In this document: positions 1-64,000 of the stretch, piece after piece | How the letters are laid out: every line of letters begins with the position of its first letter | Position numbering within the stretch: the first letter of the stretch is position 1 | Origin: Parapristionchus giblindavisi | Taxonomy: Eukaryota; Nematoda; Chromadorea; Rhabditida; Diplogasteridae | DNA length: 64,000 nt | Direction: 5' to 3' | Assembly (NCBI GenBank): GCA_943737045.1 | Contig: CALSFV010000666.1 | Span: 96,277-160,276 of the forward strand | Made by a program: the position numbers and the translations under genes | The notes under the pieces: generated by a model | The model's input: the letters and a program-made list of their open reading frames with translations, nothing else | What the model was told of the DNA's origin: nothing | Database searches by the model: none

Positions 1-281
1 CGGTCGGATTATTGAGATCAGTCTTCGAGTCGGATTAGCCTAATGGAGACTAACGAATCGTCATGAGACTGATCTATCACACATCACAAAATACATATAC
101 GATTCATATACTGCCATCGAGATAAGTTTTATATATCTCGTAGATCTTAGATATATAGATATAGATAGAGTTTTGCGAAAACTTATGGTGAAAAGTTTTA
201 GACGTAACGGCCGTAGAACAATTGTTTGGCTTTATCATTAATTGTAAAGTGAATGTTTTGTAAAGTACATTTTGTGCGCTT

Positions 282-401
282 AAAAAAGACCCCGAGCTAA
301 TTATTCAGTCCTGTCTGGCAATGCTCTCTCGCAGACAAAACGAGCGCGAGAGTGTGGCCAGAGCGGAGAGTTTAAAATTAACTCGTCGGGTGTCTTTTTT
401 T
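282..401. mobile_element. Palindromic MITE, family P, copy 1
   Basis: An imperfect palindrome of about 120 bp. The outer arms pair AAAAAGACCCCGAG with CTCGTCGGGTGTCTTTTT. The inner arms pair GGCAATGCTCTCTCG with CGCGAGAGTGTGGCC. The inner motif TGCTCTCTCG...CGAGAGNGT...GCGGAGAG recurs at 996-1073, 2311-2396 and 3786-3893, so this is a dispersed family and not a chance hairpin. It is non-coding. The transposase family that moved it cannot be told from the sequence. Confidence 0.6.
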
Positions 402-995
402 AGTTGTATCTGTAGTGCTCTTCCTGTGGAAAAAAAAACTTTCCGAATTTAACAAATTCACCTTCCACGGAAATGCGATGTGAACAAGACGATTGAAGGA
501 TATGATGACATGGGAGTATTCACATCCGTACAGGAATAGTAGTGCGATCTCAAAATTATTTTTTTAGTATTTTGGGTTAACTTTTCATACGTTGCCAAGT
601 TGCCAATTAGTTATTGTGAAATATATTGGCAGAAGGTAAACTTTTGGCTTAAAATGGGGTAACCTGGCCAACGATTTTGCCGAATGCGTTTGAGTATACG
701 TCGTCACCGAATACCCTGAAATGTGATTAAACAGTATAATATTAGGATTATGCTAGAAGACACGCTATAGTTCTAAGGACATCATCTTCTAGACTCATAA
801 AAATTGTGTAAAAATCTATACATCCTTTTAATGTGTACTAGTGAATGTGTTCCGTTTTACACCTTTTTCCAATTTACACCCACAATCTGTTAATTAGAAC
901 ACATTGCGGATTACATTTTCACCCGGAACACCTATTGGTGTTCATATTAACACTTTATTTTTCTGAGTGTAGCTTACTCATGTGCATGTACATCG

Positions 996-1073
996 AGCTA
1001 ATTTGAAAATCTTCGCTCTGGCAATGCTCTCTCGCTTTCTTTGTCTACGAGAAAGTGTTGTCAGAGCGGAGAA
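996..1073. mobile_element. Palindromic MITE, family P, copy 2
   Basis: Shares AGCTAATTT, CGCTCTGGCAATGCTCTC and the mirrored AGAGCGGAGA with the other family P copies. The right outer arm is replaced by unrelated sequence that leads into the 1099-1277 element, so this copy is eroded or was interrupted. Confidence 0.5.
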
Positions 1074-1098
1074 CAACACTAGCACGAGTGTGCCTTCT

Positions 1099-1277
1099 CT
1101 GGTATTTTCAAACTAGTAGTTTACTTATTATTCACATTTATTATTCAGTTAAACGTAAGTTTACTACTGCACGTGGTGTATAATACTGTAATGCATTTCG
1201 TCAAATGTTCTTTCACTTGTAGTAAACTGCTTCTTCAGTGACGTAAAGTAAGTAAACTACTAGTTTGGAAACACCAG
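1099..1277. mobile_element. 179-bp MITE with 29-bp terminal inverted repeats
   Basis: The left end begins CTGGTATTTTCAAACTAGTA and the right end is its inverse with about two mismatches (TACTAGTTTGGAAACACCAG), giving arms of 29 bp around a 120-bp AT-rich core. There is no coding capacity and I do not see a clear target-site duplication, so the superfamily is open. Confidence 0.6.
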
Positions 1278-1487
1278 AATTTAGACTATAATTCACAAAA
1301 CCAATACTTCTCCACCGGCAGTGCGCTCCATAAAAAGAATATGGCGGACACTCCGAAGTTGGATACAGCGAGCGCGTAGCAGATGTGACCAAAGGTATTG
1401 TGCATGTACTTGGTGCGATGAATGGTTCGGCATGCAAAGAAGTTGGAAACCATCCCAGTTATGGATACCTGCAAGACTCGATTCAAT

Positions 1488-1701
1488 TATTAATATTACT
1501 CTTCACTCTTCCTAAAATGAATCTCTTCTGAATAGGGTTCTGTGTCGTTACAGTTACCTTACGTGCGTACGCCGTAACCCCCGCCGTAACGACGAAGATG
1601 CGGCGGAGACGGTTACGGCGTTGACACGTAAGGCAAATGTAACATCGCATTAATATTAATCTCCACTCGGCCTACAATGAATCTCTTCTGAATAGGGTTT
1701 T
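1488..1701. repeat. Inverted repeat flanked by 50-bp direct repeats
   Basis: A hairpin at about 1540-1655 pairs TTACCTTACGTG and ACGCCGTAAC with GTTACGGCGT and CACGTAAGG. It is bracketed by two copies, with a few differences, of a roughly 50-bp block ending GAATCTCTTCTGAATAGGGT (ends near 1538 and 1700). The inner right end, TGTAACATCGCATTA, resembles the arm of the 2605-2694 palindrome, which suggests one family. Possibly a palindromic element insertion with a long flanking duplication. Confidence 0.45.
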
Positions 1702-2061
1702 AAAATAGTCGAGATTAGGGTTCCCTAAAACGGTTCGACCACGAAGGGAGGAGTCAAACATTGCCGTTTCTGCCAGATGGATCGGATAACCGCATGCGAG
1801 AGGAACATTGGAAAAAAATAAAACGGATACTAAAAAAAGAACAAAAACCTGAAAACTTCTGAGCGCGATTTGAAACGGTTATCTTGTGGCCTGTTCAGTG
1901 GAATTGACTATTTGGGGGTTGGCCTGTAAAATAATTGCGGGCCCGCAAGCCCCGAATGGCCAACTCTACGGTTCAGGCAACCCACACTATGTCTTCTAAC
2001 AATAACTGCCTGGTGACAAAGTTAGCGTACACGTGAACAAAAAGAATTAGAACTCACAAGG

Positions 2062-2110
2062 TATAAAAGTGTCGTAGTTCCCTTGTTGCTTCGCATCTCC
2101 ACAGTCTCGT
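2062..2110 (+). promoter_or_regulatory. Possible TATA core promoter
   Basis: TATAAAAG at 2062-2069 is followed about 35-40 nt downstream by an initiator-like CACAGTCTCG. No gene of matching strand is visible downstream, so this may be a mobile-element promoter relic or chance in AT-rich DNA. Confidence 0.15.
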
Positions 2111-2310
2111 TGATACAACAGTCGAGAGTGTAGAGATCTCTGGGCGGATCTCTTTTCACGTCGAGCGCGATGGAATCATCTCGTCTAGAAGGATTATTAT
2201 TATTATTAGAGTTATCATGGTCTTATGTCATTAAGAAAGGTTGAGTCTTCGTTAGATTTCTCACGTATCTCGCGGGACAAGCGATATGTGCGAAATTAAA
2301 GCGACAGTCC

Positions 2311-2396
2311 AAGCTAATTTAAAACTCTACGCTCTGGCCACACTCTCCCTTTTTCTTTGTCTACGAGAGAGTATTGCCAATGCGGAGAGCTTAGGA
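2311..2396. mobile_element. Palindromic MITE, family P, copy 3
   Basis: Contains AAGCTAATTTAAAACTC, CGCTCTGGCCACACTCTC and the mirrored GAGAGAGTATTGCCAATGCG, matching the 282, 996 and 3786 copies. The outer right arm has decayed. Confidence 0.5.
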
Positions 2397-2604
2397 TGCG
2401 CGAATTTAAGATAATGGAATTCTACGAAATGCAGTATTTCGAATGGGAACTGAACTCTACCAAAAAATCCTTTTGGATTGGGAATTATTCATTTCCCGTG
2501 ACGGAATAATCCCTTTATATGTATGAGAATATAAAATAATTCAATGAAATATTTTCTTATCATTAATTTCGTCAGGGGCAATGGCGAGGAATAAATCACG
2601 ATCG

Positions 2605-2694
2605 TAATGCGGTGTTACATTTTCAAAAGTGTGCACGCCGTAACGTCTCAGTCAATACGGCGTGCGCACGTTTTGAAAATGTAACACCGCATTA
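2605..2694. repeat. 90-bp near-perfect palindrome (hairpin)
   Basis: Arms of about 38 bp run from TAATGCGGTGTTACATTTTC to its inverse ending GTAACACCGCATTA, with a loop of about 13 nt. Only a few mismatches or bulges are present. It is either a very small MITE or a transcribed hairpin. The arm ends resemble the 1540-1655 hairpin, which favours a MITE family. Confidence 0.65.
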
Positions 2695-2950
2695 GAGAGA
2701 TTTCACAGAAGATAAAGATTATAGAACTGATGATGTTCTTTGAGAAAGTTCATTACATTCATTAAGAGGATGAGATATAGTAGAAATCTAAGAATCCGAG
2801 TACATTTAATCCAATTGTGAGACTAATTGCGAGATTTTATCAACGACCATGACGAACGAGAAAGAGCTAAAGCTAAAAGCGAATTATTTGTAAGTAGCCA
2901 GGACGCGATGTCTCAAGGGTGGATTTCCCGAGGACACTATAATCGCGCTC

Positions 2951-3310
2951 TTGGCGATAAATTATTCTTATGTGCATGGTAATGGATTGAATTATTGTGC
3001 GGGTGATGGGGAATTCAGAATCGTGAGGAGTAATTGTAGATCATCCATGATTATTGAGATCGGGACAGCTGATTTATCGTTGTCCACTATTGCGAAAACA
3101 ACAGATGCTTACAATATTATATCTGTAACATTGAGAATGAGAAATATCAACCTATTTTCCGGGTGCCGAAAAAGTGGTTGGCATGGAGTCCCTTATGAAA
3201 CCTCTCCAGGACGAAATACGTCCAAAAGTGGAAGAGAAATATGGGAGGGGCTTGCAAATGTTTTCAATATTTTCACGCGTTTTCATTATTTTTCTTTGGT
3301 ATCCACTTAA
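2951..3310 (+). CDS. Weak ORF shared by both duplication copies (copy 1)
   Basis: A 119-residue frame whose middle part (about residues 13-65, from GLNYCAGD through DAYNIISVTLRM) is also open in the second duplication copy at 5317-5616. Differences between the copies include many amino-acid changes, and both ends differ. There is no recognisable domain, signal peptide or splice context. It may be a fossil exon or a chance frame kept open by recent duplication. I do not assign a function. Confidence 0.15.
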   Translation: MAINYSYVHGNGLNYCAGDGEFRIVRSNCRSSMIIEIGTADLSLSTIAKTTDAYNIISVTLRMRNINLFSGCRKSGWHGVPYETSPGRNTSKSGREIWEGLANVFNIFTRFHYFSLVST

Positions 3311-3785
3311 TTTAGTCCATCAGTTATTTGATACTTAAATACTTGTCCCCGCCCGTTCTTCTATGACCGTATAAAATTGTTCGTATAAAATGTACTTGCA
3401 TAAGAAAATGACAAACTGCATTTAAATACCGAGAAAGAGGGAATTTACATACAGTTGCACGCTCTCGCCTAACTCTCGATTACCCATCTTCTTCCTACCT
3501 AACACTCTTACCTCTTACCTAACCCGTCTGACATTCGCCGCACTGATTTGATTCTTATAAAAGATCAGGGCAAAGGTCCTGATCTATGCTAAACAGGAAA
3601 TAGTCATTGCGGACGCTCCGGACAAATAAAACAAGTGATTTTTATACGCTCAATACCACTATATGGCAAAAGAAAGCGCTGTAAACTCCAGACAGATAAA
3701 AATCACTGTAAACTCTAGACAACTAAAGAAAGCCTACCTTCTCTAAGCAGTGGTACTTCAGCCGTTTTAATTAACCATGTTTAAA

Positions 3786-3893
3786 GGCACACCCCAAACT
3801 AATTTTAACCTCCGCATTGTCAATGCTCTCTCGTAGACAAAGAAAGCGAGAGAGTGTGGCCAGTGCGGAGAGTTTTAAATTAGCTTGGGCTGC
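3786..3893. mobile_element. Palindromic MITE, family P, copy 4
   Basis: The best preserved family member. The outer arms pair CCCAAACTAATTTTAA with TTTAAATTAGCTTGGG; the inner arms pair CATTGTCAATGCTCTCTCG with CGAGAGAGTGTGGCCAGTG. It is absent from the equivalent place in duplication copy 2 (near 6085), which supports it being an insertion. Confidence 0.65.
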
Positions 3894-4711
3894 CGATTTC
3901 AGGTAAACTGTCAGAATCTTCACACATGTCATGTCATAATTCGAGTAATTTCTTAAGTCACAAGTTAAACAATTAATTAAATCATAAGTTATCATAGAGC
4001 AAAAATAAGTAAAGTAAAACTATCCCCACAAACAAAAAAATTGCGAAGGAAGATTGGGCTAATCGAGGAGGTTTCTTACAGAATTTCGTGTACACAATTC
4101 ACGATTAAACGTTTGCGAACTCTCACACATGTTCAAAACTTGTTATTTAACCTTTTTATTCACGTTTTTCATTGGAACACCCGGAGAAAATCATTTAAAA
4201 TGACTGTGGTGAATAAGTGACAATTTCGCGATTCAGAACAACTCGAAAAAATCTTTCACGAGTGATAATAATATGTGCAGAGTAAGGAAGCACGAGAGGA
4301 TAAGAAGACGAAGGGAAGCAGCATGCACTATACAACTCAACAGTATTCTTGATATTTATTAATGTCATCAGACACATATGGGATTCCGGAAAGTTCAAGT
4401 AAAGTTAATAAATATACATTTCATGTTCTATTTCTTCATTTTATAAATAAATGGCTACATTTCACACTTGTTTTTAGAGTTTATCGCCGTATGGTGATTA
4501 ATCCGATAAGCAATTCGAAGGATGTCGAAATAAATAAATACACCGATAATCCTAATTCTTATTTTTAAAGCTTTGAGAAAGTTCATTACATTCATTAAGA
4601 GGATGAGATATAGTAGACATCTAAGAATCCGAGTGCATCTAATCCATGACTAATTGTGATCAACGCGAGATTTTATCAACGACCATGAACGGCGAGAAAG
4701 AGTTATTTGTA

Positions 4712-5255
4712 CAGTACAGCCCGGTCGTGTTTTGTACACATTCTGCGCTGCGCTCCGCTGCGGGGCGCATTTGGATGCATCATTTATTTCCTTTGCGCAT
4801 GAATATTGTTGAATTCTCAAAGTCTTAATCATGAGTTTCCGTGATAAAAAGTTCTTTTAATGACTAAAGAAACTGAAGCAAAATTTTTATTAATGAGAAA
4901 AAACAATTAAAAGGCAAATCACACTGGTCCGAAAATGATGGGTACTGTAAATTTTAAAATAGGTCTTATGGCGATCGTGCGATCGATACGCAATATTACA
5001 GTATACCTTTCCAGTAAATTAATAGTGATCATTTTCGGACCAGTGTGATTTGCCTTTTAATTGTTTTTTCTCATTAATAAAAATTTTGTTTCAGTTTCTT
5101 TAGTCATTAAAAGAACTTTTTATCACGGAAACTCATGATTAAGACTTTGAGAATTCAAAAATATTCATACGCAAAGGAAATAAATGATGCGTCCAAATGC
5201 GCCCCGCAGCGGAGCGCGGCGCAGAATGTGTACAAAACACGACCGGGCTGTACTG
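4712..5255. mobile_element. Fold-back MITE with TA target duplication (Tc1/mariner-like ends)
   Basis: Two arms of about 235 bp are inverse copies of each other around a spacer of about 85 bp. The ends read CAGTACAGCCCGGTCGTG and its inverse, and are flanked by TA on both sides. The first duplication copy retains the empty site (TTATTTGTAAGTAGCC near 2885-2900), so the insertion site and the TA duplication can be read directly. CAGT ends with a TA target are typical of the Tc1/mariner superfamily; the element codes for nothing and would need a transposase in trans. Confidence 0.8.
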
Positions 5256-5316
5256 TAATATAGCTAGGACGCGATGTCTCAATGGTGGATTTCCCTAGGA
5301 CACTATAATCGCGCTC

Positions 5317-5616
5317 TTGGACGATAAATTATTCACATGGTGTATGTGCGAAGTAATTATTGATGGATTGAATTATTGTGCGGGTGATTTGGAATTCAGA
5401 ATCGTGATGAATAATTGTAGATCATCCGTGAGAATCGAGAGCGCGACAGATGATTTATCGTTGTCCACCATCGCGAAAGCAACAGATGCTTACAATATTA
5501 TATCTGTAACATTGAGAATGATAAATATCAACCGATTTTTTCCGGGTGTATATGGGAGGGGCTTGCAAGTGTTTTCAATATTTTCACCGTTATTTTGCTT
5601 TGGTGTCCACTTTTAA
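5317..5616 (+). CDS. Weak ORF shared by both duplication copies (copy 2)
   Basis: A 99-residue frame aligned with the middle of the 2951-3310 frame (GLNYCAGD, FRIV, NCRSS, DLSLSTIAK and DAYNIISVTLRM blocks). No known domain is visible. It may be a fossil exon; function unassigned. Confidence 0.15.
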   Translation: MDDKLFTWCMCEVIIDGLNYCAGDLEFRIVMNNCRSSVRIESATDDLSLSTIAKATDAYNIISVTLRMININRFFPGVYGRGLQVFSIFSPLFCFGVHF

Positions 5617-6756
5617 TTAAAATTTAGGCCATCAGTTATTTGATACTTAAATCCTTGTCCCCGTCCGTTCTTCTATGACCACTATTGTACGTATAAAATG
5701 TACTTGCGTAAGAAAATGACAAACTGCATTGAAATACCGAGACAACGGGCATTTGCATATAGTGGCACGCTCTCGCCAAACTCTCGATTACCCCTCCTCT
5801 TCCTACCTAGCCCTCTCACCTCTTGTCTAACCCGTCTGACATTCGCCGCACTGATTTAATTCTTATAACAGATCGGCATGGGTCCTGATCTATGCTAAAC
5901 AGGAAATAGTCATTGCGGACGCTTCGCACAAATAAAACAAGTGATTTTTATACGCTCAATGCCACTATATGTATGTCAAAAGGAAGCACTGTAAACTCCA
6001 GACAACTAAAGTAGGCCTACCTTCTCTAATCAGTGCGCGGCACTTGAGCCGTTTTAATTATTATTTTACCCATGTTTAACAATGTTTGTAAGGTAAACTG
6101 TCAGAATCTTCACACATGTCATGTCATAATTCGAGTAATTTCTTAAGTCACAAGTTGAACAATTAATTAAATCATAAGTTATCATAGAGCAAAAATAAGT
6201 AAAGTAAAACAATCCCCACAAACAAAAAAAATTGCGAAGGAAGATTGGGCTAATCGAGGAGGTTTCTTACAGAATTTCGTGTACACAATTCACGATTAAA
6301 CGTTTGCGAACTCTCACATATGTTCAAAACTTGTTATTTAACCTTTTTATTCACGTTTTTCATTGGAACACCCGGAGAAAATCATTTAAAATGACTGTGG
6401 TGAATAAGTGACAATTTCGCGATTCAGAACAACTCGAAAAAATCTTTCACGAGTGATAATAATATGTGCAGAGTAAGGAAGCACGAGAGGATAAGAAGAC
6501 GAAGGGAAGCAGCATGCACTATACAACTCAACAGTATTCTTGATATTTATTAATGTCATCAGACACACATGGGATTCCGGAGTTCAAGTAAAGTTAATAA
6601 ATATACATTTCATGTTCTATTTCTTCATTTTATAAATAAATGGCTACATTTCACACTTGTTTTTAGAGTTAATCGCACTATGGTGATTAATCCGATAAGC
6701 AATGGATGTCGAAATAAAAAAAAATACACCGATAATCGTAATTCATATTTTTAAGC

Positions 6757-6870
6757 CTTACAAGTATCATTGTCAGTGGCATGTGAGGCTCACTCTAATC
6801 TCCTCTTTGGAACGTATCATACAATCGCCATGAATAATCTCTGGTATTTCGAAACTTAAAGACTACTTAA
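6757..6870. other. Short non-coding spacer
   Basis: Nothing recognisable between the duplication and the first TTAA-flanked element, except the TTAA at 6867-6870 that forms the element's target duplication. Confidence 0.6.
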
Positions 6871-7234
6871 AGAAGGGGACCCACGAGTTTTTTCGTGACT
6901 AAACTGGCCAAGCAGAACTGTAGATCACATCTCCCTGTATACAAAAACAATTTTCTCTAAAATTTTAGGTGAACAGGAATGTCGTAATCCGAGCATAAAG
7001 TTCATTGATCCCCCAGGGAAAGGCGCGAGTTTTTGAATTTGAAGGATGCATATAAAGAAAATTGCAAACGAGAATCGAACCCACGTAGCGCGGTTACTAG
7101 CGCTAACCACTAACCACTGAGCTACACGCTCTATGCACCCATTCGCTCATATCTAATAGAGAACATAATGCCACTTCCTATGCCCCATGTTCTTCTTGTC
7201 AATAGTGCACTCCAAATCTCGTGGGTCCCCTTCT
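6871..7234. mobile_element. TTAA-flanked MITE carrying a tRNA-like Pol III unit, copy 1
   Basis: A 364-bp element bounded by perfect 17-bp inverted repeats (AGAAGGGGACCCACGAG) and flanked on both sides by TTAA (6867-6870 and 7235-7238), the target duplication typical of piggyBac-type transposons. Inside, on the minus strand, is a tRNA-like segment with canonical A-box and B-box spacing. Two more copies lie at 7624-8697 and 10838-11095. The combination of DNA-transposon ends with an internal Pol III-type promoter is unusual. Confidence 0.8.
7062..7131 (-). ncRNA. tRNA-derived segment inside MITE copy 1 (not a functional tRNA)
   Basis: Read on the minus strand, the A box TAGCTCAGTGGTTAG (7124-7110) and the B box GGTTCGATTCT (7081-7071) are 43 nt apart, the normal tRNA spacing. 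The T-arm and an anticodon-like stem can be drawn, but the acceptor ends do not pair and the anticodon loop is of odd length. It is therefore tRNA-derived and possibly Pol III-transcribed, and not a working tRNA. Confidence 0.55.
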
Positions 7235-7238
7235 TTAA

Positions 7239-7619
7239 AGTCTGCACTTGAAGTAGACTTCAGCTTTCGAAATACCGGAGAGAACCAGTAACCGAGGGCC
7301 GAAACTTTTTCCTCGCTCTCTCTTTTTTTGGCACAGTCGTTCTATTCCTTTTTTCTCTCCTAAGTTGTCTTTGACTTGAATGCTCTTTTCCTCTTTGCGA
7401 GCGAAACAGTGGATAAAATTCTCACAACATTAACCACGCCAAAAAAAAGTAGAAGGAAAAGTGTCGTTGCACAGATTTATCCTAGACTGGAGCGTGGGTA
7501 AAAGATCAAACGATGTTGAGGCGAAATTATAATTGGATTATTCTGATATTTCCTTCTGGGGGGATTACCCATGCGCGGAAGCCAAAACAGATTATCTGCT
7601 CAACTACATGTATAACATA
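7239..7619. other. Non-coding spacer between MITE copies
   Basis: AT-rich single-copy-looking sequence with pyrimidine-rich patches around 7310-7400. No gene or repeat recognised. Confidence 0.6.
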
Positions 7620-7814
7620 TTAAAGAAGGGGACCCACGAGTTTTTTCGTGACTAAACTGGCCAGACAGAACTATTGATCACATCTCCTTGTATACAAAAA
7701 CAATTTTCTCGAAAACTTTAAATGCCCCAGAATACCGTAATTCGGACTTAAGGTTCATTGATATGGCCAGGGAAAGGCACGAGTTTTTGAAATTGAAGCA
7801 CAAATGTATAGAAA

Positions 7815-7877
7815 ATTGCAAACGGGAATCGAACCCGCGTGGGGCGCTGACTACTAACCACTGAGCCACCCGTAGAT
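7815..7877 (-). ncRNA. tRNA-derived segment inside MITE copy 2 (deleted)
   Basis: On the minus strand, TGGCTCAGTGGTTAG is followed by GCGGGTTCGATTCCCGT. The A-to-B distance is about 33 nt, ten shorter than in copy 1, owing to loss of part of the anticodon region. Both promoter boxes remain good matches. Confidence 0.5.
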
Positions 7878-7914
7878 CAAAGATCAATTTCGAACAAAGC
7901 AAAGTCGGCTTGTC

Positions 7915-8590
7915 ATATAATTATGCGAGCTCTTCGGACTAATAACCCTAAAATTCTCCTTAAAGCATATTCAATCTACATCAGGCCCATTCTAGAAAGC
8001 GCATCTACGGTGTTCAATCCTTATCAGAAAAAATATATTAAAGTCCTTGAACAGGTACAGAATTACTTCACAAGAAGGCTGTTCGCACGTTGTTTCAAAT
8101 CAACGTGGGACAATATGCCTCGGGCAAATGTTCGCAACGAAACACTCGATCTAGAAACCCTCGAACACCGTAGATCCATCATAGACATTAGAACTTTAAA
8201 CTACTTAGAGGCAAATTTAGGATTTCAAATAAGAAAAATCACTATTTCAAAACATATATTACAAGAAATGGGTTGAATTTCTCCAATTCAGGGTCCCGTT
8301 TCCAATACAGGCACAATAACTTCTTTTTGCGAGCGGCCCGTTTGCTTACAAAACCCGAAAATAGAATCTCCTTTGATGTTGGAGACTGATCTGCATGTCC
8401 TGTTGTCGCCTATTCATACAGATTCTCTTCCCTCCCCCCAATTCTATCGTCCCTTAGGAACACTGATATCTCCTTCTAGGCTCAATCCATAAGCACTATT
8501 TCATTCCATTCCTTATTTTCTTCACTTGTTTATTTATTTGTTTCACATCATTTGTTCGCTAAATGTGAATAAATATATATTATTAAACCC
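7915..8590 (+). pseudogene. 5'-truncated LINE: ORF2 C-terminus and 3' UTR
   Basis: The frame at 7923-8276 matches the C-terminal part of the intact LINE ORF2 in this window (residues about 785-905): shared blocks include SIYIRPILESASTVFNPYQK and VQNYFTRR. After residue 117 the frame stops, but the following bases still align to the ORF2 end (GGGTCCCGTTTCCAATACAG, then the CGAGCGGCCCG region), so a frameshift broke the tail. The A/T-rich end near 8570-8590 corresponds to the LINE 3' terminus. Loss of the 5' part is the usual result of incomplete target-primed reverse transcription. Protein divergence shows that this is an older or different subfamily than the copy at 25-29 kb. Confidence 0.8.
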
Positions 8591-8701
8591 GCTCTACGCG
8601 TTCAATCAGTCAAATCTAATAGAGAACAGAATGTCACTTCCTATGTCCCACGTTCTTCATGTCAATAGCGCAGCCCAAATCTCGTGGGTCCCCTTCTTTA
8701 A

Positions 8702-8984
8702 TAAAATAGATTAAACAAATAACAATTTATCGTTTCTTAGACGGAAAAGTTCTAAAAAAACATATATCAAGATCAACTATGCCGTGGACCATCGGATCTG
8801 TAGTGACATGAGATCATTCCACTGATTTCGTCTTACCATCCCATTGGCTGTTCGCTTCTTTCTTTGATCGCTTCGACCATTCCATCACTCTTCTCTCTAT
8901 CAAGCGAAGATGTGCGAAGATATTTGTTCCGAACTCAATGTATTGTAGGTCAAGTTAAGGGTATAAGTAAATCCCGTTATTGTG
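8702..8984. other. Non-coding spacer
   Basis: No gene, RNA or repeat recognised in this AT-rich stretch. Confidence 0.6.
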
Positions 8985-9205
8985 CGTATAAAATGTAATT
9001 GCATAAGAAAATGACACTGTGCTCTAAAGAACGGAAGTCGCTCAAAGGCTAGATCTCGCCCCGTCTCTCCGCTGCCTCTCCCTAACCCGGCTGACGTTCG
9101 CCGCGCGCTATTTGATATAAAAGAGATCGGCATAGTTTCTGAACCATGCAAAACAAGAAATAGTCTCTTCTACAAATAAAACAAGTGATTTTATACGCTC
9201 AATAT
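8985..9205. repeat. Diverged partial copy of the 2.7-6.7 kb duplication unit
   Basis: Motifs TATAAAATGTAATTGCATAA, AAGAAATAGTC and ACAAATAAAACAAGTGATTT align with 3375-3645 and 5690-5955 in the same orientation. It is a third, shorter and more diverged member, so the unit is a dispersed repeat and not only a local duplication. Confidence 0.6.
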
Positions 9206-9532
9206 TCAAGTTGATCCTGCGTTAGTCCTGTGGTTGATCACTGCTAGGCCAGTATTAATTCAAGGTCAATTCAGTCCTATTTTCCTGTAATCTTGTATGT
9301 AGCTATCAATTCCAATTTGGGGCTCCTTCGCGGTGTCACGACCAAGAATCGAAGAATGGGAGATGAAATATTAAATATATTGCATAAATCTTAAATATGT
9401 CGTTATTACTGTCATATCTCGGTAATAGCTTTGACAATATTTTCAGGTAACAAATGCTTTTTTTTGAAATTAGAAAGTTTGATGTTTGAAGATAGATTTC
9501 GAATCAGCGGTCAATCCCCTATAACATCTCAA
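9206..9532. other. Non-coding spacer
   Basis: Nothing recognisable; AT-rich sequence without coding frames or repeats that I can see. Confidence 0.55.
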
Positions 9533-10407
9533 TTAAAACGCGTTCTCCGTAAGAGCGGCGGGGGCATGGCACAATGATTCAAAATCATCCTAGGTGACTC
9601 ATATTTGATGGTTAGAGTCCCTAGGGGCGGTATACGCTTCAGCCGAAAAATTGACCCGAATTATCGATTTTTGATCTACCAAAAGTCGAAAAATCAAAGT
9701 GTGATTTCCATGGCATGTTATATACCATTCGATAGAGGATCCAATGTTATATAAGAATACCAAGTTTCATACGTTTTGATAACTCCATGTTCGAGAAATA
9801 ACCGATTTTCCAATTTTAGACCAGGATTTTTTGTTTTGATCTCATGGCTTACTATGTTACCATCATTTCCCATTCCTGGATCTTTGATATGTTATGTAAA
9901 AATGGACGGGCTATCCGAATATCACACTTATTTGGACCTGCTAGGTGCCATTCATAGTGATATCAAGTGAAATCTAACCCCATTCTAACGCCCGAACTCC
10001 GACGCAGGTTCGAATCCGGGTACGGGCTTAAATTTTTGCCAATTTTTTTCCTGCTCGAATTTGACTTTAAATTATATTTCCATGTGTTTTACCGTGTTTT
10101 CACTACTTCAATGTCCGAAATAACCAAAAACATTATCAGAAATACTAAGAAATCGTATAACTGTTATTCGGAATTTTGTATCTTTAGATACAGGAAAGCA
10201 ATCAAGTTGATCTTTTGAGTCAATGTGTGAAATGTTTCCAGGACTACAACCATAATGTGTTAATGTAATTAAATTAGTTGACTGTTGCGTAGTGATGCCG
10301 AAATCTAAGTAAACGATTATGAAAATGCATAGTTCTAATAGTGAAAAGTGAGTGAAAAAACGCTGTTCATCTGAAATATTGTGACAGTGAAGACCTCTAC
10401 TAGGGTT
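9533..10407 (+). repeat. Long inverted repeat, left arm
   Basis: About 875 bp, starting TTAAAACGC, whose inverse lies at 11134-11990 with scattered substitutions and small indels. The outer half (9570-9975) is almost identical between arms; the inner part (10080-10407) is more diverged. Both arms encode the same 64-residue peptide in opposite orientation (9776-9970 here), a by-product of the duplication. Two degenerate Pol III-like box sets are present: TGGCACAATG (9567) with GGTTAGAGTCC (9610), 43 nt apart, and an isolated B box GGTTCGAATCC near 10008. Together the arms look like a fold-back transposon or an inverted duplication. Confidence 0.75.
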
Positions 10408-10833
10408 ACCTGTAAAATAATTTTGGAAGGAATGATTTTAAGACCCTACAGAATCCCCCCTTCCCCCTTTAGAATGCAGGTCTTGAAAATCATTTTAAAG
10501 TCGCAGTAAACGTTCTGCTGACGTGTACTCGACTTCAGCGCGTAGGTATTTACGCTTTCCCTCTCTCACTGCTCTCATTCCTGTGCCTCTTCTGATAGAA
10601 TGTCTTATTTTCATAGCTCCTATATATGTTAGAGTTGTTCACAAAGCATTTATTCAATTGCTGAACCTTCTTTGTACTTTGATCGTTAATCCTTCTCCAT
10701 AAATTTTCAAACAATGGACCTTCACTAGGGCTTTTCCACTAACATCATTTTGGTACTTAGAACAATGAGTCGTTAGCTCAGCTAGCAGCTGAGTTTTCAG
10801 TTTCGGAGCTCAGATTTGCAGCCCCACTACTGC
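10408..10833. other. Spacer between inverted-repeat arms
   Basis: Mostly unremarkable AT-rich sequence. Near 10770-10830 a weak tRNA-like A box (TTAGCTCAGCTAG) occurs without a convincing B box. No gene seen. Confidence 0.5.
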
Positions 10834-10837
10834 TTAA

Positions 10838-11095
10838 AGAAGGGGACTCTTGAGTTTTTTCGTGACTAAACTGGTCAGGCTCACTATAGATCACATCTCC
10901 CTGAATACAAAAACAATAATCTCATTGATGTCCAGGGAAAGGCGCGAGTTTTTGAATGTGAAGGAAAAAATATAGAAAATTGCAAACGGGAATCCAACCC
11001 ACGTGGTACGGCTACAAACGCTGACAAGTAACCACTTCGTATGTCCCACGTTCTTCATGTCAATAGCGCACCCCAAATCTCCTGATTACTCTTCT
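10838..11095. mobile_element. TTAA-flanked MITE, copy 3 (decayed)
   Basis: Begins AGAAGGGGACTCTTGAG with TTAA at 10834-10837 and ends with a mutated inverse followed by TTAA at 11096-11099. It is 258 bp. The B box is mutated (GGTTGGATTCC) and the A box region is deleted, so this copy has lost its Pol III signature. It lies in the loop between the two arms of the long inverted repeat. Confidence 0.75.
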
Positions 11096-11133
11096 TTAAA
11101 ATTTGAATCCGAAATATTCCGATACTTTGCCTA

Positions 11134-11990
11134 CTAAGCCCTAATGGAGATCTTCACTCTCACGATGTTTCAGAAGAACAGGACTTTTCACTAAAGAACT
11201 ATACATTTTCATAAACGTTTACAGAGATTGCGTCATCACTGAGTTAATTACATTAACACATTATGGTTGTATTCCTGGAAACATTTCACACATTGACCCG
11301 AAAGATCAGCTTGATTGCTTTACTGTATCTAAAGATACAAAATGCCGAATATCAGTAATACGATTTCTTAGTATTTTTGATATTGTTTTTGTTTTTTTCG
11401 TACAATAAATTAGTGAAAACACGGTAAAACACATGGAAATATACTTTAAAGTCAAATTTGAGCAGAAAAAAAATTGGCAAAAATTTAAGCCCGTACCCGG
11501 ATTCGAACCTGCGTCGGCGTTCGTTAGAATGGGGTTAGATTTCACTTGATATCACTATGAATGGCACCTAGCAGGTCCAAATAAGTGTGATATTCGGATA
11601 GCCCGTCCATTTTTACATAACATATCAAAGATCCAGGAATGGGAAATGATGGTAACATAGTAAGCCATGAGATCAAAACAAAAAATCCTGGTCTAAAATT
11701 GGAAAATCGGTTATTTCTCGAACATGGAGTTATCAAAACGTATGAAACTTGGTATTCTTATATAACATTGGATCCTCTATCGAATGGTATATAACATGCC
11801 ATGGAAATCACACTTTGATTTTTCGACTTTTGGTAGATCAAAAATCGATAATTCGGGTCAATTTTTCGGCTGAAGCGTATACCGCCCCTTGGGACTCTAA
11901 CCATCAAATATGAGTCACCTAGGATGATTTTGAAACATTGTGCCATGCCCCCGCCGACTCCCCTCCGCTGTAAGGGAGAGTGCGTTTTAA
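11134..11990 (-). repeat. Long inverted repeat, right arm
   Basis: Inverse copy of 9533-10407, ending GCGTTTTAA. Differences from the left arm include a changed stretch around the B box (11495-11525) and an indel near 11385-11405, so the arms are not the product of an assembly fold-back of one sequence. Confidence 0.75.
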
Positions 11991-12190
11991 GACCACAAGA
12001 CCTCGATACCACCACACCTTAACACCTCAACGCCTTAGCACCTTAACACCTTAAGGCCTCACCACCTCAATACCACCACACCTTAACACTCACAACTCAA
12101 GACCTTAACACCTCAAGATCACAACTCAACACCTTAGCACCTTAAGGCTACCTCCAGATCTCCACACCTTAGATCTCAACACTTCAAAAT
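11991..12190. repeat. Degenerate CACCTTAA-type simple repeat
   Basis: A run of imperfect units such as ACACCTTAAC, CACCTCAA and ACCACACCTT fills this interval. The unit is not one of the common animal telomere repeats. It probably arose by slippage. Confidence 0.6.
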
Positions 12191-12495
12191 CTCCAACCAC
12201 GTTAACCGAACGGGTATACTATTCGACCGGGACAACTAGCTGGTTAGGCTAGATGCTTCGGTATCGAAAGTACTTGCACACAACTCCGTGCTCAATAACT
12301 CCAACCACGTTAACCAAACGGGTATACTATTCGACCGGGACAACTAGCTGGTTAGGCTAGATGCTTCGGTATCGAAAGTACTTGCACACAACTCCGTGCT
12401 CAATAACTCCAACCACGTTCACCAAACGGGTACAATATCAATCGACCGGGATCAACTAGCTGGTTAGGCTAGATGCGTCGGTATCGATGATAGGT
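12191..12495. repeat. 108-bp tandem repeat, about 2.8 copies
   Basis: Units start CTCCAACCACGTTAACC at 12191, 12299 and 12407. The first two are nearly identical; the third has small insertions in the middle and diverges after 12485. It contains the GGTTAGGCTAGATGC motif. Non-coding. Confidence 0.8.
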
Positions 12496-12840
12496 CCAAT
12501 CGATCTCAATACAGTATCCTCTCCTCGGATACACTTCACTCCTGAATCAACTCACAAGATAAGAAATCAAGAGTCTCAGTACCAACACACAAGGGTCGGT
12601 TCGGCCCAAATGTAAGGTTATACAATGGCCGGGTTCTGAAACTTGTGGTTACGCAACCAAGACTCAAGATTACAATCTATACTTTATCTCCAAATTCCAC
12701 CACAATTAAGAAAGAAAGTACAATAAGGTGCAAACATCATTCTAACATAAGGGCAATGGGTTTAGGGGTCGAAGAGGGGGAAAGGGGAAAAGGGGAGGCG
12801 GTTAGCCTGGGGTATATGGAGATAGGGAGTATCCCTAACA
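12496..12840. other. Unique-looking lead-in to the satellite
   Basis: No gene recognised. A purine-rich, G-rich tract (about 12757-12795, AGAGGGGGAAAGGGGAAAAG) lies just before the first satellite unit. Confidence 0.55.
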
Positions 12841-15800
12841 ATCGGAGTACAAAAGTAGCTTTTACTCTGATATGATCAAGATAACTTGAGAAATGTGAAA
12901 ATGAAATTGAAACCTATCATGTCATATACCAAATGAAAGAGCGAAAAATTCTGAATAAGATAAACTATTTCAAAGTGGTCAGTACGGCCAATATGTAAAT
13001 TTATCTTTCAGTACTCTCTGTTTCTGGTACAAAACAGTTCGTTACAAGTCAAATTGTCAATGATACTCAGCGAGTGATATACTATGTGAAAGAGGAAAAA
13101 ATTCTGAATGAGACACACTTCAGGTCATGTCAATCTGTAATATTTTACTGCTGCTATAATGATCGAAGTACAAAAGTAGCTTTTACTCTGATATGATCAA
13201 GATAACTTGAGAAATGTGAAAATGAAAATGAAACCTATCGTGTCATATACCAAATGAAAGAGCGAAAAATTCTGAATAAGGTAAACTATTTCAAAGTGGT
13301 CAGTACGGCCAATATGTAAATTTATCTTTCAGTACTCTCTGTTTCTGGTACAAAACAGTTCGTTACAAGTCAAATTGTCAATGATACTCAGCGAGTGATA
13401 TACTATGTGAAAGAGGAAAAAATTCTGAATGAGACACACTTCAGGTCATGTCAATCTGTAATATTTTACTGCTGCTATAATGATCGAAGTACAAAAGTAG
13501 CTTTTACTCTGATATGATCAAGATAACTTGAGAAATGTGAAAATGAAAATGAAACCTATCGTGTCATATACCAAATGAAAGAGCGAAAAATTCTGAATAA
13601 GGTAAACTATTTCAATGTGGTCAGTACGGCCAATATGTAAATTTATCTTTCGGTACTCTCTGTTTTTGGTACAAAACAGTTCGTTACAAGTCAAATTGTC
13701 AATGACACTCAGCAAGTGATATAGTATGTGAAAGAGGAAAAAATTCTGAATGAGACACACTTCATGTCATGTCGATCTGTAATATTTTACTGCTGCTATA
13801 ATGATCGAAGTACAAAAGTAGCTTTTACTCTGATATGATCAAGATAACTTGAGAAATGTGAAAATGAAATTGAAACCTATCATGTCATATACCAAATGAA
13901 AGAGCGAAAAATTCTGAATAAGATAAACTATTTCAAAGTGGTCAGTACGGCCAATATGTAAATTTATCTTTCAGTACTCTCTGTTTCTGGTACAAAACAG
14001 TTCGTTACAAGTCAAATTGTCAATGATACTCAGCGAGTGATATACTATGTGAAAGAGGAAAAAATTCTGAATGAGACACACTTCAGGTCATGTCAATCTG
14101 TAATATTTTACTGCTGCTATAATGATCGAAGTACAAAAGTAGCTTTTACTCTGATATGATCAAGATAACTTGAGAAATGTGAAAATGAAAATGAAACCTA
14201 TCGTGTCATATACCAAATGAAAGAGCGAAAAATTCTGAATAAGGTAAACTATTTCAATGTGGTCAGTACGGCCAATATGTAAATTTATCTTTCGGTACTC
14301 TCTGTTTTTGGTACAAAACAGTTCGTTACAAGTCAAATTGTCAATGACACTCAGCAAGTGATATAGTATGTGAAAGAGGAAAAAATTCTGAATGAGACAC
14401 ACTTCATGTCATGTCGATCTGTAATATTTTACTGCTGCTATAATGATCGAAGTACAAAAGTAGCTTTTACTCTGATATGATCAAGATAACTTGAGAAATG
14501 TGAAAATGAAATTGAAACCTATCATGTCATATACCAAATGAAAGAGCGAAAAATTCTGAATAAGATAAACTATTTCAAAGTGGTCAGTACGGCCAATATG
14601 TAAATTTATCTTTCAGTACTCTCTGTTTCTGGTACAAAACAGTTCGTTACAAGTCAAATTGTCAATGATACTCAGCGAGTGATATACTATGTGAAAGAGG
14701 AAAAAATTCTGAATGAGACACACTTCAGGTCATGTCAATCTGTAATATTTTACTGCTGCTATAATGATCGAAGTACAAAAGTAGCTTTTACTCTGATATG
14801 ATCAAGATAACTTGAGAAATGTGAAAATGAAAATGAAACCTATCGTGTCATATACCAAATGAAAGAGCGAAAAATTCTGAATAAGGTAAACTATTTCAAT
14901 GTGGTCAGTACGGCCAATATGTAAATTTATCTTTCGGTACTCTCTGTTTTTGGTACAAAACAGTTCGTTACAAGTCAAATTGTCAATGACACTCAGCAAG
15001 TGATATAGTATGTGAAAGAGGAAAAAATTCTGAATGAGACACACTTCATGTCATGTCGATCTGTAATATTTTACTGCTGCTATAATGATCGAAGTACAAA
15101 AGTAGCTTTTACTCTGATATGATCAAGATAACTTGAGAAATGTGAAAATGAAATTGAAACCTATCATGTCATATACCAAATGAAAGAGCGAAAAATTCTG
15201 AATAAGATAAACTATTTCAAAGTGGTCAGTACGGCCAATATGTAAATTTATCTTTCAGTACTCTCTGTTTCTGGTACAAAACAGTTCGTTACAAGTCAAA
15301 TTGTCAATGATACTCAGCGAGTGATATACTATGTGAAAGAGGAAAAAATTCTGAATGAGACACACTTCAGGTCATGTCAATCTGTAATATTTTACTGCTG
15401 CTATAATGATCGAAGTACAAAAGTAGCTTTTACTCTGATATGATCAAGATAACTTGAGAAATGTGAAAATGAAAATGAAACCTATCGTGTCATATACCAA
15501 ATGAAAGAGCGAAAAATTCTGAATAAGGTAAACTATTTCAATGTGGTCAGTACGGCCAATATGTAAATTTATCTTTCGGTACTCTCTGTTTTTGGTACAA
15601 AACAGTTCGTTACAAGTCAAATTGTCAATGACACTCAGCAAGTGATATAGTATGTGAAAGAGGAAAAAATTCTGAATGAGACACACTTCATGTCATGTCG
15701 ATCTGTAATATTTTACTGCTGCTATAATGATCGAAGTACAAAAGTAGCTTTTACTCTGATATGATCAAGATAACTTGAGAAATGTGAAAATGAAATTGAA

Positions 15801-16149
15801 ACCTATCATGTCATATACCAAATGAAAGAGCGAAAAATTCTGAATAAGATAAACTATTTCAAAGTGGTCAGTACGGCCAATATGTAAATTTATCTTTCAG
15901 TACTCTCTGTTTCTGGTACAAAACAGTTCGTTACAAGTCAAATTGTCAATGATACTCAGCGAGTGATATACTATGTGAAAGAGGAAAAAATTCTGAATGA
16001 GACACACTTCAGGTCATGTCAATCTGTAATATTTTACTGCTGCTATAATGATCGAAGTACAAAAGTAGCTTTTACTCTGATATGATCAAGATAACTTGAG
16101 AAATGTGTAAATGAAAATGAAACCTATCGTGTCATATACCAAATGAAAG

Positions 16150-16170
16150 AGCGAAAAATTCTGAATGAGA
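16150..16170. repeat. Half-unit: 153-bp deletion between satellite subrepeats
   Basis: Here GAGCGAAAAATTCTGAAT from the first half of the unit is joined directly to GAGACACACTTCATG from the second half, leaving a 168-bp unit. The deletion removes exactly one subrepeat interval, as expected from slippage or recombination between the two related halves. Confidence 0.8.
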
Positions 16171-19100
16171 CACACTTCATGTCATGTCGATCTGTAATAT
16201 TTTACTGCTGCTATAATGATCGAAGTACAAAAGTAGCTTTTACTCTGATATGATCAAGATAACTTGAGAAATGTGAAAATGAAATTGAAACCTATCATGT
16301 CATATACCAAATGAAAGAGCGAAAAATTCTGAATAAGATAAACTATTTCAAAGTGGTCAGTACGGCCAATATGTAAATTTATCTTTCAGTACTCTCTGTT
16401 TCTGGTACAAAACAGTTCGTTACAAGTCAAATTGTCAATGATACTCAGCGAGTGATATACTATGTGAAAGAGGAAAAAATTCTGAATGAGACACACTTCA
16501 GGTCATGTCAATCTGTAATATTTTACTGCTGCTATAATGATCGAAGTACAAAAGTAGCTTTTACTCTGATATGATCAAGATAACTTGAGAAATGTGAAAA
16601 TGAAAATGAAACCTATCGTGTCATATACCAAATGAAAGAGCGAAAAATTCTGAATAAGGTAAACTATTTCAATGTGGTCAGTACGGCCAATATGTAAATT
16701 TATCTTTCGGTACTCTCTGTTTTTGGTACAAAACAGTTCGTTACAAGTCAAATTGTCAATGACACTCAGCAAGTGATATAGTATGTGAAAGAGGAAAAAA
16801 ATTCTGAATGAGACACACTTCAGGTCATGTCAATCTGTAATATTTTACTGCTGCTATAATGATCGAAGTACAAAAGTAGCTTTTACTCTGATATGATCAA
16901 GATAACTTGAGAAATGTGAAAATGAAATTGAAACCTATCGTGTCATATACCAAATGAAAGAGCGAAAAATTCTGAATAAGATAAACTATTTCAAAGTGGT
17001 CAGTACGGCCAATATGTAAATTTATCTTTCAGTACTCTCTGTTTCTGGTACAAAACAGTTCGTTACAAGTCAAATTGTCAATGATACTCAGCGAGTGATA
17101 TACTATGTGAAAGAGGAAAAAATTCTGAATGAGACACACTTCAGGTCATGTCAATCTGTAATATTTTACTGCTGCTATAATGATCGAAGTACAAAAGTAG
17201 CTTTTACTCTGATATGATCATGATAACTTGAGAAATGTGAAAATGAAATTGAAACCTATCGTGTCATATACCAAATGAAAGAGCGAAAAATTCTGAATGA
17301 GATAAACTATTTCAAAGTGGTCAGTACGGCCAATATGTAAATTTATCTTTCAGTACTCTCTGTTTCTGGTACAAAACAGTTCGTTACAAGTCAAATTGTC
17401 AATGATACTCAGCGAGTGATATACTATGTGAAAGAGGAAAAAATTCTGAATGAGACACACTTCAGGTCATGTCGATCTGTAATATTTTACTGCTGCTATA
17501 ATGATCGAAGTAAAAAAGTAGCTTTTACTCTGATATGATCAAGATAACTTGAGAAATTTGAAAATGAAAATGAAACCTATCGTGTCATAAACCAAATGAA
17601 AGAGCGAAAAATTCTGAATAAGATAAACTATTTCAAAGTGGTCAGTACGGCCAATATGTAAATTTATCTTTCAGTACTCTCTGTTTCTGGTACAAAACAG
17701 TTCGTTACAAGTCAAATTGTCAATGATACTCAGCGAGTGATATACTATGTGAAAGAGGAAAAAATTCTGAATGAGACACACTTCAGGTCATGTCAATCTG
17801 TAATATTTTACTGCTGCTATAATGATCGAAGTACAAAAGTAGCTTTTACTCTGATATGATCAAGATAACTTGAGAAATGTGAAAATGAAAATGAAACCTA
17901 TCGTGTCATATACCAAATGAAAGAGCGAAAAATTCTGAATAAGGTAAACTATTTCAATGTGGTCAGTACGGCCAATATGTAAATTTATCTTTCGGTACTC
18001 TCTGTTTTTGGTACAAAACAGTTCGTTACAAGTCAAATTGTCAATGACACTCAGCAAGTGATATAGTATGTGAAAGAGGAAAAAAATTCTGAATGAGACA
18101 CACTTCAGGTCATGTCAATCTGTAATATTTTACTGCTGCTATAATGATCGAAGTACAAAAGTAGCTTTTACTCTGATATGATCAAGATAACTTGAGAAAT
18201 GTGAAAATGAAATTGAAACCTATCGTGTCATATACCAAATGAAAGAGCGAAAAATTCTGAATAAGATAAACTATTTCAAAGTGGTCAGTACGGCCAATAT
18301 GTAAATTTATCTTTCAGTACTCTCTGTTTCTGGTACAAAACAGTTCGTTACAAGTCAAATTGTCAATGATACTCAGCGAGTGATATAGTATGTGAAAGAG
18401 GAAAAAATTCTGAATGAGACACACTTCATGTCATGTCGATCTGTAATATTTTACTGCTGCTATAATGATCGAAGTACAAAAGTAGCTTTTACTCTGATAT
18501 GATCAAGATAACTTGAGAAATGTGAAAATGAAAATGAAACCTATCGTGTCATATACCAAATGAAAGAGCGAAAAATTCTGAATAAGGTAAACTATTTCAA
18601 TGTGGTCAGTACGGCCAATATGTAAATTTATCTTTCGGTACTCTCTGTTTTTGGTACAAAACAGTTCGTTACAAGTCAAATTGTCAATGACACTCAGCAA
18701 GTGATATAGTATGTGAAAGAGGAAAAAAATTCTGAATGAGACACACTTCAGGTCATGTCAATCTGTAATATTTTACTGCTGCTATAATGATCGAAGTACA
18801 AAAGTAGCTTTTACTCTGATATGATCAAGATAACTTGAGAAATGTGAAAATGAAATTGAAACCTATCGTGTCATATACCAAATGAAAGAGCGAAAAATTC
18901 TGAATAAGATAAACTATTTCAAAGTGGTCAGTACGGCCAATATGTAAATTTATCTTTCAGTACTCTCTGTTTCTGGTACAAAACAGTTCGTTACAAGTCA
19001 AATTGTCAATGATACTCAGCGAGTGATATACTATGTGAAAGAGGAAAAAATTCTGAATGAGACACACTTCAGGTCATGCCAATCTGTAATATTTTACTGC

Positions 19101-22100
19101 TGCTATAATGATCGAAGTACAAAAGTAGCTTTTACTCTGATATGATCATGATAACTTGAGAAATGTGAAAATGAAATTGAAACCTATCGTGTCATATACC
19201 AAATGAAAGAGCGAAAAATTCTGAATGAGATAAACTATTTCAAAGTGGTCAGTACGGCCAATATGTAAATTTATCTTTCAGTACTCTCTGTTTCTGGTAC
19301 AAAACAGTTCGTTACAAGTCAAATTGTCAATGATACTCAGCGAGTGATATACTATGTGAAAGAGGAAAAAATTCTGAATGAGACACACTTCAGGTCATGT
19401 CGATCTGTAATATTTTACTGCTGCTATAATGATCGAAGTAAAAAAGTAGCTTTTACTCTGATATGATCAAGATAACTTGAGAAATTTGAAAATGAAAATG
19501 AAACCTATCGTGTCATAAACCAAATGAAAGAGCGAAAAATTCTGAATAAGATAAACTATTTCAAAGTGGTCAGTACGGCCAATATGTAAATTTATCTTTC
19601 AGTACTCTCTGTTTCTGGTATAAAACAGTTCGTTACAAGTCAAATTGTCAATGATACTCGGCGAGTGATATACTATGTGAAAGAGGAAAAAATTCTGAAT
19701 GAGACACACTTCAGGTCATGTCAATCTGTAATATTTTACTGCTGCTATAATGATCGAAGTACAAAAGTAGCTTTTACTCTGATATGATCAAGATAACTTG
19801 AGAAATTTGAAAATGAAAATGAAACCTATCGTGTCATAAACCAAATGAAAGAGCGAAAAATTCTGAATAAGATAAACTATTTCAAAGTGGTCAGTACGGC
19901 CAATATGTAAATTTATCTTTCAGTACTCTCTGTTTCTGGTATAAAACAGTTCGTTACAAGTCAAATTGTCAATGATACTCGGCGAGTGATATACTATGTG
20001 AAAGAGGAAAAAATTCTGAATGAGACACACTTCAGGTCATGTCAATCTGTAATATTTTACTGCTGCTATAATGATCGAAGTACAAAAGTAGCTTTTACTC
20101 TGATATGATCAAGATAACTTGAGAAATTTGAAAATGAAAATGAAACCTATCGTGTCATATACCAAATGAAAGAGCGAAAATTCTGAATAAGATAAACTAT
20201 TTCAAAGTGGTCAGTACGGCCAATATGTAAATTTATCTTTCAGTACTCTCTGTTTCTGGTACAAAACAGTTCGTTACAAGTCAAATTGTCAATGATACTC
20301 AGCGAGTGATATACTATGTGAAAGAGGAAAAAATTCTGAATGAGACACACTTCAGGTCATGTCAATCTGTAATATTTTACTGCTGCTATAATGATCGAAG
20401 TACAAAAGTAGCTTTTACTCTGATATGATCAAGATAACTTGAGAAATGTGAAAATGAAAATGAAACCTATCGTGTCATATACCAAATGAAAGAGCGAAAA
20501 ATTCTGAATAAGATAAACTATTTCAATGTGGTCAGTACGGCCAATATGCAAATTTATCTTTCGGTACTCTCTGTTTTTGGTACAAAACAGTTCGTTACAA
20601 ATCAAATTGTCAATGATACTCAGCAAGTGATATACTAGGTGAAAGAGGAAAAAATTCTGAATGAGACACACTTCAGGTCATGTCGATCTGTAATATTTTA
20701 CTGCTGCTATAATGATCGAAGTACAAAAGTAGCTTTTACTCTGATATGATCAAGATAACTTGAGAAATGTGAAAATGAAAATGAAACCTATCGTGTCATA
20801 TACCAAATGAAAGAGCGAAAAATTCTGAATAAGATAAACTATTTCAATGTGGTCAGTACGGCCAATATGTAAATTTATCTTTCGGTACTCTCTGTTTTTG
20901 GTACAAAACAGTTCGTTACAAGTCAAATTGTCAATGACACTCAGCAAGTGATATAGTATGTGAAAGAGGAAAAAAATTCTGAATGAGACACACTTCAGGT
21001 CATGTCAATCTGTAATATTTTACTGCTGCTATAATGATCGAAGTACAAAAGTAGCTTTTACTCTGATATGATCAAGATAACTTGAGAAATGTGAAAATGA
21101 AATTGAAACCTATCGTGTCATATACCAAATGAAAGAGCGAAAAATTCTGAATAAGATAAACTATTTCAAAGTGGTCAGTACGGCCAATATGTAAATTTAT
21201 CTTTCAGTACTCTCTGTTTCAGGTACAAAACAGTTCGTTACAAGTCAAATTGTCAATGATACTCAGCGAGTGATATACTATGTGAAAGAGGAAAAAATTC
21301 TGAATGAGATACACTTCAGGTCATGTCAATCTGTAATATTTTACTGCTGCTATAATGATCGAAGTACAAAAGTAGCTTTTACTCTGATATGATCAAGATA
21401 ACTTGAGAAATGTGAAAATGAAAATGAAACCTATCGTGTCATATACCAAATGAAAGAGCGAAAAATTCTGAATAAGATAAACTATTTCAATGTGGTCAGT
21501 ACGGCCAATATGTAAATTTATCTTTCGGTACTCTCTGTTTTTGGTACAAAACAGTTCGTTACAAGTCAAATTGTCAATGATACTCAGCAAGTGATATACT
21601 AGGTGAAAGAGGAAAAAATTCTGAATGAGACACACTTCAGGTCATGTCGATCTGTAATATTTTACTGCTGCTATAATGATCGAAGTACAAAAGTAGCTTT
21701 TACTCTGATATGATCAAGATAACTTGAGAAATGTGAAAATGAAAATGAAACCTATCGTGTCATATACCAAATGAAAGAGCGAAAAATTCTGAATAAGGTA
21801 AACTATTTCAATGTGGTCAGTACGGCCAATATGTAAATTTATCTTTCGGTACTCTCTGTTTTTGGTACAAAACAGTTCGTTACAAGTCAAATTGTCAATG
21901 ACACTCAGCAAGTGATATAGTATGTGAAAGAGGAAAAAATTCTGAATGAGACACACTTCATGTCATGTCGATCTGTAATATTTTACTGCTGCTATAATGA
22001 TCGAAGTACAAAAGTAGCTTTTACTCTGATATGATCAAGATAACTTGAGAAATGTGAAAATGAAATTGAAACCTATCATGTCATATACCAAATGAAAGAG

Positions 22101-24696
22101 CGAAAAATTCTGAATAAGATAAACTATTTCAAAGTGGTCAGTACGGCCAATATGTAAATTTATCTTTCAGTACTCTCTGTTTCTGGTACAAAACAGTTCG
22201 TTACAAGTCAAATTGTCAATGATACTCAGCGAGTGATATACTATGTGAAAGAGGAAAAAATTCTGAATGAGATACACTTCAGGTCATGTCAATCTGTAAT
22301 ATTTTACTGCTGCTATAATGATCGAAGTACAAAAGTAGCTTTTACTCTGATATGATCAAGATAACTTGAGAAATGTGAAAATGAAAATGAAACCTATCGT
22401 GTCATATACCAAATGAAAGAGCGAAAAATTCTGAATAAGATAAACTATTTCAAAGTGGTCAGTACGGCCAATATGTAAATTTATCTTTCAGTACTCTCTG
22501 TTTCTGGTACAAAACAGTTCGTTACAAGTCAAATTGTCAATGATACTCAGCGAGTGATATACTATGTGAAAGAGGAAAAAATTCTGAATGAGACACACTT
22601 CAGGTCATGTCAATCTGTAATATTTTACTGCTGCTATAATGATCGAAGTACAAAAGTAGCTTTTACTCTGATATGATCAAGATAACTTGAGAAATGTGAA
22701 AATGAAAATGAAACCTATCGTGTCATATACCAAATGAAAGAGCGAAAAATTCTGAATAAGATAAACTATTTCAATGTGGTCAGTACGGCCAATATGTAAA
22801 TTTATCTTTCGGTACTCTCTGTTTTTGGTACAAAACAGTTCGTTACAAGTCAAATTGTCAATGACACTCAGCAAGTGATATAGTATGTGAAAGAGGAAAA
22901 AAATTCTGAATGAGACACACTTCAGGTCATGTCAATCTGTAATATTTTACTGCTGCTATAATGATCGAAGTACAAAAGTAGCTTTTACTCTGATATGATC
23001 AAGATAACTTGAGAAATGTGAAAATGAAAATGAAACCTATCGTGTCATATACCAAATGAAAGAGCGAAAAATTCTGAATAAGATAAACTATTTCAATGTG
23101 GTCAGTACGGCCAATATGTAAATTTATCTTTCGGTACTCTCTGTTTTTGGTACAAAACAGTTCGTTACAAGTCAAATTGTCAATGACACTCAGCAAGTGA
23201 TATAGTATGTGAAAGAGGAAAAAAATTCTGAATGAGACACACTTCAGGTCATGTCAATCTGTAATATTTTACTGCTGCTATAATGATCGAAGTACAAAAG
23301 TAGCTTTTACTCTGATATGATCAAGATAACTTGAGAAATGTGAAAATGAAATTGAAACCTATCGTGTCATATACCAAATGAAAGAGCGAAAAATTCTGAA
23401 TAAGATAAACTATTTCAAAGTGGTCAGTACGGCCAATATGTAAATTTATCTTTCAGTACTCTCTGTTTCTGGTACAAAACAGTTCGTTACAAGTCAAATT
23501 GTCAATGATACTCAGCGAGTGATATACTATGTGAAAGAGGAAAAAATTCTGAATGAGACACACTTCAGGTCATGTCAATCTGTAATATTTTACTGCTGCT
23601 ATAATGATCGAAGTACAAAAGTAGCTTTTACTCTGATATGATCATGATAACTTGAGAAATGTGAAAATGAAATTGAAACCTATCGTGTCATATACCAAAT
23701 GAAAGAGCGAAAAATTCTGAATGAGATAAACTATTTCAAAGTGGTCAGTACGGCCAATATGTAAATTTATCTTTCAGTACTCTCTGTTTCTGGTACAAAA
23801 CAGTTCGTTACAAGTCAAATTGTCAATGATACTCAGCGAGTGATATACTATGTGAAAGAGGAAAAAATTCTGAATGAGACACACTTCAGGTCATGTCGAT
23901 CTGTAATATTTTACTGCTGCTATAATGATCGAAGTAAAAAAGTAGCTTTTACTCTGATATGATCAAGATAACTTGAGAAATTTGAAAATGAAAATGAAAC
24001 CTATCGTGTCATAAACCAAATGAAAGAGCGAAAAATTCTGAATAAGATAAACTATTTCAAAGTGGTCAGTACGGCCAATATGTAAATTTATCTTTCAGTA
24101 CTCTCTGTTTCTGGTATAAAACAGTTCGTTACAAGTCAAATTGTCAATGATACTCGGCGAGTGATATACTATGTGAAAGAGGAAAAAATTCTGAATGAGA
24201 CACACTTCAGGTCATGTCAATCTGTAATATTTTACTGCTGCTATAATGATCGAAGTACAAAAGTAGCTTTTACTCTGATATGATCAAGATAACTTGAGAA
24301 TTTTGAAAATGAAAATGAAACCTATCGTGTCATAAACCAAATGAAAGAGCGAAAAATTCTGAATAAGATAAACTATTTCAAAGTGGTCAGTACGGCCAAT
24401 ATGTAAATTTATCTTTCAGTACTCTCTGTTTCTGGTATAAAACAGTTCGTTACAAGTCAAATTGTCAATGATACTCGGCGAGTGATATACTATGTGAAAG
24501 AGGAAAAAATTCTGAATGAGACACACTTCAGGTCATGTCAATCTGTAATATTTTACTGCTGCTATAATGATCGAAGTACAAAAGTAGCTTTTACTCTGAT
24601 ATGATCAAGATAACTTGAGAAATTTGAAAATGAAAATGAAACCTATCGTGTCATATACCAAATGAAAGAGCGAAAAATTCTGAATAAGATAAACTA

Positions 24697-24799
24697 TTTT
24701 TTGTACCAGAAACAGAGAGTACTGAAAGATAAATTTACATATTGGCCGTACTGACCACTTTGAAATAGTTTATCTTATTCAGAATTTTTCGCTCTTTCA
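24697..24799 (-). repeat. Inverted satellite fragment
   Basis: A stretch of about 103 bp is the inverse of the satellite segment running from GAAAGAGCGAAAAATTC to TCTGGTACAAAA. It immediately follows the same segment in direct orientation, creating a hairpin-like inversion. Direct satellite resumes near 24804 (TCAATCTGTAAT). This is the only orientation change in the array and lies 200 bp before the LINE. Confidence 0.85.
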
Positions 24800-25006
24800 A
24801 TAAGTCAATCTGTAATATTTTACTGCTGCTATAATGATCGAAGTACAAAAGTAGCTTTTACTCTGATATGATCAAGATAACTTGAGAAATGTGAAAATGA
24901 AAATGAAACCTATCGTGTCATATACCAAATGAAAGAGCGAAAAATTCTGAATAAGATAAACTATTTCAATGTGGTCAGTACGGCCAATATGCAAATTTAT
25001 CTAGCA

Positions 25007-25057
25007 CAAAAGTGAACTCTTCTCAAAAGTGAACTCTTCTCAAAAGTGAACTCTTCT
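25007..25057 (+). repeat. 17-bp tandem repeat x3 in LINE 5' UTR
   Basis: Three perfect copies of CAAAAGTGAACTCTTCT at the very start of the element. Repeated 5' motifs in LINEs often act as internal promoter modules; that role is inferred here. Confidence 0.8.
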
Positions 25058-25121
25058 CTACGCGTGCTGTGATCCCTGTGCCGGGGAGCTTATGATAATT
25101 CAATCGGCACCCAAATAGGTT

Positions 25122-26180
25122 ATGTTTTCTAACCTTAGGAATCGTATCTCTCCTAGTCCTAATTCAGCTCCTACGACTCCATCGTTGTCGAAGAAAAGGA
25201 GGTTAGAAGAAGGATGCCTTACTATGGAGGAGCTCACAGTGATGATAGTCAAGATGAGGTCTCAGCTCGATCGTCAGGAGGACGAGCTTGTCGCACAGAA
25301 AGAGATCTGTACTCAACTGCACAAAGAGGTGGGCATACTTCGATCTCAGCTGGCCACTAGTCAAAAGCCAGATGAGGTCTGTCAAAGCCACGATGACTCC
25401 ATGCACACCTGTATCGGTTCAGATAGTAATAGTCGTGTCCATTCCTCCCCTCCTGTACCTAATGCACCTCAACCGAATACGCCACAGAATGGTCCTCCCC
25501 TTGAGAATACAACAGATCTTGAAAGAAGCATAGTAATTGCTAGGATGCCAATTGATCGAACCCTATCTGATCTTGAACAAGTGAAGGCTGATTATGAAAA
25601 TGTATGTCAAATAAGTGGCATCATTGGATTCCCTGTACTTCCACTTGCTGTCTACCGTATGCCGGTTAGTCAACCATCTGCTGGATTCAATCGTCTCCTC
25701 AAGGTACTCATGCCTACGAGAGCTCATGCACGACTATTCCTATCAAACTGGAGGAAAGCCCTGGAAGATCCTCGTTTCAATGATATTTATGTACGTGAAT
25801 CGATTGCTGATCCAAAGGATAGAAAGAAGACTCCCCCAAGTAGATTTGCTGTAAGAAAGGAACCAGTCCCTAATCGATCAATAAACAATAGAAGAAGAGA
25901 AAGAAGAGACTCTCACTATACCAATCGATCATCTCATCCCATTCCCAATTTCAATAGACCAAATAGATCATATCCCCTTCCTACTCCTCTTCAAGATTAT
26001 CGTGCACCATTCCCAATCAATACTACAAACATGAATCCCTCGTCCACCATGCCTATATACAGTAATCCCATGCATACACCGTACCCATTCTCACAGCCAC
26101 ATTCTCTCAATACACCCTTCATGTCTCATATTAACCAATACGGTTGCCCCCCACATCTAGGTGCTCAGGGAAACTGGTAA
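25122..26180 (+). CDS. LINE ORF1 protein (RNA-binding, gag-like)
   Basis: 352 residues. Residues about 35-81 form a heptad-rich coiled coil (MEELTVMIVK... to QLATSQ), preceded by a basic KKRR patch. Residues about 134-230 form a compact block (SIVIARMP, LPLAVYRM, RLLKVLMPT, DIYVRES) that resembles the RRM-like region of CR1-type ORF1 proteins, including those of nematodes. Residues 240-352 are rich in Arg, Pro, Asn and Ser (RRRERR at about 259-264) and probably disordered and RNA-binding. No CCHC zinc knuckle is visible, unlike Jockey or R-element ORF1. The protein would coat element RNA and assist reverse transcription. The start is the first ATG after the 5' repeats. Its last 37 nt overlap ORF2 in a different frame. 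Confidence 0.85.
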   Translation: MFSNLRNRISPSPNSAPTTPSLSKKRRLEEGCLTMEELTVMIVKMRSQLDRQEDELVAQKEICTQLHKEVGILRSQLATSQKPDEVCQSHDDSMHTCIGSDSNSRVHSSPPVPNAPQPNTPQNGPPLENTTDLERSIVIARMPIDRTLSDLEQVKADYENVCQISGIIGFPVLPLAVYRMPVSQPSAGFNRLLKVLMPTRAHARLFLSNWRKALEDPRFNDIYVRESIADPKDRKKTPPSRFAVRKEPVPNRSINNRRRERRDSHYTNRSSHPIPNFNRPNRSYPLPTPLQDYRAPFPINTTNMNPSSTMPIYSNPMHTPYPFSQPHSLNTPFMSHINQYGCPPHLGAQGNW

Positions 26181-28981
26181 ATGTTCGCCGGTTTAATAAA
26201 TACTCAGATGGAAACTCAAAGTCAATTGATCTTTCTGCCATTACAGCCAATTGCCGCTCGATAAAGAATAAGCTGCCTTACCTCTCTCAGATTCTTTCCC
26301 ACAATCATTCAATCATTTGCCTTACGGAAACATGGCTCGGCCCTTCTTTTCCCAACTCCTTATTACTTGATTCGTATCACCAAACTTACAATGTTTATCG
26401 TAGAGATAGAAATATGAATGGTGGAGGTGTAGCCATCATCATTCACTCTTCAATCAGTGCTGTACAAATAGCTAGTGAGGTAGTAAAGGGCTCCCATGAA
26501 TTAGCTGCCGTAGATGTCGATATAAATGGTGATCTACTAAGAATCATATGTGCATACCGTAATCCGAAAGCGAATGCATCCCATACGGATTCACTCATAA
26601 AATCGATAACTGATCTTTGCTCTTGCGCCCAACCATCCATAATTACTGGTGATTTAAACTTTCCTGATATTAATTGGGGAGAGTTCCCTATGCCACAAAC
26701 GGTTGCCCCCTCCTCTCAATCATTTCTTGATTTTTGTAATACATTAAAGCTCGCTCAGTTGGTTAAAGATCCGACCCACATACACGGAAATACATTAGAT
26801 CTCGTGCTTTGTAATCACCCTAACCTAATCAGACAAATCAATGTTGGCCCGCCGTTTTGTAAGTCTGATCATTATACAATTGATTTCAAGATATCTGTGG
26901 AACACTCTGTTCCTTCATTTGTATTGAAAAGAGACTACAGAAAGGCGAATTACGATCTCATTAATGTACAATTAGCAAATGTTGACTGGACAGGTTTATT
27001 CTCTACAATAGTGGGAGTAGATCAAATGTATGACATATTGCTAAAATTAATTCAAAAATCGATAGATATCCATGTACCATGGACTAGAATAAATGTTACC
27101 CATGGGAAACTCCCTCCCCATATCGAAAGACTCTTGCACAGAAGGTTTTGTGCTTGGCAGAAATCAATCAATAGCAAGGACCCCCTTGATAGTCATAATT
27201 TTGAACAACTAAATAAGGAATTCAGAAAAGAATTGGATAGATACCAGAAAACCATAGAACGGAAAATAATCGATAGCGAAGATAGTAATAAGTTCTTTCG
27301 ATATATGAAGCGCTGCTCAAATAAAGAGAAAGGAGTTGAGGGACTTAAGGACAAAAATGGCCTTCTCATTATGGATGACTTAGGTAAAGCTAACCTACTT
27401 GCAAATGCGTTTGCGGGTGTATTCACTGTTGATAATGGAACACTACCCCAACTTTCACAACTCCCAACTTTTGGCAATTATCAAGAACCACTGTTTATTC
27501 GACATGAAATATGCGCCCTAATTGAAAAATGGAAGCGCTCTTCCTGTCGTACTCCAGAGAATATAGATCTCTCATTCATTAAGAAAATAGCCGTACCAAT
27601 AGCTGAACCACTAGAAATAATCTTTCGTTATTCCTTTGAAACAGGGGTGGTTCCTTCCCCCTGGCGTCATTCCATCATTACCCCTGTCAAGAAATCACCA
27701 CCTTTTTCGGACCCACTAAACTATAGACCAATTTCTATTACCTCTTTCTTCTGTAGAATATTTGAGCGTCTGTTATGCAAATCAATAATTACTCATTGTG
27801 AATCGTTAGCAATATTCCCAGATGAACAATATGGTTTCAGACAGAAAAGATCGCGCGAAATGCAAATGTTGGAAGTATTGGAGCATTGGACTTCTTCTAT
27901 CAGCGAAGGAAAACCGGTTGATGTAATATATTTTGACTTTGCAAAAGCTTTCGATAGAGTTTCTCATGCTAAACTCCAAATGAAACTTGGAACCATTGGA
28001 TTGTCGGATAAGACTGTTAATTGGATATTCGCCTATTTAAGTAATCGATCCTTCCAGGTTAGAGTCCGTGAAAAGCTATCACATTCACTTAGTGTTACAA
28101 GCGGTGTCCCACAGGGCTCCGTTTTGGGTCCGCTTCTTTTCCTCATATATACCTCAGAAATTCCTTCACTAGCCCAACAAAACGGAGTTGTAGCTAGAAT
28201 GTACGCAGATGATATAAAAATTTATCGCTCTTTTGAAGCTGGTGATTCCCCGTTACACCTACAAACATCAATCGATACCATTGTAAAATGGTCCGATGAG
28301 TGGCAACTTCCACTTGCTGCGCACAAATGTAATTCATTACACCTAGGTAGATCTAACCCTAAGCGAAAATACAACATCGGAACTGCAACTCTTGAGCAGA
28401 AGGACATGGTTAGAGATCTCGGTTTCCTCATTCAGAAGACCCTAACATTCTCCGCCCATAGCAGACAAACAGCTTCAAAGGCGAAAACTGCATGCCACAT
28501 AATCCTTAGAGCTCTTCGCACCAAAAATGTATCCATTCTACTAAAAACATATTCAATCTATATCAGACCCATACTTGAAAGTGCATCTACAGTTTTTAAT
28601 CCATACCAAAAAGGTGACAAAAAGATCTTAGAACGAGTACAGAATTATTTCACTAGACGAGTATTCAATCGCTGTTTTAATGCAGCGTGGGATTCAATGC
28701 CGAAAGTTTCCCTTAGGAATAAACAACTAAACTTAGATACTCTAGAAAAGCGTAGAGAAGAAATAGATATCAAAGCTGCCATGAAATTTATCAGAGGTAA
28801 ATATAGGATCTCAAATTTAAAACCTCACTACTTTCGCCCCTATATCACTCATAATGGTCTAAATTTCAACAATCCAGGCTCACGATTTCATTACAGGCAT
28901 AATAGCTTCTTTCCTAGAGCGGCAAGGCTCCTCGTACAACCGAAAAACCGAATTACTTTCAGTTTCCCTGAGTTAAATTGA
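26144..28981 (+). CDS. LINE ORF2: endonuclease and reverse transcriptase
   Basis: 945 residues. The N-terminal AP-type endonuclease shows N36 (ITANCRS), E62 (LTETWL), Y138 (CAYRNPK), D170/N172 (ITGDLNFPD), TLDLVL (217-222) and SDH (241-243), the full set of active-site motifs. The reverse transcriptase follows: YRPISITS (about 529), QYGFRQKRS, FDFAKAFD (about 597), GVPQGSVLG (about 654), YADD (about 687-690) and WQLPLAAHKC. The C-terminal 170 residues contain the SIYIRPILESASTVFNPYQK block, also found in the truncated copy at 7.9 kb. No RNase H domain is seen. It would nick target DNA and prime cDNA synthesis there. ORF2 starts 37 nt before the ORF1 stop, which suggests translation by termination-reinitiation or frameshifting. 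All catalytic residues are present. Confidence 0.95.
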   Translation: MPPTSRCSGKLVNVRRFNKYSDGNSKSIDLSAITANCRSIKNKLPYLSQILSHNHSIICLTETWLGPSFPNSLLLDSYHQTYNVYRRDRNMNGGGVAIIIHSSISAVQIASEVVKGSHELAAVDVDINGDLLRIICAYRNPKANASHTDSLIKSITDLCSCAQPSIITGDLNFPDINWGEFPMPQTVAPSSQSFLDFCNTLKLAQLVKDPTHIHGNTLDLVLCNHPNLIRQINVGPPFCKSDHYTIDFKISVEHSVPSFVLKRDYRKANYDLINVQLANVDWTGLFSTIVGVDQMYDILLKLIQKSIDIHVPWTRINVTHGKLPPHIERLLHRRFCAWQKSINSKDPLDSHNFEQLNKEFRKELDRYQKTIERKIIDSEDSNKFFRYMKRCSNKEKGVEGLKDKNGLLIMDDLGKANLLANAFAGVFTVDNGTLPQLSQLPTFGNYQEPLFIRHEICALIEKWKRSSCRTPENIDLSFIKKIAVPIAEPLEIIFRYSFETGVVPSPWRHSIITPVKKSPPFSDPLNYRPISITSFFCRIFERLLCKSIITHCESLAIFPDEQYGFRQKRSREMQMLEVLEHWTSSISEGKPVDVIYFDFAKAFDRVSHAKLQMKLGTIGLSDKTVNWIFAYLSNRSFQVRVREKLSHSLSVTSGVPQGSVLGPLLFLIYTSEIPSLAQQNGVVARMYADDIKIYRSFEAGDSPLHLQTSIDTIVKWSDEWQLPLAAHKCNSLHLGRSNPKRKYNIGTATLEQKDMVRDLGFLIQKTLTFSAHSRQTASKAKTACHIILRALRTKNVSILLKTYSIYIRPILESASTVFNPYQKGDKKILERVQNYFTRRVFNRCFNAAWDSMPKVSLRNKQLNLDTLEKRREEIDIKAAMKFIRGKYRISNLKPHYFRPYITHNGLNFNNPGSRFHYRHNSFFPRAARLLVQPKNRITFSFPELN

Positions 28982-29129
28982 CAAGATATTTGCCCTATCC
29001 CCATAGACCTATGTCCTTTATTCAACCTCCACGTTTGTTTTGTTGTTGTGTGTTCATCATTCTTTTAAATTTATTTATCTATTATTATTTACCGTGTTTT
29101 CTTGTAAAACGCATAAATTTATTATTATT

Positions 29130-30048
29130 ATTTCAAAGTGGTCAGTACGGCCAATATGTAAATTTATCTTTCAGTACTCTCTGTTTCTGGTACAAAACAG
29201 TTCGTTACAAGTCAAATTGTCAATGATACTCAGCGAGTGATATACTATGTGAAAGAGGAAAAAATTCTGAATGAGACAAACTTCAGGTCATGTCAATCTG
29301 TAATATTTTACTGCTGCTATAATGATCGAAGTACAAAAGTAGCTTTTACTCTGATATGATCAAGATAACTTGAGAAATGTGAAAATGAAATTGAAACCTA
29401 TCGTGTCATATACCAAATGAAAGAGCGAAAAATTCTGAATAAGATAAACTATTTCAAAGTGGTCAGTACGGCCAATATGTAAATTTATCTTTCAGTACTC
29501 TCTGTTTCTGGTACAAAACAGTTCGTTACAAGTCAAATTGTCAATGATACTCAGCGAGTGATATACTATGTGAAAGAGGAAAAAATTCTGAATGAGACAC
29601 ACTTCAGGTCATGTCAATCTGTAATATTTTACTGCTGCTATAATGATCGAAGTACAAAAGTAGCTTTTACTCTGATATGATCAAGATAACTTGAGAAATG
29701 TGAAAATGAAATTGAAACCTATCGTGTCATATACCAAATGAAAGAGCGAAAAATTCTGAATGAGATAAACTATTTCAAAGTGGTCAGTACGGCCAATATG
29801 TAAATTTATCTTTCAGTACTCTCTGTTTCTGGTACAAAACAGTTCGTTACAAGTCAAATTGTCAATGATACTCAGCGAGTGATATACTATGTGAAAGAGG
29901 AAAAAATTCTGAATGAGACACACTTCAGGTCATGTCGATCTGTAATATTTTACTGCTGCTATAATGATCGAAGTAAAAAAGTAGCTTTACTCTGATATGA
30001 TCAAGATAACTTGAGAAATTTGAAAATGAAAATGAAACCTATCGTGTA
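29130..30048. repeat. 321-bp satellite array, middle block (about 2.9 units)
   Basis: Satellite of the A variant resumes right after the LINE tail (TTTCAAAGTGGTCAGTACGG) and ends in AACCTATCGTG at the edge of the DNA transposon. The last units carry the AATGAGATAAAC and GAAGTAAAAAAGTAGC variants seen also at 17.3, 19.2 and 23.7 kb. Confidence 0.93.
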
Positions 30049-30105
30049 TCCTGTATGTATCCTATCGTGTATCCTGTGTAACCTATCGTGTATGAAACCT
30101 ATCGT
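30049..30105. repeat. Short repeated filler at the transposon's left flank
   Basis: The satellite motif CCTATCGTG is repeated four times within about 65 bp, separated by short bits such as TATCCTGTATGTAT and TATGAAA. Such templated, stuttering insertions are typical of error-prone end joining at a break. Confidence 0.6.
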
Positions 30106-30136
30106 GCACACAGTCGAATGCATTTTGCAGCTAAGA
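30106..30136 (+). repeat. Left terminal inverted repeat of the transposon
   Basis: 31 bp, perfectly inverse to 42021-42051. A related second copy of its core (AATGCATTTTGCAGC) lies 55 bp further in. Confidence 0.9.
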
Positions 30137-30453
30137 GAAGGCAAAATGGTACCAAAAAGGTGAAAAAAATGCATTTTGCAGCCACAGCTACGAAAAAGCT
30201 TCAAAAAGTTAAGGCAGCTTAACTTTTTGATGCCTTTCCTTAACTTCTTGGACGGAAAGCTAAGAAAAGCCTTGAAAATGTTTCAAATCACGAGCATGAC
30301 CTAGCGTACAGCGTTGCGTTCGCGCTGCGTACATTGGATTCGAAATTGAATTAAATTTCATTTTTACTTATATTTTGCAGTAAAATGTTTAAATATGTTT
30401 CATTTTAATATCTTTTTCATTTACAGGCCGGTCTTGACCGTTTTGGTGGTTTA

Positions 30454-33400
30454 ATGGGGAGAAGTAGACGAATACGCCGTATTGACGTTACTCCACGGAA
30501 ACATGGTATATTTATTTACAGTCTATCATTTGTTGTCTATACCTTAACGTTCTGAAATTATTGAGCTATCCCGTTTCAGACGGAAATATTGATCCATCTC
30601 AAGCAAATCTCCGTTCAGAATGGGATAATGAACTGGCCGCCATCGAAGGTATATTCTCTAACGTTTAGCCTTTTCTTTGCGATTTGTTTAATTCATTTAC
30701 ATTTAGCCGAACTTGATTCTGATAATCTTGAATATAATGAAGAAGAAAGAAATTGGAATGGAGATTATGATGATTATGGAAGTGAGGAAGGGATGGAAGT
30801 AGAAGAAGAAATTGATGGTTAGTTTATTGTCATCTGTGACTCCTTCTTTCGCTCGTGCTCATCCGCTCTAGCAATGCTACGTGTCTCTGTCATCTTCTAT
30901 GCCTCTACCTGTCACTTATCCTCCATTTTCTCGCATTTTCGGTTGAATATACGTCACTGTCTACTGCCTTTTGTCATCTGTGACTCATTCTTTCGCGCGC
31001 GCTCAACCGCTCTAGCAATGCTACGTGTCTCTGTCATCTTCTATGCCTCTACCTGTCACTTATCCTCCATTTTCTCGCATTTTCGGTTGAATATACGTCA
31101 CTGTCTACTGCCTTTTGTCATCTGTGACTCATTCTTTCGCGCGCGCTCAACCGCTCTAGCAATGCTACGTGTCTCTGTCATCTTCTATGCCTCTACCTGT
31201 CACTTATCCTCCATTTTCTCGCATTTTCGGTTGAATATACGTCACTGTCTACTGCCTTTTGTCATCTGTGACTCATTCTTTCGCGCGCGCTCAACCGCTC
31301 TAGCAATGCTACGTGTCTCTGTCATCTTCTATGCCTCTACCTGTCACTTATCCTCCATTTTCTCGCATTTTCGGTTGAATATACGTCACTGTCTACTGCC
31401 TTTTGTCATCTGTGACTCATTCTTTCGCGCGCGCTCAACCGCTCTAGCAATGCTACGTGTCTCTGTCATCTTCTATGCCTCTACCTGTCACTTATCCTCC
31501 ATTTTCTCGCATTTTCGGTTGAATATACGTCACTGTCTACTGCCTTTTGTCATCTGTGACTCATTCTTTCGCGCGCGCTCATCCGCTCTAGCAATGCTAC
31601 GTGTCTCTGTCATCTTCTATGCCTCTACCTGTCACTTATCCTCCATTTTCTCGCATTTTCGGTTGAATATACGTCACTGTCTACTGCCTTTTGTCATCTG
31701 TGACTCATTCTTTCGCGCGCGCTCATCCGCTCTAGCAATGCTACGTGTCTCTGTCATCTTCTATGCCTCTACCTGTCACTTATCCTCCATTTTCTCGCAT
31801 TTTCGGTTGAATATACGTCACTGTCTACTGCCTTTTGTCATCTGTGACTCATTCTTTCGCGCGCGCTCATCCGCTCTAGCAATGCTACGTGTCTCTGTCA
31901 TCTTCTATGCCTCTACCTGTCACTTATCCTCCATTTTCTCGCATTTTCGGTTGAATATACGTCACTGTCTACTGCCTTTTGTCATCTGTGACTCATTCTT
32001 TCGCGCGCGCTCAACCGCTCTAGCAATGCTACGTGTCTCTGTCATCTTCTATGCCTCTACCTGTCACTTATCCTCCATTTTCTCGCATTTTCGGTTGAAT
32101 ATACGTCACTGTCTACTGCCTTTTGTCATCTGTGACTCATTCTTTCGCGCGCGCTCATCCGCTCTAGCAATGCTACGTGTCTCTGTCATCTTCTATGCCT
32201 CTACCTGTCACTTATCCTCCATTTTCTCGCATTTTCGGTTGAATATACGTCACTGTCTACTGCCTTTTGTCATCTGTGACTCATTCTTTCGCGCGCGCTC
32301 ATCCGCTCTAGCAATGCTACGTGTCTCTGTCATCTTCTATGCCTCTACCTGTCACTTATCCTCCATTTTCTCGCATTTTCGGTTGAATATACGTCACTGT
32401 CTACTGCCTTTTGTCATCTGTGACTCATTCTTTCGCGCGCGCTCAACCGCTCTAGCAATGCTACGTGTCTCTGTCATCTTCTATGCCTCTACCTGTCACT
32501 TATCCTCCATTTTCTCGCATTTTCGGTTGAATATACGTCACTGTCTACTGCCTTTTGTCATCTGTGACTCATTCTTTCGCGCGCGCTCAACCGCTCTAGC
32601 AATGCTACGTGTCTCTGTCATCTTCTATGCCTCTACCTGTCACTTATCCTCCATTTTCTCGCATTTTCGGTTGAATATACGTCACTGTCTACTGCCTTTT
32701 GTCATCTGTGACTCATTCTTTCGCGCGCGCTCAACCGCTCTAGCAATGCTACGTGTCTCTGTCATCTTCTATGCCTCTACCTGTCACTTATCCTCCATTT
32801 TCTCGCATTTTCGGTTGAATATACGTCACTGTCTACTCCTTTTGTCATCTGTGACTCATTCTTTCGCGCGCGCTCATCCGCTCTAGCAATGCTACGTGTC
32901 TCTGTCATCTTCTATGCCTCTACCTGTCACTTATCCTCCATTTTCTCGCATTTTCGGTTGAATATACGTCACTGTCTACTGCCTTTTGTCATCTGTGACT
33001 CATTCTTTCGCGCGCGCTCATCCGCTCTAGCAATGCTACGTGTCTCTGTCATCTTCTATGCCTCTACCTGTCACTTATCCTCCATTTTCTCGCATTTTCG
33101 GTTGAATATACGTCACTGTCTACTGCCTTTTGTCATCTGTGACTCATTCTTTCGCGCGCGCTTTCTAGCACTGTCTATGCTTTTGTATCTGTGACTCATT
33201 CTTTCGCGCGCGCTCATCCGCTCTAGCAATGCTACGTGTCTCTGTCATCTTCTATGCCTCTACCTGTCACTTATCCTCCATTTTCTCGCATTTTCGGTTG
33301 AATATACGTCACTGTCTACTGCCTTTTGTCATCTGTGACTCATTCTTTCGCGCGCGCTCAACCGCTCTAGCAATGCTACGTGTCTCTGTCATCTTCTATG

Positions 33401-36400
33401 CCTCTACCTGTCACTTATCCTCCATTTTCTCGCATTTTCGGTTGAATATACGTCACTGTCTACTGCCTTTTGTCATCTGTGACTCATTCTTTCGCGCGCG
33501 CTCATCCGCTCTAGCAATGCTACGTGTCTCTGTCATCTTCTATGCCTCTACCTGTCACTTATCCTCCATTTTCTCGCATTTTCGGTTGAATATACGTCAC
33601 TGTCTACTGCCTTTTGTCATCTGTGACTCATTCTTTCGCGCGCGCTCATCCGCTCTAGCAATGCTACGTGTCTCTGTCATCTTCTATGCCTCTACCTGTC
33701 ACTTATCCTCCATTTTCTCGCATTTTCGGTTGAATATACGTCACTGTCTACTGCCTTTTGTCATCTGTGACTCATTCTTTCGCGCGCGCTCAACCGCTCT
33801 AGCAATGCTACGTCATTTTCTATTAATACCAAATATTTTTTAAATTTTCAGACCAGTCCACTGGAGATGATTCTCATTCCGGATTATCAAATATACCGGC
33901 AATTGTTCTGATGCATCTATCGTTTCTGTTGAGATACTCTATTCCTGAAGAAGGTTTTTTTTTAAAAATAATTTTAATGTTTTAACTTTGCTTACGTTAG
34001 GAATACGTTTATACTGTAATATTAATGTCAAACCTGAAGACCGGAGGATTTTATGGACGGTCCTTAAAGGAAATAAAACTGATATACTTGAGACCCACGT
34101 TTGTGTTCAGTGTGGCGAGGATAGGATGTCAGCGACGAAGTAATTTCACAATTTGTGATTAATCTTATTATGTTAATTTTGAGATGCTGTTGTAACTCTG
34201 CATATGCCTTGTTGTCATTTTCTCCTCTTTCATCATTACTTACTGAATTTTACACTAAATTCAAAACCAGTATCAGTAGAATACAATCAAATATTCGTAA
34301 TGGTCAGGAAGTACTATCAGCTATAAACGGTAGTGAATTCCGTACTTCGCTACTAAAGGTTTTACCGACACTTTATATTTTTTTCAAAATTTATTTGCAG
34401 TATGATGCATCTATCAATCCATTACATTTCGCTCTTCACACTGACGGTGTAGAGTTGAGTGGTAGGAGGAGGTAAAATCTTGGGGATTAATGCAGCTTTT
34501 ATCGCTACAAATCCGACTTTTGAGTGGATCACAATGACCAGCCCAGGGGAGTCTAAAACATACGTGGGCGGGCATTGCAGCTGGAAATGAAAATCGGGGG
34601 GTCGGACGCAAAAAATTTAGCATTTATACGTCATTTTGAGTGATTTTTCGGAAAATCGGGGGGGGGGGGTCGGGTGCCAAAAATCGGGGGTGTATTGCCG
34701 CTAGCGGCAGTGGTGCCCACGAATGGTCTAAAAACGATGAATGAGAGATTTGAAGTGGGATAAGTCTAAGATTTTTTGGTGTTTTGCTTTTAAGATTTTT
34801 ACTTCCTAAGGACAGAAAAATCTAATCGAAAATAAAAAAGAAATCATAACTGCACGGAAGTAGCATTTCAAAGATAGTACATCTCGCTGTTTCCTACCTT
34901 CCCTAATCGCCTCGTGGCGTAGTCGGGAAGAATCTTGTGTGTGAAAATTTTTGTTTTCTCGGGAACCGTGGTTCGATTTCTTCTAGTGTTTTGCTTTTTG
35001 TTCATTTTGTTTTATTGAATTATGTTTGAACGCAGTGTCTGGGATGAGAGGCGTTCATTTTTTATGTTCTTTGTTGAGGACACTCCGTCCCTAAAACACC
35101 TCCCTGTAAGGTTTTCTTATTATGACCCCAGGGACACATATCTACAAGGATTCGATGTGAATCGTATGTCAGGGAGTTTCTCTGAGTGTAATCAAGGGAA
35201 CTGTAGTGACGTATTATGGACTTGCTATCTTACAGCACGAAGTGTTGGACGTTCTCGTTGTCATGTCTAGACTTACCTCTAATTGATCGTTCATCTCCAA
35301 TGAATATTGTGTTATCGTCTATTTTTATGTCTACTGTGGAACCTTCAACTGTGATAATGGATAAGATAATACACTGGTATTAAAAATTTTTGTATATGTT
35401 AAGCCAATAGTTTTGTAAACACAGGGTACTGAACATTTTTGATATGATTGCCAGTTTCGGTGTCTTCACGCCGATATTAGTGGATTTCATTGGCGATGAT
35501 CCAGTCAGTTACATATCATAAACATACTAAATAGTGATTATCCCTGACATATAATTACTTATAAGTCAATTTATTTAAATCCCGTTGTGTTACGACTGTG
35601 CCATTCGAACCGCCATGTGATTATGATACGACATCGTTGATCAAAAATCTTAATTGTTCTTAATCTTAATTGCATAGCGCGTTGTGAAAATCTATCGTGA
35701 AAATCGCGAAAAAAAAGTAAAGCCCATATTCCGATTTCCGCTACTCTACCAACGAGCCTTGTGATGTAGAGGATAAGGCGAATCTGGGCGTTATTTTTTT
35801 CGCGATTTTCACGATAGGTTTTCACAACGTGCATAAGCAATTAAGATTTTTGATCAACGATGTCGTATCAGAATCACATGGCGGTTCGAATGGCACAGTC
35901 GTAACACAACGGGATTTTCATATCATTCCATTGTTAGGCAAAGCGTAAGATTATGGGTTTTGTTGGGCGGACAAGTAAATGTGGATGTATGTATTGTGTA
36001 TCAGAACAAATATTATGTAAAGATTCATCTGGATACAGTTAAGTAATATCATTCGAAATTTCGTTAAACCAAAGATCTCTACAGGTCGATCTCTATTCAG
36101 AGATAATGATCTATCGATACAAGATTGCTTGAATCGTGTAAATGGTTTCAAACAAACATCTCTCGCGGGATTGCATATACCTATTTATAAAACAAGTCCT
36201 GATTGGTTGCACCTTTCATCGGAAGGTGTCAATAAAATCTGGTTGACAAGTAAACAACATCTCTCGTTAACCTTCCGCATTTTGATTTTTTAGATGTGCA
36301 CCCCCAATTAATGAGTAGCCAAGCTAAAGGCAAGCCAGGCTGGCGCAGTAGTAGTTGGAAGGATTTGGAACATGTGAACAAGAGAGTTAGTAATTCAATA

Positions 36401-38043
36401 TTTTAAAAAATATGTTTAAAAATTTAAAAAAAAACCAGGTGAAAACTCCTTCATTCATCCCACCCCCCCATATCACCTACAGAAAGTGTTCGCCCATCCC
36501 CGCGATGTGGTGGGTATTTTAGCCTTTTGTCATTCTACTAAAGCACATTCAGTTTTTCTACACAACATGTCTCACTGCGATTTTGGAAGGAGTAACGACT
36601 GAGACAATCCCGGGAGTGGTACTGAAAAAGTACCACATTCGAAAATCAAAATTTGTTGAATTATTTAGATTGGACTTGCACTCGCTTTTAATTCTCTATC
36701 GATGCAGTCTCTTCGATTCAATTCCATGAAGCCGGCGATGAAACAAATCTGTTTCCATTTGGGAACAATTATTAGACAGTTTGATCCTTCCGTGTTTCAA
36801 TCGATAAAATATCATGTAATGAATGAAACGTTCATTAGTATGAACATGTGTGGAATCATTCCAGGTTTATGTGTATCATTTACCCGAATTGATAGATCGT
36901 TTTGGATGTTTGAAAGATTTTGACTGCTCATTATTCGAGTCGCTATTCTCGTTCGTTAAGAATGTAGTGCCGGAACGAATAACTAATGGCACGTCTAGAG
37001 CAATGATGTATAGGTAAAGATGCGAAATATATCACGCCAGTCATGAGAGAATCGAGAGTGTGTGAAACGAGATTTTGACTGTCTATCCTTATTTTTCCTC
37101 CATTCCGATCTTTAGCTGCATTCTCTAGTGAGTGAAGTGATATAGTTTTCAAATCGATTACTATTTTTTTTAAAAATTTTCCATTTCTTCATAGTAATCA
37201 ATCATAAACAACTCAGATTGAATTCATGGAGGTCTGTATGTGCTGAACTGAAGAGACGAATTGTCACTGGAGAAATAGGTATCATAAACAAATTATTAAG
37301 TTATTATTTTTTTTAAATTTAGACGATGATTACTACGGAAAATCCCTAAAGATGATCATCAATGCTAAATCTTCAATTTATCAACCATTTCATACTCATA
37401 CCCAGGATTCGGAGAATGGATTGATTAAGAAAGGAGAACAGGAATTTTCAAGAATACAATATTACGGTAGTTTCTTATCGACTGTCCGTGATGAACCTGG
37501 AACACATTGTAATTCCGCTGTATCTTATGAGACTGAAAAGGGTGTATGTTTTGGTCGTATTCATCATATTTGTAAAACCGTTAATGCTAATGAGTATTCC
37601 TTGATAATTGAAAATTTCGTATGTTCAGAATCATGTTTTGATAAGGTTAAACTAGCTTTGAGCACCCTCAACACGCCTTATGTTATTAATATGTTAGAAA
37701 TTGTGAGATTGATTGAAAGAACCAAAATGATAGTGTCTGGACATTTCTCTGGCAACTTTTCTCGTATTCCGCTATTGTCCGTTATTGGAAATGTAATTAC
37801 AGTAGAAGGAAATGTTGTACATTTAATGATGCAGCCATACGGCCCTCACATACGTAATCATAATTGCTTTGTAGTTGTTTTGTAAGTGGAATTGTTTTGG
37901 TTTGCTATAGCATATCTCAAATATATGTCGTGATAAATGATGATAAATATCTTCCCTATCAATTTGTTGTGCCAAAAGACTGGTTGTTTTCCGATTATTA
38001 TCTGCTAATAATAATAATAATAAACTTAATGGATCGATTTTAG
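30454..38043 (+). CDS. Tnp2/CMC-type transposase, 19 exons, 827 codons
   Basis: Exons: 30454-30505, 30580-30648, 30707-30817, 33852-33953, 34001-34139, 34184-34358, 34401-34471, 35236-35376, 35425-35503, 35938-36037, 36085-36249, 36294-36385, 36439-36513, 36553-36654, 36708-36815, 36865-37013, 37217-37278, 37323-37881, 37911-38043; all introns are GT-AG. The joined frame has no stop. Landmarks: acidic N-terminus; CVQC (146-149) and CCC (159-161), perhaps zinc-binding; TDG (D231); DDPA (D311, D312); CMYC (330-333); DWLH (386-389); HLPELIDRFG (532-541); FES (E552); and a C-terminal FSRIQYYGS...FGRIHHI block. CxxC followed by LH is a CMC signature; D231, D311 or D312, and E552 are candidate catalytic residues. 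It should cut and join the terminal repeats. The last intron (29 nt) is unusually short; if it is not spliced, the protein ends at 37885 with 784 residues. Exon 1 follows an acceptor-like ACAG, so a 5' leader exon or trans-splicing is possible. Confidence 0.82.
30829..33813. repeat. 144-bp minisatellite in transposase intron 3 (about 20.7 copies)
   Basis: Nearly identical 144-bp units (GTCATCTGTGACTCATTC... to CTCTAGCAATGCTACGTG). The commonest difference is A/T in CTCAACCGC versus CTCATCCGC. One unit near 32836 has a 1-bp deletion and one near 33163-33190 is truncated. Because 144 is divisible by 3 and the unit has no stop in one frame, a 670-residue frame (30874-32886) appears, but the array lies between a good donor (30818) and acceptor (33851), with matching reading phase on both sides. 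It is intronic. Confidence 0.95.
34472..35235. other. Long intron 7 of the transposase, with inserted sequence
   Basis: 764 bp, against a typical 40-60 nt. It holds two related G-rich blocks (AAAATCGGGGGGTCGGACGC near 34590 and a longer version near 34650) and the tRNA-like segment below. It looks like the result of small insertions. Confidence 0.6.
34908..34985 (+). ncRNA. tRNA-like (SINE head-like) segment in intron 7
   Basis: The A box TGGCGTAGTCGG (34915-34926) matches the Pol III consensus, and the B box GGTTCGATTTC (34970-34980) follows 55 nt later. That spacing fits a tRNA with a long variable arm or small intron, or a tRNA-derived SINE. The stems are not convincing, so a working tRNA is unlikely. 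Confidence 0.4.
35577..35917. mobile_element. Palindromic MITE in transposase intron 9
   Basis: 341 bp. Arms of about 120-140 bp start AAATCCCGTTGTGTTACGAC and end with the inverse, around an 80-bp centre. Arm identity is high. It lies wholly inside intron 9 (35504-35937), so the coding frame is spared. It is an element nested within a larger element. No coding capacity; superfamily not clear. Confidence 0.8.
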
Positions 38044-38055
38044 GGCTTTTTAATG
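38024..38055 (+). promoter_or_regulatory. Tight gene junction with acceptor-like site
   Basis: The transposase stop TAG (38041-38043) is part of GATCGATTTTAG, a good 3' splice site, and the next gene's ATG is at 38053. Either the second gene's RNA is made by cis- or trans-splicing at this site, or the two frames share one transcript. Confidence 0.35.
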
Positions 38056-41000
38056 TACCCACAACTCTCAATTGGAAATGACAAGGTGATTATTTGCCTA
38101 TTACAAGTCATGACCTGTACATAACATTTTTTTTTATTTTCAGGGTCGGAAACGACGCCAGAACGCGCTCCCGTCGAGATACGCTCAAGATTACATAGAC
38201 TGTCCAGATAGCCAGGTGAATTTTTTGTAAATGATGATGTAAAAAGTTTTCATAACTAATAAAAAAGTGTCAAATTGAAAAATTCAGAGAAAATTGACCG
38301 AGTCATGTGTTTGTGATATTAAGATTATGATTATGATTGTGATAATTATCTTTTCTTACGGTGCACATTCAGGCATCTGCTCCACGCATAGGGATAGCTC
38401 AGCGACGACTGGAAGTACTGGAACGTGAGAGAATGCGTATACTGATGGGCAATCAATACATGAATGACAGAAATAGTCAACACAATACAGTAATGCTCAA
38501 TACAAATATTCGTCAGACTTCTATTGGGGATGAGGTCAGTAGCAGACAAATTTTGTTTTGTAATTAAATATATCATTTATATTTAGCATATAGAGGATTT
38601 CGAACCTGTTGATCGCACGCTAAACTTCCCACCTAACAACGAATACGATGATGAGGAGGCCCGTATTGCATCTGCAGATATGGGACGAACGCGCCCAACT
38701 GTAAGTTAAAGATGAGGAACCTCGAAAAAATGAAAGATTCCTACCCCGGTTAGCATGAGCCCCTCATGCATATACTGTAAGTAAAAAGTTTGTCGATATT
38801 CAGTTTGCGATCTGCTCTCAGCCTTTGCCCTCTGATTAGGACCCTTCCCATCCCCTTTCATCTTTCCCCGAACTATTGAACATCTTTAATTCATGATTAT
38901 ACCGATCAATACGCAGAATCATTATAACATAAATAGTATGAGGTGACTAACATGACTTTTGCTACCATCCCGTCTTCGCAGTTTATTCACGTGGGACACC
39001 ACCTTTAAGCATTATATTTCGTTTGATTATCTCTCCTGTTTCGAGAAAAATGCATTATTTCAGATTCGAAATACAAACAATGAACTACTAGCTGTCAATA
39101 TAGCTAATTCACTTTTTCTCGGCAGAGACCGTGAAGATTTTCCACAATCGATGGTGATTAAATCAACATTTTTTTCAATAATAAGTCGTCTTTTGTAGAA
39201 AGAATTATCACAAGCTACCTCTGGAGAGTATCGTCCCTTGGATCTTTCGACATTCACAAATATTGCTGAAGAATCTACGTGTGAATCGTGCAAAAAGATG
39301 TCCACAGCTCTAGTTGGAGTGGTAGCATTCGTACGTTACTATTTCAAAATATTAATTTCTTGAAATGTTGTTTTCATAAAAATTTTCAGTCCTGCATTAC
39401 TGTAATCGAGGATTACTGTTATTAATTCTACTTTCAGGTAAATCGTGAATTTACCAGACTTAGTAAAGTGAGGAAAGAAATGAATGATGATAATAAAAAA
39501 ACCGGAGATGTGGTGAGCCAGTGCATGCATTATTGACTACTTTAAGTTAATAAGCCTTAATTTTAAAGTTGAATACTACGAATGTTACCTTCTCTAAGAT
39601 ATTTCTTCGATGTTTGGATAGAGAACAATTTTCATGTAGTATTTTTCTTCCGAGTGAAGCCAGGGAGAAAGAGGTTCATTTTACAGAACTTTACATGTTT
39701 AATTATTCATTTTATTTTAGATCGATTTGATATCAATTTTACTGTCGAGCGAGGGTATCGAGTTCGAGGGTACTCTTGACTACACTTTATCGAAGTTGAA
39801 TCATATTTTATTCTCTGGAGTAAGTGTCCAATTTATTCAGCAATTTTCATACCAACAGTTAAGGAATTTATCGTTGGGTTGTGACTTTTCAAATGTATTA
39901 CTAATCCACGGATGATTATTAATTGTCCTTTTTATTTAAACATCATTTAATCATTCAGGCTACTGGTAAGGATATCGATCAGTTCTCTGCCCATAGGAGC
40001 CAACGATCTTCGTTACGACCCATTCCGGATTCATATTTCGAAAAAACTGTTGGTTGGTAGCTTTGCATCTTAAAATCTCAAAACGACAAGAACTATGTAT
40101 TCGTATATGGAGATATAATCATTTTATTTATTTCTAGACATACTGTTCCCATGGAGCTAGAGCATATAGCTTTTGATGCTTCGTAGCATATGCCTTACGC
40201 GCTTACGGCTTAACGTATTACATTTAGCTGCGTATGCGTCTGTCTAAATTTTAGAGTGTATCTCTGAAATCCTGATAGGATATAAAACTACTGTAAGAGT
40301 TATGGCGGGTTACGGTAGCCGAATATTGATATTGATCGCTGACCGTACCCCCATCAAGATTTTCCAATCGAGACACGGCACAATCAAAAGTTTACATCGA
40401 CGCATATGTATGCAGAAACCTGTAGTACTGTAACGAATGTAATACAAATGTAACGCTATGAACATGTTAGGCAAACATAACTATATAACGTAACTTATGA
40501 TATGTAACGCCGCAATACGTAGCAGAGTCGTGTATTGATTGATGATTGATCGATTGATTCTTGTTCTTTACAGATCTGGTATGGAGAGGATGCTCATTAG
40601 ACAGTTTATTCGTCAGTGAAGAACAAAGAGTCAAAGCACGAGGGCAAATGATGTCCACTTCAAGGAAACAAATCCAGGGACTCACGTAGGTTTTCCATTT
40701 TATTTATTTTATTTAAATACAACGGAAAAAAGTAACGATTAATTACAATGACCATTTGAAACGAAAATAAAATGAAATATTTGTGAAAATTGACGTAAAG
40801 CTGCACATGCCGATTGTTACCGTTTTTCACGTACTTGTTAATGTATTTTCTATCTGGAAAATTAGTATGATGAAGCATACTGTCTAATCTTACTGTAAAA
40901 TGTGCTTTTATCATCTAATCATGGATGTATGTGTCATTACACGATCCCCCAGAGCGAATTTGCATTGTTTGGATCGAGGCATAGATTAGGCTGCAAAACT

Positions 41001-41246
41001 GGTATACTGTAGAAAATTCTACCGTATACCAATTCCACTAGGAATTATTTGATTTTTTTCATCAAAGGTCAAATAGGTAGTCCCAGTGATGCACAAATAG
41101 CCCATTATCTAAAAAATAACATATTTATATATATATATTTTTTTATCAGAGAGAGAAGCCGGTTGAAGAAGACGCCTCCAAGCAATGCCACCACTACTCC
41201 ACGGACCTCTAATTCATCTTCTACTTCACCATCGACTTCCTCTTAA
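38053..41246 (+). CDS. Second transposon gene, 11 exons, 359 residues, unknown function
   Basis: Exons: 38053-38085, 38144-38215, 38373-38534, 38587-38700, 39064-39153, 39199-39330, 39438-39512, 39721-39819, 39959-40052, 40574-40685, 41150-41246; all introns are GT-AG and the first eight exons end in phase 0. The frame is open to a TAA. The predicted protein has a basic N-terminal GRKRRQ, a charged helix (RRLEVLERERMRILMG), an acidic stretch (NEYDDEEA), a CESCKK motif, a central FEGTLDYTLSKLNHILFSG block and a Ser/Thr/Pro-rich tail (TTTPRTSNSSS). I recognise no family. By position it corresponds to the accessory product (TnpA/TNP1-like) that plant CACTA elements make beside their transposase, which is inference only. 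Exon 1 is 11 codons and is the least certain; the gene might also be spliced onto the transposase. Intron 7 could contain a further small exon. Confidence 0.65.
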
Positions 41247-42020
41247 GATGATTGATTGTTGCTCATCATTGATTGTTGCTCCTTCTGCTATGATTACTTA
41301 ATATTGATTATACTTTAGTCTTCATTCTTTCTTGGTTCTGATCATTCTATGCCCCATGTTTCATCATCATCCAAATATTTCCCTGTGAATGTATCTGTAT
41401 ATTTCCTTTCCCCTACAATTCTTTCGTCCATTTCTATCGTTCCATTGACCCCTGACCTCCCTCCCTCTCTTTCACCTCTCCCTTATAAGGGCGAGCATTC
41501 GTTCGTCTAAGTTGCTTTCAATAGGATTATTAACATATTAAGATATTTTATTAAGATATTTTACTAGGAATTATTTATTAAGATATTTTACTAGGGAATA
41601 TTTTATTGATCTCGTTAAGTTTTCTCTTGTACAATGTGCCGTGTGCTACAATTGATTCTTGTACAATATGTGTTCTGTGCTAGAATTAATCATTCATTCC
41701 ATTATCACGTATTATTAATACTCATTATATGATAAATCAATATTCTGTACGTAAATAGCATTAGCTAATGAGCATTTCATAAAAAGTAACCAATAAAAGC
41801 TATAGAAAAGGCATAGAATAGCTAAGAAAAGCCATAAAAATGGTCAGGAAAAGTGACGAAAAATGCATTTTATTGCTTCAAATTGCTACAGAAATGCTAC
41901 TAAAAAGGTAAAAAGCCACGAAAAAGCTAAGAAAAGCCAAGAAAAATGCATGCAAAATGCCTGCGCAGGCATTTTTTCCGACATCTGAAATGCATTCGAG
42001 TTAGCTGCAAAATGCATTTT
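41247..42020. other. 3' region of the transposon
   Basis: Non-coding. It contains a duplicated block of about 48 bp (TTAAGATATTTTACTAGG twice, about 41538-41600), an AATAAA at 41792-41797 that could serve polyadenylation of the second gene, and the subterminal AAGAAAAGCC/TGCATTTT repeats. Confidence 0.6.
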
Positions 42021-42051
42021 TCTTAGCTGCAAAATGCATTCGACTGTGTGC
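42021..42051 (-). repeat. Right terminal inverted repeat of the transposon
   Basis: 31 bp, exact inverse of 30106-30136, ending GACTGTGTGC; satellite resumes 5 bp later at ATGATCGAAG. Confidence 0.9.
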
Positions 42052-42055
42052 CTGA

Positions 42056-45000
42056 GATGATCGAAGTACAAAAGTAGCTTTTACTCTGATATGATCAAGA
42101 TAACTTGAGAAATTTGAAAATGAAAATGAAACCTATCGTGTCATATACCAAATGAAAGAGCGAAAAATTCTGAATAAGATAAACTATTTCAAAGTGGTCA
42201 GTACGGCCAATATGTAAATTTATCTTTCAGTACTCTCTGTTTCTGGTACAAAACAGTTCGTTACAAGTCAAATTGTCAATGATACTCAGCGAGTGATATA
42301 CTATGTGAAAGAGGAAAAAATTCTGAATGAGACAAACTTCAGGTCATGTCAATCTGTAATATTTTACTGCTGCTATAATGATCGAAGTACAAAAGTAGCT
42401 TTTACTCTGATATGATCAAGATAACTTGAGAAATGTGAAAATGAAATTGAAACCTATCGTGTCATATACCAAATGAAAGAGCGAAAAATTCTGAATAAGA
42501 TAAACTATTTCAAAGTGGTCAGTACGGCCAATATGTAAATTTATCTTTCAGTACTCTCTGTTTCTGGTACAAAACAGTTCGTTACAAGTCAAATTGTCAA
42601 TGATACTCGGCGAGTGATATACTATGTGAAAGAGGAAAAAATTCTGAATGAGACACACTTCAGGTCATGTCAATCTGTAATATTTTACTGCTGCTATAAT
42701 GATCGAAGTACAAAAGTAGCTTTTACTCTGATATGATCAAGATAACTTGAGAAATGTGAAAATGAAATTGAAACCTATCGTGTCATATACCAAATGAAAG
42801 AGCGAAAAATTCTGAATAAGATAAACTATTTCAAAGTGGTCAGTACGGCCAATATGTAAATTTATCTTTCAGTACTCTCTGTTTCTGGTACAAAACAGTT
42901 CGTTACAAGTCAAATTGTCAATGATACTCGGCGAGTGATATACTATGTGAAAGAGGAAAAAATTCTGAATGAGACACACTTCAGGTCATGTCAATCTGTA
43001 ATATTTTACTGCTGCTATAATGATCGAAGTACAAAAGTAGCTTTTACTCTGATATGATCAAGATAACTTGAGAAATGTGAAAATGAAATTGAAACCTATC
43101 GTGTCATATACCAAATGAAAGAGCGAAAAATTCTGAATAAGATAAACTATTTCAAAGTGGTCAGTACGGCCAATATGTAAATTTATCTTTCAGTACTCTC
43201 TGTTTCTGGTACAAAACAGTTCGTTACAAGTCAAATTGTCAATGATACTCGGCGAGTGATATACTATGTGAAAGAGGAAAAAATTCTGAATGAGACACAC
43301 TTCAGGTCATGTCAATCTGTAATATTTTACTGCTGCTATAATGATCGAAGTACAAAAGTAGCTTTTACTCTGATATGATCAAGATAACTTGAGAAATTTG
43401 AAAATGAAAATGAAACCTATCGTGTCATATACCAAATGAAAGAGCGAAAAATTCTGAATAAGATAAACTATTTCAAAGTGGTCAGTACGGCCAATATGTA
43501 AATTTATCTTTCAGTACTCTCTGTTTCTGGTATAAAACAGTTCGTTACAAGTCAAATTGTCAATGACACTCAGCAAGTGATATACTAGGTGAAAGAGGAA
43601 AAAATTCTGAATGAGACACACTTCAGGTCATGTCAATCTGTAATATTTTACTGCTGCTATAATGATCGAAGTACAAAAGTAGCTTTTACTCTGATATGAT
43701 CAAGATAACTTGAGAAATGTGAAAATGAAAATGAAACCTATCGTGTCATATACCAAATGAAAGAGCGAAAAATTCTGAATAAGATAAACTATTTCAATGT
43801 GGTCAGTACGGCCAATATGCAAATTTATCTTTCGGTACTCTCTGTTTTTGGTACAAAACAGTTCGTTACAAATCAAATTGTCAATGATACTCAGCAAGTG
43901 ATATACTAGGTGAAAGAGGAAAAAATTCTGAATGAGACACACTTCAGGTCATGTCGATCTGTAATATTTTACTGCTGCTATAATGATCGAAGTACAAAAG
44001 TAGCTTTTACTCTGATATGATCAAGATAACTTGAGAAATGTGAAAATGAAAATGAAACCTATCGTGTCATATACCAAATGAAAGAGCGAAAAATTCTGAA
44101 TAAGATAAACTATTTCAATGTGGTCAGTACGGCCAATATGTAAATTTATCTTTCGGTACTCTCTGTTTTTGGTACAAAACAGTTCGTTACAAGTCAAATT
44201 GTCAATGACACTCAGCAAGTGATATACTAGGTGAAAGAGGAAAAAATTCTGAATGAGACACACTTCAGGTCATGTCGATCTGTAATATTTTACTGCTGCT
44301 ATAATGATCGAAGTACAAAAGTAGCTTTTACTCTGATATGATCAAGATAACTTGAGAAATGTGAAAATGAAAATGAAACCTATCGTGTCATATACCAAAT
44401 GAAAGAGCGAAAAATTCTGAATAAGATAAACTATTTCAATGTGGTCAGTACGGCCAATATGCAAATTTATCTTTCGGTACTCTCTGTTTTTGGTACAAAA
44501 CAGTTCGTTACAAATCAAATTGTCAATGATACTCAGCAAGTGATATACTAGGTGAAAGAGGAAAAAATTCTGAATGAGACACACTTCAGGTCATGTCGAT
44601 CTGTAATATTTTACTGCTGCTATAATGATCGAAGTACAAAAGTAGCTTTTACTCTGATATGATCAAGATAACTTGAGAAATGTGAAAATGAAAATGAAAC
44701 CTATCGTGTCATATACCAAATGAAAGAGCGAAAAATTCTGAATAAGATAAACTATTTCAATGTGGTCAGTACGGCCAATATGTAAATTTATCTTTCGGTA
44801 CTCTCTGTTTTTGGTACAAAACAGTTCGTTACAAGTCAAATTGTCAATGACACTCAGCAAGTGATATACTAGGTGAAAGAGGAAAAAATTCTGAATGAGA
44901 CACACTTCAGGTCATGTCGATCTGTAATATTTTACTGCTGCTATAATGATCGAAGTACAAAAGTAGCTTTTACTCTGATATGATCAAGATAACTTGAGAA

Positions 45001-48000
45001 ATGTGAAAATGAAAATGAAACCTATCGTGTCATATACCAAATGAAAGAGCGAAAAATTCTGAATAAGATAAACTATTTCAATGTGGTCAGTACGGCCAAT
45101 ATGCAAATTTATCTTTCGGTACTCTCTGTTTTTGGTACAAAACAGTTCGTTACAAATCAAATTGTCAATGATACTCAGCAAGTGATATACTAGGTGAAAG
45201 AGGAAAAAATTCTGAATGAGACACACTTCAGGTCATGTCGATCTGTAATATTTTACTGCTGCTATAATGATCGAAGTACAAAAGTAGCTTTTACTCTGAT
45301 ATGATCAAGATAACTTGAGAAATGTGAAAATGAAAATGAAACCTATCGTGTCATATACCAAATGAAAGAGCGAAAAATTCTGAATAAGATAAACTATTTC
45401 AATGTGGTCAGTACGGCCAATATGTAAATTTATCTTTCGGTACTCTCTGTTTTTGGTACAAAACAGTTCGTTACAAGTCAAATTGTCAATGACACTCAGC
45501 AAGTGATATACTAGGTGAAAGAGGAAAAAATTCTGAATGAGACACACTTCAGGTCATGTCGATCTGTAATATTTTACTGCTGCTATAATGATCGAAGTAC
45601 AAAAGTAGCTTTTACTCTGATATGATCAAGATAACTTGAGAAATGTGAAAATGAAAATGAAACCTATCGTGTCATATACCAAATGAAAGAGCGAAAAATT
45701 CTGAATAAGATAAACTATTTCAATGTGGTCAGTACGGCCAATATGCAAATTTATCTTTCGGTACTCTCTGTTTTTGGTACAAAACAGTTCGTTACAAATC
45801 AAATTGTCAATGATACTCAGCAAGTGATATACTAGGTGAAAGAGGAAAAAATTCTGAATGAGACACACTTCAGGTCATGTCGATCTGTAATATTTTACTG
45901 CTGCTATAATGATCGAAGTACAAAAGTAGCTTTTACTCTGATATGATCAAGATAACTTGAGAAATGTGAAAATGAAAATGAAACCTATCGTGTCATATAC
46001 CAAATGAAAGAGCGAAAAATTCTGAATAAGATAAACTATTTCAATGTGGTCAGTACGGCCAATATGTAAATTTATCTTTCGGTACTCTCTGTTTTTGGTA
46101 CAAAACAGTTCGTTACAAGTCAAATTGTCAATGACACTCAGCAAGTGATATACTAGGTGAAAGAGGAAAAAATTCTGAATGAGACACACTTCAGGTCATG
46201 TCGATCTGTAATATTTTACTGCTGCTATAATGATCGAAGTACAAAAGTAGCTTTTACTCTGATATGATCAAGATAACTTGAGAAATGTGAAAATGAAAAT
46301 GAAACCTATCGTGTCATATACCAAATGAAAGAGCGAAAAATTCTGAATAAGATAAACTATTTCAATGTGGTCAGTACGGCCAATATGCAAATTTATCTTT
46401 CGGTACTCTCTGTTTTTGGTACAAAACAGTTCGTTACAAATCAAATTGTCAATGATACTCAGCAAGTGATATACTAGGTGAAAGAGGAAAAAATTCTGAA
46501 TGAGACGCACTTCAGGTCATGTCGATCTGTAATATTTTACTGCTGCTATAATGATCGAAGTACAAAAGTAGCTTTTACTCTGATATGATCAAGATAACTT
46601 GAGAAATGTGAAAATGAAAATGAAACCTATCGTGTCATATACCAAATGAAAGAGCGAAAAATTCTGAATAAGATAAACTATTTCAATGTGGTCAGTACGG
46701 CCAATATGCAAATTTATCTTTCGGTACTCTCTGTTTTTGGTACAAAACAGTTCGTTACAAATCAAATTGTCAATGATACTCAGCAAGTGATATACTAGGT
46801 GAAAGAGGAAAAAATTCTGAATGAGACACACTTCAGGTCATGTCGATCTGTAATATTTTACTGCTGCTATAATGATCGAAGTACAAAAGTAGCTTTTACT
46901 CTGATATGATCAAGATAACTTGAGAAATGTGAAAATGAAAATGAAACCTATCGTGTCATATACCAAATGAAAGAGCGAAAAATTCTGAATAAGATAAACT
47001 ATTTCAATGTGGTCAGTACGGCCAATATGTAAATTTATCTTTCGGTACTCTCTGTTTTTGGTACAAAACAGTTCGTTACAAGTCAAATTGTCAATGACAC
47101 TCAGCAAGTGATATACTAGGTGAAAGAGGAAAAAATTCTGAATGAGACACACTTCAGGTCATGTCGATCTGTAATATTTTACTGCTGCTATAATGATCGA
47201 AGTACAAAAGTAGCTTTTACTCTGATATGATCAAGATAACTTGAGAAATGTGAAAATGAAAATGAAACCTATCGTGTCATATACCAAATGAAAGAGCGAA
47301 AAATTCTGAATAAGATAAACTATTTCAATGTGGTCAGTACGGCCAATATGCAAATTTATCTTTCGGTACTCTCTGTTTTTGGTACAAAACAGTTCGTTAC
47401 AAATCAAATTGTCAATGATACTCAGCAAGTGATATACTAGGTGAAAGAGGAAAAAATTCTGAATGAGACGCACTTCAGGTCATGTCGATCTGTAATATTT
47501 TACTGCTGCTATAATGATCGAAGTACAAAAGTAGCTTTTACTCTGATATGATCAAGATAACTTGAGAAATGTGAAAATGAAAATGAAACCTATCGTGTCA
47601 TATACCAAATGAAAGAGCGAAAAATTCTGAATAAGATAAACTATTTCAATGTGGTCAGTACGGCCAATATGCAAATTTATCTTTCGGTACTCTCTGTTTT
47701 TGGTACAAAACAGTTCGTTACAAATCAAATTGTCAATGATACTCAGCAAGTGATATACTAGGTGAAAGAGGAAAAAATTCTGAATGAGACACACTTCAGG
47801 TCATGTCGATCTGTAATATTTTACTGCTGCTATAATGATCGAAGTACAAAAGTAGCTTTTACTCTGATATGATCAAGATAACTTGAGAAATGTGAAAATG
47901 AAAATGAAACCTATCGTGTCATATACCAAATGAAAGAGCGAAAAATTCTGAATAAGATAAACTATTTCAATGTGGTCAGTACGGCCAATATGTAAATTTA

Positions 48001-51000
48001 TCTTTCGGTACTCTCTGTTTTTGGTACAAAACAGTTCGTTACAAGTCAAATTGTCAATGACACTCAGCAAGTGATATACTAGGTGAAAGAGGAAAAAATT
48101 CTGAATGAGACACACTTCAGGTCATGTCGATCTGTAATATTTTACTGCTGCTATAATGATCGAAGTACAAAAGTAGCTTTTACTCTGATATGATCAAGAT
48201 AACTTGAGAAATGTGAAAATGAAAATGAAACCTATCGTGTCATATACCAAATGAAAGAGCGAAAAATTCTGAATAAGATAAACTATTTCAATGTGGTCAG
48301 TACGGCCAATATGCAAATTTATCTTTCGGTACTCTCTGTTTTTGGTACAAAACAGTTCGTTACAAATCAAATTGTCAATGATACTCAGCAAGTGATATAC
48401 TAGGTGAAAGAGGAAAAAATTCTGAATGAGACACACTTCAGGTCATGTCGATCTGTAATATTTTACTGCTGCTATAATGATCGAAGTACAAAAGTAGCTT
48501 TTACTCTGATATGATCAAGATAACTTGAGAAATGTGAAAATGAAAATGAAACCTATCGTGTCATATACCAAATGAAAGAGCGAAAAATTCTGAATAAGAT
48601 AAACTATTTCAATGTGGTCAGTACGGCCAATATGCAAATTTATCTTTCGGTACTCTCTGTTTTTGGTACAAAACAGTTCGTTACAAATCAAATTGTCAAT
48701 GATACTCAGCAAGTGATATACTAGGTGAAAGAGGAAAAAATTCTGAATGAGACACACTTCAGGTCATGTCGATCTGTAATATTTTACTGCTGCTATAATG
48801 ATCGAAGTACAAAAGTAGCTTTTACTCTGATATGATCAAGATAACTTGAGAAATGTGAAAATGAAAATGAAACCTATCGTGTCATATACCAAATGAAAGA
48901 GCGAAAAATTCTGAATAAGATAAACTATTTCAATGTGGTCAGTACGGCCAATATGTAAATTTATCTTTCGGTACTCTCTGTTTTTGGTACAAAACAGTTC
49001 GTTACAAGTCAAATTGTCAATGACACTCAGCAAGTGATATACTAGGTGAAAGAGGAAAAAATTCTGAATGAGACACACTTCAGGTCATGTCGATCTGTAA
49101 TATTTTACTGCTGCTATAATGATCGAAGTACAAAAGTAGCTTTTACTCTGATATGATCAAGATAACTTGAGAAATGTGAAAATGAAAATGAAACCTATCG
49201 TGTCATATACCAAATGAAAGAGCGAAAAATTCTGAATAAGATAAACTATTTCAATGTGGTCAGTACGGCCAATATGCAAATTTATCTTTCGGTACTCTCT
49301 GTTTTTGGTACAAAACAGTTCGTTACAAATCAAATTGTCAATGATACTCAGCAAGTGATATACTAGGTGAAAGAGGAAAAAATTCTGAATGAGACACACT
49401 TCAGGTCATGTCGATCTGTAATATTTTACTGCTGCTATAATGATCGAAGTACAAAAGTAGCTTTTACTCTGATATGATCAAGATAACTTGAGAAATGTGA
49501 AAATGAAAATGAAACCTATCGTGTCATATACCAAATGAAAGAGCGAAAAATTCTGAATAAGATAAACTATTTCAATGTGGTCAGTACGGCCAATATGCAA
49601 ATTTATCTTTCGGTACTCTCTGTTTTTGGTACAAAACAGTTCGTTACAAATCAAATTGTCAATGATACTCAGCAAGTGATATACTAGGTGAAAGAGGAAA
49701 AAATTCTGAATGAGACACACTTCAGGTCATGTCGATCTGTAATATTTTACTGCTGCTATAATGATCGAAGTACAAAAGTAGCTTTTACTCTGATATGATC
49801 AAGATAACTTGAGAAATGTGAAAATGAAAATGAAACCTATCGTGTCATATACCAAATGAAAGAGCGAAAAATTCTGAATAAGATAAACTATTTCAATGTG
49901 GTCAGTACGGCCAATATGTAAATTTATCTTTCGGTACTCTCTGTTTTTGGTACAAAACAGTTCGTTACAAGTCAAATTGTCAATGACACTCAGCAAGTGA
50001 TATACTAGGTGAAAGAGGAAAAAATTCTGAATGAGACACACTTCAGGTCATGTCGATCTGTAATATTTTACTGCTGCTATAATGATCGAAGTACAAAAGT
50101 AGCTTTTACTCTGATATGATCAAGATAACTTGAGAAATGTGAAAATGAAAATGAAACCTATCGTGTCATATACCAAATGAAAGAGCGAAAAATTCTGAAT
50201 AAGATAAACTATTTCAATGTGGTCAGTACGGCCAATATGCAAATTTATCTTTCGGTACTCTCTGTTTTTGGTACAAAACAGTTCGTTACAAATCAAATTG
50301 TCAATGATACTCAGCAAGTGATATACTAGGTGAAAGAGGAAAAAATTCTGAATGAGACACACTTCAGGTCATGTCGATCTGTAATATTTTACTGCTGCTA
50401 TAATGATCGAAGTACAAAAGTAGCTTTTACTCTGATATGATCAAGATAACTTGAGAAATGTGAAAATGAAAATGAAACCTATCGTGTCATATACCAAATG
50501 AAAGAGCGAAAAATTCTGAATAAGATAAACTATTTCAATGTGGTCAGTACGGCCAATATGTAAATTTATCTTTCGGTACTCTCTGTTTTTGGTACAAAAC
50601 AGTTCGTTACAAGTCAAATTGTCAATGACACTCAGCAAGTGATATACTAGGTGAAAGAGGAAAAAATTCTGAATGAGACACACTTCAGGTCATGTCGATC
50701 TGTAATATTTTACTGCTGCTATAATGATCGAAGTACAAAAGTAGCTTTTACTCTGATATGATCAAGATAACTTGAGAAATGTGAAAATGAAAATGAAACC
50801 TATCGTGTCATATACCAAATGAAAGAGCGAAAAATTCTGAATAAGATAAACTATTTCAATGTGGTCAGTACGGCCAATATGCAAATTTATCTTTCGGTAC
50901 TCTCTGTTTTTGGTACAAAACAGTTCGTTACAAATCAAATTGTCAATGATACTCAGCAAGTGATATACTAGGTGAAAGAGGAAAAAATTCTGAATGAGAC

Positions 51001-54000
51001 ACACTTCAGGTCATGTCGATCTGTAATATTTTACTGCTGCTATAATGATCGAAGTACAAAAGTAGCTTTTACTCTGATATGATCAAGATAACTTGAGAAA
51101 TGTGAAAATGAAAATGAAACCTATCGTGTCATATACCAAATGAAAGAGCGAAAAATTCTGAATAAGATAAACTATTTCAATGTGGTCAGTACGGCCAATA
51201 TGCAAATTTATCTTTCGGTACTCTCTGTTTTTGGTACAAAACAGTTCGTTACAAATCAAATTGTCAATGATACTCAGCAAGTGATATACTAGGTGAAAGA
51301 GGAAAAAATTCTGAATGAGACACACTTCAGGTCATGTCGATCTGTAATATTTTACTGCTGCTATAATGATCGAAGTACAAAAGTAGCTTTTACTCTGATA
51401 TGATCAAGATAACTTGAGAAATGTGAAAATGAAAATGAAACCTATCGTGTCATATACCAAATGAAAGAGAGAAAAATTCTGAATAAGATAAACTATTTCA
51501 ATGTGGTCAGTACGGCCAATATGTAAATTTATCTTTCGGTACTCTCTGTTTTTGGTACAAAACAGTTCGTTACAAGTCAAATTGTCAATGACACTCAGCA
51601 AGTGATATACTAGGTGAAAGAGGAAAAAATTCTGAATGAGACACACTTCAGGTCATGTCGATCTGTAATATTTTACTGCTGCTATAATGATCGAAGTACA
51701 AAAGTAGCTTTTACTCTGATATGATCAAGATAACTTGAGAAATGTGAAAATGAAAATGAAACCTATCGTGTCATATACCAAATGAAAGAGCGAAAAATTC
51801 TGAATAAGATAAACTATTTCAATGTGGTCAGTACGGCCAATATGCAAATTTATCTTTCGGTACTCTCTGTTTTTGGTACAAAACAGTTCGTTACAAATCA
51901 AATTGTCAATGATACTCAGCGAGTGATATACTATGTGAAAGAGGAAAAAATTCTGAATGAGACACACTTCAGGTCATGTCAATCTGTAATATTTTACTGC
52001 TGCTATAATGATCGAAGTACAAAAGTAGCTTTTACTCTGATATGATCAAGATAACTTGAGAAATGTGAAAATGAAAATGAAACCTATCGTGTCATATACC
52101 AAATGAAAGAGCGAAAAATTCTGAATAAGATAAACTATTTCAATGTGGTCAGTACGGCCAATATGTAAATTTATCTTTCGGTACTCTCTGTTTTTGGTAC
52201 AAAACAGTTCGTTACAAGTCAAATTGTCAATGACACTCAGCAAGTGATATACTAGGTGAAAGAGGAAAAAATTCTGAATGAGACACACTTCAGGTCATGT
52301 CGATCTGTAATATTTTACTACTGCTATAATGATCGAAGTACAAAAGTAGCTTTTACTCTGATATGATCAAGATAACTTGAGAAATGTGAAAATGAAAATG
52401 AAACCTATCGTGTCATATACCAAATGAAAGAGCGAAAAATTCTGAATAAGATAAACTATTTCAATGTGGTCAGTACGGCCAATATGTAAATTTATCTTTC
52501 GGTACTCTCTGTTTTTGGTACAAAACAGTTCGTTACAAGTCAAATTGTCAATGACACTCAGCAAGTGATATACTAGGTGAAAGAGGAAAAAATTCTGAAT
52601 GAGACACACTTCAGGTCATGTCGATCTGTAATATTTTATTGCTGCTATAATGATCGAAGTACAAAAGTAGCTTTTACTCTGATATGATCAAGATAACTTG
52701 AGAAATGTGAAAATGAAAATGAAACCTATCGTGTCATATACCAAATGAAAGAGCGAAAAATTCTGAATAAGATAAACTATTTCAATGTGGTCAGTACGGC
52801 CAATATGCAAATTTATCTTTCGGTACTCTCTGTTTTTGGTACAAAACAGTTCGTTACAAATCAAATTGTCAATGATACTCAGCAAGTGATATACTAGGTG
52901 AAAGAGGAAAAAATTCTGAATGAGACACACTTCAGGTCATGTCGATCTGTAATATTTTACTGCTGCTATAATGATCGAAGTACAAAAGTAGCTTTTACTC
53001 TGATATGATCAAGATAACTTGAGAAATGTGAAAATGAAAATGAAACCTATCGTGTCATATACCAAATGAAAGAGCGAAAAATTCTGAATAAGATAAACTA
53101 TTTCAAAGTGGTCAGTACGGCCAATATGTAAATTTATCTTTCAGTACTCTCTGTTTCTGGTACAAAACAGTTCGTTACAAGTCAAATTGTCAATGATACT
53201 CAGCGAGTGATATACTATGTGAAAGAGGAAAAAATTCTGAATGAGACACACTTCAGGTCATGTCGATCTGTAATATTTTACTGCTGCTATAATGATCGAA
53301 GTACAAAAGTAGCTTTTACTCTGATATGATCAAGATAACTTGAGAAATGTGAAAATGAAAATGAAACCTATCGTGTCATATACCAAATGAAAGAGCGAAA
53401 AATTCTGAATAAGATAAACTATTTCAATGTGGTCAGTACGGCCAATATGCAAATTTATCTTTCGGTACTCTCTGTTTTTGGTACAAAACAGTTCGTTACA
53501 AATCAAATTGTCAATGATACTCAGCAAGTGATATACTAGGTGAAAGAGGAAAAAATTCTGAATGAGACACACTTCAGGTCATGTCGATCTGTAATATTTT
53601 ACTGCTGCTATAATGATCGAAGTACAAAAGTAGCTTTTACTCTGATATGATCAAGATAACTTGAGAAATGTGAAAATGAAAATGAAACCTATCGTGTCAT
53701 ATACCAAATGAAAGAGCGAAAAATTCTGAATAAGATAAACTATTTCAATGTGGTCAGTACGGCCAATATGTAAATTTATCTTTCGGTACTCTCTGTTTTT
53801 GGTACAAAACAGTTCGTTACAAGTCAAATTGTCAATGACACTCAGCAAGTGATATACTAGGTGAAAGAGGAAAAAATTCTGAATGAGACACACTTCAGGT
53901 CATGTCGATCTGTAATATTTTACTGCTGCTATAATGATCGAAGTACAAAAGTAGCTTTTACTCTGATATGATCAAGATAACTTGAGAAATGTGAAAATGA

Positions 54001-54871
54001 AAATGAAACCTATCGTGTCATATACCAAATGAAAGAGCGAAAAATTCTGAATAAGATAAACTATTTCAATGTGGTCAGTACGGCCAATATGCAAATTTAT
54101 CTTTCGGTACTCTCTGTTTTTGGTATAAAACAGTTCGTTACAAGTCAAATTGTCAATGATACTCAGCGAGTGATATACTATGTGAAAGAGGAAAAAATTC
54201 TGAATGAGACACACTTCAGGTCATGTCAATCTGTAATATTTTACTGCTGCTATAATGATCGAAGTACAAAAGTAGCTTTTACTCTGATATGATCAAGATA
54301 ACTTGAGAAATTTGAAAATGAAAATGAAACCTATCGTGTCATATACCAAATGAAAGAGCGAAAAATTCTGAATAAGATAAACTATTTCAAAGTGGTCAGT
54401 ACGGCCAATATGTAAATTTATCTTTCAGTACTCTCTGTTTCTGGTACAAAACAGTTCGTTACAAGTCAAATTGTCAATGATACTCAGCGAGTGATATACT
54501 ATGTGAAAGAGGAAAAAATTCTGAATGAGACACACTTCAGGTCATGTCAATCTGTAATATTTTACTGCTGCTATAATGATCGAAGTACAAAAGTAGCTTT
54601 TACTCTGATATGATCAAGATAACTTGAGAAATGTGAAAATGAAATTGAAACCTATCGTGTCATATACCAAATAAAAGAGCGAAAAATTCTGAATAAGATA
54701 AACTATTTCAAAGTGGTCAGTGCGGCCAATATGTAAATTTATCTTTCAGTACTCTCTGTTTTTGGTACAAAACAGTTCGTTACAAGTCAAATTGGCAATG
54801 ATACTCAGCGAGTGATATACTATGTGAAAGAGGAAAAAAATCTGAATGAGACACACTTCAGGTCATGTCGA
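42056..54871. repeat. 321-bp satellite array, right block (about 40 units)
   Basis: It starts with A-type units. From 43.7 kb onward B-type units dominate, with two sub-variants: one with ATATGCAAATTT and TACAAATCAAATTG, the other with ATATGTAAATTT, TACAAGTCAAATTG and AATGACACTC. They alternate as 642-bp dimers (43.7-46.3 kb) and also form 963-bp trimers. The private change GAGACGCAC marks units at 46.27 and 47.23 kb, exactly three units apart. A-type traits return after 53 kb. The last unit stops inside TTCAGGTCATGTCGA, where the GC-rich array begins. It shows strong local homogenisation. Confidence 0.95.
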
Positions 54872-57800
54872 CCATTCCCCCATCTTCCACTCCATTCCCC
54901 CATCATCCCCCACCTTCCCCTACCTTCCCCCGCATTCCCGAAGTTGGGGGAATCTGGGGGAAGTTGGGGGAAGGTGGGGGAAGGCGGGGGAATGGAGGGG
55001 AAGGTGGGGGAAGGTGGGAGAAGGCAAGGTAGGGCCACCTTCCGATCCATTCCCCCATCTTCCCCTCCATTCCCCCATCATCCCCCACCTTCCCCCTCCT
55101 CCCCCTACCTTCCCCCGCATTCCCGAAGTTGGGGGAATGTGGGGGAAGTTGGGGGAAGGTGGGGGAAGGCGGGGGAATGGAGGGGAAGGTGGGGGAAGGT
55201 GGGAGAAGGCAAGGTAGGGCCACCTTCCGATCCATTCCCCCATCTTCCCATCCATTCCCCCATCATCCCCCACCTTCCCCCTCCTCCCCCCTACCTTCCC
55301 CCGCATTCCCGAAGTTGGGGGAATCTGGGGGAAGTTGGGGGAAGGTGGGGGAGGCGGGGGAATGGGGGGAATGGGGGGGTGGGAGAAGGCAAGGTAGGGC
55401 CACCTTCCGATCCATTCCCCCATCTTCCCCTCCATTCCCCCATCATCCCCCACCTTCCCCCTCCTCCCCCTACCTTCCCCCGCATTCCCGAAGTTGGGGG
55501 AATGTGGGGGAAGTTGGGGGAAGGTGGGGGAAGGCGGGGGAATGGAGGGGAAGGTGGGGGAAGGTGGGAGAAGGCAAGGTAGGGCCACCTTCCGATCCAT
55601 TCCCCCATCTTCCCCTCCATTCCCCCATCATCCCCCACCTTCCCCCTCCTCCCCCTACCTTCCCCCGCATTCCCGAAGTTGGGGGAATGTGGGGGAAGCT
55701 GGGGGAAGGTGGGGGAAGGCGGGGGAATGGAGGGGAAGGTGGGGGAAGGTGGGAGTAGGCAAGGTAGGGTCACCTTCCCATCCATTCCCCCATCTTCCCC
55801 TCCATTCCCCCATCATCCCCCACCTTCCCCTACCTTCCCCCGCATTCCCGAAGTTGGGGGAATGTGGGGGAAGTTGGGGGAAGGTGGGGGAAGGCGGGGG
55901 AATGGAGGGGAAGGTGGGGGAAGGTGGGAGAAGGCAAGGTAGGGCCACCTTCCGATCCATTCCCCCATCTTCCCCTCCATTCCCCCATCATCTTCCCCCC
56001 ATCCCCCACCTCCCCTACCTTCCCCCGCATTCCCGAAGTTGGGGGAATGTGGGGGAAGTTGGGGGAAGGTGGGGGAAGGCGGGGGAATGGAGGGGAAGGT
56101 GGGGGAAGGTGGGAGAAGGCAAGGTAGGGCCACCTTCCGATCCATTCCCCCATCTTCCCCTCCATTCCCCCATCATCCCCCACCTTCCCCTACCTTCCCC
56201 TGCATTCCCGAAGTTGGGGGAATGTGGGGGAAGTTGGGGGAAGGTGGGGGAAGGCGGGGGAATGGAGGGGAAGGTGGGGGAATGGGGGAATGGAGGGGAA
56301 GAAGGGAATGGATGGGAAGGGCCACCTTCCTATCCATTCCCCCACCTTCCCCTCCATTCCCCCGCCTTCCCCCACCTTCCCCCTACCTTCCCCCGCATTC
56401 CCCGAAGTTGGGGGAATGTGGGGGAAGTTGGGGGAAGGTGGGGGAAGGCGGGGGAATGGAGGGGAAGGGGGGGAAGGTGGGAGAAGGCAAGGTAGGGCCA
56501 CCTTCCGATCCATTCCCCCATCTTCCCCTCCATTCCCCCATCATCCCCCACCTTCCCCCTCCTCCCCCTACCTTCCCCCGCATTCCCGAAGTTGGGGGAA
56601 TCTGGGGGAAGTTGGGGGAAGGTGGGGGAAGGCGGGGGAATGGAGGGGAAGGTGGGGGAAGGTGGGAAGGCAAGGTAGGGCCACCTTCCGATCCATTCCC
56701 CCATCTTCCCCTCCATTCCCCCATCATCCCCCACCTTCCCCCTCCTCCCCCTACCTTCCCCCGCATTCCCGAAGTTGGGGGAATGTGGGGGAAGTTGGGG
56801 GAAGGTGGGGGAAGGCGGGGGAATGGAGGGGAAGGTGGGGGAAGGTGGGAGTAGGCAAGGTAGGGTCACCTTCCCATCCATTCCCCCATCTTCCCCTCCA
56901 TTCCCCCATCATCCCCCACCTTCCCCTACCTTCCCCTGCATTCCCGAAGTTGGGGGAATGTGGGGGAAGTTGGGGGAAGGTGGGGGAAGGCGGGGGAATG
57001 GAGGGGAAGGTGGGGGAAGGTGGGAGAAGGCAAGGTAGGGCCACCTTCCGATCCATTCCCCCATCTTCCCCTCCATTCCCCCATCATCCCCCACCTTCCC
57101 CCTCCTCTCCCTACCTTCCCCCGCATTCCCGAAGTTGGGGGAATAAGGGGGAAGTTGGGGGAAGGTGGGGGAAGGCGGGGGAATGGAGGGGAAGGTGGGG
57201 GAAGGTGGGAGTAGGCAAGGTAGGGTCACCTTCCCATCCATTCCCCCATCTTCCCCTCCATTCCCCCATCATCCCCCACCTTCCCCTACCTTCCCCCGCA
57301 TTCCCGAAGTTGGGGGAATGTGGGGGAAGCTGGGGGAAGGTGGGGGAAGGCGGGGGAATGGAGGGGAAGGTGGGAGAAGGCAAGGTAGTGCCACCTTCCT
57401 ATCCATTCCCCCATCTTCCCCTCCATTCCCCCATCATCCCCCATCATCCCCCACCTTCCCCTACCTTCCCCCGCATTCCCGAAGTTGGGGGAATGTGGGG
57501 GAAGCTGGGGGAAGGTGGGGGAAGGCGGGGGAATGGAGGGGAAGGTGGGGGAAGGTGGGAGAAGGCAAGGTAGTGCCACCTTCCGATCCATTCCCCCATC
57601 TTCCCCTCCATTCCCCCATCATCCCCCACCTTCCCCCTCCTCCCCTACCTTCCCCCGCATTCCCGAAGTTGGGGGAATGTGGGGGAAGTTGGGGGAAGGT
57701 GGGGGAAGGCGGGGGAATGGAGGGGAAGGTGGGGGAAGGTGGGAGAAGGCAAGGTAGGGCCACCTTCCGATCCATTCCCCCATCTTCCCCTCCATTCCCC

Positions 57801-60800
57801 CATCATCCCCCACCTTCCCCCTCCTCCCCCTACCTTCCCCCGCATTCCCGAAGTTGGGGGAATGTGGGGGAAGTTGGGGGAAGGTGGGGGAAGGCGGGGG
57901 AATGGAGGGGAAGGTGGGGGAAGGTGGGAGAAGGCAAGGTAGGGCCACCTTCCGATCCATTCCCCCATCTTCCCATCCATTCCCCCATCATCCCCCACCT
58001 TCCCCCCCTCCCCCCTACCTTCCCCCGCATTCCCGAAGTTGGGGGAATCTGGGGGAAGTTGGGGGAAGGTGGGGGAGGCGGGGGAATGGGGTGGGAGAAG
58101 GCAAGGTAGGGCCACCTTCCGATCCATTCCCCCATCTTCCCCTCCATTCCCCATCATCCCCCACCTTCCCCCTCCTCCCCCTACCTTCCCCCGCATTCCC
58201 GAAGTTGGGGGAATGTGGGGGAAGTTGGGGGAAGGTGGGGGAAGGCGGGGGAATGGAGGGGAAGGTGGGGGGAAGGTGGGAGAAGGCAAGGTAGGGCCAC
58301 CTTCCGATCCATTCCCCCATCTTCCCCTCCATTCCCCCATCATTCCCCACCTTCCCCCTCCTCCCCCTACCTTCCCCCGCATTACCGAAGTTGGGGGAAT
58401 GTGGGGGAAGCTGGGGGAAGGTGGGGGAAGGCGGGGAAATGGAGGGGAAGGTGGGGGAAGGTGGGAGTAGGCAAGGTAGGGTCACCTTCCCATCCATTCC
58501 CCCATCTTCCCCTCCATTCCCCCATCATCCCCCACCTTCCCCTACCTTCCCCTGCATTCCCGAAGTTGGGGGAATGTGGGGGAAGTTGGGGGAAGGTGGG
58601 GGAAGGCGGGGGAATGGAGGGGAAGGTGGGGGAAGGTGGGAGAAGGCAAGGTAGGGCCACCTTCCGATCCATTCCCCCATCTTCCCCTCCATTCCCCCAT
58701 CATCCCCCACCTTCCCCCTCCTCTCCCTACCTTCCCCCGCATTCCCGAAGTTGGGGGAATAAGGGGGAAGTTGGGGGAAGGTGGGGGAAGGCGGGGGAAT
58801 GGAGGGGAAGGTGGGGAAGGTGGGAGTAGGCAAGGTAGGGTCACCTTCCCATCCATTCCCCCATCTTCCCCTCCATTCCCCCATCATCCCCCACCTTCCC
58901 CTACCTTCCCCCGCATTCCCGAAGTTGGGGGAATGTGGGGGAAGCTGGGGGAAGGTGGGGGAAGGCGGGGGAATGGAGGGGAAGGAGGGGAAGGTGGGGG
59001 AAGGTGGGAGAAGGAAGGTAGAGCCACCTTCCCATCTATTCCCCCATCTTCCCCTCCATTCCCCCATCATCCCCCACCTCCCCCCTCCTCCCCCTACCTT
59101 CCTCCGCATTCCCGAAGTTGGGGGAATGTGGGGGAAGTTGGGGGAAGGTGGTGGAAGGCGGGGGAATGGAGAGGAAGGTGGGGGAAGGTGGGAGAAGGCA
59201 AGGTAGGGCCACTTTCCGATCCATTCCCCCATCTTCCCCTCCATTCCCCCATCATCCCCCACCTTCCCCCTCCTCCCCCTACCTTCCTCCGCATTCCCGA
59301 AGTTGGGGGAATGTGGGGGATGATGGGGGAAGGTGGGGGAAGGCGGGGGGAATGGAGGGGAAGGTGGGGGAAGGTGGGAGTAGGCAAGGTAGGGTCACCT
59401 TCCCATCCATTCCCCCATCTTCCCCTCCATTCCCCCATCATACCCCACCTTCCCCTACCTTCCCCCGCATTCCCGAAGTTGGGGGAATGTGGGGGAAGTT
59501 GGGGGAAGGTGGGGGAAGGCGGGGGAATGGAGGGGAAGGTGGGGGAAGGTGGGAGAAGGCAAGGTAGGGCCACCTTCCCATCCATTCCCCCATCTTCCCC
59601 CACCTTGCCCCTCCTCCCCCTACCTTCCCCCGCATTCCCGAAGTTGGGGGAATCTGGGGGAAGTTGGGGGAAGGTGGGGGAAGGCGGGGGAATGGAGGGG
59701 AAGGTGGGGGAAGGTGGGAGAAGGCAAGGTAGGGCCACCTTCCGATCCATTCCCCCACCTTCCCCTCCATTCCCCCATCATCCCCCACCTTCCCCTACCT
59801 TCCCCCGCATTCCCGAAGTTGGGGGAATCTGGGGGAAGTTGGGGGAAGGTGGTGGAAGGCGGGGGAATGGAGGGGAAGGTGGGGGAAGGTGGGAGAAGGT
59901 AAGGTAGAGCCACCTTCCCATCTATTCCCCCATCTTCCCCTCCATTCCCCCATCATCCCCCACCTCCCCCCTCCTCCCCCTACCTTCCTCCGCATTCCCG
60001 AAGTTGGGGGAATGTGGGGGAAGTTGGGGGAAGGTGGTGGAAGGCGGGGGAATGGAGAGGAAGGTGGGGGAAGGTGGGAGAAGGCAAGGTAGGGCCACTT
60101 TCCGATCCATTCCCCCATCTTCCCCTCCATTCCCCCATCATCCCCCACCTTCCCCCTCCTCCCCCTACCTTCCTCCGCATTCCCGAAGTTGGGGGAATGT
60201 GGGGGATGATGGGGGAAGGTGGGGGAAGGCGGGGGGAATGGAGGGGAAGGTGGGGGAAGGTGGGAGTAGGCAAGGTAGGGTCACCTTCCCATCCATTCCC
60301 CCATCTTCCCCTCCATTCCCCCATCATCCCCCACCTTCCCCTACTTTCCCCCGCATTCCCGAAGTTGGGGGAATGTGGGGGAAGTTGGGGGAAGGTGGGG
60401 GAAGGCGGGGGAATGGAGGGGAAGGTGGGGGAAGGTGGGAGAAGGCAAGGTAGGGCCACCTTCCCATCCATTCCCCCATCTTCCCCCACCTTGCCCCTCC
60501 TCCCCCTACCTTCCCCCGCATTCCCGAAGTTGGGGGAATCTGGGGGAAGTTGGGGGAAGGTGGGGGAAGGCGGGGGAATGGAGGGGAAGGTGGGGGAAGG
60601 TGGGAGAAGGCAAGGTAGGGCCACCTTCCGATCCATTCCCCCACCTTCCACTCCATTCCCCCATCATCCCCCACCTTCCCCTACCTTCCCCCGCATTCCC
60701 GAAGTTGGGGGAATCTGGGGGAAGTTGGGGGAAGGTGGTGGAAGGCGGGGGAATGGAGGGGAAGGTGGGGGAAGGTGGGAGAAGGCAAGGTAGGGCCACC

Positions 60801-63800
60801 TTCCGATCCATTCCCCCATCTTCCCCTCCATTCCCCCATCATCCCCCACCTTCCCCCTCCTCCCCCTACCTTCCCCCGCATTCCCGAAGTTGGGGGAATG
60901 TGGGGGAAGCTGGGGGAAGGTGGGGGAAGGCGGGGGAATGGAGGGGAAGGTGGGGGAAGGTGGGAGTAGGCAAGGTAGGGCCACCTTCCGATCCATTCCC
61001 CCATCTTCCCCTCCATTCCCCCATCATCCCCCACCTTCCCCCTCCTCCCCCTACCTTCCTCCGCATTCCCGAAGTTGGGGGAATGTGGGGGATGATGGGG
61101 GAAGGTGGGGGAAGGCGGGGGGAATGGAGGGGAAGGTGGGGGAAGGTGGGAGTAGGCAAGGTAGGGTCACCTTCCCATCCATTCCCCCATCTTCCCCTCC
61201 ATTCCACCCATCATCCCCCACCTTCCCCTACCTTCCCCCGCATTCCCGAAGTTGGGGGAATGTGGGGGAAGTTGGGGGAAGGTGGGGGAAGGCGGGGGAA
61301 TGGAGGGGAAGGTGGGGGAAGGTGGGAGAAGGCAAGGTAGGGCCACCTTCCCATCCATTCCCCCATCTTCCCCCACCTTCCCCCTCCTCCCCCTACCTTC
61401 CCCCGCATTCCCGAAGTTGGGGGAATCTGGGGGAAGTTGGGGGAAGGTGGGGGAAGGCGGGGGAATGGAGGGGAAGGTGGGGGAAGGTGGGAGAAGGCAA
61501 GGTAGGGCCACCTTCCGATCCATTCCCCCACCATCCCCTCCATTCCCCCATCATCCCCCACCTTCCCCTACCTTCCCCCGCATTCCCGAAGTTGGGGGAA
61601 TCTGGGGGAAGTTGGGGGAAGGTGGTGGAAGGCGGGGGAATGGAGGGGAAGGTGGGGGAAGGTGGGAGAAGGCAAGGTAGGGCCACCTTCCGATCCATTC
61701 CCCCATCTTCCCCTCCATTCCCCCATCATCCCCCACCTTCCCCCTCCTCCCCCTACCTTCCCCCGCATTCCCGAAGTTGGGGGAATGTGGGGGAAGCTGG
61801 GGGAAGGTGGGGGAAGGCGGGGGAATGGAGGGGAAGGTGGGGGAAGGTGGGAGAAGGCAAGGTAGGGCCACCTTCCGATCCATTCCCCCACCTTCCCCTC
61901 CATTCCCCCATCATCCCCCACCTTCCCCCTCCTCCCCCTACCTCCCCCCGCATTCCCGAAGTTGGGGGAATGTGGGGGAAGTTGGGGTAAGGTGGGGGAA
62001 GGCGGGGGAATGGAGGGGAAGGTGGGGGAAGGTGGGAGTAGGCAAGGTAGGGTCACCTTCCCATCCATTCCCCCATCTTCCCCTCCATTCCCCCATCATC
62101 CCCCACCTTCCCCTACCTTCCCCCGCATTCCCGAAGTTGGGGGAATGTGGGGGAAGCTGGGGGAAGGTGGGGGAAGGCGGGGGAATGGAGGGGAAGGTGG
62201 GGGAAGGTGGGAGAAGGCAAGGTAGGGCCACCTTCCGATCCATTCCCCCATCTTCCCCTCCATTCCCTATCATCCCCCACCTTCCCCCTCCTCCCCCTAC
62301 CTTCCCCCGCATTCCCGAAGTTGGGGGAATGTGGGGGAAGTTGGGGGAAGGTGGGGGAAGGCGGGGGAATGGAGGGGAAGGTGGGGGAAGGTGGGAGAAG
62401 GCAAGGTAGGGCCACCTTCCCATCCATTCCCCCATCTTCCCCCTCCTTCCCCCTCCTCCCCCTACCTTCCCCCGCATTCCCGAAGTTGGGGGAATCTGGG
62501 GGAAGTTGGGGGAATGGAGGGGAAGGTGGGGGAAGGTGGGAGAAGGCAAGGTAGGGCCACCTTCCGATCCATTCCCCCACCTTCCCCTCCATTCCCCCAT
62601 CATCCCCACCTTCCCCTACCTTCCCCCGCATTCCCGAAGTTGGGGGAATCTGGGGGAAGTTGGGGGAAGGTGGTGGAAGGCGGGGGAATGGAGGGGAAGG
62701 TGGGGGAAGGTGGGAGAAGGCAAGGTAGGGCCACCTTCCGATCCATTCCCCCATCTTCCCCTCCATTCCCCCATCATCCCCCACCTTCCCCCTCCTCCCC
62801 CTACCTTCCCCCGCATTCCCGAAGTTGGGGGAATGTGGGGGAAGCTGGGGGAAGGTGGGGGAAGGCGGGGGAATGGAGGGGAAGGTGGGGGAAGGTGGGA
62901 GAAGGCAAGGTAGGGCCACCTTCCGATCCATTCCCCCATCTTCCCCTCCATTCCCCCATCATCCCCCACCTTCCTCCTCCTCCCCCTACCTCCCCCCGCA
63001 TTCCCGAAGTTGGGGGAATGTGGGGGAAGTTGGGGGAAGGTGGGGGAAGGCGGGGGAATGGAGGGGAAGGTGGGGGAAGGTGGGAGTAGGCAAGGTAGGG
63101 TCACCTTCCCATCCATTCCCCCATCTTCCCCTCCATTCCCCCATCATCCCCCACCTTCCCCTACCTTCCCCCGCATTCCCGAAGTTGGGGGAATGTGGGG
63201 GAAGCTGGGGGAAGGTGGGGGAAGGCGGGGGAATGGAGGGGAAGGTGGGGGAAGGTGGGAGAAGGCAAGGTAGGGCCACCTTCCGATCCATTCCCCCATC
63301 TTCCCCTCCATTCCCCATCATCCCCCACCTTCCCCCTCCTCCCCCTACCTTCCCCCGCATTCCCGAAGTTGGGGGAATGTGGGGGAAGTTGGGGGAAGGT
63401 GGGGGAAGGCGGGGGAATGGAGGGGAAGGTGGGGGAAGGTGGGAGAAGGCAAGGTAGGGCCACCTTCCGATCCATTCCCCCATCTTCCCCTCCATTCCCC
63501 CATCATCCCCCACCTTCCCCCTCCTCCCCCTACCTTCCCCCGCATTACCGAAGTTGGGGGAATGTGGGGGAAGCTGGGGGAAGGTGGGGGAAGGCGGGGA
63601 AATGGAGGGGAAGGTGGGGGAAGGTGGGAGTAGGCAAGGTAGGGTCACCTTCCCATCCATTCCCCCATCTTCCCCTCCATTCCCCCATCATCCCCCACCT
63701 TCCTCCTCCTCCCCCTACCTCCCCCCGCATTCCCGAAGTTGGGGGAATGTGGGGGAAGTTGGGGGAAGGTGGGGGAAGGCGGGGGAATGGAGGGGAAGGT

Positions 63801-64000
63801 GGGGGAAGGTGGGAGTAGGCAAGGTAGGGTCACCTTCCCATCCATTCCCCCATCTTCCCCTCCATTCCCCCATCATCCCCCACCTTCCCCTACCTTCCCC
63901 CGCATTCCCGAAGTTGGGGGAATGTGGGGGAAGCTGGGGGAAGGTGGGGGAAGGCGGGGGAATGGAGGGGAAGGTGGGGGAAGGTGGGAGAAGGCAAGGT
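54872..64000. repeat. GC-rich tandem array with C-rich and G-rich half-units
   Basis: About 50 units of roughly 185 bp run to the window end. Each unit has a C-rich half (CCATTCCCCCATCTTCCCC, CACCTTCCCCCTCC) and a G-rich half (GGGGGAATGTGGGGGAAG, GGTGGGGGAAGGCGGGGG) around the centre CATTCCCGAAGTTGGGGG, and a linker AGGCAAGGTAGGGCCACC. The halves are partly complementary, so each unit can fold back, and the G-rich half has eight or more runs of four or five G with short spacers, ideal for G-quadruplexes. Lengths vary because a CTCCTCCCCC block is present or absent. The Pro- and Gly-rich frames on both strands are by-products. Higher-order periods of about 886 and 1048 bp are present. Confidence 0.95.

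What the first reader, a model, noticed from the sequence alone, without database searches (positions are those of the whole stretch)
30106..42051. A complete two-gene CACTA/CMC-like transposon hidden in satellite DNA
Seen: perfect 31-bp inverted ends with CAC-type termini, subterminal repeats, and a frame that stays open through 18 GT-AG junctions to give 827 codons with TDG, DDPA, CxxC, LH and FE motifs in the order known for the CACTA-Mirage-Chapaev group. No single exon except exon 18 is long enough to be noticed, so ORF-based annotation would miss it. Inference: an autonomous and possibly active element, with both genes unbroken.
Basis: partly seen in the sequence, partly recalled or inferred. 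Interest (0 to 1): 0.88.

Follow-up and report, generated by a model that had tools for sequence, protein, structure and literature searches.

The report
Tip-less Mirage transposon in worm satellite
A genome that is likely a roundworm's holds one detected gene-bearing copy of a Mirage-type jumping-gene family; this copy lacks the outer five bases of one end and has a one-base frame shift relative to the nearest relative found, so it likely can no longer move itself, although shortened copies of it sit at other sites.

Summary
The 31-bp inverted ends are perfect, and a multi-exon transposase gene plus a second gene lie between them. The transposase matches Pfam DUF1258 (E=1.6e-30), the Mirage group of CMC transposases, rather than CACTA. 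A relative in the same 251-Mb genome (contig C138) has the same 18-exon plan at 41% protein identity. Other copies show that the real inverted repeat is five bases longer (tip CTCAG): 118 of 127 exactly matching ends carry it. The window copy has it on the right but not on the left, where a 59-bp patchwork of satellite words abuts. Target duplications are 2 bp (33 of 35 pairs examined). Exon 13 is 71 nt against 72 nt in the relative: a frameshift, avoidable only by a splice that drops a conserved block. So "complete, both genes unbroken" fails. The family has moved: four internally deleted derivatives of this element, differing at 4-20 of about 2,380 sites in their 3' part, sit elsewhere with both tips and 2-bp duplications. 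It is a new member of a known kind, probably stranded. A sequencing or assembly error could explain either defect; no reads were available to test that.

The parts
30106..30136 (+). Left (5') inverted repeat, truncated: lacks the outer CTCAG present in other copies
30047..30105 (.). 59-bp filler at the left junction, built largely from words of the neighbouring satellite
   Evidence: 58% covered by 9-mers of the 150-bp flanks (both strands), shuffled mean 2.4%, 0 of 2000 shuffles reach it
30106..30506 (.). 5' outer region with repeats of the terminal word AAAATGCA
30454..37885 (+). Gene 1: Mirage-group transposase, 18 exons (768 codons with the short exon 13)
30827..33813 (.). 144-bp tandem array filling intron 3; copy number varies among derivatives
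34401..34471 (+). Exon 7, carries TDG (first catalytic Asp, by motif)
35425..35503 (+). Exon 9, ends in the DDP of DDPA (second catalytic Asp, by motif)
35572..35922 (.). Nested 351-bp palindromic insert in intron 9 (85-nt arms, 96% complementary)
36439..36509 (+). Exon 13 at the borders homologous to the relative's: 71 nt against 72 nt, so frameshifted within a C run; 36483-36509 is the in-frame short variant
36865..37013 (+). Exon 16, with the second H of H(4)H and the FE motif (catalytic Glu, by motif)
37323..37885 (+). Exon 18, the long last exon
38053..41246 (+). Gene 2: 12 exons, 394 codons, no Pfam match found; conserved in the C138 relative (33% identity)
41651..42051 (.). 3' outer region with repeats of the terminal word
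42021..42056 (-). Right (3') inverted repeat, full 36 bp including the tip CTGAG
42057..54871 (.). Flanking 321-bp satellite array; a unit starts ATGATCG directly after the right tip

Best explanation
This is the one gene-carrying copy found of a Mirage-group (CMC) cut-and-paste transposon family; it lacks the outer 5 bp of its left end and carries a one-base frameshift in transposase exon 13 relative to the one relative found, so it likely can no longer move itself. Shown: family ends CTCAGG, 2-bp target duplications, an 18-exon DUF1258 transposase model and a second conserved gene, and internally deleted derivatives at other sites. Inferred: the transposase would bind the repeated outer words, cut at CTCAG with a DDE active site, and join the ends across a 2-bp stagger. 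Inferred: the left end of this copy was probably broken (perhaps by its own aborted excision inside the satellite) and healed by end joining that copied neighbouring satellite words, which removed the tip and part of the satellite.
For: DUF1258 match E=1.6e-30 for the window protein and 6.3e-27 for the C138 relative; PMC3985635 equates DUF1258 with the Mirage group (passages seen). Same 18 exons and phases in the two elements, 41% identity. D231, D311/D312, C330-x2-C333, H511-x4-H516 and E536 identical in the two. Tip CTCAG on 118 of 127 exactly matching ends and on both ends of the C138 relative. 2-bp duplications at 33 of 35 pairs; 3-bp match at 0 of 35. Left junction lacks CTCAG and carries filler. 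Exon 13 is 71 nt against 72 nt. Deletion derivatives L044, L047 and L048 (20 of about 2380 sites differ from the window, 8 among themselves) and L049 (4 of 2390) in the 3' part, all with both tips and 2-bp duplications. Two places in the genome match exon 18 and exon 16: the window and C138.
Against: The short exon 13 (36483-36509) keeps the frame open, so a protein without the conserved block could still be made. Satellite junctions and homopolymers are classic places for assembly and base errors, and no reads were available. Only one relative defines exon 13. The genome search scores only its best candidates, so 'one copy' is a lower bound. Eight other ends of the 127 also lack an exact CTCAG and were not all inspected. 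The 5' parts of the derivatives are less alike (98.5-99.9% by BLAST, L049 the lowest, tandem units included) than the 3' figures suggest.
Confidence: 0.78

Rival explanations
1. One reading: a complete, autonomous, possibly active CACTA element with both genes unbroken.
For: Perfect 31-bp ends, open spliced frames with the short exon 13, nearly identical derivatives. 2-bp duplications are reported for CACTA-type elements too (PMC6004678, passage).
Against: Left tip missing while 118 of 127 exactly matching family ends have it; termini CTCAGG, not CAC; DUF1258 match and no Transposase_21 match; exon 13 frameshift.
Confidence: 0.06
2. The copy is intact in the animal and both defects are assembly or base-calling errors (satellite junction; a C run one base short).
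For: Both defects sit in error-prone contexts: a satellite boundary and a seven-C run. L049 differs from this element at only 4 of 2390 sites of the 3' part, so a mobile source existed recently (dating inferred).
Against: The filler at the left junction has the form of end joining with templated inserts rather than a simple misjoin. Two separate errors would be needed. The read technology is unknown.
Confidence: 0.16
3. A stranded helper (a special case of the best explanation): this copy cannot move but still makes transposase, through the short exon 13, that mobilises the non-autonomous copies.
For: Only gene-bearing copy of the family detected; frames stay open with the short exon; both elements have a CTACAG at that place.
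Against: The short exon removes a block conserved with the relative; no transcript data. The other gene-bearing element (C138) has different ends, so it is not shown to serve this family either.
Confidence: 0.15

Closest known systems
MIRAGE1 of Caenorhabditis elegans (Mirage group, CMC)
   Same: Nematode DNA transposon with two open reading frames (PMC5395297, passages seen); Mirage transposases are the DUF1258 family (PMC3985635, passages seen)
   Different: I could not compare sequences directly (no MIRAGE1 DNA or protein among the tools' results); here the transposase gene has 18 exons, the ends are CTCAGG, and this copy is damaged
C138 element in the same genome (C138:12121-21797)
   Same: Same two-gene order, same 18-exon gene 1, CTCAGG tips, 2-bp duplication (TA)
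   Different: 41% and 33% protein identity; different inverted-repeat sequence beyond CTCAGG; both tips present and both modelled frames open; its 40-bp end occurs 47 times in the genome with up to 3 mismatches
CACTA/EnSpm
   Same: CMC-type DDE transposase motifs and repeated words near the ends
   Different: EnSpm has 5'-CAC..GTG-3' termini and typically 3-bp duplications (PMC12730594, passage), though 2-bp cases are reported (PMC6004678, passage); here CTCAGG, 2 bp, DUF1258
Chapaev
   Same: CMC relative
   Different: Chapaev transposases correspond to DUF1280 (PMC3985635, passage); 4-bp duplications (recalled). No DUF1280 match and no 4-bp duplications were seen here

Membership tests
[quoted passage not shown]
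   D231, D311/312, C330/C333, H511/H516, E536 identical in the two elements; definition from PMC12730594
CMC clade | 5'-CA..TG-3' termini in most cases, 2-5 bp duplications | tested here: inconclusive
   Duplications of 2 bp fit; termini are CT..AG, not CA..TG. The source says 'in most cases'
Mirage group | DUF1258 (PF06869) transposase | tested here: met
   E=1.6e-30, 106.9 bits against a cut-off of 33.1
Mirage group | Two open reading frames, as in MIRAGE1 | tested here: met
   Two genes on one strand, both conserved in the relative; MIRAGE1 description. Homology of gene 2 to the second MIRAGE1 frame not tested
Mirage group | 2-bp target duplication (value for Mirage recalled, not from a call) | tested here: met
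   33 of 35 pairs
Mirage group | Terminal sequence shared with MIRAGE1 | not testable with these tools
   No MIRAGE1 DNA available
CACTA/EnSpm | 5'-CAC..GTG-3' termini | tested here: not met
   CTCAGG termini
CACTA/EnSpm | 3-bp duplication (2 bp also reported for some) | tested here: inconclusive
   2 bp at 33 of 35, 3-bp match at 0 of 35; 2-bp CACTA-type elements in PMC6004678
CACTA/EnSpm | Transposase_21 (PF02992) match | tested here: not met
   Only DUF1258 at E<=5 for the window protein; for C138 DUF1258 and a chance-level Paf1 at E<=10
Complete autonomous element | Both tips intact | tested here: not met
   Left CTCAG absent
Complete autonomous element | Transposase frame intact at homologous exon borders | tested here: not met
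   Exon 13 71 nt against 72 nt; an in-frame short variant exists

The most novel reading that the evidence does not exclude
The copy is a locked helper: the last gene-bearing member of its family, pinned in satellite DNA by loss of its own left tip, yet still feeding transposase through an alternatively spliced exon 13 to more than a hundred family ends elsewhere. This would be a natural split transposon system and a first step towards domestication. Its two genes, about 160 bp apart on one strand, might be expressed as a spliced-leader operon.
Probability: 0.12. Interest if true: 0.6.

Novelty: new member of a known kind. Interest (0 to 1): 0.33.

Why it matters
It gives a nematode Mirage family its anatomy: tips, 2-bp duplications, an exon-by-exon gene model supported by a second element, and a trail of deletion derivatives. 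It also shows how a copy can look complete from its inverted ends alone and still be missing the outermost bases, which only comparison with other copies reveals. The junction looks like end-joining repair with templated inserts at a transposon end, the mode reported for transposon breaks in the C. elegans germ line (PMC4490562).

Tried and rejected
CACTA label: rejected on the ends and the Pfam match; the 2-bp duplication is weaker evidence, since PMC6004678 reports 2-bp CACTA-type elements. Termini at the 31-bp repeat: rejected, 5 bp too short. Homologue search in the large protein set for gene 1: 7192 candidates for the single protein (none at E<=0.001) and 7321 for the two-row alignment (none at E<=0.01); gene 2 was not searched there. 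Solved structures, gene 1 only: best E=0.13, taken as chance. NCBIfam, gene 1 only: nothing. Rfam SL1 model: nothing, and it rang in none of the 14 control genomes, so uninformative; the SL1 22-mer then gave 711 hits with up to 2 mismatches against 0 for the control (the 100 listed are all exact). The 23-kb C231 'copy' is a large inverted duplication with two left-type ends and no CTCAG tip.

Full report
What was checked. The window comes from a 251-Mb assembly of 703 contigs.

Ends. 30106-30136 and 42021-42051 are perfect 31-bp inverted repeats. In the genome the 31-mer has 14 exact hits and 169 with up to 3 mismatches (90 forward, 79 reverse; control 0). In 29 of the first 30 loci fetched, the end is preceded by CTCAG or followed by CTGAG; the exception is the window's own left end. 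So the real repeat is 36 bp. A degenerate version of the end has 127 exact hits without the tip and 118 with it; the nine without an exact tip include the window's left end, and the others were not all inspected. The window's right end has the tip (42052-42056). Two further checks agree: the C138 relative has perfect ends starting CTCAGG on both sides, flanked by TA/TA, and the four deletion derivatives have both tips.

Target duplications. I examined 35 paired ends: 15 from longer loci and 20 from 23-base stretches, chosen from the capped listings where two ends faced each other at short range; not every pair was taken. Ten belong to the C138 family, 25 to the window family. The two bases outside the tips match in 33; three bases match in 0; four match in one, a run of TA. 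The two that fail are L067 and L042. L043a and L043b lie close together in opposite orientation and may not be independent; of four tandem C239 copies one was counted. EnSpm/CACTA typically makes 3-bp duplications (PMC12730594, passage), but PMC6004678 (passage) reports CACTA-type elements with CAC termini and 2-bp duplications, so the length alone does not exclude CACTA; the termini and the transposase do. The 2-bp value for Mirage is recalled.

Left junction. The flanking satellite (321-bp unit) runs in register to CCTATCGTG, unit position about 85. Then come 59 bp of patchwork, then the element. After the right tip the satellite resumes at unit position 1, ATGATCG. 58% of the filler is covered by 9-mers found within 150 bp on either strand, against 2.4% in letter shuffles, 0 of 2000 reaching it; with 7-mers 13 of 2000 and with 12-mers 2 of 2000 reach the observed value. 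The filler repeats one satellite word itself, which raises the coverage. PMC4490562 (abstract and passages seen) reports that error-prone repair of transposon breaks in the C. elegans germ line is mostly by polymerase theta end joining, with templated inserts in 24% of deletions. My inference is that a break at this end was healed in that manner, with loss of the tip and about 240 bp (plus perhaps whole units) of satellite.

Genes. Exons were placed by hand with GT-AG signals on the window and on C138, guided by exon-by-exon similarity. Both gene-1 models have 18 exons with the same phase at every border. Lengths, window/C138: 52/52, 69/63, 111/189, 102/75, 139/136, 175/178, 71/74, 141/141, 79/79, 100/100, 165/165, 92/98, 27 or 71/72, 63/63, 147/147, 149/149, 62/59, 563/536. 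Because each element guided the model of the other, the agreement is not fully independent. Identity is 41%. Gene 2 has 12 exons (394 codons) in the window and 13 (399) in C138, 33% identity. No Pfam match was found for the 359-codon version of window gene 2 or for C138 gene 2; the exon at 39569-39673 was added later. The stop of gene 1 and the predicted acceptor of gene 2 are about 160 bp apart on one strand.

The break. At the homologous borders exon 13 is 71 nt in the window and 72 nt in C138. One frame of the window gives the start of the conserved block and another its end, with the change in a run of C. A downstream acceptor (36483) keeps the frame but removes that block; the relative has the same CTACAG there, inside coding sequence. 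I recall that other CMC transposases have a conserved motif at this point; this was not tested here. I report the break and did not repair it.

Family and relatives. Two places in the genome match exon 18 (100% and 38%) and exon 16 (100% and 52%): the window and C138; these searches score only the best candidates. Pfam gives DUF1258 for both transposases. PMC3985635 (passages seen) states that DUF1258 is the Mirage group and is relatively close to Transposase_21; PMC5395297 (passages seen, abstract in part) states that MIRAGE1 of C. elegans is autonomous with two open reading frames. The copies with these ends include four internally deleted derivatives of the window element. In the 3' part, L044, L047 and L048 share one deletion junction, differ from the window at 20 of about 2380 sites, and differ from each other at 8; L049 has another junction with filler and differs at 4 of 2390; L048 and L049 also carry inserts of about 0.2 kb. 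Their 5' parts are 98.5-99.9% identical to the window by BLAST. Other copies read have ends only about 81-96% like the window's in the matched pieces and otherwise no match to it.

Conclusion. A Mirage-group element, not CACTA; real, with a two-gene spliced model, from a family that moved recently (inferred from the low divergence); but this copy has lost one tip and, by comparison, one reading frame, so it is likely immobile. Confidence is limited by the lack of reads and transcripts.

Noticed in passing
25119-28981: Non-LTR retrotransposon with two overlapping frames (353 and 948 aa); the second has endonuclease and reverse transcriptase domains. It lies between satellite arrays.
   Followed up: partly
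12841-24699, 29129-30047, 42057-54871: 321-bp satellite arrays, separated by the retrotransposon and by the Mirage element.
   Followed up: partly
54872-64000: 185-bp tandem array with alternating purine-rich and pyrimidine-rich blocks that leaves long frames open on both strands.
   Followed up: no
30827-33813: 144-bp tandem array in intron 3 of the transposase gene, open in one frame for 687 codons; the relative's intron there is 65 bp, and copy number varies among deletion derivatives.
   Followed up: partly
35572-35922: 351-bp palindromic insert with 85-nt arms inside intron 9; the relative's intron there is 44 bp.
   Followed up: no
C138:12121-21797 (L035-L037): A second Mirage-type element with both tips, a TA duplication and both modelled gene frames open; its 40-bp end occurs 47 times in the genome with up to 3 mismatches.
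   Followed up: yes
C231:588098-611417 (L038-L040): 23-kb inverted duplication carrying two left-type ends that lack CTCAG (TTACG instead).
   Followed up: partly
L041: Copy with a nested retroelement that has a long gag-pol-like frame (recognised by eye).
   Followed up: no
C239:513663-525044: Four copies of a 0.7-kb non-autonomous element in 3560-bp tandem units.
   Followed up: no
C145:26449-82876: SL1 leader repeated about every 1167 bp over more than 55 kb, as far as the capped listing goes; probably a leader gene array.
   Followed up: no
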